From: Bryoerythrophyllum caledonicum
Taxonomy: Eukaryota > Streptophyta > Bryopsida > Pottiales > Pottiaceae
NCBI GenBank assembly: GCA_963971425.1
Contig: OZ020525.1
Location: forward strand, 12,344,187-12,408,186
Length of the DNA: 64,000 bases
Reading direction: 5' to 3'
Under the pieces are notes generated by a model. That model did no database searches. It saw only the letters and a list, made by a program, of their open reading frames with translations, and was not told where the DNA came from. Position numbers and translations under genes: made by a program. Below are positions 1 through 64,000 of this stretch, one piece after another (position 1 is the first letter of the stretch; every line of letters starts with the position of its first letter).

Positions 1-2601
1 GATGAGCAAGTAATACTCATAATTCTATTCTGGTCTGAACTTATGAGTGTGGGGTTAAACGGTGACAACGAAAGTGGAGAACCGGTGCCAATCCTGACGT
101 GGCCCGACCCAGCTCACAGGTGCGAGACAATTCCTTGTCCAGTTTGCAGAAGGCGGTGAACATGGATGCAAATATTGGATGCAAGAGATGGATCTGATAT
201 GCGCTTAATAGTTCCCCTTACTCTAGTTCTCCAGATTTGCTATTGAAGTAAGCTTAGATCAGCTACCTTTTTTGAGTCTTATACTGGCATTTTGAGCCTG
301 TGTTTTCTTCTCCTTTTCTGTCATTCAGTTGAGACATCTAAGTCGTAAAAAAAATTATGTTGATGTAATACTGTTATGGTGTATTTAGGCAATTTGATTA
401 CTGCCGCTGAGTCCAATGGATTGAATGAAGTTACATCAGATTATTGTATGGAGTATGCGGTTCTTGTCTCACGTGCACCTATTTTGTGTAGGTAGCACAA
501 CGCAATTAGGACTTTGCATTCATTTAAGTTAGATTTTCTGCATCTTCTTATGCAGAAATGATGAGATAGAAGCTCACTAGTTCGTTTATACTAATTTTGT
601 GTTTTCCATCTTGTTGGAGATCACATGATTCAAGGGTAGCATTCACCAGTAAAATGATAGTGAACTAGTTCACTATCGTTATTGCCTTTGCGTTAGATGT
701 TGAATATGAATTTTGTTCGATGATTAGAAGCTGGTCGGGAAGAGTGTGCTCAGTGATATTCCTAGGATTAATAAAATCAATGACTTTGTTCAGACCCTTG
801 ATTGATCATTATTGAAGAAGTTTGACAGGGTCCAAGACTTGAGGATATGTCTAGAGTTGTGCAAACAACCGCTTATAATGACAATCAAATTATCTTATGT
901 CGTGCATGGCAAAAATTACAAAAAGTAGTGGAAATCGAAGGAGGTTGAGTGCCGTAATATGACTACTAGAGATGTCTGATAAGAGAAACCGGCAGTGACT
1001 AGAGATTCGAAGTTTTCAACATTCATTACAATATCAAATACCATTCTTTCACTGACCATATCCAGGTTTGCAGAACTGTCGGTTTATTGGAGCTGATCCA
1101 CCAGAAGTTCAGAACTCATATGTCTGTTCAGAAATTTTCGTTGATTTTATCTGTTGTGGGCACACTATTGGAAATGCTCTGTTCTTTACTAATTAAACCG
1201 TCCACAATGGCACAAGCACAAGCAGAGTTCAATGCTACTCAACTACTCTGAAACATAAGCATGAAAACTACACAACTAACTAAGACAGCAACTCACACAA
1301 GTACTACTACTCATACACAGCCAGAAGATGAATCTCATCCAAACCGACAGATACTTGTCACTGTTTGTGAACGTCCACTAAACGTCAATAAAATCTAACT
1401 AGTTTGTCTGTGAAAACTAACTAGTCGTTTAGCAAACTCCAATACGCACTTATACTGTTATCATTTTATTATCTGTTGCCGCTGTTTGGTGTATTGAAAA
1501 GTACTCTCCATCATAATGACTATGCTACCTACTTTCCGCTTGTAACAGACGCCCAACAGACTTTCACGAACAGTGGCTTCATTGGGATCTAGATGAGATG
1601 GAAGCTTTAAAGGTAAGGTAACCCCCATAACCGTCAAGTTAAGCAGTTTGCATATATGGAGAGCCCAAATTATAATTAAATTACTTTTCATAGTCAATAG
1701 AATTGCATTTTCAACCCAAGTGATTTCATATTTTTCCGATGTCATATAAATTAGCTATGAATTTCCAAAGTCACATGTGAAGAAAGTTGGGTTAGGGTCA
1801 GTAGGTGGGGGCCATGACATTCCCACAAATGGCCTAAAACCACCAACAAAAAAAGTGGAAACCGGGTATTACTCACTCTAAAACTAAATTCGAAAAATCC
1901 TAGTTCCCTTTATCTTACATGCACTTTGACACATTCACTAATTTTGATAGCAACCTATGCCCATTCATGCCATGATGCAAAACCGCCAATAATATTCACC
2001 CTTCTATTCATTTACCCCTAAAACCACGAGCTTTGAAACCAACTTCTGCTACCCATGCCTTTTGCTACCGGCACTAAATTAGGAGGTTGGTTACATGTGC
2101 AATTATTGGCGCTTTCTAGTGGAAAACTAGCTGTCAGTCATGATAGAATGTTGCTGGTTTTAGACATGACTACCTTAGATGATGTGAAATGATTAACCCT
2201 TAATCCCTGAAGGACCAGGACCAATTTTAGAGAAATCTCTACTCCATTGATAAATACTACCCTTCATGAATTTTTTGAGAATGTAATTGTAGGATCTTCT
2301 TCTAAACTTATATGAGATGATGTGGTGAAATTTGTTGTGAATTTTGACCATACTGATTAATAGATAATTGCAGTCAAAGATAAAAATGAATTTGTCCTCC
2401 AAACAAACATTTGGTCTTTTACGGATGAAAGGTCTCTCGGGAATTCATGTATATGGTCACATATATTACTCTTAGAATACAAAAAATGGATTAGAATTTG
2501 GCAAGACATACACCATTGGATTGAAGATTCTTCAACGTATTTCATTGGAGGTCATTTCAATTTTGTATTATGTTCAAATTCGATACCATTTTGCATTATC
2601 A
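1..2601. other. Intergenic, no gene recognised
   Basis: AT-rich sequence without a convincing reading frame, splice pattern or conserved motif on either strand. The short open frames near 1461-1745 and 2193-2545 have biased, low-information translations and no recognisable domain. Confidence 0.6.
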
Positions 2602-2961
2602 TAGGTGAACCTCTAGTTTGGCGTTTATTAATTAGAAAATGCTAGCCAAATTAAGTGGGAAAATATTTAATGAAATTGCGGAAACTAGAGAAACTATATA
2701 TTTACAGATATTGTCACATTGGAAGACATCATAGGGGAGTGGGGCTTGGAAAAGCTTCCCTTCAAGGTTGTGTATATATGGAGGCTTTGATTTAAAACCC
2801 CAAGGTCTTAGGTTTGAACCCCATGGTTGTCAAGTGTGCTAAATACAATAATATGTGATTTCTTACCGAAAATTAATTTATTTTTATTTTGGATGCCGAA
2901 TGACCTTTACTCACTTTAATTAATTATTCAGCATAGAGGTGCTGAACTAGAGGTTCACCTA
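2602..2961. mobile_element. MITE-like element with about 20-bp TIRs
   Basis: The left end at 2603-2622 reads AGGTGAACCTCTAGTTTGGC. The right end at 2941-2960 is its inverse with two changes. Inside each repeat an ATTAATTA stretch follows, so the inverted similarity extends loosely to about 40 bp. The 360-bp interior has no reading frame. Size and structure fit a non-autonomous miniature inverted-repeat element. I could not identify a target-site duplication, so the superfamily is open. Confidence 0.55.
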
Positions 2962-4623
2962 CAATATACGAACATACAAACATTTTGCAACTTCTAAAAC
3001 ACGTATTAAGTGCATTAATAATATAAATTTGAAATGGTATGTGCAATTGGGTTGGGATCAACAGATATACAAACTTTTAAAAGTATTGTATATATCAAAC
3101 TATTGTAGTGTGAAATACACAGAAAACATCATCTTGCAACCCAAATGTAGCTACTCAGACCTTGAAGAGTTAACATGTAGCACATTAGTTCGTTCTAGAA
3201 CTTCTAGTACTATCCAGCTTTTTCTTTGTAGCAGTCAAGCTACATTTAACCCTAAATCCTAAACCGTCGGATCATCATGCAACCAGCTAGATTACTCAAT
3301 CCAGAAGGTGAGTCCACCTGTTGCTGATGCGTCCGACTGACTTCCGCGGCACTTTTGGAATGCTCGACACGAATTGAGGAGTGGCTTTCAAGGCTGAATC
3401 GTTGGATGAATGCGAGGCAGAGTCATGTAGTTCAATGGCGTTTTTTGCTTTTAAGAATACCAAGGATTAAATTCAGGATTTGAGGGTTTTATGGAGGTGT
3501 CAGTTACCACCAATGGCACAAATCTCCCCAAAACAAACAAGAACATTGTTGAACAATGTTGGTTGATTGAACCAGTGTGGTATGCATATTCAGCAAAGTC
3601 GCTCACATGGCTGATTGAACAAATCTGGCGCATACAAATGCAGAATGTCGCTGACACAACGACGCTAGCATGTGAGCAATGAGCAGTGAGCGGTGAGCAG
3701 TGAGCAGTGAGCAATGAGCCCTTTAGCTAAATTTGGAAAAAATAGTACTAAAAAGGAATTATTACTATTTTAAAATATTAGGAATTACTTAAATTAGTAT
3801 ATTTGATGGTCCTATGACAAAGTGTTTATGATTGCCTTTGGCAATAAAAAAGTCGTGAAGGAGTTGTGAATGTGGCCGTTTTGAAGTGAATTGTCTAATT
3901 AACAGGCATTGTTGAAATCACTCATTGCTTTTGAGTAATTCCATTTGGTGTCGTTGCTAGATGAAACATACTGGAAATTGAATATTTGGATGAACAGAGA
4001 CTGGATGAAGCAAAACAAATATTTCTGTTCGTCTATGCCAATTCAGATGTGAAATTTTTTATTTTGTAGTGAAAAGTAAGAAACCTAATAACAAGCAAGA
4101 AGAAATCTAATTGACTCCAATATACGATTAAAAGCAGGGAACACATTTTCTTTTCTGAGAAAAATGCCTCCTTGATACCAAAGAGGCCATTTGATGCTCC
4201 AATTAAACAAAAAATTGCAAAAAAAAAAAGAACATCGAATGGACCTTTCACAAATCCATTTAGCAGCCCTAAATTGAATCCAATGTTTCAAACAGGTGAA
4301 GAGGGATAAAATCCACACAAAAAAAAACCAAAAAAACTAAAATAAACCTAAAAAAAAACACAAAGAACACTACAGAAAAAAAAAAAAAAAAAAACTACAA
4401 AAAGACAATACACAGAAAAAAAAAATGAATGAAAGACATTATACAAAAAGAATTACACCAAAAAACCACTAAAAAAATTAGAAAAGCAGAAAAATTAACA
4501 CAAACATAAACACAAAAAAACACCAGAACAAATTTAAAAAAAAAAAAAAAAAAACCAAAAAAAAACTAGAATAAAAAACAAATTAAAAAAGGATAGAAGA
4601 AAAATATTGCTAGGGTGAAATGG
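2962..4623. other. Intergenic with short tandem repeats and A-rich tract
   Basis: No gene recognised. At 3672-3719 a 7-bp unit of the type GTGAGCA/ATGAGCA is repeated six to seven times. From about 4318 to 4575 the plus strand is strongly A-rich, with runs of A up to about 20 broken by C, which is low-complexity sequence. No poly(A)-tailed element could be assigned to it. Confidence 0.5.
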
Positions 4624-4661
4624 GCTCTTCGGTACCGAAGAGCATAATTGGAGCTCCAATT
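4624..4661. other. Two adjacent perfect palindromes
   Basis: A perfect 20-bp palindrome, GCTCTTCGGTACCGAAGAGC (4624-4643), is followed after two bases by a perfect 16-bp palindrome, AATTGGAGCTCCAATT (4646-4661). The core CTTCGGTACCGAAG differs by one base from the near-palindrome that recurs at 10.8-13.1 kb. It lies about 170 bp beyond the stop codon of the minus-strand MULE gene. Function unknown. Confidence 0.7.
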
Positions 4662-4827
4662 TTTTTTAAAACCATTAGAATGGATAAATGACTTCCTAAC
4701 AAAGTGAAGGACAATGCAATTACATAACCTATCAATATAACAGTTTTGCACTTTAGGTCCCTATGCACATGAAAGAAATAACCATGCGCCTAACTATATG
4801 AAGGCGACCTAGGTTTAGGCTAACAGT

Positions 4828-7800
4828 TTAGAGATCAGTGCCTCGCAGAAGTTGTTGAATCTCATCAAAACTGAGACTCGCAGCGTGAACATATTTGTCC
4901 ACTTGGCAATCAGCCTTACAGAGGTATCTGTAAACATAATACAAATGCTTGCAGTTCAGCCACGGTTTCCGATTGCCAAGTGCACCAGTGCTCATGGTAA
5001 CAAAATAATCACAAGTGCAAGACGGCAAGTCACTAAGTGAAATTAGATAGGTCTTCTGCTTCGGGAAGATACCCGAGTCCAGTGTGATGATTCTGCCATA
5101 ACCAGGGTATGGAATCATGGTAACGGATTTCACGGTTGCCCGAACATTCCTAGCAGTCTCCCATTTGTTAAGGTGATCCACGATGGGTGCCTTTGGATTC
5201 CTCTTTATCGTCCTTCCATAACGCTTTGTTGGATGGCCACCCGCATCTGGGGGGGTGGGGCTTGGAGTGTTTGAAGTAGCTACAGAAGGAGACGTGTTGA
5301 AAAGGCGTCTAGGAGATATATTAAAGTCCTTCGTCTGAAGCTCAAATCCCCCATCTTCCAATGCCAGAATCTCAGCCTTAGTGAGATTTGTACCACGTGC
5401 AATTGGCCAAGTAGTTGGAAGAGGGGGCCAATCGTGCACATATCTAAACTTGCCAGCTTGGACACAACGCACAATATCGTCCGAACAAAACCAGAAATCA
5501 GAAGAAATAATTAATCTGGTCCCCCACTCTGTCATTTTACCATTGTAAGTAGGGGCAGGAGTGCCCTTTACCTTGTCACGGCATACCTTGGCACCACATT
5601 TGGTCTTCTGGCCCACTTGGACGGCATAGCACTTCTTGGTGACTTTAGTGCACCGAGCAATGTGCCATTGATGTGGATTGCACTCAGTTTCTAGGATTGA
5701 AGTTGCATGGCCCCGGTCTGACAATGGTTCTATGGGTGGAGTAATAACCACACTTGAAGGACCGGCGTCTGTTCGAGATCGAGTAGAGCGGGTTTGTACA
5801 CGGGGATGAGAGTAGTTCACCTTATCATGGCGGTGAGAGTCTTCATCAGATCCCGGCGGAAGATCTAGTTTTCGCTTCGTGGATCCAAATACCTCCTCGC
5901 CTTCCAAATGGGGAACTCGAGTAGCAAATTGATTTGCGCCAGGGAGCTTTTTGATTGCTGTAGCAACCTTTAGTGGATCCTTAGATCGTCGGGCTGCCCG
6001 TAAACGAAGTTCGTCGAGGTGGGGCCGAGTTCCCGAAGCGTGACCCTGTAAATAGGCCCAATAGTTTGTGGTTTGCATCATTGCACGCATCATATCGTCC
6101 GTCGTAGCAACATATAAGCACGTCCCTCTATTGCCCGACATTTGTAACCATCTATTGTGCACCGTCTCAGATAGGTTGCAGGATGGCATTTCAGCCAATT
6201 CTTCAATGTCGAGGTCTTGTCGAGCAGTCAACAGAATTCAGGGATTTAGGTTAGGGCATGTGAAATCGAAGAGCGAAGATACATAGGCTTAGGGTTAGTG
6301 TTTAGAAGACGTAGAGTATGTATAGAAGGAGGTAAATCAATGTAGGGTTAGGTTTGTGATAACTTACCATGTCCATGAAGCTACCCCATTGGCGGTAGCG
6401 GAAGTGCCAAAAACCGAGCCAATCGTCCAGCTCACGTACAGCATCCTCCGTTGCTGCACGAGATGAGAGCCACCAACCTTTAATGCCGAGGTATAATACT
6501 TCGGCCTCTTCAAATGATTTTGCATCTCTATACTGTCTACATAGCTTGATATGTTGGTCTTGTAAATCAGTTCGGATAAGCTTCTTTGTGTGCCGATTGA
6601 GTGACGTTACCCAGTGAAGAAAGCATGTCCTCTCTCTATCAACCATCTTTGCTGTTGGGTCGCCGCTTCCGTAGATTATCCTCACAGCGTTCCAGTTAGC
6701 CTGCGCACTATCCGCCATGAAACCCTTGAAATTAGGGTTTGTGATACCGTGGCGAGCCATCACATTGTTGAGAGCTGACCACATCAACTTCTGAGACTCA
6801 ACGTCCTCGCTCTGCATATCACATATGGCGATGCTCATCACCCGACAGTATTCAGGATCGTATACATGGCATGCCATTGTAGTCCAACTCTTCACACGTT
6901 TGACATGGTCGAACATGATCCAGGAGTTCTGCAGGTCTCCGCCAATTTGCATTCGCCTTACGAGATCCACACCGCTCCCTGGACCTTCTTCAGACATCTT
7001 GAAGAGGTACACCTTATCTTTTCCTTGTCCCGGGAAAACGCTATCTTGGATGTATGCGTAGGGACTCTTCAACTTGAGTTTGATGATGTTGTCTAGTGGT
7101 CCTCCATTTGCATTGGGACGTAATGTAGAGATAGCGTGCGGATGTTGGGTGAGCTTAGGATTCGAAATCTCTCCATCACCGCCACAAGGGAATCTCCACG
7201 AAGGGGTTCAGGGACTCCCTCCCGATCAAGTGCAAACAATTCGGTGGACAAGAACTCTTTACTTGCGGCAAGAGCAATTGCAGAGTTCTTGCCAGTTGGG
7301 GTTCTGTGGACCTCATTACTCACAAGCTCAGAAACTCTTTGAACAGACTCTCGACATACTCCTTTTGCGGTCGGATGTTGGTGGGTGCCCACGTGAATAC
7401 AAGCTCTTCCAATTCCACTCTTGTTAAGAATGTAATACATTCTGCACGGACAAGAGGCAATACAAGAGGGCGGAGACTTACAAATTCGACATTGGACAGT
7501 GGAATGCGCCGGTGGCTGCTCCCCTACGAGAAATACGTGCGTTGTAATGCCATCCCACTCCGTGTCGTTGTGGAAGCCGGAGCGACGCAATCTCGGACAA
7601 CTGTCGTTCATGCATTGGAGGTGACCGACACAACTTGAGTATCTGAAGGTAAGACCATAGTCATTGACAATGTTAGTAGTATGTGTTTTGGTCCATAGAT
7701 GACCATCATATCTTTTGTCCATCCCTTCCATCTTACGAGCGTATGATGGAGACAAATTACTCGGCATGGGTGGGAACTCAAACATTACGTCACCATTGAA

Positions 7801-8451
7801 CTCTGAAGGAAGAAATTGGACTTTCTCACACCGTAGAGCATGTAGATCCAAAAATTTCAAATCACTCTTTCCACGTGGTCTGCACTGTAACTGCTTAAGA
7901 CAATTGAGGATGCTTGTAGGATCTGAGGCTGGATGAAGAGGAGGACGTGAATTCTGAAATGGCAGAGTAGAGACTGACTGTGACAAAGTTTCAGGGACTT
8001 CAAAGACAGTTTCTGTAATTGGAGATAGGAAGGAGAAACGGGAATTTGATCTAGGAACGGATTCATCATCTGAGGACTCACTAAGTAGGATAGTCGCACT
8101 ATCAAATGATTCAACTTTGACTGGAGCTGGAGGAGACAAATGCACAGTCGGCTTCTTTGACTCTGAAGTGGGAACAGAGGGGCAAAGGATTGGATTTCCG
8201 TAAACCCTATATTTTCCTGGCAAAAGTCTCCAGAGAAGGTCACCATCATGGATATGTTTCTTCTGCATAATTGTAGACAGTACTAACTCTCCGTTTGGAT
8301 CAAAGACTTCCTCCTCAATCCACATAGACCTCATAGCATAATTGAAACGATGAGTGAGCATCGATTCAAAGACCCATGCTACGTCATCGTCACCTAGAGG
8401 GACGGAGATCGGAACGCTTCCATCTCCACCACGAATAGTTGCCATAGCCAT
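4828..8451 (-). pseudogene. MULE (Mutator-like) transposase with SWIM zinc finger, frameshifted
   Basis: The product would be a Mutator-superfamily DNA transposase that acts in the nucleus. The ATG at 8451 opens a 452-codon frame holding a Cys/His-rich, FLYWCH-like DNA-binding region that ends with a THQHP motif. A one-base frameshift near 7100 leads into the DDE core: the segment with GFMADSAQANWNAV carries a likely catalytic Asp, and CFLHW is the usual C-x2-H. A GTAAGT donor at 6367 starts a short intron, with an acceptor near 6217 whose phase is imperfect. The last 467 codons end in a SWIM finger: CTC, then CKH about 27 residues later (C-x-C-xn-C-x-H). A DNA element is clear; its long terminal repeats were not found. 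It is probably inactive because of the frameshift. Confidence 0.8.
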
Positions 8452-9110
8452 GGCGTGTGGGGGGACGTAAACTGCTGCTACTACTACGGAACTGACCCGA
8501 TACGAACACTCTTACGAATGTGGGAATTTGTATGAATGGATATATGGTAGAAAAAGAAGGGTTGAAATAGAATAGAGACGTTGTGAGTATATTAATTTAG
8601 TGAATTTAAAATGTAAGTTTTAGTAGTTTGGTAAGTTTTTTAGAAGTGCTAGTTACAGATGAGCAGCAGCTGGCGGCTAGCATGTATAAAATTAGAAATG
8701 TCTAAAATTATGTTACGATACACGTTGATCTAATAGTCTAATGAAAAAGTGGAAAGGAAGCTAAAATGATGGCTACAAGAAAGGTTATTGCAAGTTAAAT
8801 CTTAAAGCATTAATCTCGTGGGGTGCAAGTGACAATGCTTTAATCTCGTGGGGTACGAGTATTTAGAAATTGGGTTTTAAATATTGTGATACTTGAGTTT
8901 ATTTCTAACATATCATAGTAGAAGGTAGTGGGCAAATAATGCAAATGACAGTTAGCATTGATTAATTTTGGTTATGAACTAATATTGTCATTACATATAA
9001 TATTTACGCCTATTCAATATAGCTGAGTGGTTGGTATCTTTGAACTTTAGGGTAGCAAGTGGGACCGCATAACTATAGTGTGGAAATGCTTTAACGTTAA
9101 TGTGTAGTGG
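8452..9110. other. Intergenic, 5' flank of the MULE gene
   Basis: No gene recognised. The segment TAATCTCGTGGGGT occurs twice, at 8811-8824 and 8841-8854. A TAGCTGAGTGGTTGG stretch near 9020 looks like a tRNA A box but has no partner B box. Confidence 0.4.
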
Positions 9111-9485
9111 TTGAAAAGAGGAATGCAGGAAGAGGTGAAGCGCAGACGCTATAAGTCTAGATTCAGGTTTTCCACTCCAAAGCAGCTCCTGAAGTCTAGA
9201 ATGGCACGACGAACAAGGTCTAGGAGATTGGATTTGGATGGGACTTCGCTTAGTTCAACTTTTGATAACATGGTGTGTGGTGACCATTTCGAGCGCGAGG
9301 AGGAGGAGACCGGCATTGCGAGTTTATTAGGCAATAGGGACGACATCGTTCAAGGAATGCAAAGTGTTATAGTCATGGGAGAAGATGACAATTTGCGCAT
9401 GACCAACAACAACCCTGTGGAGTCAGCATATGACAAGAAAAACATGGATTTTTCGGGCGATGAATCTCAAAGGGTAATTTCATAA
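9111..9485 (+). CDS. Hypothetical Arg-rich ORF
   Basis: An open frame of 124 codons beginning at a TTG, with a basic N-terminal half (RRRYKSRFRF, RRTRSRRLDLDG) and an acidic C-terminal half. I do not recognise a family. It ends close to a GTAATT that could be a splice donor, so it may be one exon of a longer gene, or chance. The upstream frame has no clear ATG. Low confidence that it is real. Confidence 0.2.
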   Translation: MKRGMQEEVKRRRYKSRFRFSTPKQLLKSRMARRTRSRRLDLDGTSLSSTFDNMVCGDHFEREEEETGIASLLGNRDDIVQGMQSVIVMGEDDNLRMTNNNPVESAYDKKNMDFSGDESQRVIS

Positions 9486-10700
9486 CTTTTCTGATGTGGT
9501 GTAATATTTTGAATTTTCTAATGAGGTTTTGAATTTTTGTCTACATCATGAGTGGGCTTTGGAGGCTTTGCAGTATGTTTGGATTTTAGATCTAAATTTT
9601 TTTTCTATCTAAAAAATTAAATTGCTTTCCAAAATACATGGCTACTTTTTAAACCTGAAGTATCTGCAATATATTTTCTTATTATAAACACCTTCACTAT
9701 GTGTGATTTTGAGCGTGTAATGACCACCACATGGTAGAACATAGATCCATAGAATTATGCAATGTGTAGTACAAATGTATGCCAATATCTTGAGTCAAAG
9801 AACGCTGACACTGTCCGCACTGGGAACGAAAAAACCACAGTGCATTTTTCACTAGACTCTGATTTTTACAATCCGTACGGTCAAATTTTATGAAATTTTT
9901 TATGTGTCACATTGTAGTAGTGAACTAGAAGATCCTACGGTTGGATATAGTAGGAAGTTTTTACACCCAGTATTGCAACGCCACATCTTAGAAGGGTAGT
10001 TTTGAAGTGTTTTTGGTGTGAAATTGTCAAGGAATTCTAGGGGTACGTCAAGGGGAAGCGGAAAGTATGCCTATATCTTGAGTCAAAGTATGATGACTAA
10101 AATTTTAGATCAAATGGTTAATAGTGGTAATAAATTGTTTCAATTAGTCTTTCAACCATGCATCTCCAAGTAGTTCTATTTAAGTGTTTTGGTGTGAAAC
10201 GGGATGTAATCATGTGAATGAAGTTGTGCCTTTGAATGGATGTGCGTATAATGGATGAGAAGTTGGTAGGTCATTGGGGAGGTTCACGTCTGTTTGATTT
10301 CTCCTTTGAGTGTTGTCGGAGAGGGGGCGAAGTTGTTTTCAGGGAGATTTTTGGGAGCGGCCTGATGTTCTCAGTGTTGCAGTGCGTGCGCGAAGGGTTT
10401 GAGAGGGTTTGAGTTCGCAAGGATTGCAAGCATTTCGCCACTTCGTCAGGTGTGTTCGGCAGTCGATCATCTCAGTCCGCCACTCTTATGCTTCAAGCAC
10501 ATTCGCAAAGTTTGTCGATCATTGCTGAACTGAATCGTCAGTTTGAATCTGGATTCTAGATTTCGGTGTCGGATCTGGATTTTGAACTATTCTTTGTTGG
10601 GGTACTGAGACTTTAACGCTAGATCTTGATTCTATGAAGCTCCATAGTATGATCTCGACTCTGAAGATGTGAAGTAACTTTGAAGTTCTGTCGGATCTGG
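9486..10700. other. Intergenic with one partial copy of dispersed repeat R
   Basis: No gene recognised. The stretch at about 9840-9960 (ACAATCCGTACGGTCAAA and following) resembles the noncoding repeat family also seen near 17.3, 46.2, 46.9, 53.9 and 54.4 kb. Confidence 0.4.
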
Positions 10701-10710
10701 AACTTCGACG

Positions 10711-10760
10711 TCGATCTCGATCTCGATCTTGATGTCGATCTCGATCTCGATCTGGATCTG
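10711..10760. repeat. GATCTC hexamer microsatellite
   Basis: Imperfect tandem GATCTC/GATCTG/GATGTC units. On either strand they translate to Asp/Arg/Ser-rich peptides, which explains the open frames there. Simple repeat. Confidence 0.75.
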
Positions 10761-11343
10761 AAGACGTGAAGTTCGCAAGGGTCAATGAGACTCCTTCGCT
10801 GCCGAAGGAGCATGCTTTCCACTGCTTAGCATCCGAGACTCATCACCTTCGAGACCTATGATAACCTAGTAGCAGAATGTTGCTTCTACTGCAGCAGCCT
10901 CGTGAGTTTGGTGGCGCCTGCATCGTAAGTCGGTGTAGATGTAGGAAGCAACCGACTCTGAACTTTTCTATAAACTGACGGCCTTCGGTGCCGAAGGAGG
11001 TGATCCAGCCTGCCTTCGGTGTCTATTTCGTGTCAAGGGTTTGACTTCGTTGGATGAAGAAGCGACGTCAATATTATATAATAAGCTGTTTTCTTGGGGG
11101 GTGACGGTGGGGAAGGCTGAGTGTTGTGGGAACATGATTGAGGGCACCACGTGTTGGGACAAGCATCTTGGGGTTGGGTGTGTTGTACGGGTTGGCCTGG
11201 GTTACGATCACAGTGGTGGTGGGGGACCATATGACACTCGTCAGCACCTAAAGCAATGATCGATAGAATTGGGACTTTCTGTTGCTACGGCATGAAATGA
11301 GTGAAGGAATATTGGGGGGCTGTACTTTTGAAAGGAATAGCGA

Positions 11344-12021
11344 CCTGGTTGATCCTGCCAGTAGTCATATGGACGTCTCAAAGATTAAGCCATGCATGTG
11401 TAAGTATAAACTCTTTTGTTCTGTGAAACAGCGAATGGCTTATTAAATCAGTTTTCGTCGATGGTACCTTGAAACTGCGATTGGCTTATTAAATCAGTTT
11501 TCGTCGATGGTACCTTGAAACTGCGAATGGCTTATTAAATCAGTTTTCGTCGATGGTACCTTGAAACTGCGATTGGCTTATTAAATCAGTTTTCGTCGAT
11601 GGTACCTTGAAACTGCGAATGGCTTATTAAATCAGTTTTCTTCGATGGTACCTTGAAACTGCGAATGGCTTATTAAATCAGTTTTCGTCGATGGTACCAT
11701 GAAACTGCGATTGGCTTATTAAATCAGTTTTCTTCGATGGTACCTTGAAACTGCGAATGGCTTATTAAATCAGTTTTCTTCGATGGTACCTTGGCTACTC
11801 GGATAATCGTAGTAATTCTAGAACTAATATGTGCACAAACTCCCGACTCGGCTGGCCAGGAAGGGACGTATTTATTAGATGAAATGCCGATGCCGGTATT
11901 GCGGTGAATCATGATAACTTGTTGCCACGGCCTCTTGCCAACGTCGTGGTTTCATTCAAATTTCCGCCCTATCAACTTTCGATGGTAGGATAGAGGCCTA
12001 CCATGGTGGTAACGAGTGATG
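11344..12021 (+). pseudogene. 18S rRNA 5'-domain fragment, internally expanded
   Basis: The sequence starts with ACCTGGTTGATCCTGCCAG, the universal start of eukaryotic 18S rRNA. It runs through the segment with AAGATTAAGCCATGCATG, TAGTAATTCTAGA, CATTCAAATTTC and CTACCATGGTGGTAACG, then loses rRNA similarity near 12021. This covers only about the first 350 nt of the mature RNA, about 20% of the gene. It has many substitutions and an internal 46-bp tandem expansion, so it cannot be a working small-subunit rRNA. It lies in the 5' region of the spliced gene at 13206 and between the palindromic sites. It may be an rDNA-derived insertion or part of a repeat family. Confidence 0.88.
11437..11790 (+). 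repeat. 46-bp tandem repeat inside the 18S fragment, 8 copies
   Basis: The unit starts GGCTTATTAAATCAGTTTT and ends TTGAAACTGCGAAT. Copies begin at 11437, 11483, 11529, 11575, 11621, 11667, 11713 and 11759, an exact 46-bp period. Copies differ at few positions (CGTCG/CTTCG, GCGAAT/GCGATT). The unit corresponds to one stretch of 18S rRNA present once in the normal gene, so it arose by local duplication after the fragment formed. The near identity of the copies suggests recent or homogenised expansion. Confidence 0.9.
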
Positions 12022-13205
12022 AGCCTCACCTTTCACGTGTCGATGGCCTGTCATGAGCTCGTGTCGATGGCCTGTGTCGAGCTCGTGACTTTGCAGGAGG
12101 GAGTGTTGTCAACCTGTAACGCGAGGGGGTGGGGAGAAGTGTATGCTACTGGTGCCAAGTTCCGCCGGGTCAGGCCCACCTTGTCCGGCATCGGTGCGCA
12201 CATTGTGTTGACTTGCAGTCCCACTAGGGTTTCGGTGCCGAAGTGTATGGTTTTTGGTGCCGAAGTATGGAAAGTATTATCAGGGTTTCGGTGCCGAAGT
12301 ATAGAAAGTGCTGATGTTCAAGGGAGCACCTTAGTGCCGCATGATCGACTGGAGCTCATGCGGCCGCGACACGACACGACACAACAGAGGCGGCCGCACC
12401 ATCGACAGTGTGCCATATTATTCAGTGTCGAGCATGAGCTCATAATTTTCAGTGTGCCATATTATTCATATGTATACTCGTGCAGATGTGTATGCCTGTG
12501 TCGCAGCCGTGGTGTGGGCCTGGAGGTTACACTGAGGTTGGAATGTGAGGTTCCAAGTATTGATCGCGACCTTCACTTCACTTCAATTATTCTTGACACC
12601 GAGGGCCTTCGGTGGCGAAGGAGATGATCTAGCAGGCCGAATTTTTCTAGAAATAACGTTTAAGGTCAAAGTAATATTGACATCCAGTATGGTTCAACGT
12701 ATAATCATAGAAACCTGTGAGTCTCGGATGCTAGGTCCTGACGTCTATTTGAGAACTCTATTACACATCATCATGTCGTTGAGAACTTAGGTGACCACAG
12801 GGCTTTCGGTGCCGAAGGACGAAATTAGTGATGAGTTCACGACTTTCTGCATCAGATGATGACGTGGGTGCTTTTAGAACTTGACAAGTCCGTCATGGAA
12901 ATTTAATTTATTGTGTCCCGATCCGTGGCCTTCGGTGCCGAAAGACCCTCTCTTCCAGACTTTTGATAATCGCTCGTTTGCAGCTTCTTCGATTTTGAAG
13001 GTTGAGGCTGGCAAAGTTTCTTTATCTGGAGATCTACTTCCAGCCTGATTTTTATCCTTCGGTGCCAAAGGCAGTTTCACAATTATTTTATTTTCCCATT
13101 CCGATCTCGACTCTGAAAAGTGATGCTTGTTGAAATGGTTTGATCTGTAAGCGTTGATTTCTTGGTCCATTGTCTTTTGTTCTAACATGGAATTACAATT
13201 TGCAG
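12022..13205 (+). other. 5' region of the ParB/methyltransferase-like gene
   Basis: No reading frame I can support. It holds most of the palindromic sites and a short direct repeat (GTGTCGATGGCCTGT, twice at about 12036-12075). It ends in TTTGCAG immediately before the ATG, a splice acceptor, which suggests a 5'-UTR intron in this stretch. Confidence 0.45.
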
Positions 13206-16200
13206 ATGGACGTTAACGAGAAGATACGGGAAGTCACTGTTCAGGCTACACATGGGAGAGATCAAGCTGACGGTGAAAGAATTGCTTCGTTAGGGGATGA
13301 GGTTTCGCGTAGAGTCGAGGATGTAATTGGAGGCTCGGTTGTTATCGGCGACTCACCTAATCATGAAGGTGCAGCGGCTGTAGCGGGCGAGGCGATAGCT
13401 GGAGGCCAATCAAAGAGCATTGATGGTTTGGGTGGAAACAACAGTATGAGTCATCTAACCGTAGATGAGGCTGAAGACGCATTCAAACTAAAGGAAAAAC
13501 TTGATTCGAATTCAATCATTCAAGAGTTAAGGTTCAATCCATTTTCTCAGTCCAAGTTGAAGATTCCATTGTGTAGGATGATACCTCTACCATTAGTTCG
13601 ACCACTTCTGCTCTCCGATGTCAGAAGGTTGGAGTCTGAGTTTGTACATGGATACCGTGAGGGTGACCGTGTATTTTATGTTTCCATTACCGACGACAAT
13701 GGGAACAGTCGCCAGGTTGATGACGAGATTATCAAAACTTGGGACCTCCAATGGGTGTATGAGAACGACGATTTTGAGTCGGAACTGTTAAAGCATGCCA
13801 GTTGGTCCCAGTTCTCTTGTAAGATGTTCTTTATTTGGGACGGCAATCACAGGCATCAGGCCTGGTCAGGATATATTTCACGCATGCATTTTGCGGATCG
13901 GAAGTGGCATTACTCGGTAGACTGTATCATATTGAATTCCAAGGGGAGTACTGGGATTTTACTTAATGCAATGAATGACATCAATCGGTGAGTTTTCAAG
14001 ACACATGTTCAAGGTCAATTACCAATGGTTTTTTGTTGGATTTTTATGGCTAGATATTAACGAATATGATGTTCTCACTTCCAGCTCTACTGAGAACGCT
14101 CATGTGAAGACTAATCTAGTCCATCGTTTGCACCGCATCAATACATATGGACAATTGAAGCTAACCGATTTTAAGGACCTTCTCACCCACGAAGAATATA
14201 AGTCCTGTGAGAATCGGCCCAAGACTACGGCTTGGTATCCTCTGACATCAGAAGTGTTCATCAAGTTTTTAAATCGGGTATAGTTTCCTAAATTTTTTGG
14301 ACTCAGAATTTGGGTTGACCATTTAGGTATGCTCGATGAGCTAAATTGTATGGAATTTGCAGCATGAGATTGCCGCAGCTGCAGATGAAGCAGGTCGACT
14401 CTATTTGGAGCGAACTTCTCCACAGAGCAGGACTTCTCAAGGTATTCACAACGCAATGAATGAAGCATCCGTCGCAAAGTTAAAAAGTTTCAGGACAGAA
14501 TTCGACAAAATGGCAACAGTGGCTAATCCAAAGCATAGCCCCGAATTCTTGGATGCGGTCAGTTCTCCTCCACTCTCTAATTTATGTTCTGATTCAATTT
14601 GATTTCATTCTATTGAGAAATCTACTCATGCTTGCAGATTAACTACCATTGGTCCAATTTCGAGAAGCCGGAGATGTCTTTAGAAAAACTATAGAAGGTT
14701 TCGGGAAGTACTGTGCCATCGCAATTCAAGGTTCGTTGGTTGCAATGGTGGAACGCTAGCGAAATGAATCGAGTTGCTCTAAGATTCCCACCTGCTGGAG
14801 TGACAGATGAGAAACTCGATGTTTGGTTGCATAAAGCTTCGTTTTGGGCTGAGGTAAGTCATGTCATTGCTTCAATCATTATATCTACTTCTCTGTAAGT
14901 ATGATCACTAATGTGGTTTTCTTTAATGTATCAGTTGGAGGCCGCGACAGTAAGAGTCGTTAAAGAGACTCTAGCATTGGAGAAGTTGAATGTGGATTGG
15001 GAAACGAACTCCAACGTTGACGAGATTGCTGATTACATTGAGAAGTACCGTATCATTGTATGGGACCAAGCCTTCTACTCTATATTCAGAAAGCAAGGAG
15101 GATTCGATCGGACAGCTATCTTCCTCAAAAATGAGGGAAATGAAAAGGCCATGCAACGACTCGTTTACCGGTAAGTTCACCTCAGGTGTATAATGTCTTA
15201 ATGAAATTGACTTTGATAAGTTAGCTTCAATACTTAAGAATTTGTAGTTTTATGATTTTTGGATTTATTTCTGCGAGAGAACAATTTGATTTCTTTGGTG
15301 CCAAAAGGGAGAGTCCGGAGTTATATAGAAATTTAGATCCAAAGCATGTATATGAAATGTCTAATGATCCCTTCTTATTGTGTAGATATTTTAAAAGAGA
15401 ACTGCACGGCAAAGGTGTCATTGATCGAAAATCAATGCCCAAGTTTTTCGGCGCCTGGACAGAAAAGGGTTCAATGTGTATGCTTACCGCTGCCCAACTG
15501 CGAGCGTTCAATTCATCCGAGCACCAGTCCTATCCATGGTACCTTGAGTGCCCTCGCAAGTTTGCTCCAGCGGACGAGGAGGAAGAGAAGGCTAAACAAG
15601 CACCACCTACTGAACTAGTTCAGGATCTCGATGATCTTGCAGAAGACTTAACTGATTTAACTGAGCCAGCTGTAATTGTGACAAAGAAGGGTGGCAAAAA
15701 GGCTTTGGAGACGATGGAGGGGAAGAAGAAGAAGGATCCAACAGTTGGTAAGAAAGCGAAAGCTAGTGTCTCTAAGGGGAAGGAATTGGAATCATCCACA
15801 GTTGAAGTGGACCAGCCTCATGTTCCTTCAGCTACAACTACAGTTCCATCTCAAGTTCATACGGTGAACGACACTCCCTTGTACCCTCCTGAATTTCTTT
15901 CTGTCACGACTGAAGAATTTGCTGCTTCGCAGCTCTATGCCAAGAGCTTCACACGCACTGTTACACACGGGGTTGAGGCAACCGTTTTACCATTGTGTAC
16001 TTCCATTCCAACGCTCATTGACTTCATGGTTTCGAATCATCAACTTCCTCCAGAGTGGTTGAAAATCTTGTCTTTTGGTCAAAAGGTATTAAATTCAAAC
16101 CTCTCGTACTAATTGTACTTAATTAATTTTTAAGATCATATACATGTGCATAGTTTTCCATGATACTGTTGTTGATTATATATGCCCTCTGTGCTAGGCT

Positions 16201-16794
16201 GGTCGAGGGATGGAGCGGCGCCTTGGTGGAATTCCCAAGCGTGAGGCTTGCCTCGATCTCATTATAGCGGACATGCCAGATGGTTTGCCCATTCCTGGTT
16301 TGTCCCTTAGCCACTCAGTCATTCCAAGTTGGAATGATTTGATAGAGGACTGGTCGGAGCCAATTTTTGAGTTCGTTAGGGACACTCTCCAGGATGACGG
16401 AGCTATTGTACTCTTCCATCCTGATAATCCAACCGTTCGTGAAGCAACAGACTCTTTTGCGGAGGCCTACGGATTTGCGCCCCTCCATGATTGGTGGGGC
16501 GTTAACGAGATGCATCTCACGTCTTACAAGAGTGAGAAGTGCACTGTAAGTTTGACACCACACTTAGTCCATCTTGGGGTTCAATTTAATTTCATTTCCT
16601 TTATCCTTCTCATTTTTTTATTTTTGCAATACGCAGACAAAGCGATTCTGGATCATTCTTTTCATCAAGACATCCTATAAAGATAAGAAGGTTCATTCAA
16701 GGTTTTCAATTGAGAAAAACTTGGATGTTAGCAAAGTGGAGACTGACATCGTTGGTGAGGGAGTTCTCCATAACTTTTTGACCGCCAAAATGTC
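13206..16794 (+). CDS. Spliced gene with ParB-like and DNA-methyltransferase-like domains, 3' end cut by a transposon
   Basis: Eight exons join in phase through GT-AG introns: 13206-13987, 14085-14277, 14363-14557, 14638-14853, 14935-15170, 15248-16085, 16198-16545 and 16637-16794. Together they encode about 988 codons. Exon 1 (residues about 115-260) has the pattern of a ParB N-terminal domain: IPLPLVRPLLLSDVRRLE, a FYVSI strand, then WDGNHRHQAW (compare the DGxxR loop). Exon 6 has a Lys-rich linker, possibly a nuclear signal. Exons 7-8 resemble an amino-DNA methyltransferase: DLIIADMPDGLP sits where motif IV (DPPY) belongs, followed by LQDDGAIVLFHPD and FWIILFIK. DPPY is degenerate and no FxGxG SAM motif is visible, so catalysis is doubtful. 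One in-frame TAG lies at 14692. The reading frame runs into an hAT terminus at 16795. Family assignment is from motif memory only. Confidence 0.7.
16787..16794. other. Candidate 8-bp target site at the left end of hAT composite 1
   Basis: AAAATGTC directly precedes the CAGGGTTGTTCGG terminus. The best partner is AAAATTAC at 29736-29743, a 6/8 match, so this duplication is not proven. Confidence 0.35.
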
Positions 16795-17059
16795 CAGGGT
16801 TGTTCGGCCGTCCGTCCGTCCGGTAGTGTCCGTCCGTCCGGCTGTCCGTCCGGTAGAGGCTGCTATCCGTCCGATAAGGGTCAACCCTAGTTTGACCATG
16901 ACTCGAAGTAAATCAATTTACCCACTGCCACGAAGGCGATTACGTGGCTGACACGTCGTCAACAGGGTCGCGCGCGTGCAGACAGTGGGGCGGGCGCGTG
17001 AAGGGAGCGGGCGCGTCCGGAGATGGGCCGGGCGCACACTGAAGGGGCCGGGCGCGTGC
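16795..17059. repeat. GTCCG subterminal repeat block 1
   Basis: After the CAGGGTT terminus come eleven or more CGTCCG/GTCCG units (to 16881), then a GC-rich stretch of GGGCGCGTG-type repeats that runs into the N gap. Orientation matches the left block of the element at 39346. Subterminal repeats of this kind bind the transposase in known hAT elements; binding here is inferred. Confidence 0.75.
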
Positions 17060-17259
17060 NNNNNNNNNNNNNNNNNNNNNNNNNNNNNNNNNNNNNNNNN
17101 NNNNNNNNNNNNNNNNNNNNNNNNNNNNNNNNNNNNNNNNNNNNNNNNNNNNNNNNNNNNNNNNNNNNNNNNNNNNNNNNNNNNNNNNNNNNNNNNNNNN
17201 NNNNNNNNNNNNNNNNNNNNNNNNNNNNNNNNNNNNNNNNNNNNNNNNNNNNNNNNNNN
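17060..17259. other. Assembly gap (200 N)
   Basis: Exactly 200 unknown bases in a GC-rich repeat context. The true length is probably unknown. The gap could hide further repeats, or the right end of a short element. Confidence 0.99.
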
Positions 17260-17810
17260 AAAAACTTTGATTTTTAGTTCTGACCGTAGGATCTCAATAA
17301 AGGCTTATTAAGTAATACATGTTCAAAATTTCATAAACTTTGACCGCACGGATTGAAAGATTATAGTGTTTGAAGTCAAGCAAATGGTTCATTTTCTTCC
17401 CTGCGTTTAGTGGATCAGCAGACTTTGACTTCAGTTAGTGTCAAAAAACTTCACTACACAAGGTCTAAATCTATTACCATCTTGTTAAGCATGATGTTAG
17501 CTCCTTACACACCAATTTTTAGAGGTAGAGACAGGGTGTAGCATATTCAAAACAAGTGTGCAAGGAGTGGAGGCTCGAAATTTGTTAATTCACACTTTAA
17601 TTTTTTTTGAACTTAATGTGTTTTCGATTGATAATCCGAATGGTCAATAAGAAGCTTTACATTACGTATTGTTGTGGAAAAAATAAAAAGTGAAAAATAT
17701 GAAGATCTCTAGGTTTTATGTGGAAAAGAAGAAGTTTTTTTGGTACCTTGCCCGACAATGAGTGACAATGTGTGAAAATGTTTGACTTGGGTTGGTATGC
17801 TATTTTTCAC
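17260..17810 (-). repeat. Dispersed noncoding repeat R, copy a
   Basis: Inverse-complement similarity to 53430-54000 is high over several hundred bases, for example GACCGCACGGATTGAAAG, the GTTAGCTCC region, and GACAATGAGTGACAATGTG. Similarity to 46840-47290 is weaker and in the same orientation. No reading frame. It occupies the distal arm of composite element 1, as its relatives do in composite element 2. Confidence 0.65.
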
Positions 17811-18400
17811 TAAAGACAAGAAATTTTTTTTGACAACATGAAGGGAAATAATATTACTTGCGAGTACTGAAAATCTCACTTTCAATAGAGTATCATATCA
17901 AAAGTTTTTGGAGGTGCCCGAGGTGCCCGCCCTCCCCATTTAAAATTCAATACCCTATAACTTTTTCATCAAATGTTCAATTTAGGAAAAAATTGTTTTC
18001 CCACTGAGCTCTTGGTAATGTCTTTCTATAGTAAAAATTTCAAAGTGGAATGTTGGAAATTGACACCATAGGAACCTGACCGATTTTTCAAAAAGCCAAA
18101 TTTGGACACTTGGTCCTTTAGGGGTTAACAAATAATCAGCCCTGGGGAGGATGTCAAAGTTGGCAGCTGTGAATGGCTCACAACTACACATCTTGGTAGA
18201 TTTTGAATATCTTTTTTTGTATTCATCATCTAGACTTGAAATTTGGCACACATTTTTTTAACATAGAAATTATCTTGTGCCAAAAATTTCATGGTAAATT
18301 GACAAATTTTTAGCCCTGAGGAGGGCGCCAAAGTTGGCAGCAGTGTAGTGTGGAAACGTACATAAGCAAAAAATTCGAATTATTTTTGGACCCCACTGTA
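17811..18400. other. Noncoding stretch with a local duplication
   Basis: No gene recognised. The segment AGCCCTGRGGAGGRYGYCAAAG occurs twice, near 18138 and 18311, in similar surroundings (AAATTTTTAG or AACAAATAATC before it, GTTGGCAGC after), which indicates a roughly 170-bp degenerate direct repeat. Confidence 0.4.
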
Positions 18401-19658
18401 CACTATGGTGGAGAACTCCACCGGCCAAGAATTCAAGGGAAATGGAGCAATAAGATCGGAGTACAAATTGTTCTTCATTGGATTGAGTTTACACTATGGC
18501 TACGACTTGACCGGTGAAGAACTTCAAGCATGGATGAAAATATGACATGGATGCCTATGTGGCGACACTGTATTGAAGAGTTCCTCTGCTCTGGATTAGT
18601 TTCTTCTGCGACCTCAACCCCCGGACAATAAACCAAACCACTTGACGAGAACAATTTGCTTAAAATATACTTTCCCTCTACAAATTTGCTGAATTTTACA
18701 TAAGTTCAAGTTCTTTCTTTTTCTTCCACGAGTGTCTATCTTTTAAAAAAATTGTTGGGTAAGTTGCGCATTTTTTTCTAGTTTGTGTAGTACAAATTTA
18801 AAGTTAGTGTGATTAGCATTCAGTGAGCTACGTGCATTTTAGTGGAATGGAGATCTGCATACTGTGCAAATTTTTTTTGCTATTGACTTTCAATTGTACT
18901 TTAATTGTAATGACATGATTGTGGGGTTTGTGTTTAGAGGAGGAGTTTACTACTTGTTAGTCTTTCTTAGATTTTCAAAGTTGATAGTAGCCCAAAAACT
19001 CTATGCTAGATTATGTTTTCTATACAAGAAGTAGAGTTAACCCGGTGTAATAAGTGGCTCTCAATCGTGCATTGTATGTTGAAACCATGTGAGCTTTTTA
19101 CCACACAAACTAGACAAGTAGAAACATTTTTTCCAACAACTTTTTCTACATTTTTACACTTGATATAAATGGTATAGATTTTGAAAGGTGATTGCGGACA
19201 AAAATGCATGTTGGACCTTACAACATTAAGTAGATGGGAGATATCCATCCTTTGTTCAAAGAAATCAAAAACTATTCTGGAAAATGATTTTTCATCTACT
19301 AAGGGTTGGTGCATTGAAGAAATTAGAAGGAAAAGACAAGATGACATGGCAAAAAGCGGGAAGGAAATTTAAAAAACAATTTATATTTATGACACATAAT
19401 TTATTTAGAATATTTTTGTCCTAGTTTGACCTTATATTTGGACATCAATCTTTGTCGAGATATATCTAGTCTTTAGTTTTATTTTCATATTGACATCTTT
19501 TTAAATTTCTTTTACACACTCATCTAATGTGCGAATATCATTTCATTTCTATTAGTTGGGTCAATTCTTGTCCACATTAACAAACAATGTCCTAAAGATT
19601 TATACTAATAATTTTGGCTGAGACTTCTTAACCGCCGGTGGAGTTCCTCACCGTAGTG
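18401..19658. mobile_element. CACTA-like non-autonomous element (1.26 kb)
   Basis: The left end reads CACTATGGTGGAGAACTCC followed by ACCGG. The right end, inverted, reads CACTACGGTGAGGAACTCC followed by ACCGG, 21 of 24 identical. A related motif (CACTATGGCTACGACTTG) at about 18493 looks like a subterminal repeat. The flanking triplets (GTA and TAA) do not match, so the expected 3-bp duplication is missing. Part of the TIR is itself palindromic (GGTGGAG-AA-CTCCACC). The interior holds no transposase frame I can recognise. It is nested in hAT composite 1. Confidence 0.5.
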
Positions 19659-20708
19659 TAAATTCCTATTAGGCACCGGTAACTCATAACACTTATAAGT
19701 TGTGATGTCGATGATTTGTAAAACTTATAAAAAAAATCCACTTAGCAGAATTTAAAAGGTAAATACATAAGATTTATAGAAATAATGGATGTAATTACGA
19801 AACTTTGATTCATTATTCATCTATTCGTGTCACCGTCAATCTTGAACCTCCATTAGGCACTTGTTGTCTAGAAAAAATATTAACCAACAAAAGTACTTTA
19901 TCTTTCTGGGCACATACCATCATACTACTAAAATCATAATCCGCGCAGTGAACCACGGACCGATCAATCGCGTTGTCAACCTTGGAGTAAACTATGGGTA
20001 CGGTGCAGCCAACCACGCAGTAAATCATGTTACCTTTTTTAAATTATAGTTTGTCATATAAAAACTACATGAGAATCCCCGGACTATTGCGCTGCAAAGC
20101 ATTAGCTTGAGTATTTGGGTGTGACAAATATGCATTTGTGTGTTGCAATCTGTGCTTTTGATTAGAAATTGGACGTTCAATTTTTTTTTTGAGTTAAGCT
20201 CTAAAAGATTGAATTGTAAGTTATGAGTTGTAAACTTCGAGTGAAAAAGTTGTGAAGTTGGAGTTGTGAGCTTCGAGGTTGGCATACAAAGTTGGAGTTG
20301 CGAAATCGCATATTCGAGTTGTGGAGATTGAAATTACAAGTATTGAGGTGAGATTGCAAGTTTTGAGACTGTAATTGCAAATTGAGTTTGTGGGTGTGTG
20401 AATTTGAGATTGTAATTGCAAGTTGAGTTTGTGGGTGTGTAAAATTTGCATTTGTGTGTTGCAATTTGTGCTTATCCAAAATAAGATTGAAACTTTTGAT
20501 TACACATTTGACATTCATAACATTTTTTTAAATGCCATGTTAAAATGCAAAAAATCTAATACTGAATTAATTGTTTACTATTCTATTCTATTACTAGTGG
20601 AACCCCCGTCCTAACCGATGGGTCATGAGCAATCTTGAGTTAAACAAATGTATGTGGATAAAAACTTTAAATTTTGGATTATATCAAATCCAAATCCTAA
20701 TGAAAGGA
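19659..20708. other. Noncoding, degenerate direct repeats
   Basis: No gene recognised. The segment GCATTTGTGTGTTGCAA occurs near 20130 and 20450, each followed by similar sequence (TGTGCTT, TTTTGATTA). GTGAGTTTG-type repeats lie between (AAGTTGAGTTTGTGGGTGTG, twice near 20380 and 20420). The open frames on the minus strand here are translations of these repeats. Confidence 0.45.
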
Positions 20709-20926
20709 CACATTCAAAGGATTCCTCTAAAAAGTACATTCAAAGGATTCCTTCAAAGGGCACATTCAATGGATTCCTCCAAAGGGCACATTCAATGGAT
20801 TCCTCCAAAGGGCACATTCAATGGATTCCTCCAAAGGGCACATTCAATGGATTCCTCCAAAGGGCACATTCAATGGATTCCTCCAAAGGGCACATTCAAT
20901 GGATTCCTCCAAAGGGCACATGCAAA
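20709..20926 (+). repeat. 26-bp minisatellite, about 8 copies
   Basis: The unit CACATTCAATGGATTCCTCC-AAAGGG repeats with a strict 26-bp period from 20709 (starts at 20709, 20735, 20761, 20787, 20813, 20839, 20865, 20891). The first two units are the most diverged and the last copy trails off after 20917. No unique spacers, so it is not a CRISPR array. The period is not a multiple of three, so all three frames stay open through it. Confidence 0.9.
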
Positions 20927-21117
20927 GAAATTGTGGAATTGTTTTGTAGCGTTCATTCATTTGACACTCCATTTTCATCTACGTGTTCATCCACTTGACG
21001 TGTTCTTCATCCTGTATTCTTTTATATATATATTATAAAAATTCATGCATGGGTTTCAAAGATATATTTATATTTTATGTAGATTGTTGTTACTTTTCTT
21101 TTTTATATTTTGTGATT

Positions 21118-21180
21118 TTAAAACTACACTAAAATGGTTGAACTAATGCGTTGCAAAGCAAGCACCAACTGCTAGTCCTC
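21118..21180. repeat. Terminal-repeat arm shared with the hairpin at 52560
   Basis: The segment AATGGTTGAACTAATGCGTTG followed by CAAAGCAAGCACCAACTGCTAG matches both arms of the inverted repeat at 52563-52662. It therefore looks like one terminus of a transposon of the same family. It abuts the 3' end of the CENP-B-like frame on the minus strand, which may be the coding part of that transposon. Confidence 0.5.
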
Positions 21181-21607
21181 CTCTGAAAATATAACATAAA
21201 TTTTTATATTTTTTTCTGTTGTCGTCCATGTTTTTTTTAGCATGGCATTGTATACATATATTTTCCGGGTTTAGAAAGTGCCTATACTGAGATACCAAGT
21301 GTTTTGATGTATTCTTTTTTTTTAAAACCTCTACATAAATGTCCCCTGAGCGCGTTTTCACCATGACGGGTATAGCCCTTGATATCATATCTCTTCTTGA
21401 AATTTGCACCCATCCATGAGAAAATAGAAGCTCTTTCTCGTTAGCACCTCCTGGAAGTAATGTGCAAAATCTCTTTGCAGTAGCCACCACAAGGTCATCA
21501 AATAGAACTACATTATTTTCGTGCATTGTCGTAAACCTTTTGAAATTTGGCTTCCTCCACTTCAGGGAATTAAGAGTGTTAACACTCTTCGAGGTAACCC
21601 TTATCAA
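21143..21607 (-). pseudogene. Fragment with CENP-B/Tc5-type helix-turn-helix similarity
   Basis: A 154-codon frame, starting at an ATT/ATG-poor 5' end. Its middle part (VATAKRFCTLLPGGANEK, then LLFSHGWVQISRRD) follows the pattern of the CENP-B/Tigger-type DNA-binding HTH: KA-x2-FA, then FS-x-GW-x2-F-x-R-R. No DDE nuclease region follows. It is probably a remnant of a pogo/Tigger-like transposase. The assignment rests on one motif, so it is tentative. Confidence 0.35.
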
Positions 21608-23065
21608 GGTCTGACTGTACTAGGTACCTTATCGTGTGTTACAATGTCTAGAAATAAAAAAGAAAACATATGGTAAACATACAGAAAGTGTATAAAATAA
21701 GTCTTAAAAGTAAGTATTTTGTAAAACATATGGAAAACACAAAGAATGGATATCAATATAATTGTTTACTTGGGTTTAGGGTGCCGCGGTTTAGGTTTTG
21801 GATTCATACAGTAGTATATTTCAAGACCTTACGATTATGAATCCAAAATTTCACTTTAAATATGATTTTAATGTCTCCTTATGGGAGTGGTTGATTGAAC
21901 TAGTCTTTGAGCGGGTTGGGGTATTATTTTGGTCATGAGTGACCCGCCCTTGTCAAAGATGGCAGGACGGGCCATGTAAGGAATCTTGCCGTTAGGGGTA
22001 ATAGATCCCAATTAAATTGGAAGGAGAATGAACATGGAACAAAGGACCAAGGAACAATAATGAATAATATCTAAATAAAATTAGAAGGGGAGGGAATGGA
22101 AGAGGGTTAATCGCAGATGACTATCTAAACTAAATTAGAATGAGTAGGAGGAGGAGATTTATGACTAAAGCATTCAATTAAAATAGAATGAGAGGGAACC
22201 AAAGGAACAAGGTTCCCATTTCAAATTTTTTTAATTCCTTCTCATTCTATTTCAATGAAGTTCTTCATTTGCAACGATACATTTTCAGGTGTGTCATTTC
22301 CAACATCGGAAATCATTTATTGTCTATACAAAAGAAGAGCATTTCATGTGAAGTCATGGAATTAGAGAAAATGGCCCACATTGTAAACTAGGGAATTAAT
22401 AGTAGGGTTTCATTTCCTAAAAATGGTATATCTGAATTTGTAATTTGCCAGTCCTCCACTGCTTCTACCAATTTCTGTGATATGCGTTGCCTTTTCTTTA
22501 CCTCATCTAATTCGTTACAACACCTTGGCAATGATGATAACGATGTTACATAGAAAAGTCTTACTTGAATGTTAAACGTTAAACCTAAGTTATAGGGAGA
22601 GGAATCCAAGCCGAACAAAGATGACGAAAAAACGATGAAATATTCTAAGAATTGTCTGCCCTAAACAACAAATACTATCTTTATTGGAATTATTTTACAT
22701 CCATTTCAAGTCTTACTTTCCCAAATTTTTTTAAAAGAATAAGCGGATAAATAACACAAGAAAATCTGATTTTGATTTGCAACTTGTACATCAATATTAT
22801 TTTTTTACAAAGGTCTACTCTAGAAGAAATTAGAAAGTTTCTAGAAGAACATGTAGGGAGAATTGGAAAATGTGCTTCCGGTAGATGGAAGTTTTCTAAA
22901 TTTGTTTTCTCAAAATCAAAAAGGAATTTGTACACATGTACATTACATCTCTCTTTTGTACTAAATATTTAATAGATTTTGCGATTCTAGGAACCTAAAC
23001 TATTTGAAATCTGCCTAAAGAAAAAAATACGCTGAATTAGTACGTACTATTTATCTTCTATACCC
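21608..23065. other. Noncoding stretch
   Basis: No gene recognised. At about 22010-22200 several loosely repeated purine-rich segments (AATTAGAAGGGGAGGG, AATTAGAATGAG, AAATAGAATGAGAGGG) suggest degenerate tandem structure. Short open frames around 22188-22972 have no family resemblance. Confidence 0.45.
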
Positions 23066-25210
23066 TTAGCGCGACGATGAGGCACCATCATTACGGCGCG
23101 TTTGAGGTCTATAAAAAGCTCGCAGCACCTCTGTTCCCGGTCTCTGTCTATTCCGTAGACCATCGAGTGTAGCCTTGACTTCTGGGGAAACATCGTTCAA
23201 GATAAAGTCAAGGGCCAAACTATGTAGCCGAGGTTGATGATACGTTCTTTCCGAAACGAAGTCCACCGTTGCATTGCGTAGTTCTGAGACTTCTCCCACC
23301 GTGCGATACATACGCCTGAATTCCGCATCAGTGATTGCCATCACTCTAGATGAGTTGTAATGTGGTGCAGGCCCAAGGCCATGTAATATTGTCTGTGTCT
23401 CACGATCAAAATGCCACCCCATTACATTGTAGAAAAACATCTTCAGACCGTAATCTGGTGATTGGTTAGGATACAACCCCTCCGCCGCCCACAATATGTT
23501 TGTTGGATCTTTTAAGGTACCCTATGCCTCGTTTGCTGCAACCAGCTCTTCATGTGATACGTTGAATCTCCAATTCCATTTCACAGGTTTCCCTTCATCA
23601 GTGCCTACGTCAAAATTTGGAAAGTATTCTTGACGATACTCCCAATGTATCGGCATGAAATCTCTCAAGCCAAATTGCAAATATAGACGGGCATGATACG
23701 GCGAATGACAGATGATGCATGAGCGACTTTGGATCATATGCTCAATGAGACATTGTGGATGGAATGAATGTCCACATGCTCCGAGCGTATAACATCCTTC
23801 CGGGCCCCATGGATATTGACAAATGGGACAAGTTTGACCTTCTGTGGTCATTGTCCCCGCATTTGCCCATATTTTATGTTGCCCATCTCTACCCTTCTCA
23901 TGGATATCAAAACGGTGATCTTCTTGAATGCGCGCCCAGTCGATGCTACCATTGGCAGTATTCACTCCTGGGTCCATGTCATCCCATCTACTTGGATACA
24001 TTTTTTCCAACGTCGGCCAAGATGTAAGTAAGAAGGCTCTCAACTTGTGGTTAGATGTCCACTCTTCAGCAATCTCTGCTACCTCAGCCTCACATTGTCT
24101 CGCACGTGATGCCGCCAACACCGTGCCCAACATCATGGTTTCCCTATCGGTATGGAGTTGGAGTATGTCGCTTTGCATTGCAGAAATACTTGCTTCATAT
24201 TTCGTATTACAATTGCGGGCTTCTTCTAATTCAATCCGCAATTGGGCCATGCTAGCAACCATCTCGTTCTTCTCCACTTCCAAACATTCCTTTTTTAGAG
24301 CTGCTTCTTTCGCACGTTCTTTTGATTCAGCCTTGTACGCTTCATACTCCCTGCGTAACTGATCGTGTTGTTCTGCCGTCACATGTCCGATGGTAAGATC
24401 CTCCAATCTCGGACTACATTGATTCCATATCTCGTCAACGATTTGTTGATCCACATCTTGTTGGACGAGGGGAACTTCCGGAGGATGTTGAACGAGGGCC
24501 ACATTCTGGGGGCCTTGTTGGGACCCACCATCACGAGGTGCTTCACCAGCCGGCACAATATTATTCCTTCGATTGCGGGGCTTTGGTATCGCTCGATCCG
24601 CTGGCAACTGTTGGCCTGGTGGATCAACCAAACTACTCTTTTTGCTAAACCACTCCGGCACGGGATTTCTAGGAATTGATAGTATAGGCAACCTCGATGT
24701 AAGTGCGTCGCCTAAATGCTTCCCAACATTGCCAGGGAGGTCCAAAGCTTGATTAAGCGTCGACCAATCAACCCGCTTGTGCAACACACACTCCGCGTAT
24801 ACCATCGCAGCTATTCTTCTAGGAATGGTATTCTTTGGCCAACGTGTTTCGTGGGAGGTGGCTCGTAAAATCTCCAAAAACCTCCATTTTATCTCTACGG
24901 AAGTAATGTTGGCATACGTTAATTGCTTCGTTCGGCAATGATCCTCGTGAACTTCCGGAGCATACCATCGGTCGAGGTGAGCCAATCCAATGTGCTCATA
25001 CGCCTGTTGACATGTCCATGGCTCCGGTAGGTTTTCCCATCCGAAGTACGCCAAGAGATTCAGGTCTCCGTAAATTTCTAGCTCCAAATCTGCAGCCTTC
25101 TTGGCTCTTTTTGAGGGACCCACGCCCAAATCTGGCGGATTTAAATTCCTCCTCCCTCCACCGTCTCCACCACCTCCACCACCTCCACCACTGCTATGCA
25201 TGGTTGCCAT
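23066..25210 (-). CDS. RING-H2 accessory protein of hAT composite 1, one in-frame stop
   Basis: A single frame of 715 codons from the ATG at 25210, interrupted only by TAG at 23522-23524 (after residue 562). A poly-Gly stretch near the N terminus comes from a CCACCACCT microsatellite. Residues about 30-190 hold a domain shared with the gene at 48758 (MVYAECVLHKRVDWSTL here). Residues about 280-370 are a probable coiled coil. Residues about 458-502 form a RING-H2 finger: CPIC, ACGHSFHPQC, CIIC. RING-H2 proteins usually act as E3 ubiquitin ligases, so that role is inferred. A TATA box and GTCCG block lie 390 bp upstream. The stop may be a C-to-T change of a CAG codon, giving a truncated protein that keeps the RING, or it may be read through. 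Confidence 0.8.
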
Positions 25211-25599
25211 GCTTTAAACAACCCTAAACCACAACGAAGTACTTCTAATTGCTATTCTAATACTAGCTAACTATTCTAATATGATTATGCCGCCTATAAC
25301 TAATTGCACTTCAAAATAGTGCTACAATTAATCCCATGCAAGCACTTCAAAATAGTGCTGATGAGAGATTGTTAAAAAGTATCAAATACACGGCTTCTTC
25401 AAATCTCTGACAACTTCAACAGCTTCTGTACCTGTGCTGATGCTTTTGAGGACTAAAAATTCCCCTCTCGGATAATCTCCGTCCTCAAAAGGACCACTTT
25501 CCCACGCTGAAAACCCCGCACACCGCCGTCAACGTGGAGGTAAGTGCGTCAGGGCGTCCAGGATTTGCGGGAAGGTGTGCAAAAAACATTCCTCCCTCC

Positions 25600-25608
25600 C
25601 CTTTTATA
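25600..25608 (-). promoter_or_regulatory. TATA box for the RING-H2 gene
   Basis: The minus strand reads TATAAAAGG, the canonical plant TATA box, at the gene-proximal edge of GTCCG block 2 and about 390 bp before the ATG at 25210. Confidence 0.65.
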
Positions 25609-25905
25609 CCCCCCTGTCCGCCCATGTCCGCGCTTGTCCGCGGCCGTAGGGTCGCACCTGTCCGTGCCATGTCCGCGTCTCGTCCGCGTCCTGTCTACGC
25701 CTCGTCCGCGGGCAGTCCGCTCCCTGTCCGCGCCTCGTTCGCGCCCCTGTCCGCGGGCAGTCCGCTCCCTGTCCGCGCCTCGTCCGCGCCCTGTCCGCGG
25801 GCAGCCCGCTCCCTGTCCGCGGGGAGTCCGCGTCCAATCCGCCACCATTCCGCGGGCAGTCCGCGGGCATTCCGCGACCTGTCCGCGCCAGTCCGATGCA
25901 ATATA
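25604..25905. repeat. GTCCGCG repeat block 2 (internal promoter block)
   Basis: About 25 copies of GTCCGCG or close variants (GTCCGCCC, AGTCCGC, TTCCGCG) in 300 bp, with larger internal repeats such as GGGCAGTCCGCTCCCTGTCC occurring at least twice. All three plus frames and the minus frames stay open across it, producing Arg/Pro/Ser-rich translations that I do not regard as proteins. It separates the hAT transposase tail from the RING gene promoter. Confidence 0.85.
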
Positions 25906-26099
25906 TGCGGGCACTTCACTCCATGAACTCCTAAATGTTTTTCGCATTCAATTTACTGGATACCTTATTGTGCGAGATGAATGTCTTGAAATAATAATGA
26001 CATTAAAAAGTAAGAGTATTATGAAACATATGGATAACATACACAAAGAATATCAATAGACCTCTTGTATGCATAATGGGAAATTTAATAGTCATACAT

Positions 26100-29000
26100 T
26101 CAAGATCGCACTCGAACTGTTGGGTCATTCTCTTCTATGCACCGTGGATCCACATCAGATTCATATGTGCTCTCTTCATCGTCGGACTGTGGAGTAGCAC
26201 TTCTCAATTGCAAGTTATCGTCTTGACCCATAACCAACCTCCTTGTTGGACGAGAGCCGCCGATGTCACGTATTCCATTGTCATCCATATTGGGTCTTCC
26301 GTCAGATGGGTCGTAAGCTTCACCGACAAATGGCATTAGTATTCCTTGATTCCTTCGATGTCTCTTCCTCCCTCGTGTAGTCCTTTGTCGACCACTAGCA
26401 CTTGCGGTGCTTGTAGAAGCCTCCCCGCAATGTGGAAGTATTGTACGTACATCAACAATTGCATTGATGTCTACATCTAAGGACAAAACTATCCCTCTTC
26501 CACTTGTTACAAGAACCCTTCCACCCCTGCGTATAGAATGACCTCGCTCACTTGCTGGAGTGAGAGGTTGCCTTCGAACGGTTGGACTATGAACAATATT
26601 CGACCAAATGGATTGCCGACGATTTCATCCTTGTCCAATGTTTGGACGATTGTTTTGAAGTGCTACCAATGAAGCACCGACCCCCCGTGTGGTCGCTCCA
26701 CCGAATCTCCCCGCAACTACATGACTACGGGTGATCCGCCGATTTTGTATTCCAACTTGGGGAGGTACATCAACCTCTATGGTTGACACATTCACTACAC
26801 CCTCTTCAATAGGCGTGGATAACCCTTGAACATTTGAAGTCATAGTACATGGCAGATTGGAATTGCCATTGCAAACCACCCTTGATGGCACAAGAGACGT
26901 ATCACACGCCGGTGTAGTGGCCTCCTCATCCCTGTGATCCGGAATATGTTGCCATCCCCACCAAATGATAACGAATCACTTTCAGGCTGGGATGACAAGT
27001 CAACGTTTGCGTGGACGGCTTGGTGGTGAACGCCCCCTTTCTGTTCACGCCAGAGTCCTTGTCCTGCACAAAGTTGTCCAAATGACGGCCCATCATCATC
27101 CCCGCGAAGGTTAGATGGCAATTGAACATGTTGTGGTTCTTCACCTTCGATAAACTCAAAAACACCAATATCTCCAGTTCTACGATCACCATCAAAGTGA
27201 AGACCGTCATAATTCAAATTGTTATCCCCATCACGGTGACCCTCACCACCGTCACCATCTGAATCATCATTGTCCAAATCAAAAGTACCAACGTCCATGT
27301 CAAAATCACCAAGTCCATCATGATCGACATGATGGCCATCATCATTGGCATCATCAGAATCGTCCCCATTGCTTTCATCATCGGAATGCACGCCATTCAA
27401 CTCAAGCCATTGAGTAACCCTCGTTCCTCTTCGATGCCTAAGGAGCCTAGAATTGGTGTAAATGTAAACGAGGTCCTCCGCCCGACTATGTTGTAGGCGG
27501 TTGCGGGATTTGTTGTGAACATAAGAGTACATGCTCCAATTGCGTTCGCATGCCGAAGCAGAACATACTTGAGCAAGGATGCGTCTTGCTATAATCTGCA
27601 ATTGCTTTGCCCCGCCTCCCATGGCATCCCACCATTCATGGGGCGGTACATTCAAGACATTTGGTTGCATGGAATCTGCAAATGTCCCTCTGTTCTCAAT
27701 GAAATCTTGGTACTGATTGAGGACCAAACCTAGATCATCCTCCCTCGTAACTAGGTTCCGAAGAACACCATTCAAGATTGGTCTCGCAAGCTCGTGCTCG
27801 TGCAACAGGATCCATCCGCGCAAAGAAGGATTCAACCTAGCCCCCGCCCAGTGAAGGTCAGTAATCATGAGCCTCCATCTTGTATTAAAGGCATCTAATG
27901 CCCTTGTTGCCAAATCTTGTTCCAAGCAGAACGGGGCATTGCGGAATCCTTGAACATGGATCTCCAATTCATGCATGACCTTCCATGCATGACACATAGC
28001 GGGAGCATTGCCGTCAAACACACGAAGAGCACGTACCACCGGCAACACCATGTACTCAAAATTCACACAAACATCCCAAAATCCATCCGAGCGTATAACA
28101 CGTCGTGCATAAAGGCCTTTTGCATGTGCCCTTGTATTTTGAGTCTGCAATACCGCTAGAAAAGCATGCCAGTCTTCATCAACCACCATTCGCTCCAATG
28201 CCTGGCGAACTTGGAGGAGGCGTTGTATCGTGAGAAAGTTTGTTGCAAACCGTGTCTCATTGGGCAAACGAATAGAAAGATTGGGTGATAACCTTCGAAA
28301 GATTGCTTGTGGGGCATGGTGGTTCTTGATGAATAAACAAACAACCCTTGCCTTCTTAACAATCCTTTGTACCCACGCTTCTTTGCCCCAATCTTCCAGT
28401 AAAAGATCCAAGCAATGGGCAGCGCATCCTTGAACATAGAGATGTGGAATTTCTTGCATGATGTCACGACATGCGGCCGCCATAACTGGAGCATTGTCCG
28501 TGCATACTTGGACAACATTTGCATGTCCAACCATTTGCAGAAACGGTCGGATTTGAGAAGCAACATAAAAGTGGTCTTTATAATTTCCCAATGTATCGAT
28601 GGTGCCTATGAAAACATCCCCTTTTGTGCATGACTGAACAACATTTAGCAAAGGTCGGTTCTGAACGTTGTCCCAACCATCACTACATATTGTAACGCCA
28701 TACTTTGATATAGCATTACCCATGGCTACATTGACAGCCGTTTGTACATCAACTTTTTTGTTTGTCAACAACTTCGTACGTACGGCATTGTAGGTCGGTG
28801 GATGGTAGGCGAGCATTCGTGCGTGTGCAGTTTCCTGAACCGCTTTTACAAAAGCAGGGTGCCTAATGATATTGAATGGAATGTTTGCTTCATAGAAAAC
28901 ACTAGACCAAGCCTTGTCCAAGAGATGCCTTTTGGAAATGTTGAAGCCCTCAGACAAGGTCGCTTGACGTAGCTCTCGAGGTTCCCTATCTAAGTGTACG

Positions 29001-29347
29001 GATTCCACGCCACGACTTGTTTGGGAGTTTTGAATCTGCTCCAGGTCGTCCACCACGGATTGTGTCAATAAGTGTTCCACTCCAATCCCATTCTCGTCAT
29101 CAACACGTTGTTGGGAACATGGTACATCGTTGGCAGCATCAGGACGATTAGGAACAATCCCATCACAACTTTGAAACAACAAACGCACATGTGGAGGCAC
29201 CATCCTACACAATTGGACGTCAAAACCTAGATTACTAGGATGACGGTACCCCATATGCGACAACATCCTATCGGCTCTATAAACCATAGAGTGAGAACAA
29301 AACCGACACTTCACTTGTCGTGCTGCTCTTGAAGGAGCGTTGCCCAT
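26100..29347 (-). CDS. hAT transposase of composite 1, nearly intact
   Basis: The ATG at 29347 opens 835 codons. Residues 11-35 form a BED-like zinc finger (CRFCSH, then HMGYRH). The DUF659/RNase-H-like core includes CSDGWDN (about residue 220) and VCTDNAPVM (about 285), then YVQGCAAHCLDLLLEDW. The hAT C-terminal dimerisation region has PHEWWDAMGG and CSASACERNWS (about 600, with the third acidic residue). An Asp-rich tail follows at about 650-760. A frameshift near 26950 and an in-frame TGA at 26625-26627 affect only the low-complexity tail, whose frame otherwise continues to 26100 (about 1080 codons in all). The catalytic part has no visible lesion. Transcription runs inward from the right terminal block. 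It may be able to act on related elements in trans. Confidence 0.85.
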
Positions 29348-29533
29348 GTCTTCGTATCATAGATCCCATACAGAATTCCAACGCGGCATGGAGTCGCACT
29401 GAACTCAAAGCCAACTACGTGTCAGCAATTCCCTCCTCAGCAATGGGATTTCGAGCAATGCATTCTTGTACAAAGAATCCAAGGTCTTGAAAGCCACTAT
29501 GCAAGATTAAGCACCGTCGCCTTGGAACGGCAC

Positions 29534-29542
29534 TATTTTATA
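29534..29542 (-). promoter_or_regulatory. TATA box for the hAT transposase
   Basis: The minus strand reads TATAAAATA, about 190 bp before the ATG at 29347 and just inside GTCCG block 3. Confidence 0.6.
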
Positions 29543-29564
29543 CTGAAATTCAAATGGAGCAGCC

Positions 29565-29735
29565 GCGGTTGGGGCGCGGACTAGCAGCGGACGTAGCCGC
29601 GGACAGCCCCGGACAGCCCGAGACAGCCCGCGGACTGCCGCGGACAGCGTGCGGACTACCGCGGGCTGCCCGCGGACAGCCTTCGATGACGGAGTGAGGC
29701 GCGGATTGGCGCGGACACTCCTTCGACCCAAGCTG
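29565..29735. repeat. GCGGAC subterminal repeat block 3
   Basis: About 12 copies of GCGGAC/GCGGACAGCC, the inverse complement of GTCCGC in blocks 1 and 2. The inverted orientation relative to block 1 is what the two ends of one hAT element should show. Confidence 0.8.
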
Positions 29736-29869
29736 AAAATTACTGCGACATGAATTTACCGCAGTTGATGACATGTCTGCACATGTGGCATGCAGATTCC
29801 TTTCTGAATCCAACGTGTCTCTCCAGAGGTAAATGTGAAAATTATGTTTTCTGCCATCAAAATGGCCCC

Positions 29870-29974
29870 GTCACAGTAAAGTCACGATCCGTCACAATGT
29901 CATGCCGTCATTGTGTCGTGACATCGTGACATTGTGACGGAAATTGTCCCCGTCACGACACAATAGACAACCCT
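29870..29974. repeat. CGTCAC repeats ending in an hAT-like terminus
   Basis: About eight CGTCAC/GTGACG/GTGACA units are followed by GACAACCCT (29965-29973). Read inward from the right this is AGGGTTGTC, the same as bases 2-10 of the left end of the element at 39346. It probably marks the right end of another hAT-family copy with a different subterminal repeat. No left partner and no target-site duplication were found. Confidence 0.45.
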
Positions 29975-32728
29975 CATAGCGGGGAGGAGACAAAATTATT
30001 GCAGCCAAATTTTTTCACGAATTATCAAAAGTGAGAATGATATGGTGACATGGACGACTCTATGATGACATGGACGATTCGGAACGCCACATATACAAGA
30101 GGGCATCAACGCCTGGGGGCGCGCGCACGCGTCTAAAAGGGGGCGTGTGCGCCTCGATGGAGGCGCGCACGCGTCTGGAAAGGGGCGTGCGCTCATCCTT
30201 TATTTAAAGTTCATTTCAATATCTAAACCTTTTCATGCTCAAATACGATACCATACATGTACAATACATGATCAATTTGCAACTTCTCAAGCATGTAGTA
30301 GGTGGAATAATGATCTAAATTTGAAGTGTTATATGTCATTAGATGTGGCTCAACACAAATACAATTTTTTGTAATTACCGTATACATTGATTCTTACACC
30401 TTATTTGGCAAATATACAAAAAATGTCATGTACCAAACCAAATGTAGCTTCTATAACCTTTTAGGGTTTAAAAGATAATTTTAAGGCTGACCAAAAAACT
30501 AGAACTCATTGCAATGACAAATGAATAAAATTTGCATCCACTTAGTAAGAAACTCGTCATTCATGAATTGTGCAATGTTTTGGATAATTGTGAAGGAAAA
30601 AACATGTCATTAGACTTCAAAACCAAAAATTCACAAAATTTGTATTGGCCTTTGGTCTTCTATTACTTACTATCAGGTTATCAGCTATGCCTAGTTATCT
30701 TCATGTACTCTTGTTGTGCCGCTTGGTCCAACTCCATCGTTGGAGAGAATGTTGTGCCTCGCTCTTGTTCGAGTCCATTGAAATGGACCATCCGCTTTAG
30801 TGAGAGTATGCAACATCTGCGAGTTTCTCAAATGTGCAAATATCCGCAACATCGTTGGGCTATGCATTCATCAGGTTGTGCAAAATCTTTTGGTCAAGGC
30901 TCCAGTAAATAAACACATTAGATGGAACATGTGGTGGCATGATCCAAGTGCCCATGTATCCTCGGGCCCAAATACATTGTAACATACGTTGCACTTCCAT
31001 CCAACACCCATGGTATAGGTAGTGGCAAAAGTTGTCTATTTTGAAGTCTTAGCTTCATCTAGAGATCATGGCACACGTCCCATTGGTGTGATCAAAATCC
31101 AACTTTGCCCAATTGATGAGATCTAGATTATTTGATTGTATTAGCAAGTCAGACGGATACAATTCATCAGAATGAGCACAAGACAAAGGCCAAAATCCCT
31201 CCGCATGTTGTGATGGAAGTACTCATTGTCAATTTTCTTAAATTCCTTTGCCATCTAGCAAGCGCAATCAACACAGAGAATGGTTGCCACCTTCCATTGG
31301 TAGTATGTTTCAGAAAAGTCTGAAACACAAAGGCACAATGCATCATTTGCACTCCTCAATGCGTTCACTTCCTTTGTTTTGGCGTTGGTTGGAAATAACA
31401 ATGACTCTTGACTCAGTGGACCATCGATGTCCACAAACGGTTGCGCTCATGGGCCCATTAGAGGCAAAAACACCATATTTGTTATATTGGAAGATTTAGC
31501 AACTCCCAAATTAACACATGTAGGGCATAAGAGCTAAAGTGCACATCTAAACTCTACACTATGGAGGGATATGAGTTTCCATTAAATTAGAAGGGAATGT
31601 TCACTACTAAAATCTCTAGAAAAATAAGTACTACGGATAACATTACATTACAAATCTAACAATAATATTCAAAAGAAGAACATATTAGTTGACACTTCTA
31701 TTATACCACATGTGTTCAGTATATATGAATAGCTTAATATTCAAATTGAAGCCTTAGAAGTTACAAAATTCTCTCCAAGCTACTAACATGCCATATTTAA
31801 CTAAATTTGGACTTTTAAAAGTCTAGATTGGTCAAAGTCCAGATTTAGTCAAGGAATATCATGGTACAAAGCGTGGAAATGCTTCGAGGGATCCTTCGCG
31901 GGATTCTTTGACATGATCAAATTAGATGGTGAATAAAACTTTTGACATGCAAAAAATGAATTATAGTGAAATTACAAGAATTGAAAGGAGTCATGATGTA
32001 GCGTGCGAACTAGGTCAACCAATAGGAGGATCCACCGATGGGACTCAATCTCACAGATGTTATTTGGCTCTTTGCAATTAATGAAGTACAAAACGTCATG
32101 CAAGTTAAAAACATGGACATACACTATTATAGAAATATTGCACACAACAGTATGGCTAGATTTATTGGCAACAAGACTGATAAATAAGGGTCGCACGATC
32201 CTCCGATGCAACGAAACGATAACATACAAAACGTTAGTTGATATTAATGGACGAAGCGACGAAATACATGGTAGTCGAGAATGTGAGGAGTCAAATGTTG
32301 ATTCATGCATCATACGTAAGAATCAAATGTAGCATGCACGCAGTTGTAGTAGGGAAAAAAGTATCTAAGAAAGGCTGATACATTGTAGACAATAAATGAG
32401 AAAGCCAAAAATGTTTATGCGTTTGCATTAAAATTACAAGACATGTGAGATTTGTACATATGCCCTAGCCATGTAGATCTACAATAATCAAACGATCCTC
32501 CGAACGAATTGGAAAAATCCTATAGGGTAGAGGGCCTGCCTTGTTTGCAAGTGCATCAAAGGATCCATCGATTGAATTATAAACAACTATGTGGTCATGG
32601 GTCCGCATTGTTTAAGGGTGCAAGGTTAATCATTGCTGTATTTCTATGCCTCTGTGGAATTGTCCATGTCTTTGAATCCAATTTCTTCGACCAAGAGGCA
32701 AACAAGATGGCATCAACATGAATGCTAA
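29975..32728. other. Noncoding stretch with a GC-rich local repeat
   Basis: No gene recognised. At about 30108-30195 a GC-rich segment (GCGCGCACGCGTCTRRAAAG and GGGCGTGYGC) occurs twice in tandem. Open frames at 30532-30912, 31132-31499 and 31972-32332 show no recognisable domain on either strand. Confidence 0.4.
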
Positions 32729-35460
32729 CTAGACATCCATTTTTCGGAACCCACGTCGATGTCCAACAATCCTCGTACTTCTCTTGTGGTCCTTGAACGC
32801 ATTTCTTGGCTCCCAGAATTGGAGAATGAACTTTCCATACTCCTCATGTCCAACTTCTCTACTGACCACTAAATGCGCTCTTCCTAACCAGATAGGATAT
32901 ATTTCAGGGTCTGAGGGACGGAGTAGGACCCATGATCCCGATACAACATCTTGCCATGGATTCAATGACTCCTTTGGCTTTTCCGAGCATAGACCACAGT
33001 AAATTTCAAGTTCGACGTCTTGAGGGTGTGACATCTCCTCCAGCACTGAGATATAAGGGAGTTCGACTTGTCGCACTCCAGTCATGGATTGGCCAGAAGC
33101 CTTCTACTAGGGCCGAAGGAGTGGGAGGAAGAGGTTGTTATAGTTTTGCAAGTATTGCATTCCAGTAATCGACATAAGGTGGAAAATCCCTTCGAAAGCC
33201 CTCACATGAACGCATCCCTTGTTCCTAGTATTGTATATAACCTCGTATTCTAGATTTAATGAATGACCTCTTATCGAGTGCTTTGGCAGCTTTCTCTCTT
33301 GCCTTCACTTGATTGCCGGTTGAAGAAGGAACCTCGTCTCCCCACAATTGCTTGAACGGAACTGGGTTTGGGAAGCCGGAAGGTATGATGGGATTGCCGT
33401 CATTATCTTCCTTCCAAAGACGTAAACTTGGCTTGTTTCGAGGTAGCCAATGCTGATCAATTGCAAATATCTTGTAATGCATGACGGGCCAACCGTCTTC
33501 ATCGACGTAGAATTTGAAGAGGTGCATCTCTCCTAAACCAACAAGTCTTTGTGCACCATCACATATATAGCCGGAGACAAGATTTGAAATTTGCAACCTC
33601 CTGAACAAACTCGGGCATAAAACTCATCTCCTGCGATTCTATGAAGGACTTCATCAAATCGGCGACAACAAATGAATTCTTATTCTTCAAGGCCTTGGAC
33701 AAGTGGCTGAAGTAAGCATCAATATCCTCATGTGTATGCCCGACTAATAGGAAACCAACTTGGATTTCCTTGAACATCCTTCGGTAAGTCAACATAGATA
33801 AGAACGCCATGAGAAATTGGTTCTTATTATCTTTTGCAGAGTTGTCTAGCTACAAATATAGATTGTTTGGTAGTAGGGCGACTGCAGTTGAGTAGTTCGG
33901 TACCATCGTAGGTAAAACGTCCATACATCTAGACTTCCCTTTAAGCAATGCTGCAAATAATAAGTTTGTCGGTTCGTAAGGGAAAAGTCGACCTATGACA
34001 CAAATGGATGGTTCTTCGAGACGTCGAAGTAATCTCGCAATGGACGAGATGGTATAATTTGAGTCTCCCGGCCGCAAGTCAGTAGAATAGTGAGCGTAGG
34101 CACCGTCTCCATGTCCGTGCCTGACCATGTCGGTGACGTTCACCGGGAGCTGACCAAGACCTGAGTTTTGTTTCGTGGTAACTCGCATACGAGGGATGGC
34201 GGTCTTGGCAGTATCCAGTTTATCGTGGATAATGCAAATGATTTCGGCCTTCTTGCGTTTAGACTCTTCTCTCCAGGTATGGTACACACGCCTACACGAA
34301 GCTTGGTGGTTCAAGTGTGCATATCATTGTTTAATGAATGACACATACTTGACGTTGTCCATTTGCACGTTCAATATTGCACGTTCACCAACAGCATTGT
34401 CCATTTGAACGTTCAATACTGGTGGCAAAGGCCTCCCTGGAATGGGGATATCTATCATCTGCCCTAATGGATCCAAACGCATCTCTCTACCTCGTAATAC
34501 CGCCGCATACAATAGATGAGAACTAGATTTGGAAAGAGTTGACGGGACGGTGATTTTGGAGGCGACTCCAGGTCATACAAGAGTTTTGCTAACGACCCGA
34601 TCGTATAATTGGCATCATGAAAGTATAAATCAAGGCCGTATTGCGTGTAACGCTGGTCCACATAACCATAGGCAAGCATGCTTGTGACTGCAAGAGGCAA
34701 CTTCAAAAGCCCATCTAAGTGCTTTTTTTTATGAGAAAAATCTAGGGAGGCGGTCTTTGAGTGGTCCATCTTATCATGCATAATGAATAGAACATCATGG
34801 GGCGACGACTTTGATCAAAATCGGTTCAGGTAGTACAAATTCTGGTGTGCGAAAGTAGAATCGATGTGGACCTGCATCATTGCATCATTGCTATTCCAGG
34901 TTGAGTAAGCTTCTTCAAATCCTAGTATTTTTCACACGTAGAACAACGGGCAAAATTGTCTCCACTTTTCTTAGCATAGTACTCACGGAAGTTCACCCGC
35001 CAAATCTTACTCAAGTTTGAGCTTGAGATTGGCCACAATCCACAGATAACGAGGTGATCATCAAGAAGAAGTATTTGATCCTTCCACTAAAAACTTGCAG
35101 GGAGGACCTTCGCCACAGCCTTTTCGCCAAATGAGAGAACACGAGACTTGTAAGGCATATAATCCGCATGTCTATCAAGGATAGCTCCAAGAGCGGCAGT
35201 AGCTACAACCGTATGACCTCTAGACTTACGGTGTCCTGATGTAAATATCTACAGTGTGTAAAATATTTACTTGTTTACCTTTTTGAAAAGATCTTTGATT
35301 AGGAGGACGAAACTTATTGGTGACGCTTCCAGCAGCTTCAAGGTGACGCTTATTGCTCATGGAATTGTTTAAAAGGCGAAAGCCGTAAACAATATTCACC
35401 AATTCGAAGTATTCCTTTACGTTCTTAGAGTTTGTGTTTGGATTTGAAGTTCAAACTAAT

Positions 35461-35919
35461 ATGTCGAGCTGGAGGGTTTTTATGGAGTCACAAGAGCTAG
35501 AGTCTGAACCGGAGATAGATTTATAGCTTTCCTTGTCTCAGTTGCCAATTCAACCATCCCAACCGGCGGTTTCTACACCATTGCCATTTCACCCGCAAGA
35601 TGAAGGTGGATCTTCTCATCCGCTGAAGCAGCCTCGTGTTGAGCAGCGTTGGCATGGTAATCTCCAAAAGGACGCTCGTATTTTAGTAATCTTACTTCAA
35701 AGTGGATGTGTTGAACCGGGCACCCGTGAAGTGACATTTGAAGGCAGTTTCGAGGGCCTGAACGAAGACCATTATTTCTGTATACCTATGCCAATCGAGC
35801 TAAGCACTGGCCTCCATCGTTGATTAGAAGGGCCAGTGAATCCTTTGACAAAGACTCAACGTGCAGATTACATCGCAATTACTATCAAGCACATCCTCAA
35901 GTTCTTACAGATGGAGTAG
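35461..35919 (+). pseudogene. Small unknown gene remnant in the intron
   Basis: One frame of 152 codons from the ATG at 35461 to the TAG at 35917, with internal stops at 35524 (TAG) and 35821 (TGA). It contains a Pro/Ser/Gln-rich start and a REVTFEGSFEGLNEDHYF segment. I do not recognise the family. It is transcribed opposite to the surrounding DUF7869-like gene and sits in its large intron. Confidence 0.3.
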
Positions 35920-37406
35920 CACTGTTCTTTGACTTTAGTTTTTACCTCTACTTGATTTTGATTGAAGCTTTGTACTAAATTTAAGTGTTTTGTGTTTCAT
36001 TTGAATGTTAGAAGTTAAATGATGGTAGATAGAGGGTAGTTTACCTCCTAGTTAGAACTCTAAAGGTTTGTTGACCTTTAAAGATAAGTAGATACTTATC
36101 TTTTGAGTTTTCCTAGGGCCAATGGATGTTTTGAGGCCCATGTAATATGCACATGGGCTGATCTTATCCACTTTAAGGGTCTAGAGGGTAGGTAAGCATC
36201 TTCTCTCTCCCTCTTAGTCGGGTTTTGGGGGAAAAAGTAGCTAGTGTGCTTTTAGAGTGAAGTGTGTGTGTGTGTGTAGAGAGCCGAGAGTTTGATGGGC
36301 GAGACCTCTGGATAAGAAATATTTTTGAATGAAATTTTGAAGGTTTCTTTTTCTTCGAGATGCGCTTCCAGAAAGATTATTTCCGCTTGATTTGAAGTTG
36401 TGGGAAAAAAATTACAAGCGTGTGAGTGGAGGAGGGTCTGCTGCCACCCAACGAAGAGGAGCAGAGATTTGGGCGGCCACCAAAGTTTGAAGGTTTTGCA
36501 TCTTTCTTTGAAAATTTCAGGAGTTATAGAACTTTTGTTTAGCTTTGCATAAACTTATCATTCAAGTTGATTGGAGTTGAATTGTAAAAGTTATGAAGGT
36601 TTGAAGTTGTGAAAACCCGAGGTCATCCATTGAGAGGGCAGAGGTTTTAACAAGCCATAACTTTTGGACAGTAGTTTAGAATGGTTTGAGATTTGAAAGA
36701 TCTGTGCACCATTGTTATAGCTCTCCAAAAAGCTATTACAATTAAGATTTGGATTTTTATAGACGAAGTTATGAGCGATTGAATTTCTAGAAGGGCGGAA
36801 CTTTGAACTCACATAAATTTCGGACAGTAGTTTAGAATGATTTGAAATTTGGAGGAGTGTTAGTTATTTGTGTTAGCTTTCCAGAAAGTTATTATATTTA
36901 GTAGTTGGAGTTTTGAGTCATCTGTGGCACTTGTTTGAAAGTTACAGCCTTGATGGAAATTTTTCCATTGTGTTTTTGAACACTTCTTTTGAGTTTCTTT
37001 GTGTTTTTGAACACATGAAGATTTGAAGACTTAAAGACAAGAAGACATGAAGACTCGTGTGTTGCGGCTTGTGGCTTGTTATTCCTAGCCGGATTTGGAG
37101 GCTCGTTGTCTTTATTTTGTTATTCCCAGCCGGATTTGGAAGCTAGTTCTTTTCAATTCTGCTTCGTAAATTTTGTTGCGGCGAAGTGGGGTTGATCACC
37201 CACACGGTCGTATTTATGTTGTTCCTACTGGTGAGGCGCGATTGCTGGTCACCGTGGATTTGAATTTTAGGAGCCAATCTTTCGGACGGTTTCAGCTTGT
37301 GGTCTGGCCGTCCCGCTTTATCCATCCGAGGCCGTGGGTTCTTATCACCTTATCTTTACCCTTAACCCGTTTAGAGCCACCACAGGATAGGCCAATAGGG
37401 AGCTGT
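35920..37406. other. LTR-like or repetitive intron sequence
   Basis: No protein domain seen. Local duplications: TTATTCCTAGCCGGATTTGG at about 37079 and, with one change, at about 37119; and AGTAGTTTAGAATGRTTTGA near 36670 and 36825. A (GT)7 run lies near 36266. The T-rich promoter-like start and repeated structure would fit a decayed long terminal repeat or other insertion in the intron, but I cannot define its ends. Confidence 0.35.
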
Positions 37407-38410
37407 TTAAAGAATCAAAGATATGAAGATATGAAGATTTGAAGAATAAAAGAATTGAAGACCTGACTGGACTCTCCTACCATCTATTCCGGTTGCAGCC
37501 AGATTCCCCGTGAATTCTCGAAGCACTCCCCTCTCTACACGACAACGCAAACTAGTATTCCCGTGGTGTTGAGCCCCATGACCAGCGGCAGCGTCCTTCG
37601 CATTTCGATAGAAAGTACTCGAACATACTCCCATGATTTTCATCCAAGCTTGGGCTCAGACGTCCACACCCTCTAAAATCACAACCTTCCTACCCCCAAC
37701 ATTTCTATGAAATTGTCTGTGAACGTTAAATTTGATGTGATTACGAAACTGCACGATGGTCTCATTGTACAAGCGCGTTGAGAGGACTTTATATTTTATC
37801 TCTAGAGTAGTATTGGACACAATTTTGAATGCAACAACTATTGCTGGCAACTGCGTTAAGAAAATGAGGGGTCATGAGGAATTCACCATTCCTAGATACT
37901 GATGGACGGGTATTCCTTGACGAATTGTCGTACGAACGAGTGCTCCCACCTAAAGGTGTGTTACGTTCAACCAACCAGACATTGTAAACATCCCTAAGGC
38001 AATGATGGAAGAGACTCACATCATTTAAAAATACTTATTGAAGTGGCCAGAACTTAAATGAGTACCTCCTGCCATCAGGAGCTTCCTCCTCAACAAAAGT
38101 ACTGGACACTAATACTACAACATTTGAATCGCCAAGAGGACCAGAAGAACCTAAAATTGCACTCGACCGGACATTGCGAACCAACCCCTCGGCAACGCAA
38201 ACACTCAAATCATTGTGAAGCGAAAAAATCATCCCTACCTAGAGGCAGCAAGGAATAACATCAAACTCAAGAAGGTCTGGGTTCACGAGAACGTCAACAT
38301 GAACCTCGTCCTTGTCCGAGGACAGAGTTGTCTACATAGATGTATAGGCCCAAAGACAACGGACGGACAGACAAGACGGACAACACCCTTATCAGATAGA
38401 TACCTATAAT

Positions 38411-39345
38411 TGTCGTACCTCAAATTTTAAAATTTTGTTAGTTAGTTAGTTAGGGATCTTAAATATGACTAGTTAGATAGATATAGGAGTTAGTCTTAGA
38501 CTAGTATAAACCTTTAAGGTAGATTAGAGTTAAGAAAGTTAGAAGGTATTTCAAAAACCTTAGAGTAGATAAAAAGTAGTCTAGGACCTAATCCTAGCTG
38601 GAGTGGAATATGGAGCCCGAGAGGGGAAAACTTGACGCTCAATAGTTGGAGCGGAGTGCAAGGAGCCTGGAGGGAAAGAACTCGGAGATAATAATTGAAA
38701 CCTGAAGGAAACTTCTTGTGGTAGGATAATCGGGTAGGAATTTCCCAGTTAGTAAAATTTTTGTTTAGAACGTATATATTTGCCAATGGGAGTAGATCCT
38801 TAGTGTTAATAGATCATATTAGTGAGTTATGATCCGATAGGGCAGTTGATAACGGATAGATACCAATCGGTGGATGTGGATCCTGATTTGGAACGTCATG
38901 CCAATAGGGAGTACAAGAATTGGAGATAGGCCGATTGGAAAATCAATTTTTCCATGCCTGGAGTGTTGGAGCTCCTCCCTCGTGATAGGAAGTTTTGTTG
39001 AGTTGGTGTTGTGGAGATTAGTTTGGTGTTGTGTTGCCGGTTGGAAAACTTGTTGAAACTTGTGATTACGGATTGGAGAAAAACCAATAATTAATAAAAT
39101 AAGTATATTTTGGAAGCTGCAAAGTTTGACCAATTGTATGTGTTGATTGTGTAACTTTGGTTCATTGGAACCTGTGTTGACAGTGTATGTGATTAGTTGG
39201 ATTTGGAGACTGTAAACAGAGTTATGTGTACTTTGAGTAAATTAATACCAAATGGTAAATTGATGTGATGCATGCCAATTGTTGCATGTCAGCCAATTAA
39301 TTATGTGGCTGATTGGAAAGTGAATTAATCTCCATGGGGAGTTGG
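38411..39345 (+). repeat. 5' LTR, first part
   Basis: Begins TGTCGTACCTCAAATTTT, a typical TG start (a start a few bases earlier is possible). It is AT-rich and rich in GATTGGA/TTGG segments, like 56683-57218. It ends at the target site GGAGTTGG where the hAT element begins. With the second part the LTR would be about 1.47 kb. The outer boundary is inferred, because no second LTR is in the window to compare. Confidence 0.55.
39338..39345. other. Left target-site duplication of hAT composite 2
   Basis: GGAGTTGG, identical to 56675-56682. An 8-bp duplication is the hallmark of hAT insertion. Confidence 0.92.
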
Positions 39346-39605
39346 CAGGGTTGTCAGGACGCTCGACGTCCCTGACGTGCGGACGTCCTCGGGCCTATCA
39401 AGACGTCCGGTGACATAACGAGTTTTGTCAGCTTACCCGGGGGTAAATAGCCGTCCGCAGCCCCGGCCGACCACCCATTCCGTCCGCTTGGGCCGACCGC
39501 ACGGCCGTCCGCTTTGGGCGACCGACGTTCGTCGTCCGCCGTTGCCAGGCCGTCCGCCAAGGCCGACCGATGGGCCGACCGCCGCGGCGGACGGCCTTCT
39601 CACGA
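39346..39605. repeat. GTCCG subterminal repeat block 4 (left end of composite 2)
   Basis: GACGTCC, CCGTCCGC and GGCCGACCG units crowd the first 260 bp, including several copies of GGCCGTCCGC and GGCCGACCG. Overlapping Arg/Pro-rich open frames on both strands are products of the repeat. Confidence 0.85.
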
Positions 39606-39669
39606 CAACTCCCCCGTCCCCTATTAGATTGACAATGAATCGTCTCCCAACCGTCAGAATCACCGTGAG

Positions 39670-39676
39670 TATAAAG
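39670..39676 (+). promoter_or_regulatory. TATA-like box for the hAT transposase of composite 2
   Basis: TATAAAG on the plus strand, 65 bp after GTCCG block 4 and 200 bp before the ATG at 39870. The spacing matches the 190 bp seen in composite 1. Confidence 0.55.
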
Positions 39677-39869
39677 AAAACAACACATGGAGCCTCACTT
39701 CACTTCTGAACTTTTGTTCCCAAGAGCTTTGAGCTGCATTATGTATCTATTGCTTGGTAATCATCGAGTTCGGAAGTCTTGAATATCAGAGTTTCTTTTG
39801 GAACTCCTGATATTTCTTCCACATACTACCTATCACGTTTGTTCATTTCTCGATACTACACCCATCAGA

Positions 39870-42705
39870 ATGGCCACCAAACCTTGGTCTCCTTGATATA
39901 TCGAAATCACTGAAGTACAAGGCAGGAAGACCGACTCCGTCCAATGCAATCTTTGTCACCGCATTTTTGCAAGAAGGCTAGAACGACAGCTAAGTCATCT
40001 CGGGTACAAAGAACTCCTTGGCAAGCGCAATAGCGGTGTTGACCTCTGCACCAAATTGACACCCCGCATAGAGACTTTGTTTAAAAATTGTCGTGGCCAC
40101 TACCCGAAACACAATGGAGAACTTTTCTCCGAACATTGCCCCAACCAACCATTGAAATCTGCACCTGCCTCAGGATATAGCACGCCCAAGTTCATCGGTG
40201 AAGATTCTTGTGTAGGGTCCACTCAAGCCCCCCCCCCCGTGATTTTACCATCAACCATCGTTGAACCGACCCCCACCTTTCACGACTTCACCGAACAAGG
40301 GGTGTAGGTGCCACGTTCCCCAGATTGCTGAGGCAATCCGTACTCGAAAAGGGCTTTCAAGAAGTGGAGCGGCGGGAGCAAGACAAAGTGTGGGCGAAGG
40401 TTTTCTACGAAGCACACGTGCCGTTTGCTATAGCACGGAATGCTGCATTCAAGGAAGCCGTGATGAAGACTGCCTCTTTCAAAAAACCATATGTCCCACC
40501 CTCTTACCATGACATTCGAACAAGGTTGTTGGGACTAGCGAAGGTTGATTTGGAAGCACAACTCAATAAAAGACTGTTCAAGAGTGTTCGAAAGTTTGAA
40601 GGAACTCTAGCCATAGATCGGTGGACATCTGTGACTAGTCGCCCTTTGTGCAATACAATGCTCGTGTCTCCCGCTGGAGAGCTCTTCTTGGGAGTTGTAG
40701 ATACTACAGGCAAAAAAAGGAACGTTGCGTACCTGGCCTCCATCATGTTCAAGTTCATTGAACAAGTTGGCCCCCACAACATTGTTCAGGTGTGTACTGA
40801 CAATGCTCCAGTCATGCTCAATGCCTCAACATTGGTCGTCGAAAAATATCCTCATATACATTCAAGGATGTGCCGCACATGCCATGGACTTATAGTTGGA
40901 GGACTGGGAGAAGGCTGCATGGGTAAAAGAAACTCTCGAGAAAGCCAAGTTCTTGGTTAAGTTTGTCAAGAATCGGCAAATGTCCCTCGCCGTGTTTCGT
41001 AAACACGAGGCCAAGTTCAGCCTATTGTTCCCCGGGCAAACAAGATTTGCATGTAATTTCATAATGATAGATCGCCTGCTGAAGGTCAATGAATCATTGG
41101 AGCAAACCGTCGTTGATCCTGAATGGCGAGCATACGCCTCCAAGAAGTCACTCTCGGCTAGAGATAAAGTAGTCATCTCTCAAGCCATCAAAAGAGAGGT
41201 TCTAGATTAGCGTTTCTGGGAGCGGTGCACGAACTTCCAAGAGATGGTAGCCCCTGTAGTGTATGCACTTTGGAAATTCGATGCCAAAGAACCTTGCATG
41301 CCCAAGGTTTTGCACATCCTTTGCGACCTCGAGAAGCATGTCCTAGCGTTGCGTAATGAACCATTCTGTCTCGATAGCGATTTAGCGTTCATTGCTGAGG
41401 ACGAGTTCTACGCACGGAAACGGATGATGACCACGGATTTACATTCCGCCGGAGCACTTCTCAATCCTTATTTACTCCATGACAAAGAGTTGGCCGATGA
41501 TCCGGATGTCATCACGGCATGCAAACGAGTACTACAAAAGCTATGTGATCCTAAGATTTATCCGGACGTGGTGAACAAGTTCCTCGCATTTCGAAACAAG
41601 GAGTACCATTCCATGACACGTTGGATCGTAAGGACCAAAAATGTTCTCCGTATGCTTGGTGGGATTTTGAAGGTGCTTGAAGAATACTCCTTGCACCAAT
41701 TGCAAAGAGAATTCTAGCACAGACAGTATCATCTTCTTCTTGCGAACGCAATTGGAGTAGCTACTCATTCGTCCATGACAAGAAATGGAATCGGTTATTA
41801 CCGGGAAGGGCTGATGACTTGGTCTTTGCGTATACGAACTCGAAGTTGCTTGAGGTGTGAGGAGAGGTGGTACACAGAGAACTTGGATTTAGAGAATCCA
41901 CAACCACGTGAGTCGGATGACCCGGACTACTCTGATGATTCAAGCACGGTGCCCTTGCCAATTACGATGCAGAGCATCTAGACGATGACATCGACAGCAA
42001 CCCTTCTCAACGTATGGATCATACTCACGACGCTCCAATCACCGAGTATGATTTTGTCGATGACGACGTTCTTGCAGAGAATGAAGATGACTTGTTGCCC
42101 ATAGCGTAGTACTTGAATGGAGACGGCATGGTCAATAGCAATAATATCCTTCGTCGTGGACCGACTCCGCTTCTAGAAGACACGAAAGACAAGGGAGGAG
42201 AAGATTTATCATCCTCACGTGCAATGGCACTACACGGGCAAAAAACGCAAGGGTCCTCAGTGAAGAGTGTTGAGAAAGGCGTCCTCGGTCTCGCACTTGT
42301 AGAGAACCGCGAGCAAACAACGAAAGAGCCACTCCTAGACGACACGATTGTTCTCGGGGAGAAAACTATGGAGGGCGGTACTTACGGCAGTACACGGTGT
42401 CCCATTCACGTTACGGAGAAGAAGACATCCTCCTCTAAAGATCAACCGTCCTTGCAAGGTCGCGCGTCGCGGTCTTTATTTGCAACTTCTCTTGCAACAG
42501 TCACTACAACCAATTTGAAATCCTCCCACGGTTTGGTGTCCCTTTCAAAACATGTGCGACTCCGAACGCCGCAACGCCAATCCGATGGCCTACCTAGTGA
42601 TGGCGATGTATCTCTGTCTAAGCTCTTCATACATCACCCCGAGGTTCAGGGAGGTTTAGGGTTACAACCTAGGCGGCCTTCAAACGATAGGAAGAAAACA
42701 TAAAT
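39870..42705 (+). pseudogene. hAT transposase, multiply disrupted
   Basis: The ATG at 39870 is followed by a BED-like finger (QCNLCHRIFARR, then HLGY). After a frameshift near 40305 come FYEAHVPFAIARNAAFKEAV and DRWTSVTSRPLCNTM, then VCTDNAPVMLN. The C-terminal dimerisation region with SSSSCERNWSSYSFVHDKKW is encoded around 41730-41800. Lesions: TGA at 39894, a frameshift near 40305, a frameshift near 40865, TAG near 40890, TAG at 41208 and a frameshift near 41670. An acidic tail ends near 42108, and a further open stretch to 42705 resembles a basic tail. It is clearly related to, but diverged from, the transposase at 29347. It is transcribed inward from the left terminus. Confidence 0.85.
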
Positions 42706-43430
42706 CTTCCATGCATCCATTTCTTCGCACGCGATCTAGTAATCCCATTGATGTCATTGGAACTTGTAAGAGATTCAAAACCATTAAAACATTGTCGATC
42801 AAATAGAGAATCAAACAAGAACCCGCCGCGAATAATGAAGACGATCCTCCGGGATCTAGTGGAGCTGAAATAATAGATGACAGCGATTAAAAACTTCCTA
42901 CCGACGTGAATGAGTAGGAAAATTTGGCCCATTTACATAGTATGTGTTCACCGCACTTATTTTGTTATGTATAGTGTAGTTCGAGTTTAGGGTACTTTAT
43001 AGTCGTTTTGCGTATGCATTAAAGCTTCTATTGTCTTAATTGATTCTTGGATTTATTCCGAATATCAATAAAAAAATTTCATATATGCACAAGGTTTTAC
43101 ATCCATCTCTTTTGCTATTCTATTGTCTTGTGTTTTGTGTATGGATTTAGTCATTCCATACAAAATGACTTAAACATGACATTCTTGTTGTATGCAAAAT
43201 GTAATTCGACTTTGCAAACTTCTATTCATTTCACTGCTTCGCATCCACCTAATGCACACAATATTTCTTACACCCACATACAATTAAAGAATTCAAAAGT
43301 TGACAAAATATATTACAAATTGTAAACCTTTATTTCAAAAAGTATGCTCCACCATGGCATGCTTCCGACTTCTTGCCACACCATTCTTTAAACAACAACT
43401 ACGCTAAGCTTTACATTCATCTACCATATT
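42706..43430. other. Noncoding spacer between convergent genes
   Basis: No gene recognised. AT-rich 3' flanks of the hAT pseudogene (+) and the RING gene (-), which converge here. Confidence 0.5.
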
Positions 43431-45602
43431 CTACTGCCTTGAAGAAGAAGGCTCGTCGGTATGATCCGTTCGAGTGCTACTACGAGTCCGCGGTCTCTGG
43501 CTTAACCTAGCAATCCTCCCCCCCTCTTCGTACTCTCGATTCACGGCTGCAATTTTCCTATGCATCCCCGACCACCAACTATCGTCGTTGTCATTGCCAT
43601 CCCTCTTCCGCTTCCCGCCAAGATCCACCTTTTTCGCCGCAAGGATTTCCATAGCCTTCTTTATTCGTTCCACCACATTGTTCACAGAAGCGTCATTCTG
43701 TGGGAATGACACCAAAAATTCCCCTTCGGATTTCTGTAGCACGTTCCGCCAATAGCCAATGATGTCCCCAATCCTCCGATCAAATGCTTGCACCGCATCC
43801 CAATAAGAACAGTCTACGTCTTTAAAAGAAATCATTTTCTGTTGAACTCCATAACTTTGCGGCCTCTTCCAACTTTGCAAGAACCAGGGCTCCACCAAAG
43901 TACGATTGTACTTCTTGTACTCATCTCTCAACTCAATGCGATTGTATACCTCATGCCATACACCATCTTCTCCCTTCTCAGCTCTCTTTGGAGGAAATCA
44001 AAAGAAACGCTTGTGCTTAGTGCTCCAATGCCCCCCAAAGTTGAGGCAAAACAACTCTTGTTGCTCGCCATCTTCAATCTCTCGCGCTCGTATTTCCACC
44101 TCATAGTCTTGTATCATCCAAAATAATCGATCAATTTCCATCCCATACTCCTCGTATAGTTGGTGAGAAGAAAACTCACTATTCCACATAAGTGGTTTTT
44201 CTCACTCACGATAGTTCAAGGATTTCTTTGGAAGTTGATCCAAGGGAGATTCCATCGGTTGAACTCGTGCCCCGGTGGCATACATCTCTTTTCCCCATCA
44301 CTTCGTAGAATCTTGAGCTAATTGGAGAGCGACACATAGGACACGCCGATTGTATCATAGAACCTGTGGAAATGCAAGTAATATGAAAGTTATGGCCACA
44401 TTGGCCCAACATATACGCTCCCTCTGGACCGAAATGATATTGGCACAAGCTGCATTTGTCATTGAGGAATGCCGGGACAGGGTCGCAAATATGGATTACT
44501 CTTCGCTCCGATTCTATAAAATGTGGTGAGAAGGTATTGTAGGGGCACCCATCCTTCCTCCACTTTTAAAGCCTAGTCAATACCATGGCTCTTTCCTTTC
44601 CGATGATAGTTTGTCCGATCCATCATCTCCGGTACATCACCCCAATAGTAACCTTCGTGGACTCATGTCCACTTTGTCCAACAAATTTCTTCAATCTCTC
44701 CAATCAAGTATCCACGAGTTCACATGATTCTTGTGATTCAGTGGCAAATTTCTTGAGATCATGTTGTGCTTTCGAGACCATGTCACCATGGTGTCTCTGT
44801 CTTGAAGGCGATGAATCCAACCCAACCAAGGCATTGTGTTCTCGTTCCATGGTGTGTCGTCCACCGATCTCAATGTCCTCCGTAGTGTCTCTAGTTCCGC
44901 TCGTGCCTCGTCCCTCTCCATATTTGCCACCTCTAACTTCTGTGATATCGATTCCATCTCCCCCTTACCTTCCACTATCGCCTTCCCTTTTCCAGGCGCT
45001 GTTGGCCGTACTTGGCTACTCCTAGCTGGTACTGCCAATTGAACAGAAGATGGCTCAGCCGGTCCGTTAGATTTGACCGGTGTGGCATCCTCCGCATCAT
45101 TCCCTCCAAACTTGGAAAGAGAAAGGTCGTCAGAAGTTCCAGCGCTGTCGTCAATGACTACCACATCCACCTCACAAACCCGCGCATTCATCTTCTCCGA
45201 CATCCTTGTAACGAGTCTCCTACTAGCCTCCAGCTGCCGCTTGTTATCTTCCAATTCCCATTTAAGGTGTCTAGTGAGGGTTTCATTTTTATAGGCCTCC
45301 TCCTCCATATCCATCACTTTCTGAGTTAGCGCAATCTTGTCTTTTAACATTGGCATTATAGAGGANNNNNNNNNNNNNNNNNNNNNNNNNNNNNNNNNNN
45401 NNNNNNNNNNNNNNNNNNNNNNNNNNNNNNNNNNNNNNNNNNNNNNNNNNNNNNNNNNNNNNNNNNNNNNNNNNNNNNNNNNNNNNNNNNNNNNNNNNNN
45501 NNNNNNNNNNNNNNNNNNNNNNNNNNNNNNNNNNNNNNNNNNNNNNNNNNNNNNNNNNNNNNNNNACCGTGCTTTGGATGGAAGATTTTTGGGTTGTAGC
45601 AA
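43431..45602 (-). pseudogene. Second RING-H2 protein gene, with gap and breaks
   Basis: The readable part, from the gap leftwards, encodes a coiled-coil segment (ISQKLEVANMERDEARAELE), then a RING-H2 finger near 44440-44310 (CSLC, GQCGHNFHITC, CPMC), then a Trp-rich region (VEPWFLQSWKRPQSYG, FDRRIGDIIGYWRNVLQ) and a basic, Ser-rich C terminus (GGKRKRDG; ends SSSRQ). The RING motif matches the finger of the gene at 23066, including GPEG and LGxCGH. The N terminus is hidden by the N gap at 45366. Several frames are needed, so introns or frameshifts interrupt it. E3 ligase function is inferred from the RING only. It is the extra gene that composite 1 lacks. Confidence 0.65.
45366..45565. other. 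Assembly gap (200 N)
   Basis: Exactly 200 unknown bases inside the coding part of the RING-H2 gene, hiding its N terminus. Confidence 0.99.
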
Positions 45603-46129
45603 TTTTTATGTATATCAACCGAAGAATCTCTCAACCATAGTGGGGTTTGAACTATAGATTCTGATCAACATTTTTTACCCATGATACATAAATACATACA
45701 AATAGTGCCAACCATGGTGGTTCAGTGAAGACGATTAAAATGTGGTAGGACAGTGTGGGCACCCTTGAATATTTAGTTGATTTGGGTTGTAGGATCCAAC
45801 AAATGATTTGTCATGCCAATTCCGGCAGTGCACAATCTGCATCCTTTAGGTTTTTGTATAAATTCATGGCATTTAATAAATTGTTTAAGTAATACATTTC
45901 TGGAATTTGGTGTAATGTTATACTATGTCATGCTTACACAATTACTAATATGACCACATTGGATATTATGTTTTGTTTATGTTGGAGATTAGAATGGAAA
46001 TACAAAGAGAAGAAAATGTTAGACGGAAGATGTAGAAGAGAAGTGTAGGAAATTAGAGAGAAGTAGAAAGAAAATAATACAAAAGGATGAGAGGGACAAC
46101 CAAATAAAAATTAAACTGTCAAGTAAACT
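45603..46129. other. Noncoding stretch
   Basis: No gene recognised. Purine-rich AGAGAGAA-type sequence lies at 45980-46160. Confidence 0.4.
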
Positions 46130-47290
46130 AGAAGGAGAAGAGAACTAGAGAGAGAGAGGGACAATTATAAATGTACACCTTATTAAATTTGAAACATCTT
46201 GTTTTCTCTTGTACAAGATGTGTTATAAACCTTCTCATTGATTGTTTGGATAAACATTCTAAAAGATGCCGGGTGCACAAAAAAGTAAAATGTGAATTGG
46301 CCATGTTTGAACCTCCACTCCTTGCACAAATTTGTTTGAATATGCTACTCCCGTTTCTTACCTCTATAAATTGGTGTATATAGAATTAACATCAAGCTTC
46401 ACAGAACAATATAAAATTATGAACTTTTGGATTGGATCAAGGTTTAGGGAAAGAAAAGTCAAAGTCTAGAATACCAGTCAGCGATGGAAGAAAATGAACA
46501 TTTTTTTACTTTACACACTATAATCTATCAATCCATGCGGTGGATTGAAACCATAAGAGCATGGTGTGTTCATATAGAAGTCTACTTTAGGATCTTACGA
46601 TTTAAATTCTAAAGATCACTTGAAAAATGTGATTGCTATGCCTCTTTTTCGATGTAACGGTTTTGGACTAATTTTTTAGCAAAATTGGCCATGTTCCTTT
46701 AGAGTTTCAAACAAGGGTAAAATATTTAGACCTTGCATATTACTTAAATATGATACGAAGTGTTGTCAAAGTCTTAGTGTCTCATGAATATGGATCAACG
46801 CAGGGAAGAGAATAAGTTGTTGTTTGGATTGTAAACCCCATGATTTAACTATCCATGCGGTCGATAGGAACCAAATATATGAACACGCCATACTATATTA
46901 GTTGCAAACTATCGCATGAATCGATAGATTATAGTGTCTATGTAATATTTGAAGGACAGAAGTTCCAAATCTTTTACCATTGTCTTAAAGGTTAGGCATC
47001 ATGTTCATATCCAATACACCAATTTCTAGAGGTAAAAGAGGGGTGTAGCATCTTCGAGAAAATTCAACAACAAGTGGAGGTTCAAGAATGGCCAATTCAC
47101 ATTACAATCACTTGTGAACTAAATATCTTTTAGAATGCTTATCCATATTCCAATTGGTCAATTAAAGAGTGTACATCACATCTTTTAAGAGAACAAAAGA
47201 AGAAGTGAAAAAACAAAAAAAAAATTGTAAGTTTTATTGAGGAAAAGAAGAAGTTTTGTTGCACATTGCACAAAAAATGGTGAAATCATT
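46130..47290. repeat. Dispersed repeat R in inverted pair (copies b and c)
   Basis: 46130-46560 resembles 53640-53960 in direct orientation (GGCCATGTTTGAACCTCCACT, TTTACACACTATAATCTATC, ATGCGGT). 46840-47290 resembles the same sequence inverted (CCAATTTCTAGAGGTA, GGTGTAGCAT, AGTGGAGGTTCAAG, GGCCAATTCACA). Together they form a roughly 1.15-kb long inverted repeat with a unique loop, as in a fold-back element or MULE-type non-autonomous element. No reading frame. Confidence 0.55.
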
Positions 47291-48039
47291 TTACTTCGAA
47301 TAAAATGCGAATTTACAATGAAGACCATCATTTTTTTGAGAAACGTTTAAAGAAAAAATTATTTCAGATGAAAATGAAAAACCTCAATGAGTGAATGTCA
47401 ATAGAGAATTCTATAAAAGGATTTTAGATGCCCGTGCTCCCCTTTGTTGACTATGGGTGGTACTAAATTTGAAACCACAAATCTACAAAAAAAATTAATT
47501 AATACATTCAAATAGCTCTTTCTAGGGACAAAGTAACATAAAAAATTTCGAAAGTTGTTTCTTCATATTCACAATCTAGAAACTTGCCCAAAATTAAAAA
47601 TTCAACGCGAAGAAGATTTACTCATGTAGAGGCCAAAAATCCTCCCATACAAAGTTATGCCTATGCTGTGGACAATGTACCCTTGGCCCTTGGAACATTG
47701 TGCCCGTGGGCCATTCCAATTTCCTCCTGGTGAGTCAAACATAAAAAAAGGAAACGAGCATCTCTTACATGTTATGTAAGATATTTTAAGTGGAACCATT
47801 GTTAAGAAACTATATAAAACTGTGCTTCCACGTTCACAATGGAATATCCTCGTGAATGCGCACAAAATCTTCCCGACATTATTCCGACCATTAATGCATG
47901 TGACTGGATCTCCAGATCTGGAGTGCACGTGCAAAGTGAACCGTCCCAGAAAAGGAAGTGGAGGACCAGGGAAGGGAGTTTAGAGGGGAGAGAGTTGGGA
48001 GGGGAGGGAGCGTAAGGAAGTGGAGGAGCCAAGAGGGAA
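47291..48039. other. Noncoding stretch
   Basis: No gene recognised. The last part (47940-48040) is purine-rich (GGAAGTGGAGG, GGGAGGGGAGGGAGCG) and leads into GTCCG block 5. Confidence 0.45.
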
Positions 48040-48375
48040 GGCCGACCGATCGGGGTCGGCCGCGGACGGACTCTGCAGACGGATCCGATCAGACAGCCGT
48101 GGCCGTCCGATCGGACAGCTGAGACCACTCTGACAGCCGTGGCCGTCCGATCGGACAGCTGAGACCAATCTGACAGCCGTGGCCGTACGATACAATGGCC
48201 GTGGCTGCGGACGGCCACGGCCGTCCGATTGGTCGGCCACGACCCATTGGACGGTCGCGACCGTCCGTGGCGGCATCGTGGCCGTCCGATCGGGCGATAC
48301 GCCCGAGGCCATCCGCCATCGGACGACTCGAACGATTCGCAAACCGTCCGCCGAGGCCGTCCGCCACTTGTGGTC
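48040..48375. repeat. GTCCG repeat block 5 (internal promoter block of composite 2)
   Basis: Many GGCCGTCCGATCGGACAG and CCGTCCG units. The segment GACAGCCGTGGCCGTCCGAT with its neighbour CGGACAGCTGAGACCA is repeated about every 40 bp at 48090-48190. Long Arg-rich open frames on both strands are products of the repeat. Position and structure match block 2 of composite 1. Confidence 0.85.
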
Positions 48376-48377
48376 GG

Positions 48378-48386
48378 CATAAAAGG
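48378..48386 (+). promoter_or_regulatory. TATA-like box for the accessory gene
   Basis: CATAAAAGG immediately follows block 5. It lies about 375 bp before the ATG at 48758, close to the 390 bp of the RING gene in composite 1. An AATTAG just before the ATG may be the acceptor of a 5'-UTR intron. Confidence 0.5.
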
Positions 48387-48757
48387 CTGACGGCCGACCT
48401 TCCTCCCATACTCTAGTGGGCGAGCTGGTCGCTTTGGCATATTCTGCCGAATCGCTTGCGCCCCCTCGAGTGGCTCATTATTTCATAATTCATTTAACCC
48501 GTAAACGACCAGAGTCTCCTTCGAGGGGATTCCTTGATTTTTGGGCAGGTTCCTTAAATTTGAAAACAAATCAATTTTCTCTGAAATTTTTATTCTAGAT
48601 TGCCTTTGATAAGAGCTTCGTGGACATATTTTTATTTTATTTTTTGGATTTGTGGTTTGAAAGTTAGTATCACTTATAGTTTTTGAGGGAATTTGTCATG
48701 GAACTTTAGGGGTTAATTCCCATTCATTCATTTAATTGTTTGTTCTAATTAGGAAAG

Positions 48758-50121
48758 ATGCCAAGGTCCAACCGGCCTGTTGTTCCAAAGGGGAAAGCCC
48801 CCGAGATGGATTGGGATGCAACGGACGATCCAGATGTTGTTGCGGAGTACGGATGGCAGGATGAGGAAGAGAGGTTGTGGACTTGCACCATGTGCAAGAG
48901 GTACGTGAAGATGAAGCACCTCATGAAGTTGTGGCCCAGGGCACAAGTGAGGATATCCGGGCCGCGGCGCGAAGGTCTAGCGAGCAATTGTTGAGTGACC
49001 ATTTCCGCCATCGATATCATGAGGTCACTGTTGCGGTGGGTGTGCGCAACTCGAGGCCGGAGATCATGTTGTATTCGAACATGGCGATGGTTTGGGCGGA
49101 AATCGTCTTACACAAGGATGTGGACTGGCGCACCGTGGCGGGCCGCAATGTCAGCCTGATGGATCGAACTGCCCATTTTATACCAACCACTTGGAATCAA
49201 CCGAGTGATTGTTGGCCACGTTGGTCAAACCGAAGATCCGGGGACGATTTCGATGCCCACCAACAACAACGGACACCTCCAGAAGAGTACGGGGGACATA
49301 ACTACAACGACTACAACCGTGGCAATGATATGGGTTCCGCGCCTGTAACATTTGGTGGGGGGAGTGGCAGCCATTACTACGAAGGCGGCCAATGTGGTAT
49401 AGGGACCAACACCCTTCAAAGCAAGATTCCAACGCATACAAGGGGTACGTATGAGTTTGGTCGTAATTCCGCGCCTGTATCATTTGGTAGGGGGAGTGGC
49501 AGTCATTACTATGAAGGCGGCCAATGTGGTACAAGGACCAACACTCTTCAGAGCTATACGCCAACGCATTGAAGGGATACGTACGAGTCTGGTCGTAATT
49601 CCCCCGGAAAAGAGAAAGAACACTACACCCCAAACTCTGCACCTGTCTATTACGACGGATATGGCGGTTCTTACCATGGATATGGCCGTTCTTTGGATGG
49701 CGGCCAATGTGGTACAGGGACCAACACCCCTCAGAGCTATACATGAACGCCTCCAAGGGATACGTACGAGTCTGGTCGTAATTCCCCCGGAAAAGAGGAA
49801 GAACACGACACTCCAAAACCCTGGACACGTCTATTACGACGTATATGGCCATCCTTATGATGGATACGGCCGGAGATAGATGGAAGAGACAACACACCTC
49901 CATCAACGTTTCCACCTCGTCAGAACGAAGATGCCAAGTTTGAAAGACAAATGCATGAAGCCACAATACAAAGCCAGAACGAGTACATCCGCAGGCTCGA
50001 AGATGAATCTCGCTACATGAACAGGCAATACAATAACTTCTATGATGTTTATTCAAGCGGGCCGTACTCAAGTGGCGTTGGGCCAAGTCAAAGACGTGAT
50101 ACTGACTCAGATTCCGATTAA
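48758..50121 (+). pseudogene. Accessory protein gene related to the composite-1 RING protein
   Basis: Starts MPRSNRPVVPKGKAPEMDWD. A frameshift near 48870 leads into a frame that runs to the TAA at 50119 with TGA codons at 49570 and 49744. The segment MVWAEIVLHKDVDWRTV matches MVYAECVLHKRVDWSTL of the gene at 25210, and both start regions contain a GW...W spacing, so the N-terminal domain is shared. No RING is visible. Instead the middle is built of Gly/Ser/Tyr-rich repeats (SGSHYYEGGQCG) encoded by 132-bp tandem DNA repeats from 49339. The end is a short charged helix (FERQMHEATIQSQNEYIRRL) and an acidic DTDSDSD terminus. Its position behind an internal GTCCG block parallels the RING gene of composite 1. 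Function unknown. Confidence 0.65.
49339..49735 (+). repeat. 132-bp tandem repeats in the accessory gene
   Basis: Two full copies (49339-49470, 49471-49602) are highly similar (GCGCCTGTAWCATTTGGTRG start; GTCGTAATTCC end). Diverged third and fourth units contain GGCGGCCAATGTGGTACAGG and GAGTCTGGTCGTAATTCCCC. 132 is a multiple of three, so the reading frame is kept. Confidence 0.8.
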
Positions 50122-51399
50122 TCATACATGGTCTTTGTGTAATGTAATCCATGTGGATAATGTCTTCATGCGAGAACAATGTTGACTATTTTGTAAATTT
50201 AGAAGGTCATTCTTTAAGATCTTCAAATTGATGTTTATTAAATATTTCTACGCTGCGGCCATGTCAATGTGGATGATGAATGTACAATGCATGCTACGTG
50301 TTTCCAAATGAATTTTATTGATAATTTTTTAGTATAAGTGGATGTGTGGAATGAGAAATTTTTATACATTCCAACTTTTCATTCACCTCATAAAAGTTAA
50401 AGAGTATTTCATATCATTACATGTTCAACAAATTTCTTTTTACAACCTCTACCCCTAAAGTTCCTTGAGTATTTCTCACCCAGAAGTTAAAGCAAGAAGA
50501 GAAACGCCGGTCCGCAAAGGGGCCGGCGTGAATAAAGAATTTGTTCGTTCCATCACTAAGACCATGCCCACCAGACACCGTGTCGGGGAGGGCTTGGTTT
50601 CTTTTCAATTTTGCGTTGGTGTAGTACAATGGACATGGCCTGTTGAATGGCAACGGTCTTAATAATATTGAAAGTGTGTGAAATTGTTTCGATGGAGATT
50701 TTAAAGGTATCTGAAAAGGATATTTATAGATAGGATAAAGGTGGTGGCACGAGCGTTGGCAGTGATTACAATAAGCGGGTCCATTTTCTATCCGAGGGCA
50801 ACGATGTCATTAATAAGGGGTTGTTGGGTTGGTATTCATTTATTTTGTTTTCAATTGTTTCCGGGGAGAATCTATCATTACAATATGTGAATTTGATGAA
50901 TTGAATGGTATACTCTTGGTTAATGTGGTCGGGTGCAGGGTCATTGTATGGCAGGCCCCGAATGCAAAGTATGTTGGCTTTGAGTCTAGCGTTACAAAGA
51001 CAGCGCTAAGTTGCGCATGTACATGGGACTCAGGAGTAGCCAAGGGGGGACCGTATTTCCTTGTGGGTTGTAACTTGTTATTAAAGGTGCCGGCATTCAT
51101 GAGGATAAATCATCGTGATTTGTTATGGGAGGTAAATAGTTTTCAAATTTCCCATACTGCTTTGTTATGTCTTGTGACAATTAAGGAGTGTATGTGATGG
51201 TTTTGGCATTTTCAGTAGAACATGGAGTGATTTGTCGGGGTCTGAGAAAGTGCATATGGGACATGTTACATATGGGAATTTTTCTATTCCAAATAAGAGT
51301 TGTTTTCGGGCGTTTCCCACATATCGACTATTACGAAATTTGGTGACGCATGTTATTTGTGAGTTCGGGATGATGGGATTTTTCCAAGAATTTGTAGAG
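50122..51399. other. Noncoding stretch
   Basis: No gene I can support. Open frames at 50417-50653 (-) and 50829-51197 (+) have no recognisable motif. Confidence 0.4.
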
Positions 51400-51925
51400 A
51401 GTTCATAGTCTATTTTGTTGTTGCCAACCCATTACTCTATATTAGGGAAGTTTTCTTTGATTGTGTCAAGGTTGTTATAGAGGTCTTGTTTCTTGAGATA
51501 TTTGTTCAAGAATAAAACCGGAACCTTAATGGGGGTATCCTCTTTAGGAGGCCAATCTTCTTTTTGGAAGTAGTATGGGGTAGCATCTGGATGTTCGTAC
51601 GAGTCTTTGGCATTTTCATGCGTTTTTTTGCGGACCTCTTTTCCAAGTTTATTTGCTTGTTCGTTTCCATCGATATTTACTTGAGCAGAACTTTGTGAAG
51701 GGTTGTTATATGTGTTCAGTTTTCTAACATGTGGACCAACGACATTAAAATATTTTGGTTGAGATGGCTATTGTAGAGGATAGGGTTTGTTATTTGGATG
51801 TTTAGTAGATAAAGTGCATTGATACAGTCAATGAATATGTGTGCGGGTTTGTTGTTGTATTGTGTTGTGATGATTTGTCATGTTTTGTGTATGGCCATAA
51901 GTTCTGCTCTAAGGATATTTTAGTA
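51400..51925 (-). pseudogene. RNase H-like remnant, probably from a LINE
   Basis: Reading leftwards on the minus strand, one meets LRAELMAIHKT, IDCINALYLL and, after a shift of frame, DGNEQANKLGKEVRKK. This order follows the RNase H domain found at the C terminus of many plant LINE proteins: RAEL-x-A, D-S-x2-AL, then H-x-G-x2-GNE-x-AD-x-LAK. Stops and shifts interrupt it. No reverse transcriptase segment was found next to it. Confidence 0.45.
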
Positions 51926-52299
51926 TGTGGAAATTACTCTATAGAGTACACGAAATAGTATACCAAATACATTATACAATATCAATGAATACAACAATCT
52001 CTTCCTATAAGCATTTTTGCTATTCATATTTGAATGCCTATACATTTTAATGTATGCATGTTTGTATTAATGATTGCATATACGTCATTGCTTAAAATTG
52101 TTATGGTTCTAGATGTCCGAGTAAATATGTCGTAGCAATCTACCTACGGAGTTTGGCATTGAACTTCCTTAAAATGCTTTATAAACACTCACAAGAATGT
52201 GGTTTATGGAAAACCTTCTACACAATTTATTTTTTCTACTAAATCAAAACCCTACTTAGAGAGCCGATATCCATGATTAATATAATCTGGCCAAATTAA

Positions 52300-52910
52300 A
52301 ATATCATCCACTGCGGATGTAAATAGTCAGAGGATGGAAAAGCAGTCCGTGGTTGAAAAAACAGTCTCTGGACGAAAAACAATCTCCAGAAGAAAAATCG
52401 TCTGCGAATGACTATTGCTAAGTGTTAAGAATCATCACGAACACTGTTAAGAAACACTTAATGTTTGTAACCCGCTCCTTCTCTAGTCTTCCAATTTTTT
52501 TAAAGAAATTTTGTAATGAGTCTTTTTCTTAATATTAAACAATATAGAAAATTCATTAAAGTGGTTGTTATAATGCGTTGCAAAACAAGCGCAAACCACT
52601 ACCAAACTTCTATAGATGCAAACTAGCGGTTGGCGCTTGCTTTGCAACATATTAGTCCAACCATTGTAATGTAGTTTAATATTATAATTAGTTTTTCAAA
52701 ATTTCATCCGCAATCTAATTTTCATCCGTTGTGAATGTTTTCATCCGCTGCAAACATATAAACCGCAGTATGATTTTCATCCCCATTCTGATTTTTCATC
52801 CACAATTTTTCTTTCATCCACAGCCTGTTTTTAATTCGTTGCGTTGTTTTTCATCCGATGCGAGATTTTTCTTCCGCCGCATAGAATTTCATCCACAGTG
52901 GATGAAACTG
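52300..52910. repeat. Degenerate CATCCGC/GATGAAA repeats around a hairpin MITE
   Basis: Short related motifs recur: TTTTCATCCGC, TTCATCCGTTGTGAATG, TTTCATCCACAGCC at 52695-52910, and the inverse type (GATGGAAAAGCAGTCCG) at 52320-52400. CATCCACTGCGGATG at about 52306 and CATCCACAGTGGATG at about 52892 are near-palindromes at the two edges. Possibly a degenerate element with subterminal repeats. No coding content. Confidence 0.4.
52563..52662. mobile_element. Hairpin MITE
   Basis: The left arm GGTTGTTATAATGCGTTGCA..AACAAGCGCAAACC and the right arm (GGTTGGCGCTTGCTTTGCAA, then CATATTAGTCCAACC) are imperfect inverse complements of about 40 bp around a short loop. The same arm sequence occurs at 21130-21180. 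The structure fits a tiny inverted-repeat element or the fused ends of one. Confidence 0.6.
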
Positions 52911-53429
52911 TTTTTTTGGCAGAATTAACTTAACAGCGAGTTAATAACTTCCAAAATATTCATTTTTTTGGAATTCTGACTTCGGATTTGGGCTTTTTAG
53001 GTGCATTTTCATCTAGTAGGTAAACAAAAAAATTAGTACAAAAGTTTTGAAAATTTGACATTTTGGAGTGTATTTAAAAATAACATTTTAGGGACTAAAC
53101 TTTGGATGTAGATTATGGCTAGAGAATATGTTCATCACATTCGTTCTCATGCATGTTTTTTGTGTTAGTGTTGGTTGTGTTTTCAAATTTGTTATATATG
53201 GCGATATTCATTTACAAGACATGTAAGGTGTCTCATTTGAAATCTCATTTGAAACAATAATATGATGATGGACACGGAAAGAATACAATTGGATGGAAGG
53301 GGTCGTCGCCAAAGCGTGCATGAACCCTAAACATGCAAAGTTTGAATCAAACTTTTATCTTTTCTATGCACATGATTCAGGTGTAAATATTTAGAAGAAT
53401 GTACATGACAATGTCATGGAAAACCTCAT
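52911..53429. other. Noncoding stretch
   Basis: No gene recognised. Confidence 0.4.
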
Positions 53430-54620
53430 GAGAAACGATGTTTTTCACCGTTCCCTTGAAAAAACAAGTCTTCTCTTTATTGAAATTTTTTAAAATAGCA
53501 TACCAACCCAAGTCAAACATTTTCACACATTGTCACTCATTGTCGGGCGAGGTACCAAAAGATCTTATAAATTTTCACATAAAACCTACATATCTTTGTA
53601 TTTGTTACATTTTATTTTCTCTACATTAATATGTGGTGTAAACCTTCTTAATGACCATTCGGATTAGTAATCTTAAACACATTAAGTTCACAAGAAAAAA
53701 GAGTTTGAATTGGCAAAGTTTGAACCTCCACTACTTCCATAGTTGTTTTGAATACGCTACACTTGTCCTCTACCTCAAAAAATTGTTGTCTAAGGAACTA
53801 ACATCATGCTTAAGGTAGTGGATTTAGACCTTGTGTAGTTCAAAATTTTGACACCATGTAAAGTCAAAGTCTGTCGATCCACTAAACGCAGTGAAGACCC
53901 TAAACCATTTGCTTCACTTTACACACTATAATCTTTCAGTCTGTGCGGTCAAAGTTTTTGAAATATTGTAAACATATTTTTTCATAAGTCTTAATTGAGA
54001 TCCAACGATCAGAACTAGAAATGAAACTTTTGGTTTCTTTCTATGGTCATTGCACTTGAATCCAACAACTTTGAAGTGTTTTCGGTGCAAAATTGTCACG
54101 ATAACTTTGGGGATATAGGAGACATGTTGTATGAGTAGGGAGTCGGGCCTGAGGAGGCGTTTCAAATGGGGGTAATTTCTATAAATGCTAAATTATATTC
54201 AAGAAACATAAAATGGTTGAGGTTATGTATGATTTAGTGCCATGGGCACTATGATCTATCCCAAAAATTTGAACCCAAACTCGTAAAATTTGATATACGT
54301 CTTCTCTACATAAAACCTAGAGATCATCATATTTTACACATTTTTCTTTTTCAACAACATGTAGTGAACACTGAAAACCTTCATAAACCTAGGTTTGGAT
54401 TATCATTTGAAATCTAATTTAGTTTACAAAAAAACAAAACGTGGAATGGCAATTTTTAAACTCCAGTATTTGCACACTTGATTTGAATATGCTACAGTTC
54501 TTTTCTACCTCTAAAAATTGGTGAGTAGGGAAATATCATCATAAGGTTGAATTTGGATATTTTGAGGTAATTTTTTAAAAAAATCTGAAATACAAGAATT
54601 TTGAAATAGAACACATTGAT
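53430..54620 (+). repeat. Dispersed repeat R, copies d and e
   Basis: 53430-54000 is the inverse of 17260-17810 with high similarity (CATACCAACCCAAGTCAAAC, TCATTGTCGGGCGAGGTACC, GTCTGTCGATCCACTAAACG). About 54260-54620 is a second, more diverged copy in the same orientation (CTACCTCTAAAAATTGGTG, AATGGCAATTTTTAAACTCC). Both composite elements carry this repeat in the arm distal to the transposase. Confidence 0.65.
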
Positions 54621-54846
54621 AAGTTAAAAAATCGGAACTATGCCACAACCTAAACCATATAAAATTCAAAAAATGTCGGTCTTTGCACGGCTATATGAAA
54701 CAAGGTTTTTTTACTTCTTGTGCCCAAATTTTAAAGGCATGCAGTACATATTAATCTAAGACTATTGCTATAGTCACTTTAAAATGTGCATGCTATCTAG
54801 TATAGTCTAATAATGCCGAAAGGAATAAAGTAAAACCTATGTATTA

Positions 54847-56353
54847 CTAATACGTTGACCGATAATGCTCCTGAGGCGTGGGCCAGTTGTATGTGTCGCT
54901 GAAGTGTGTAATGATATGAAACAACCCTCCAGCGCTTTCTCGGTTTTCGTTGCAGACTCTCTCCATGTACATATGAAATGTATCCGCAAATTCTTGATTT
55001 GAGAATACTACGGAACTCCAAGATTCCCGTTGCAGATTCTCGTAGTCTATGGACATTGTCCGCGCGTTGATTCGTTGCGCTATTCGGGCCGTAGCAAACT
55101 CCTCCGAAGCCATCGATAACTTCGGAATCATTTGCACATCCGCATCTGGTTTGTGCAAGTACGCAACCCGCGGATCCACTCACCATCGCTTTTACAGAGT
55201 CTCGGCCATGCCTTCACGCTTTGTGAACGTGTAAAGAGACTGCATTGGTTCGTTAACCTTCGTGGTCATGCCCCAATCGCATACTCCAATATGTACTCGC
55301 GATTCATCTGGAGGGAAGTGGAGGAGGATATTGTCCGAAGACAAGTCATTGTGGAGATTGTTGCTCTTGTGGACCTCGTTCATGATGCACAACAACGTCC
55401 ACGCAAGCTCGGTCCGTTTTTTGCGAAAATGAACCAACTGTTGAACTCGAATAATCTCATCATCGGGGAATCTCCCATAGTTCAAATGTGTGATGACATC
55501 GTCACCAAACTCGATATCCCGGTTCAACATCTCTCGAATTTCCGCCATTCCACCAATATGCATAGCCTTCGTACTTGTCCGGATGAATGGCTACGAAACG
55601 GATGACACCCGGATGTGGAATCCTCACCGCCATCGACTCGTTCTGATGCTACACTTTTGCCAAATCCGGCCGTGTCTCCGATTGGTTGGACAATTTGGCG
55701 GCAAATTCCCAGAATGGTTCAATGCCCGGAGCGCCCTCAATGCGGACTTTGCGAATGGTGGCGTATCCACCTCTCCTGTTCGCATTGTCCATTCATATAA
55801 CCGCGGCTCTTGGCAGAACGCCAATGAGATGGGCTTTACGCAGCAGGTCTTCTTGGTGCCCCTCTATCAAATTCCACCATCCCACGGAGCCACGCCGGTT
55901 TTGATTCTTGGCGAATGGCTTCATCTGGGCCACGAACAAATCCGCCTTCAAAAGCACGTCGTTGAAAACTTCATCCGGTGCGCGATTGAACCTCCCAAAC
56001 TTGGTCGACAAGTTCTTGGCATTCCAGAGTGAATCGTGCACTCTGGCATCCAAGAACTTCAAAAACCCGCGCTTCTGGGTCTCCGTATTCCACATCGGGG
56101 CTTGAAGCGCGTCCATCATGTGCTGTCGCATGTCCGTCTGGAACTTCTAGGGGCCTTCATCTCTATATGTGACGTACTTGCTCTCCAATGATCGAATAGA
56201 ATTTTCCTCATAGAATCTGACGGTCAGTTTTATGAGGAAATTCTTGCAAGTCTCAGTTGGAACATCGTGGATTGGATGAAGCTTTACTCCGAAGTCTGCA
56301 ACCTTCTGCTTCTTCTTGTCCTTCGGCATCTTCTTAAACCCGCCGCCGTTCAA
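54847..56353 (-). pseudogene. Protein-kinase-like gene of hAT composite 2
   Basis: The ATG at 56353 is followed by a Lys-rich start (KKMPKDKKKQKVADFGVKL) and a roughly 170-residue N-terminal region. Then come kinase features in order: a GGYATIRKV loop, a candidate ATP lysine in WEFAAKL, the catalytic loop HNDLSSDNILL (HRDxxxxN with HND; Asp and Asn kept) and CDWGM in place of DFG (Asp kept). The C-terminal lobe ends near 54847. Breaks: TAG at 56147, TGA at 55793, TAG near 55665, a frameshift near 55540, and TAA/TGA near 55192-55180. The ancestral protein was probably an active Ser/Thr-type kinase; this copy is dead. It is transcribed inward from the right terminus through its own GTCCG/TATA unit. 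Confidence 0.75.
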
Positions 56354-56619
56354 AGTTTTTAAAAAAAAAATTTAGAACAAGTTTTAAAAAAAACTTTAAG
56401 AAAAAAACTAGTTTGGAACAAGTTCTTTAAAAAACTTTTAGGAAAAACTATTTCGAATAAGTTTTAAAAAAAACTTTTAAAAAATCGCAAAACCTCCCCC
56501 CCAATGTGAATCACTTTTTCCCTCCCAAAGACGAAGAGCCAATGGATGGAAAAATGCGAGCCAAAGCCACTCCGCATCCACTCAAAAATATATTTTGAGA
56601 GGGGAAAGAAAAGTGAGAG

Positions 56620-56674
56620 AAGAGGGCGGCGGACGGCCTTTTATAGGGTGGCGGACGTCGGATTGGTAACCCTG
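56620..56674. repeat. GTCCG subterminal block 6 (right end of composite 2)
   Basis: GGCGGCGGACGGCC and GGCGGACGTCGG, the inverse of CCGTCCGC and CGACGTCC at the left end, followed by GGTAACCCTG. Shorter than the other blocks. Confidence 0.75.
56637..56645 (-). promoter_or_regulatory. TATA box for the kinase-like gene
   Basis: The minus strand reads TATAAAAGG, between two GGACG motifs and about 285 bp before the ATG at 56353. Confidence 0.65.
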
Positions 56675-57220
56675 GGAGTTGGTCTGATTGGATTTAATTG
56701 AAGTGGAGAAAATAGAAAGTTGGAGGAATCCTACGACGCTCTGATTGAAACCAAATTGGAGAAGTGTGTGATTTGGAGTTAATGAAGATTGGAAATGTGA
56801 AGTGATGGAATAAACTGTTGGTATGAATTGTACCAATTGTGAGAACAATTGACTTGGAAATATTGGAATTCCACTACAAATGTGTGCGTGGGTGATAATT
56901 AGAAATTATGCGATTATGAATTTCATATGTGGACGATAATTTGATTATTCAAAAGAATTGAAGAAAGAATTGAACTAAGCGGTTATGACTTAGCAAGACT
57001 ATTTTTATATTGTATGAATTAAGAATATTCAACCGGTGATATTACATTGCAAGTACGATTAATGTTATGACAATGGGAGTGTGGCCTACATTTATATGTC
57101 CCATTTATTTAAGTATTCAATCGTGACAACTTTATCAAATCTTATAATCTACCTCCCCAGCGAACGAACTCAACCCTATTGTGTTAAATCACAACTTGGG
57201 TAAAAATACTACTTTACATT
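56675..57220 (+). repeat. Right target-site duplication and 5' LTR, second part
   Basis: GGAGTTGG at 56675-56682 repeats the base sequence at 39338. After it the AT-rich LTR continues (TCTGATTGGATTTAATTG) to about 57218, where TTACA-TT precedes the primer-binding site. Confidence 0.75.
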
Positions 57221-57238
57221 TGGCGCCGCTGCCGGGGA
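57221..57238 (+). other. Primer-binding site of the Gypsy element
   Basis: TGGCGCCGCTGCCGGGGA directly follows the LTR. It fits the complement of the 3' end of a plant tRNA-Asp with one mismatch, the primer used by several plant Ty3/Gypsy lineages (from memory). Confidence 0.8.
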
Positions 57239-57536
57239 AGTGGCCAAATAAGATTTGAAACTTGAAAAAAAATTGGTGATTACGAAAATCTTTTTGGATT
57301 ATTGGAAATATAAAAATGACATTTCATAATTTAATGAATTATTCAAGAGTAATAAATTAAGTTTAAAATTAAAAAAATAAAATAATAAAATAATAAAAAT
57401 TGAATTATATTAAAAAATAAACATATAATATTTATATATTGAATTTTTTTTAATTAATTAATCAATTAATTCATTGGAATTAAAAAATTAAAAAAAAACA
57501 TACATTAAAAAATTACCAATTGGTTGACAATGATTA

Positions 57537-59956
57537 ATGTCGGAGAGTAGGCGCCCACCCAATATTAATGGAATTAATATTTCTACACCAAGAGCTATAA
57601 AGGCAGAGCGTAGGAGTAAAATCCGATTGGACATTGAAACTAGACAACGAGAACTTGATCGCCAATTAGAAAACAGATCTAGTTTGGGGAGGGACACGAT
57701 CTCCAACCCAACTGGACAAGATCATGATTTGAGTTCTGAGTAGGTTTCACGAATCCCTGGTTGGAATCCCACTGGAGTAACATTAAACTTGAAAGATCAA
57801 TTTCAATCTAGAAGATCACCTATATTGGTATCAGAACCAAGTAGGGAAGAACCGAAAGGAATACAACCACAATGGCGGGGGCTAATGTACTGCCGGTGGT
57901 CATGACACCAGGTCAGGCAACCGATCGGCCATACTCAACAATACCTTTTCCAGTGTTTTATGGTCAACCGGGTGTTGATCCCGATAGGCGTATTAAAGAA
58001 TTTTTAACTTCATGTAATTCTAATAACGCGAGACATGAATCCCATTGGTTAGCCATATTTTCTGGAACCTTACAAGGAAGTGCCAGAGATTGGTTTAACA
58101 GACAACCCAATGGAACCTTTGCTAATTGGGCAGGGTTAAGAGATACATTTTTGGAAATTTTTTGACCAATTGTGTTTAATGAGAGGTTAATGGACCAATT
58201 ACATGATTTGACAATGAATCAAGGAGAAATGATTGACTCTTACTATGGGAGATTTAGTGACATCATCATGAGGATACCTCAAGGAGAGATGGTGTTAGAT
58301 GCAGCGAAATTAAGGATTTTTGTTAAAGGGTCAAATCCTTCCAAATTAAGGACAAGTGTAAAAGAAGGACAACCAATTAATTTAGCCGCAGCTTATGCTA
58401 GAGCTAAGTTTATGGAGGAAACTATTTATGAAGACCTATTGGGCGCGGCAGTCCATTCACTTATACAATATATTTTACCACCTGGAACTGCCGATGGGGT
58501 AAGTACAACCAATGCTTATAACTCCAAAATGGGATATGTACCACCACGTAGATCTTATGGGCCTCTTTCCCATTATGTATCAAATCCAATTCCAACAGTT
58601 ATGCCCAATAACCAATTGACTATAGCTGCCCCAGTTCAAACCAATGCTACAGTGGGTAATTCTCCAATAGTATACCCAACCCCATTAAAAACCATGGAGT
58701 CTACTCTTTTGACCTTAACAAACAAGTTTGATGAGTTGGTGGTCCAAGTGGCGGGAGCCAAAGCCAAAAGGGACCAACTTGTAGATGAGAAAGCCAATGT
58801 GTGGTGCACCAATTGTAAGGGCCAAGGGCATATGTTGCCAGATTGCCCTTCACCATTAAATCAATCACTAGAATGTCGATTTTGCGGCGGTCATCATGAC
58901 ATTGCCAATTGTAGTAAGTTAAGAAATAATTTGCAAAATGAGATAAGAAATGGAAGTAGAAATCGTCAAGTGTATAAAGTAGATGACACTAATGATCAAA
59001 TGAGATATAATGCCAATATTGAAACCAAAAATTGGGATCCTAACGGTAATAATAATAATGGAAATAATCGGAGGATTTGGTATAATAATAGAAATAACAA
59101 TGGGAATCAAAATCCCAATCCAAACTTTGTTAATAATAATAATTTTAACAATGGAGGATATAGAAGGAATCCCAATAGGTATATTCCTAATCAGAACCAG
59201 AGATGGTCGGCTATGCCATTTGGAAATCCCAACCAAAATGGACCAACCTATGGCAGTCAAGAACCAAGTTGGGAAAATAATCCTAATGTTCAATGTTATA
59301 ACTGCAAACAATGGGGTCACTTCTCTAGAAATTGTCCAAATGCCCGAGCTAGTGTACGTTATATTCCCCAATGTGGAAATTGTAAACAAGCCGGACATAC
59401 GGCTCCAGAGTGCAACGCTCCTAAAAGAAATGGCCCACGGGATAATGATGGGATGGTTAACAATAAGGATACCAGCCTTCGATTGATATTAGTGGAAGAA
59501 TTTCCGAATAATAACAATACCAACAACAATATGAATCAAAGCCGTACAATAAATTATGTGGCAACTTGTACTGGTAATTCTTCAATTATATCAGAGAAAG
59601 TAGAACTATTGGATAAAGATTTTAACCATGGAGTGAATAATGTGGAAAGAGTAATTACCCGAGCAAGGGTAAACAAGCAGATACCTAAAGAGACTCAACC
59701 TTTAGTCTTGGCAGATAATTACAATTCCATATTGGCAAATGTAAAAAAGGACAACCAACCAATGGGAAATCATCCGGTCATGCCCGACAATATTGAGGCA
59801 GTAATTGCACCTTTGATTGAAAAAGAACCAGCAATAAGTAAAAGCCCATTGAATTTATCTGACAATGAAGTTCCACTTAAATATGTTGTACCTATTGACA
59901 CCACGGTACCTCGAGGTATGAAATCTTTAAATCCAATTGGAAATCAAGTGTTTTAG
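57537..59956 (+). pseudogene. Gypsy gag with four zinc knuckles
   Basis: The ATG at 57537 starts a charged N-terminal segment that is broken by TAG at 57741 and a frameshift near 57870. The capsid part follows (FSGTLQGSARDWFNRQP, typical retrotransposon gag) and is cut by TGA at 58163. Then one frame of 594 codons runs on. It holds the zinc knuckles CTNCKGQGHMLPDC, CRFCGGHHDIANC, CYNCKQWGHFSRNC and CGNCKQAGHTAPEC, separated by a long Asn-rich stretch (about 59040-59160). Gag packages RNA and forms the particle. The frame continues into the protease region, so gag and pol were probably one polyprotein. Confidence 0.85.
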
Positions 59957-60745
59957 TCATTTAATCTTAATCCTACAACATTTACAACCCCATTGGAACA
60001 AAAAGGGAATCCCATGGTACATGAATTCGAAGAAGATCACTCCCCTATCGTGTTTCAATCAGCGCCTCCAAATTGGAGAAAAAGTGACTTCCCAGCCACT
60101 AAAACAGGCCAATTGGGTGAATTCACTAAAGTCAATCGACCTAGGATGCGGAAATCTAAACCAATACGTATCATGTAGACTGGTGAGCAATATGACCTAT
60201 TGGATGACTTGGGCAAAATAAAAGCTGACATTTCAATCAGACAATTATTGGGAATTGCTCCAATTTGTCGAGCTTCATTACAATCCCAACTGGTAAGGAA
60301 AAGAAAGAAGCCAACAATTAATGAAGTAGCATTAAGTTTTGATCCAGGAGCTCCCACATTGGATGTGAATATCGATGGGATAGTTGTGACTGGAGTCCAA
60401 TTGGATGGTGGCTCAAGTGTCAACCTCATGAATAGAGAGACTATGTTGGCCTTACATTTGACAGGATTAAAAGAAGCCAAACTAGTATTACGCATGGCTG
60501 ATCAAAGTCGTGTCAAGCCGATGGGAGTATTACCTGCAGTAAAAACATTCATCGCAGGTATAATATATTGGATTGATTTTATTGTCTTCCAACCTAGTAC
60601 TACTTATGCTTCATATCCAATATTGTTATCGGTAAAAACATTCATCGCAGGTATAATATATTGGATTGATTTTATTGTCTTCCAACCTAGTACTACTTAT
60701 GCTTCATATCCAATATTATTATCGGTAAAAATAAAGAAAAATTAA
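59957..60745 (+). pseudogene. Gypsy protease region
   Basis: The gag frame continues after TAG (59954) and another TAG (60176). The aspartic protease is marked by VQLDGGSSVNLM; DGG instead of DTG/DSG is common in some plant Gypsy lineages. A 93-bp tandem duplication at 60539 follows. The strand that should end in a GRPW-like motif is instead replaced by a second copy and a stop, so the protease C terminus is damaged. Confidence 0.75.
60539..60724 (+). repeat. 93-bp in-frame tandem duplication in the protease
   Basis: 60539-60631 and 60632-60724 are nearly identical (one G/A difference near the end). They encode the same 31 residues twice, starting VKTFIAGIIYWIDF. The near identity means the duplication is recent compared with the other damage. 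Confidence 0.9.
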
Positions 60746-60813
60746 AATTAAGTATGTATCCAAAGTGGTACATTGGTGAGATACAATAGGAATCTCCAAA
60801 TGTCACTTCCGAT

Positions 60814-62801
60814 TTGGAATATGATTCTGATGATGAACAGGAGGAGCTAGGGGCCCATCGGGTTCATGCCAATTCTAAAACTGATTTTAATAATTACCCA
60901 CCTACTGGGACTTATATTGAATTGGGACCGGGTGAATTTTCAATTCCATGTGGTGAAGAACTTGATTCTGATAAAGCTATAAATTCTTGGTTAATTGATA
61001 GGCCTGTTTATGCCATTGATGCTCCACCTTCGGAATTGGAGCCTCCTTATGAAAGTGAGCCCTTATGGGAATATTCGTCAGATCCTACTCCAATTGCTAA
61101 GCATGTTCCTAGAGACCAATGTATGGAATTAAACATAGGTGAAAATGATGACGCTAAAATCATATACATTAATTGTGAATTGACTAATGGAGAGTTAAAA
61201 GATTGGAAAATATTTTTTAAGGAGCATACTTCAAACTTTGCTTGGAGTTACAAAGATCTCAAAGGGATACCGCTTGAGGTATGCCAACATTACATAAATC
61301 TAGAAGATTGATCTAAACCCATTAGGCAAAGGCAACATAGGTTAAATCCTAAATATTCCTTGATGAAGAGATTGATAAACTCTTAGACATTGGGTTCATA
61401 TATCCGGTTCCTTATAGTGAATGGGTTAGCCCAATTGTGGTTGTTCCCAAGAAGAATGGAAAAATTAGAATATGTCAAGATTTTAGAAGGCTAAATGCGG
61501 TAACAAAGAAAGATTATTTTCCACTTCCCTTTACCGACACTATATTAGACGCTGTCGCCGGACACGATTGCTATTCGTTTCTTGACAGTGTCTCTGGTTA
61601 CAACCAAGTCAAGATTGCGCTTGAGGACCAATTCAAAACTACGTTTACCATCGATTGGGATATTTTTGCCTATAGAGTGATGCCGTTTGGGTTATGTAAC
61701 GCCCCGACTACTTTCCAAAGGGTGATGATCGTGGCTTTTCAGCAATTTTTACGACGATTTATGGAGATCTTTCTTGACGATTTTTGTGTGTTTAGCACAA
61801 AGAAGGACCATCAAGAGAAATTAGCACTATGTTTGGAACAGTGTGCCAAATATGGCATATCCCTAAATGCTTCAAAATGCCAATTTATTGTACCCTATGG
61901 GAAATTACTAGGCCATATTGTGAGCAAGCAAGGCCTAACTACCGACCCCGATAAGATAGCCCTGATTGTGAATACACCTAGACCTACCACAATTACTGGT
62001 GTCAGAAGCTTTGTAAGCTTGTATAGCTACTATAGGAGATGTGTCGCCAATTTTGCCCAAATTGCAGCTCCACTTACAAATCTACTTAAGAAGTTAGATA
62101 AAGGAGAAAGCCCAATTTGGACGACAGAATGTGAAAAAGAATTCATTAAGTTGAAAGAAAAGCTAAGTACTATCCCTGTCTTGATTCCACCCAATTGGAG
62201 TGAGCCCTTTCATGTGTATGTTGATGCATCCAACATTGCATTGGGCTGCGTGTTGAGCCAAAAAGATGAAAAGAATAGGGATCATTCCATTTATTTTGCT
62301 AGCTGCCAATTAATTGAGGCCGAGAGAAATTATTCCATAACTGAGAGGGAGGCATTGGGAATGGTGTTTGCCGTACAAAAATTTCGCCATTACCTTTTAG
62401 GATACCCCTTCACCTTTTATGTGGACCATGACGCGCTTAAGTACTTAGTCAATAAGCGTGATTTAAGCGGCAGGTTAGCCCGATGGATATTACTTTTTCA
62501 AGAGTTCAATTTTACAATTGTGGTGAGGCCAGGCAAAAGCCATGCCAATGCGGACCATCTGTCCCGATTGGAACCACTGCCAACTGATCAGTTAGTTCCT
62601 ATTGATGATAATTTACCAGACTCCCAGTTGTTTGACGTTGAAGTTATTCAGCCTGAGTATAAAGAAATTTTGGAATATTTGTCTACCAATAAAGTACCAT
62701 TGGACTATACTCCCAAGCAGGTTAGTGCATTAGTCCACAAGTGTGGCCCTTACACCTTAATTGATAATACTTTGTATACAAAGGGAAAAGACATATATTA
62801 A
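60814..62801 (+). pseudogene. Gypsy reverse transcriptase and RNase H
   Basis: 60814-61311 encodes the acidic linker that precedes RT (NFAWSYKDLKGIPLEVCQH). A frameshift at about 61311-61430 separates it from the 454-codon RT/RNase H frame. RT motifs: [49 protein letters not shown] and the active site FLDD (YxDD type). RNase [17 protein letters not shown] and [20 protein letters not shown], ending ANADHLSRL. The catalytic residues are intact in this segment. Confidence 0.88.
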
Positions 62802-62836
62802 GACGGTGTGTATATAAGAATGAAATACCATTAATA

Positions 62837-63904
62837 TTGGCGGGATGCCACACCGATGTATGTGGCGGCCATTTCGCTGGAGAAGCCTCTGCAAGAAAAG
62901 CCCTATTGGCAGGCTATTGGTGGCCAGACCTTTTTAAAGATTTCCATTATTATACCCGGAAGTGTGACCCCTGTCAACGTATTAGGAAGCCCACCCCAAC
63001 CTCGGCTATGCCACTGCAACCCCTATTGGCATTGGCCCCATTTGAAAAATGGGGGATCGATTTTGTTGGACCCATAGTGCCAGCCACCAGACATGGGAGA
63101 AACCGTTATATTCTAATTGCAGCTGACTATGCAACCAAATGGGCGGAGGCCACAACCACACGAAATGACGATGCCAAGACTGTTGCTAGATTCCTCTATG
63201 AAAATATATTATCAAGGTATGGATGTCCTAAAGAGTTAATAAGTGATCGGGGGACCCATTTTTTAAATACGACAATTGAAATCCTCACAAATAACTTCTT
63301 CATCAAACATAGAAAGACAAGTCCATATCGCCCACAAGCTAATGGGTAGACGGAAAAGACCAATGGGATTCTCTATAAAATCTTGACAAAAACTATTGCA
63401 GGATCTGGAACCGATTGGGATGACAAGCTTTTGGGAGCACTTTGGGCCTATCGGGCAGCCTATAAAGTAACCACCAAGTTTACTCCGTTCCAATTGGTAT
63501 ACGGCCATGAAGCTATATTGCCAATCGAATTTGAAATCCCAACTTTGAGAATTGCCATTGACAACCGGTTAGATGATGATGCTAGCCTAGCAGCTCGACT
63601 AACCAGATTGGAATCTTTAGATGAAGCGGGCCGGATGGCGGTCTACAACACTTATGTCACCCAACAAAAAAGGAAATATTTTTATGACTCTAAACTATGA
63701 CAAAAACAATTCAAAGTGGGTGATCTTGTACTTTTACATGATAGTTGATTTTTTAAATTTCCTGGAAAACTCCAAATGCATTGGATTGGGCCCTATGAGG
63801 TCATTGACATAAATCCCAATGGGTCCGCCCAATTAAAAGAATTTGAAGGGACTTTACTTCCCACTCGTATTAATTGCTACCGATTGAAGCCTTATTTTAC
63901 TTAA
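62837..63904 (+). pseudogene. Gypsy integrase
   Basis: HHCC zinc domain (CHTDVCGGHF, then CDPCQ). DDE core: GIDFVGPI, ELISDRGTHF, then the PYRPQANG segment, interrupted by TAG at 63347 just before TEKTNG, which carries the third acidic residue. The C-terminal part has WAYRAAYKVTTKFTPFQLVY and VGDLVLLHDS, broken by TGA at 63698 and another stop, and ends with TAA near 63902. No chromodomain. Confidence 0.88.
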
Positions 63905-63923
63905 GCCGGGGCGGCTTAAGAAT

Positions 63924-63937
63924 TGGGAGTAGGAGGG
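63924..63937 (+). other. Polypurine tract
   Basis: TGGGAGTAGGAGGGA, 20 bp after the pol stop codon, is the likely plus-strand primer. The 3' LTR would begin just after it, but the last 60 bases are A-rich and too short to compare with the 5' LTR. Confidence 0.5.
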
Positions 63938-64000
63938 ATATTATTTCTATATAAAAAAAAAAAAAAATTTTAAAAAAAAAAAATAAGAATTTAACTTAAG

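Follow-up and report, generated by a model that had tools for sequence, protein, structure and literature searches.

A probable decayed member of a multigene family of large hAT transposons in Bryoerythrophyllum caledonicum

The segment at positions 39346-56674 of a 64,000-nucleotide stretch of Bryoerythrophyllum caledonicum DNA (the window, i.e. the whole stretch that was analysed) very probably represents one decayed member of a cut-and-paste hAT family whose elements are large and carry several genes. It is a 17,329-bp insertion with CAGGGTT and AACCCTG ends and a perfect 8-bp target-site duplication, read directly from the sequence, and the short CAGGG-type terminal inverted repeats, a hallmark of hAT elements, recur genome-wide. 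Beyond a transposase gene, it carries genes for a RING protein, a Gly/Tyr-rich protein and a putative protein kinase. These are unlikely to be recent captures, since they have diverged relatives in metagenomes and the kinase is constrained in the changes that its copies share.

Boundaries of the insertion and the uninterrupted site

The element starts with the left terminal inverted repeat CAGGGTT (39346..39352, forward strand), the start that recurs among left ends, and is preceded by the left target-site duplication GGAGTTGG (39338..39345), which is present singly in uninterrupted copies of the site. It closes with the right terminus ...GGATTGGTAACCCTG (56657..56674, forward strand), just inside which the subterminal array has lost approximately 0.4 kb, followed by the right duplication GGAGTTGG (56675..56682), also read directly. 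The majority of the scored left-end matches (31/40) begin between query bases 8 and 10, of which base 9 corresponds to 39346. When 83 YAGGG sites were combined with 56 CCCTR sites at spacings of 0.1-40 kb, only this pair was flanked by 8-bp duplications that agree throughout; in a single further pair 7/8 positions agree. Chance would give approximately 0.07 perfect pairs (4,648 x 4^-8), a maximum, since the limit on spacing is disregarded, and a figure that takes no account of two further matching end bases. The size of 17.3 kb is nominal, because an assembly gap of 200 N (45366..45565), of unknown true length, lies within the element.

The insertion sits inside a repeat that reads as a retrotransposon LTR, whose first (38717..39345) and second (56683..57221) parts are both on the forward strand; gag/reverse-transcriptase/integrase-like ORFs lie downstream of the second part, at 57845-63697. 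A partner copy of the repeat 25 kb away is uninterrupted and carries one GGAGTTGG-like 8-mer, and the joined flanks are identical to this uninterrupted site at 493 of 500 aligned bases. Two further copies also run across the junction, uninterrupted and with a single GGAGTTGG-like 8-mer. An earlier note, made from the sequence alone, had proposed that a larger-than-usual hAT-type element was inserted here as one unit, and the ends, the perfect duplication and the uninterrupted sites bear this out. It had expected a single copy of the duplication at empty sites, as is found, and had named differing end points, or ends never found together, as the marks of a chance pairing; the termini of other copies fall on identical bases, and both ends occur together.

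Copies, subterminal arrays and nested debris

Genome searches allowing at most two mismatches returned 339 matches to the left end and 487 to the right end, and none to reversed-pattern controls. At least 97 left and at least 100 right ends are exact, the right matches listed reaching C7 only, and pairing was examined between the 47 left and 96 right exact ends on C1-C6. An exact right end follows in the correct order within 40 kb for 23 of the 47 left ends (on the five chromosomes C1, C2, C3, C4 and C6) against 0.43 expected, two of the 23 using the same right end, while the three wrong end configurations together gave 5 pairs; the other 24 left ends have no exact right end among the matches listed. 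Four end pairs are just 0.4-0.7 kb apart.

Eight copies with both ends were compared. The duplication is perfect in four (the 39346-56674 copy, C2 of 8,221 bp, C3 of 12,005 bp and C1c of 10,546 bp), agrees at 7/8 positions in C12 (17,312 bp) and at 6/8 in C1b (10,549 bp), and is absent from C1 (19.8 kb) and C4 (10.9 kb). These sizes are uncertain, since gaps of 200 N occur in the 39346-56674 copy, C12, C3, C1, C2, C1b and C1c. Copy C12 has the same layout over 17.3 kb at an unrelated site and is 92-95% identical in long matches; a stretch on C11 holds the right part of the element only. Where the genes are present their order is constant, namely transposase (+), RING (-), Gly/Tyr-rich (+) and kinase (-). 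In C1b and C1c the Gly/Tyr-rich and kinase genes are seen with no transposase or RING match, and immediately inside the left terminus of each lies a gap of 200 N.

The left subterminal array of GTCCG/GGCCGACCG repeats occupies 39380..39600 on the forward strand (TRF, 39465-39523; repeat families D4, D9 and D14). The right array is mostly deleted in this copy: at 20 of the 29 further right-end loci compared, the terminus is reached 355-523 bp later. Of the subterminal repeats that the earlier note placed inside both ends, the left array is found in the 39346-56674 copy and the right array in other copies. The interior also contains a foldback/MITE-like repeat (46187..47342), with kin at 17261-17836 and 53459-54542, a nested segment with inverted ends of approximately 49 bp (47450..48680; repeats I6, I4 and D3) that is mostly common to C12 and encloses an internal GTCCG array (48029-48364), and a LINE remnant (50489..51919, reverse strand) that is 71-78% identical to a LINE adjoining copy C11 and falls within a stretch common to C12. 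The LINE and foldback pieces are passengers in the element, and the term 'composite' applied to it previously is apt for this debris and not otherwise.

Genes between the ends

All four genes carry frameshifts and stops, in agreement with the earlier description of them as broken; its transposase, RING-H2 and kinase calls also hold, and its separate accessory gene proved to be part of the RING gene. The hAT transposase gene (39897..42914, forward strand) has 7 frameshifts and 6 stops relative to the open 937-codon frame of copy C2, which served as the reference. It matches DUF659 in Pfam with an E-value of 6.8e-25, and the C2 protein matches DUF659 (9.6e-35) and Dimer_Tnp_hAT (2.2e-8); no BED zinc finger was matched in Pfam by three transposase queries, two of them without the N-terminal stretch. 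Among the scored transposase matches (the best 40 of 386 candidates), 18 are preceded at a distance of 744-874 bp by one of the left ends listed; of the 20 matches on C1-C4 and C6, 10 have a right side from the list no more than 40 kb away. Shared changes in the six transposase copies compared give no sign of constraint.

The RING-H2/coiled-coil gene (43431..45602, reverse strand) is interrupted by the N gap and has 7 frameshifts and 4 stops in the part compared. It matches zf-RING_2 (Pfam, E-value 1.1e-8), and the Cys/His residues of the zinc-binding motif are invariant across 11 relatives, suggesting a RING E3-type protein with a putative ligase function; its predicted structure had a mean pLDDT of 51.6 and was not used. 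The Gly/Tyr-rich gene (approximately 48749..50118, forward strand) has 4 frameshifts and 1 stop, and the N-terminal domain of its product is related to that of the RING protein. Shared changes are without sign of constraint in the RING (4 copies) and Gly/Tyr-rich (5 copies) genes, counted after leaving out matches below 80% identity and rows with at least 60% missing. Metagenome relatives number 13 for the RING protein, 31 for the kinase and 52 for the Gly/Tyr-rich protein, all diverged and known from protein sequences alone. A diverged hAT unit in the same 64,000-nucleotide window adjoins a RING gene of the same kind.

The accessory gene at 54850..56329 (reverse strand) has 1 frameshift and 5 stops here and is open over 494 codons in copies C1, C1c and L029. 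The fragment in the present copy matches Pkinase with an E-value of 6.1e-5, below the Pfam cut-off. An N-terminal region and a kinase domain are kept in 17 of 18 aligned relatives (35-72% identical to the first), across which the catalytic HxD, Asn and D(W)G residues are invariant or nearly so, and the predicted fold matches kinase domains in Foldseek (best E-value 1.2e-7). Sequence and model together point to a eukaryotic-type protein kinase as the product. No close sequence relative was found in the PDB, the best kinase match being VRK2 (E-value 0.0041); two arabinofuranosidase entries ranked above the VRK kinases and were taken as chance. In viral contigs, 27 stretches fitted the pattern of kinase relatives and 0 were confirmed.

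Selection on the kinase was assessed in 28 of 33 rows, those with at least 60 missing bases being left out and CpG transitions counted apart. Shared non-CpG changes comprise 94 nonsynonymous and 86 synonymous (ratio 0.42) and private ones 293 and 114 (ratio 0.98; Fisher p 5e-6, shared versus private); at the level of codon changes, the kinase is shown to be constrained in those common to copies and not in private ones. The stops that copies share lie in CGA, CGG, CAG and TGG codons changed by C-to-T or G-to-A, and some shared changes therefore probably reflect repeated deamination rather than inheritance. Exactly 1,482 bases are found in 36 of the 40 best kinase matches at 98-100% identity, a count of length only. 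Of 20 right ends hand-picked as about every fifth exact match (5 of them containing Ns), 8 have a kinase in the right orientation within 2.6 kb, 1 has a neighbour's only and at 11 none is seen.

Competing readings and significance

A chance pairing of two separate insertions, each supplying one end, has next to no probability: the perfect duplication speaks against it and the uninterrupted sites refute it for the 39346-56674 copy, while C12 repeats the layout over 17.3 kb at an unrelated site, although C1 and C4 have both ends close together without a duplication. A fungal-style Starship element is scarcely credible; such large eukaryotic transposons with cargo are well documented, but the present element has terminal inverted repeats, 8-bp duplications and a hAT-type transposase, and no tyrosine recombinase appeared among the Pfam matches of the ORFs tested. 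The earlier note had regarded the RING and kinase genes as host-like regulatory cargo; their capture from the host is not supported, given the constant gene order in the family and the diverged relatives elsewhere. That a small ordinary hAT picked up a kinase gene and a ubiquitin-ligase gene from its host and carries them passively is given little credence: regulators of these two classes are typical of hosts and no kinase is seen in some end-bearing copies, but order and strand are constant where the genes are present, almost all kinase relatives keep both regions, the PDB holds no close kinase sequence relative, shared kinase changes are constrained and the diverged hAT unit lies beside the same kind of RING gene.

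It is also conceivable, though unlikely, that a kinase-bearing body is selected in transposase-less copies and draws its transposase from others, the kinase being half-domesticated or cis-acting. The length and identity of the best kinase matches fit this reading, as do C1b and C1c, and so do shared changes (nonsynonymous:synonymous) of 5:21 in the kinase versus 33:13 in the transposase (Fisher p 2e-5), a comparison that excludes sites up to 6 columns from a gap. However, the gap in C1b and C1c lies where the transposase and RING genes would be, the 40 best matches were scored by length and not for stops, hundreds of copies are unlike domestication, and the transposase counts are small.

Plant hAT elements such as Ac/Ds and Gulliver make 8-bp duplications and have CAGGG-type ends, subterminal repeats, a DUF659/hATC transposase and short derivatives. 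The same features, with short ends, are seen here; the difference lies in the well-duplicated copies being nominally 8.2-17.3 kb, with up to three further genes. Ac/Ds are hAT-type plant elements (PMC3260210), and the longest consensus in a plant hAT survey is that of Gulliver, 7,144 bp (PMC6027215), the words 'kinase' and 'RING' occurring 0 times in a whole-word search of that survey. Fungal pathogens of wheat have ToxhAT, a DNA transposon of approximately 14 kb that is named as a hAT (PMC11857905, PMC6737239). It is likewise large and has a gene beyond the transposase, but its known additional gene is one for virulence that has passed from species to species, whereas a kinase/RING/Gly-Tyr set recurs here in many copies of one genome. 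Starships, classified by their tyrosine recombinase (PMC12134995), similarly carry genes beyond the mobility enzyme and differ in that enzyme from the present element, in which a hAT transposase goes together with inverted ends and duplications of 8 bp. Kat1 activity needs terminal and subterminal repeats, and Hermes uses several BED domains to contact its left end (PMC4763223, PMC10368747), which may serve as a model for the GTCCG arrays; the beginnings of those abstracts name no kinase or RING partner genes. A term search of a review (PMC6431247) gave 0 occurrences each for hAT, kinase and RING finger. No kinase- or RING-bearing hAT element is named in the titles and abstract beginnings of the open-access literature among the matches listed.

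In the preferred reading of a multigene hAT family, the transposase would bind the CAGGGTT termini and the GTCCG subterminal arrays and move the whole unit, and many copies, probably including the 39346-56674 copy in its last move, would have used transposase made elsewhere in the genome. Such late movement in trans, as suggested earlier, is plausible: C1c has a perfect duplication without a transposase match, but with an N gap, and the end pairs 0.4-0.7 kb apart and the unconstrained transposase of six copies also fit. Rather than captured cargo, the three further proteins (kinase, RING and Gly/Tyr-rich) are most likely regulators that the element itself encodes; their targets might be the transposase, host silencing, or host factors of repair or the cell cycle. 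We tentatively raise the possibility, itself doubtful, of a transposon lineage, with diverged relatives in other organisms, that has taken a protein kinase, a RING protein and a Gly/Tyr-rich partner into its own machinery, and whose young, spreading copies in this genome retain a full-length kinase even after losing the transposase; if so, the kinase rather than the transposase would be the gene under selection in spreading copies.

A hAT element is usually viewed as a single transposase gene flanked by its two ends. If a recurring four-gene family includes a kinase kept by purifying selection, a cut-and-paste transposon would carry its own signalling enzymes, and one could then test whether transposition is licensed by phosphorylation or ubiquitin tagging, or whether these help to escape silencing or to set its timing within the cell cycle. 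Counts of kinase and RING genes in such genomes may include transposon genes.

Termini, duplications and uninterrupted sites

The element (nominally 17,329 bp; 39346-56674) was searched for in the whole assembly (437,360,962 bases, 894 contigs), in which the window is C14:12344187-12408186; copies are named here after their chromosomes. Its junctions, read directly from the window, are GGAGTTGG followed by CAGGGTTGTC on the left and GGTAACCCTG followed by GGAGTTGG on the right, and the perfect 8-bp duplication claimed in the earlier note was confirmed as the only such YAGGG/CCCTR pair in the window among pairs 0.1-40 kb apart. Nine copies, including this one, were read at length, with 200-N gaps in seven of them making element sizes uncertain. 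Among the eight with both ends, the duplication is perfect in the window copy, C2, C3 and C1c, 7/8 in C12, 6/8 in C1b and absent at C1 and C4. The C11 stretch has the right part of the element only, with a different unit carrying RING and kinase genes upstream.

The left query (first 463 bases, duplication included) gave 541 candidates in the genome; 31 of the 40 scored matches start at query base 8-10 (the element itself begins at base 9). The right query (last 483 bases) gave 453 candidates, of which 40 were scored. The terminus GGATTGGTAACCCTG, or a one-base variant allowed by the script, was present in 21 of the 30 right-end loci cut out (window copy included); by eye, it was altered at one or two bases in eight others and lacking in one, L038. 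With up to two mismatches, the left 26-mer and the right 24-mer occur 339 and 487 times in the genome, and the controls 0 times. The GTCCG subterminal repeats, thought earlier to lie inside both ends, hold only in part, the right array being mostly missing in the window copy.

That the ends belong together in one element was upheld: for 23 of the 47 exact left ends on C1, C2, C3, C4 and C6, an exact right end lies in the correct order within 40 kb (0.43 expected), one right end being common to two of them, while the three wrong configurations sum to 5 pairs. The paired distances are 0.4-0.7 kb (four), 5.0-20.0 kb (fifteen) and 24-39 kb (four). Empty sites with a single duplication copy were also found, as the joined flanks match C14:12426150-12426676 across the junction (493/500 aligned bases identical, one GGAGTTGG); similar stretches spanning the junction occur on C9 and C12.

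The interrupted LTR-like repeat (38717-39345 plus 56683-57221) differs from its partner, an uninterrupted copy 25 kb away, by 19 mismatches and two gaps in 1,168 bases. Because it is adjoined by a series of gag/reverse-transcriptase/integrase-like ORFs (57845-63697, plus strand), which we read as probably of Ty3 type, the flank may be taken as one LTR; if flank and partner are an LTR pair, the insertion is younger than that retrotransposon. A 93-bp tandem duplication (99%) lies within these ORFs at 60539-60731.

Gene content and neighbouring units

The gene set, whose constancy the earlier note proposed to check, is constant in order but varies in the genes seen. Where present in the copies read at length, the genes run transposase (+), RING (-), Gly/Tyr-rich (+) and kinase (-); all four are visible in the window copy and C3, whereas the Gly/Tyr-rich gene is absent from C4, the RING gene from C1, the Gly/Tyr-rich and kinase genes from C2, and the transposase and RING genes from C1b and C1c. 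The C12 RING gene is a weak match only (31% identity to a metagenome relative). Open frames include the C2 transposase (937 codons, minus an N-terminal stretch present in other copies), a 513-codon stretch of the C3 RING gene, and both the Gly/Tyr-rich and kinase genes in C1 and C1c.

Relatives of the accessory proteins number 13 for RING (724-885 aa in 10), 52 for Gly/Tyr-rich and 31 for the kinase; many of the last are about 525 aa long, and one is labelled as originating from a bacterial metagenome-assembled genome. The kinase protein has a kinase fold, with catalytic residues invariant or nearly so in 18 aligned relatives, and the N-terminal domains of the Gly/Tyr-rich and RING proteins match each other (hhalign probability 98.4%).

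Related units were also observed. A second, diverged hAT unit (23069-29356, minus strand) has an open 837-aa transposase frame (DUF659, Dimer_Tnp_hAT) and a RING gene sharing about 60% identity with a metagenome protein; its GTCCG-type arrays span 25611-25895 and 29575-29681. At 16795-17259, a further CAGGGTT precedes GTCCG repeats and a 200-N gap, and may mark one end of another related element. The C11 neighbouring unit (9060-12950 of the reversed, combined loci L043 and L044) has a kinase that shares 67% identity with a metagenome protein and contains two in-frame stops. Elsewhere in the window, a 46-bp unit in eight tandem copies (11424-11793) presumably resembles a conserved part of 18S ribosomal RNA.

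Kinase copies and selection

Full-length kinase matches were obtained in 27 of the 30 right-end loci, but the right-end query itself contained the kinase start; one of the 27 (L029) has an intact, open frame. Among 20 right ends sampled down the exact-match list, the kinase is in place at 8 (one only 58-72% identical), one has the kinase of a neighbour only, and 11 have none within 2.6 kb, a diverged transposase standing instead at one of these. The C1c kinase query gave 488 candidates in the genome; judged by length and identity alone, all 40 scored are 98-100% identical and 36 are exactly 1,482 bases long. Thirty-five lie on chromosomes; 14 of them have a correctly oriented exact left end no more than 40 kb away, which in 12 cases is 8.0-11.4 kb from the start of the kinase. 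Stops common to kinase copies of the right-end loci are CGA, CGG, CAG or TGG codons altered by C-to-T or G-to-A, the pattern expected from deamination of methylated cytosine.

Non-CpG changes in 28 kinase copies differ according to whether they are private or shared: the private ones are close to neutral (293 nonsynonymous, 114 synonymous; ratio 0.98), the shared ones under constraint (94 and 86; ratio 0.42; Fisher p 5e-6). CpG changes differ little (0.93 private, 0.88 shared). By MAFFT alignment, the nonsynonymous:synonymous counts of shared changes are 5:21 in seven copies of the kinase against 33:13 in six of the transposase (p 2e-5), and 13:6 in five of the Gly/Tyr-rich gene; they are 13:3 for RING (4 copies) and 24:10 for the first 900 transposase bases (11 copies). 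Among the four genes, the result is firm for the kinase alone. Private kinase changes in the window copy (20/1,480, 1.35%) somewhat exceed the roughly 0.8% per line suggested by the LTR pair, a weak hint that this copy had decayed in part before its move.

We read the element as a member of a large four-gene hAT family, whose transposase would bind the element ends, whose movement may occur in trans, and in which the kinase and RING proteins may have roles of their own.
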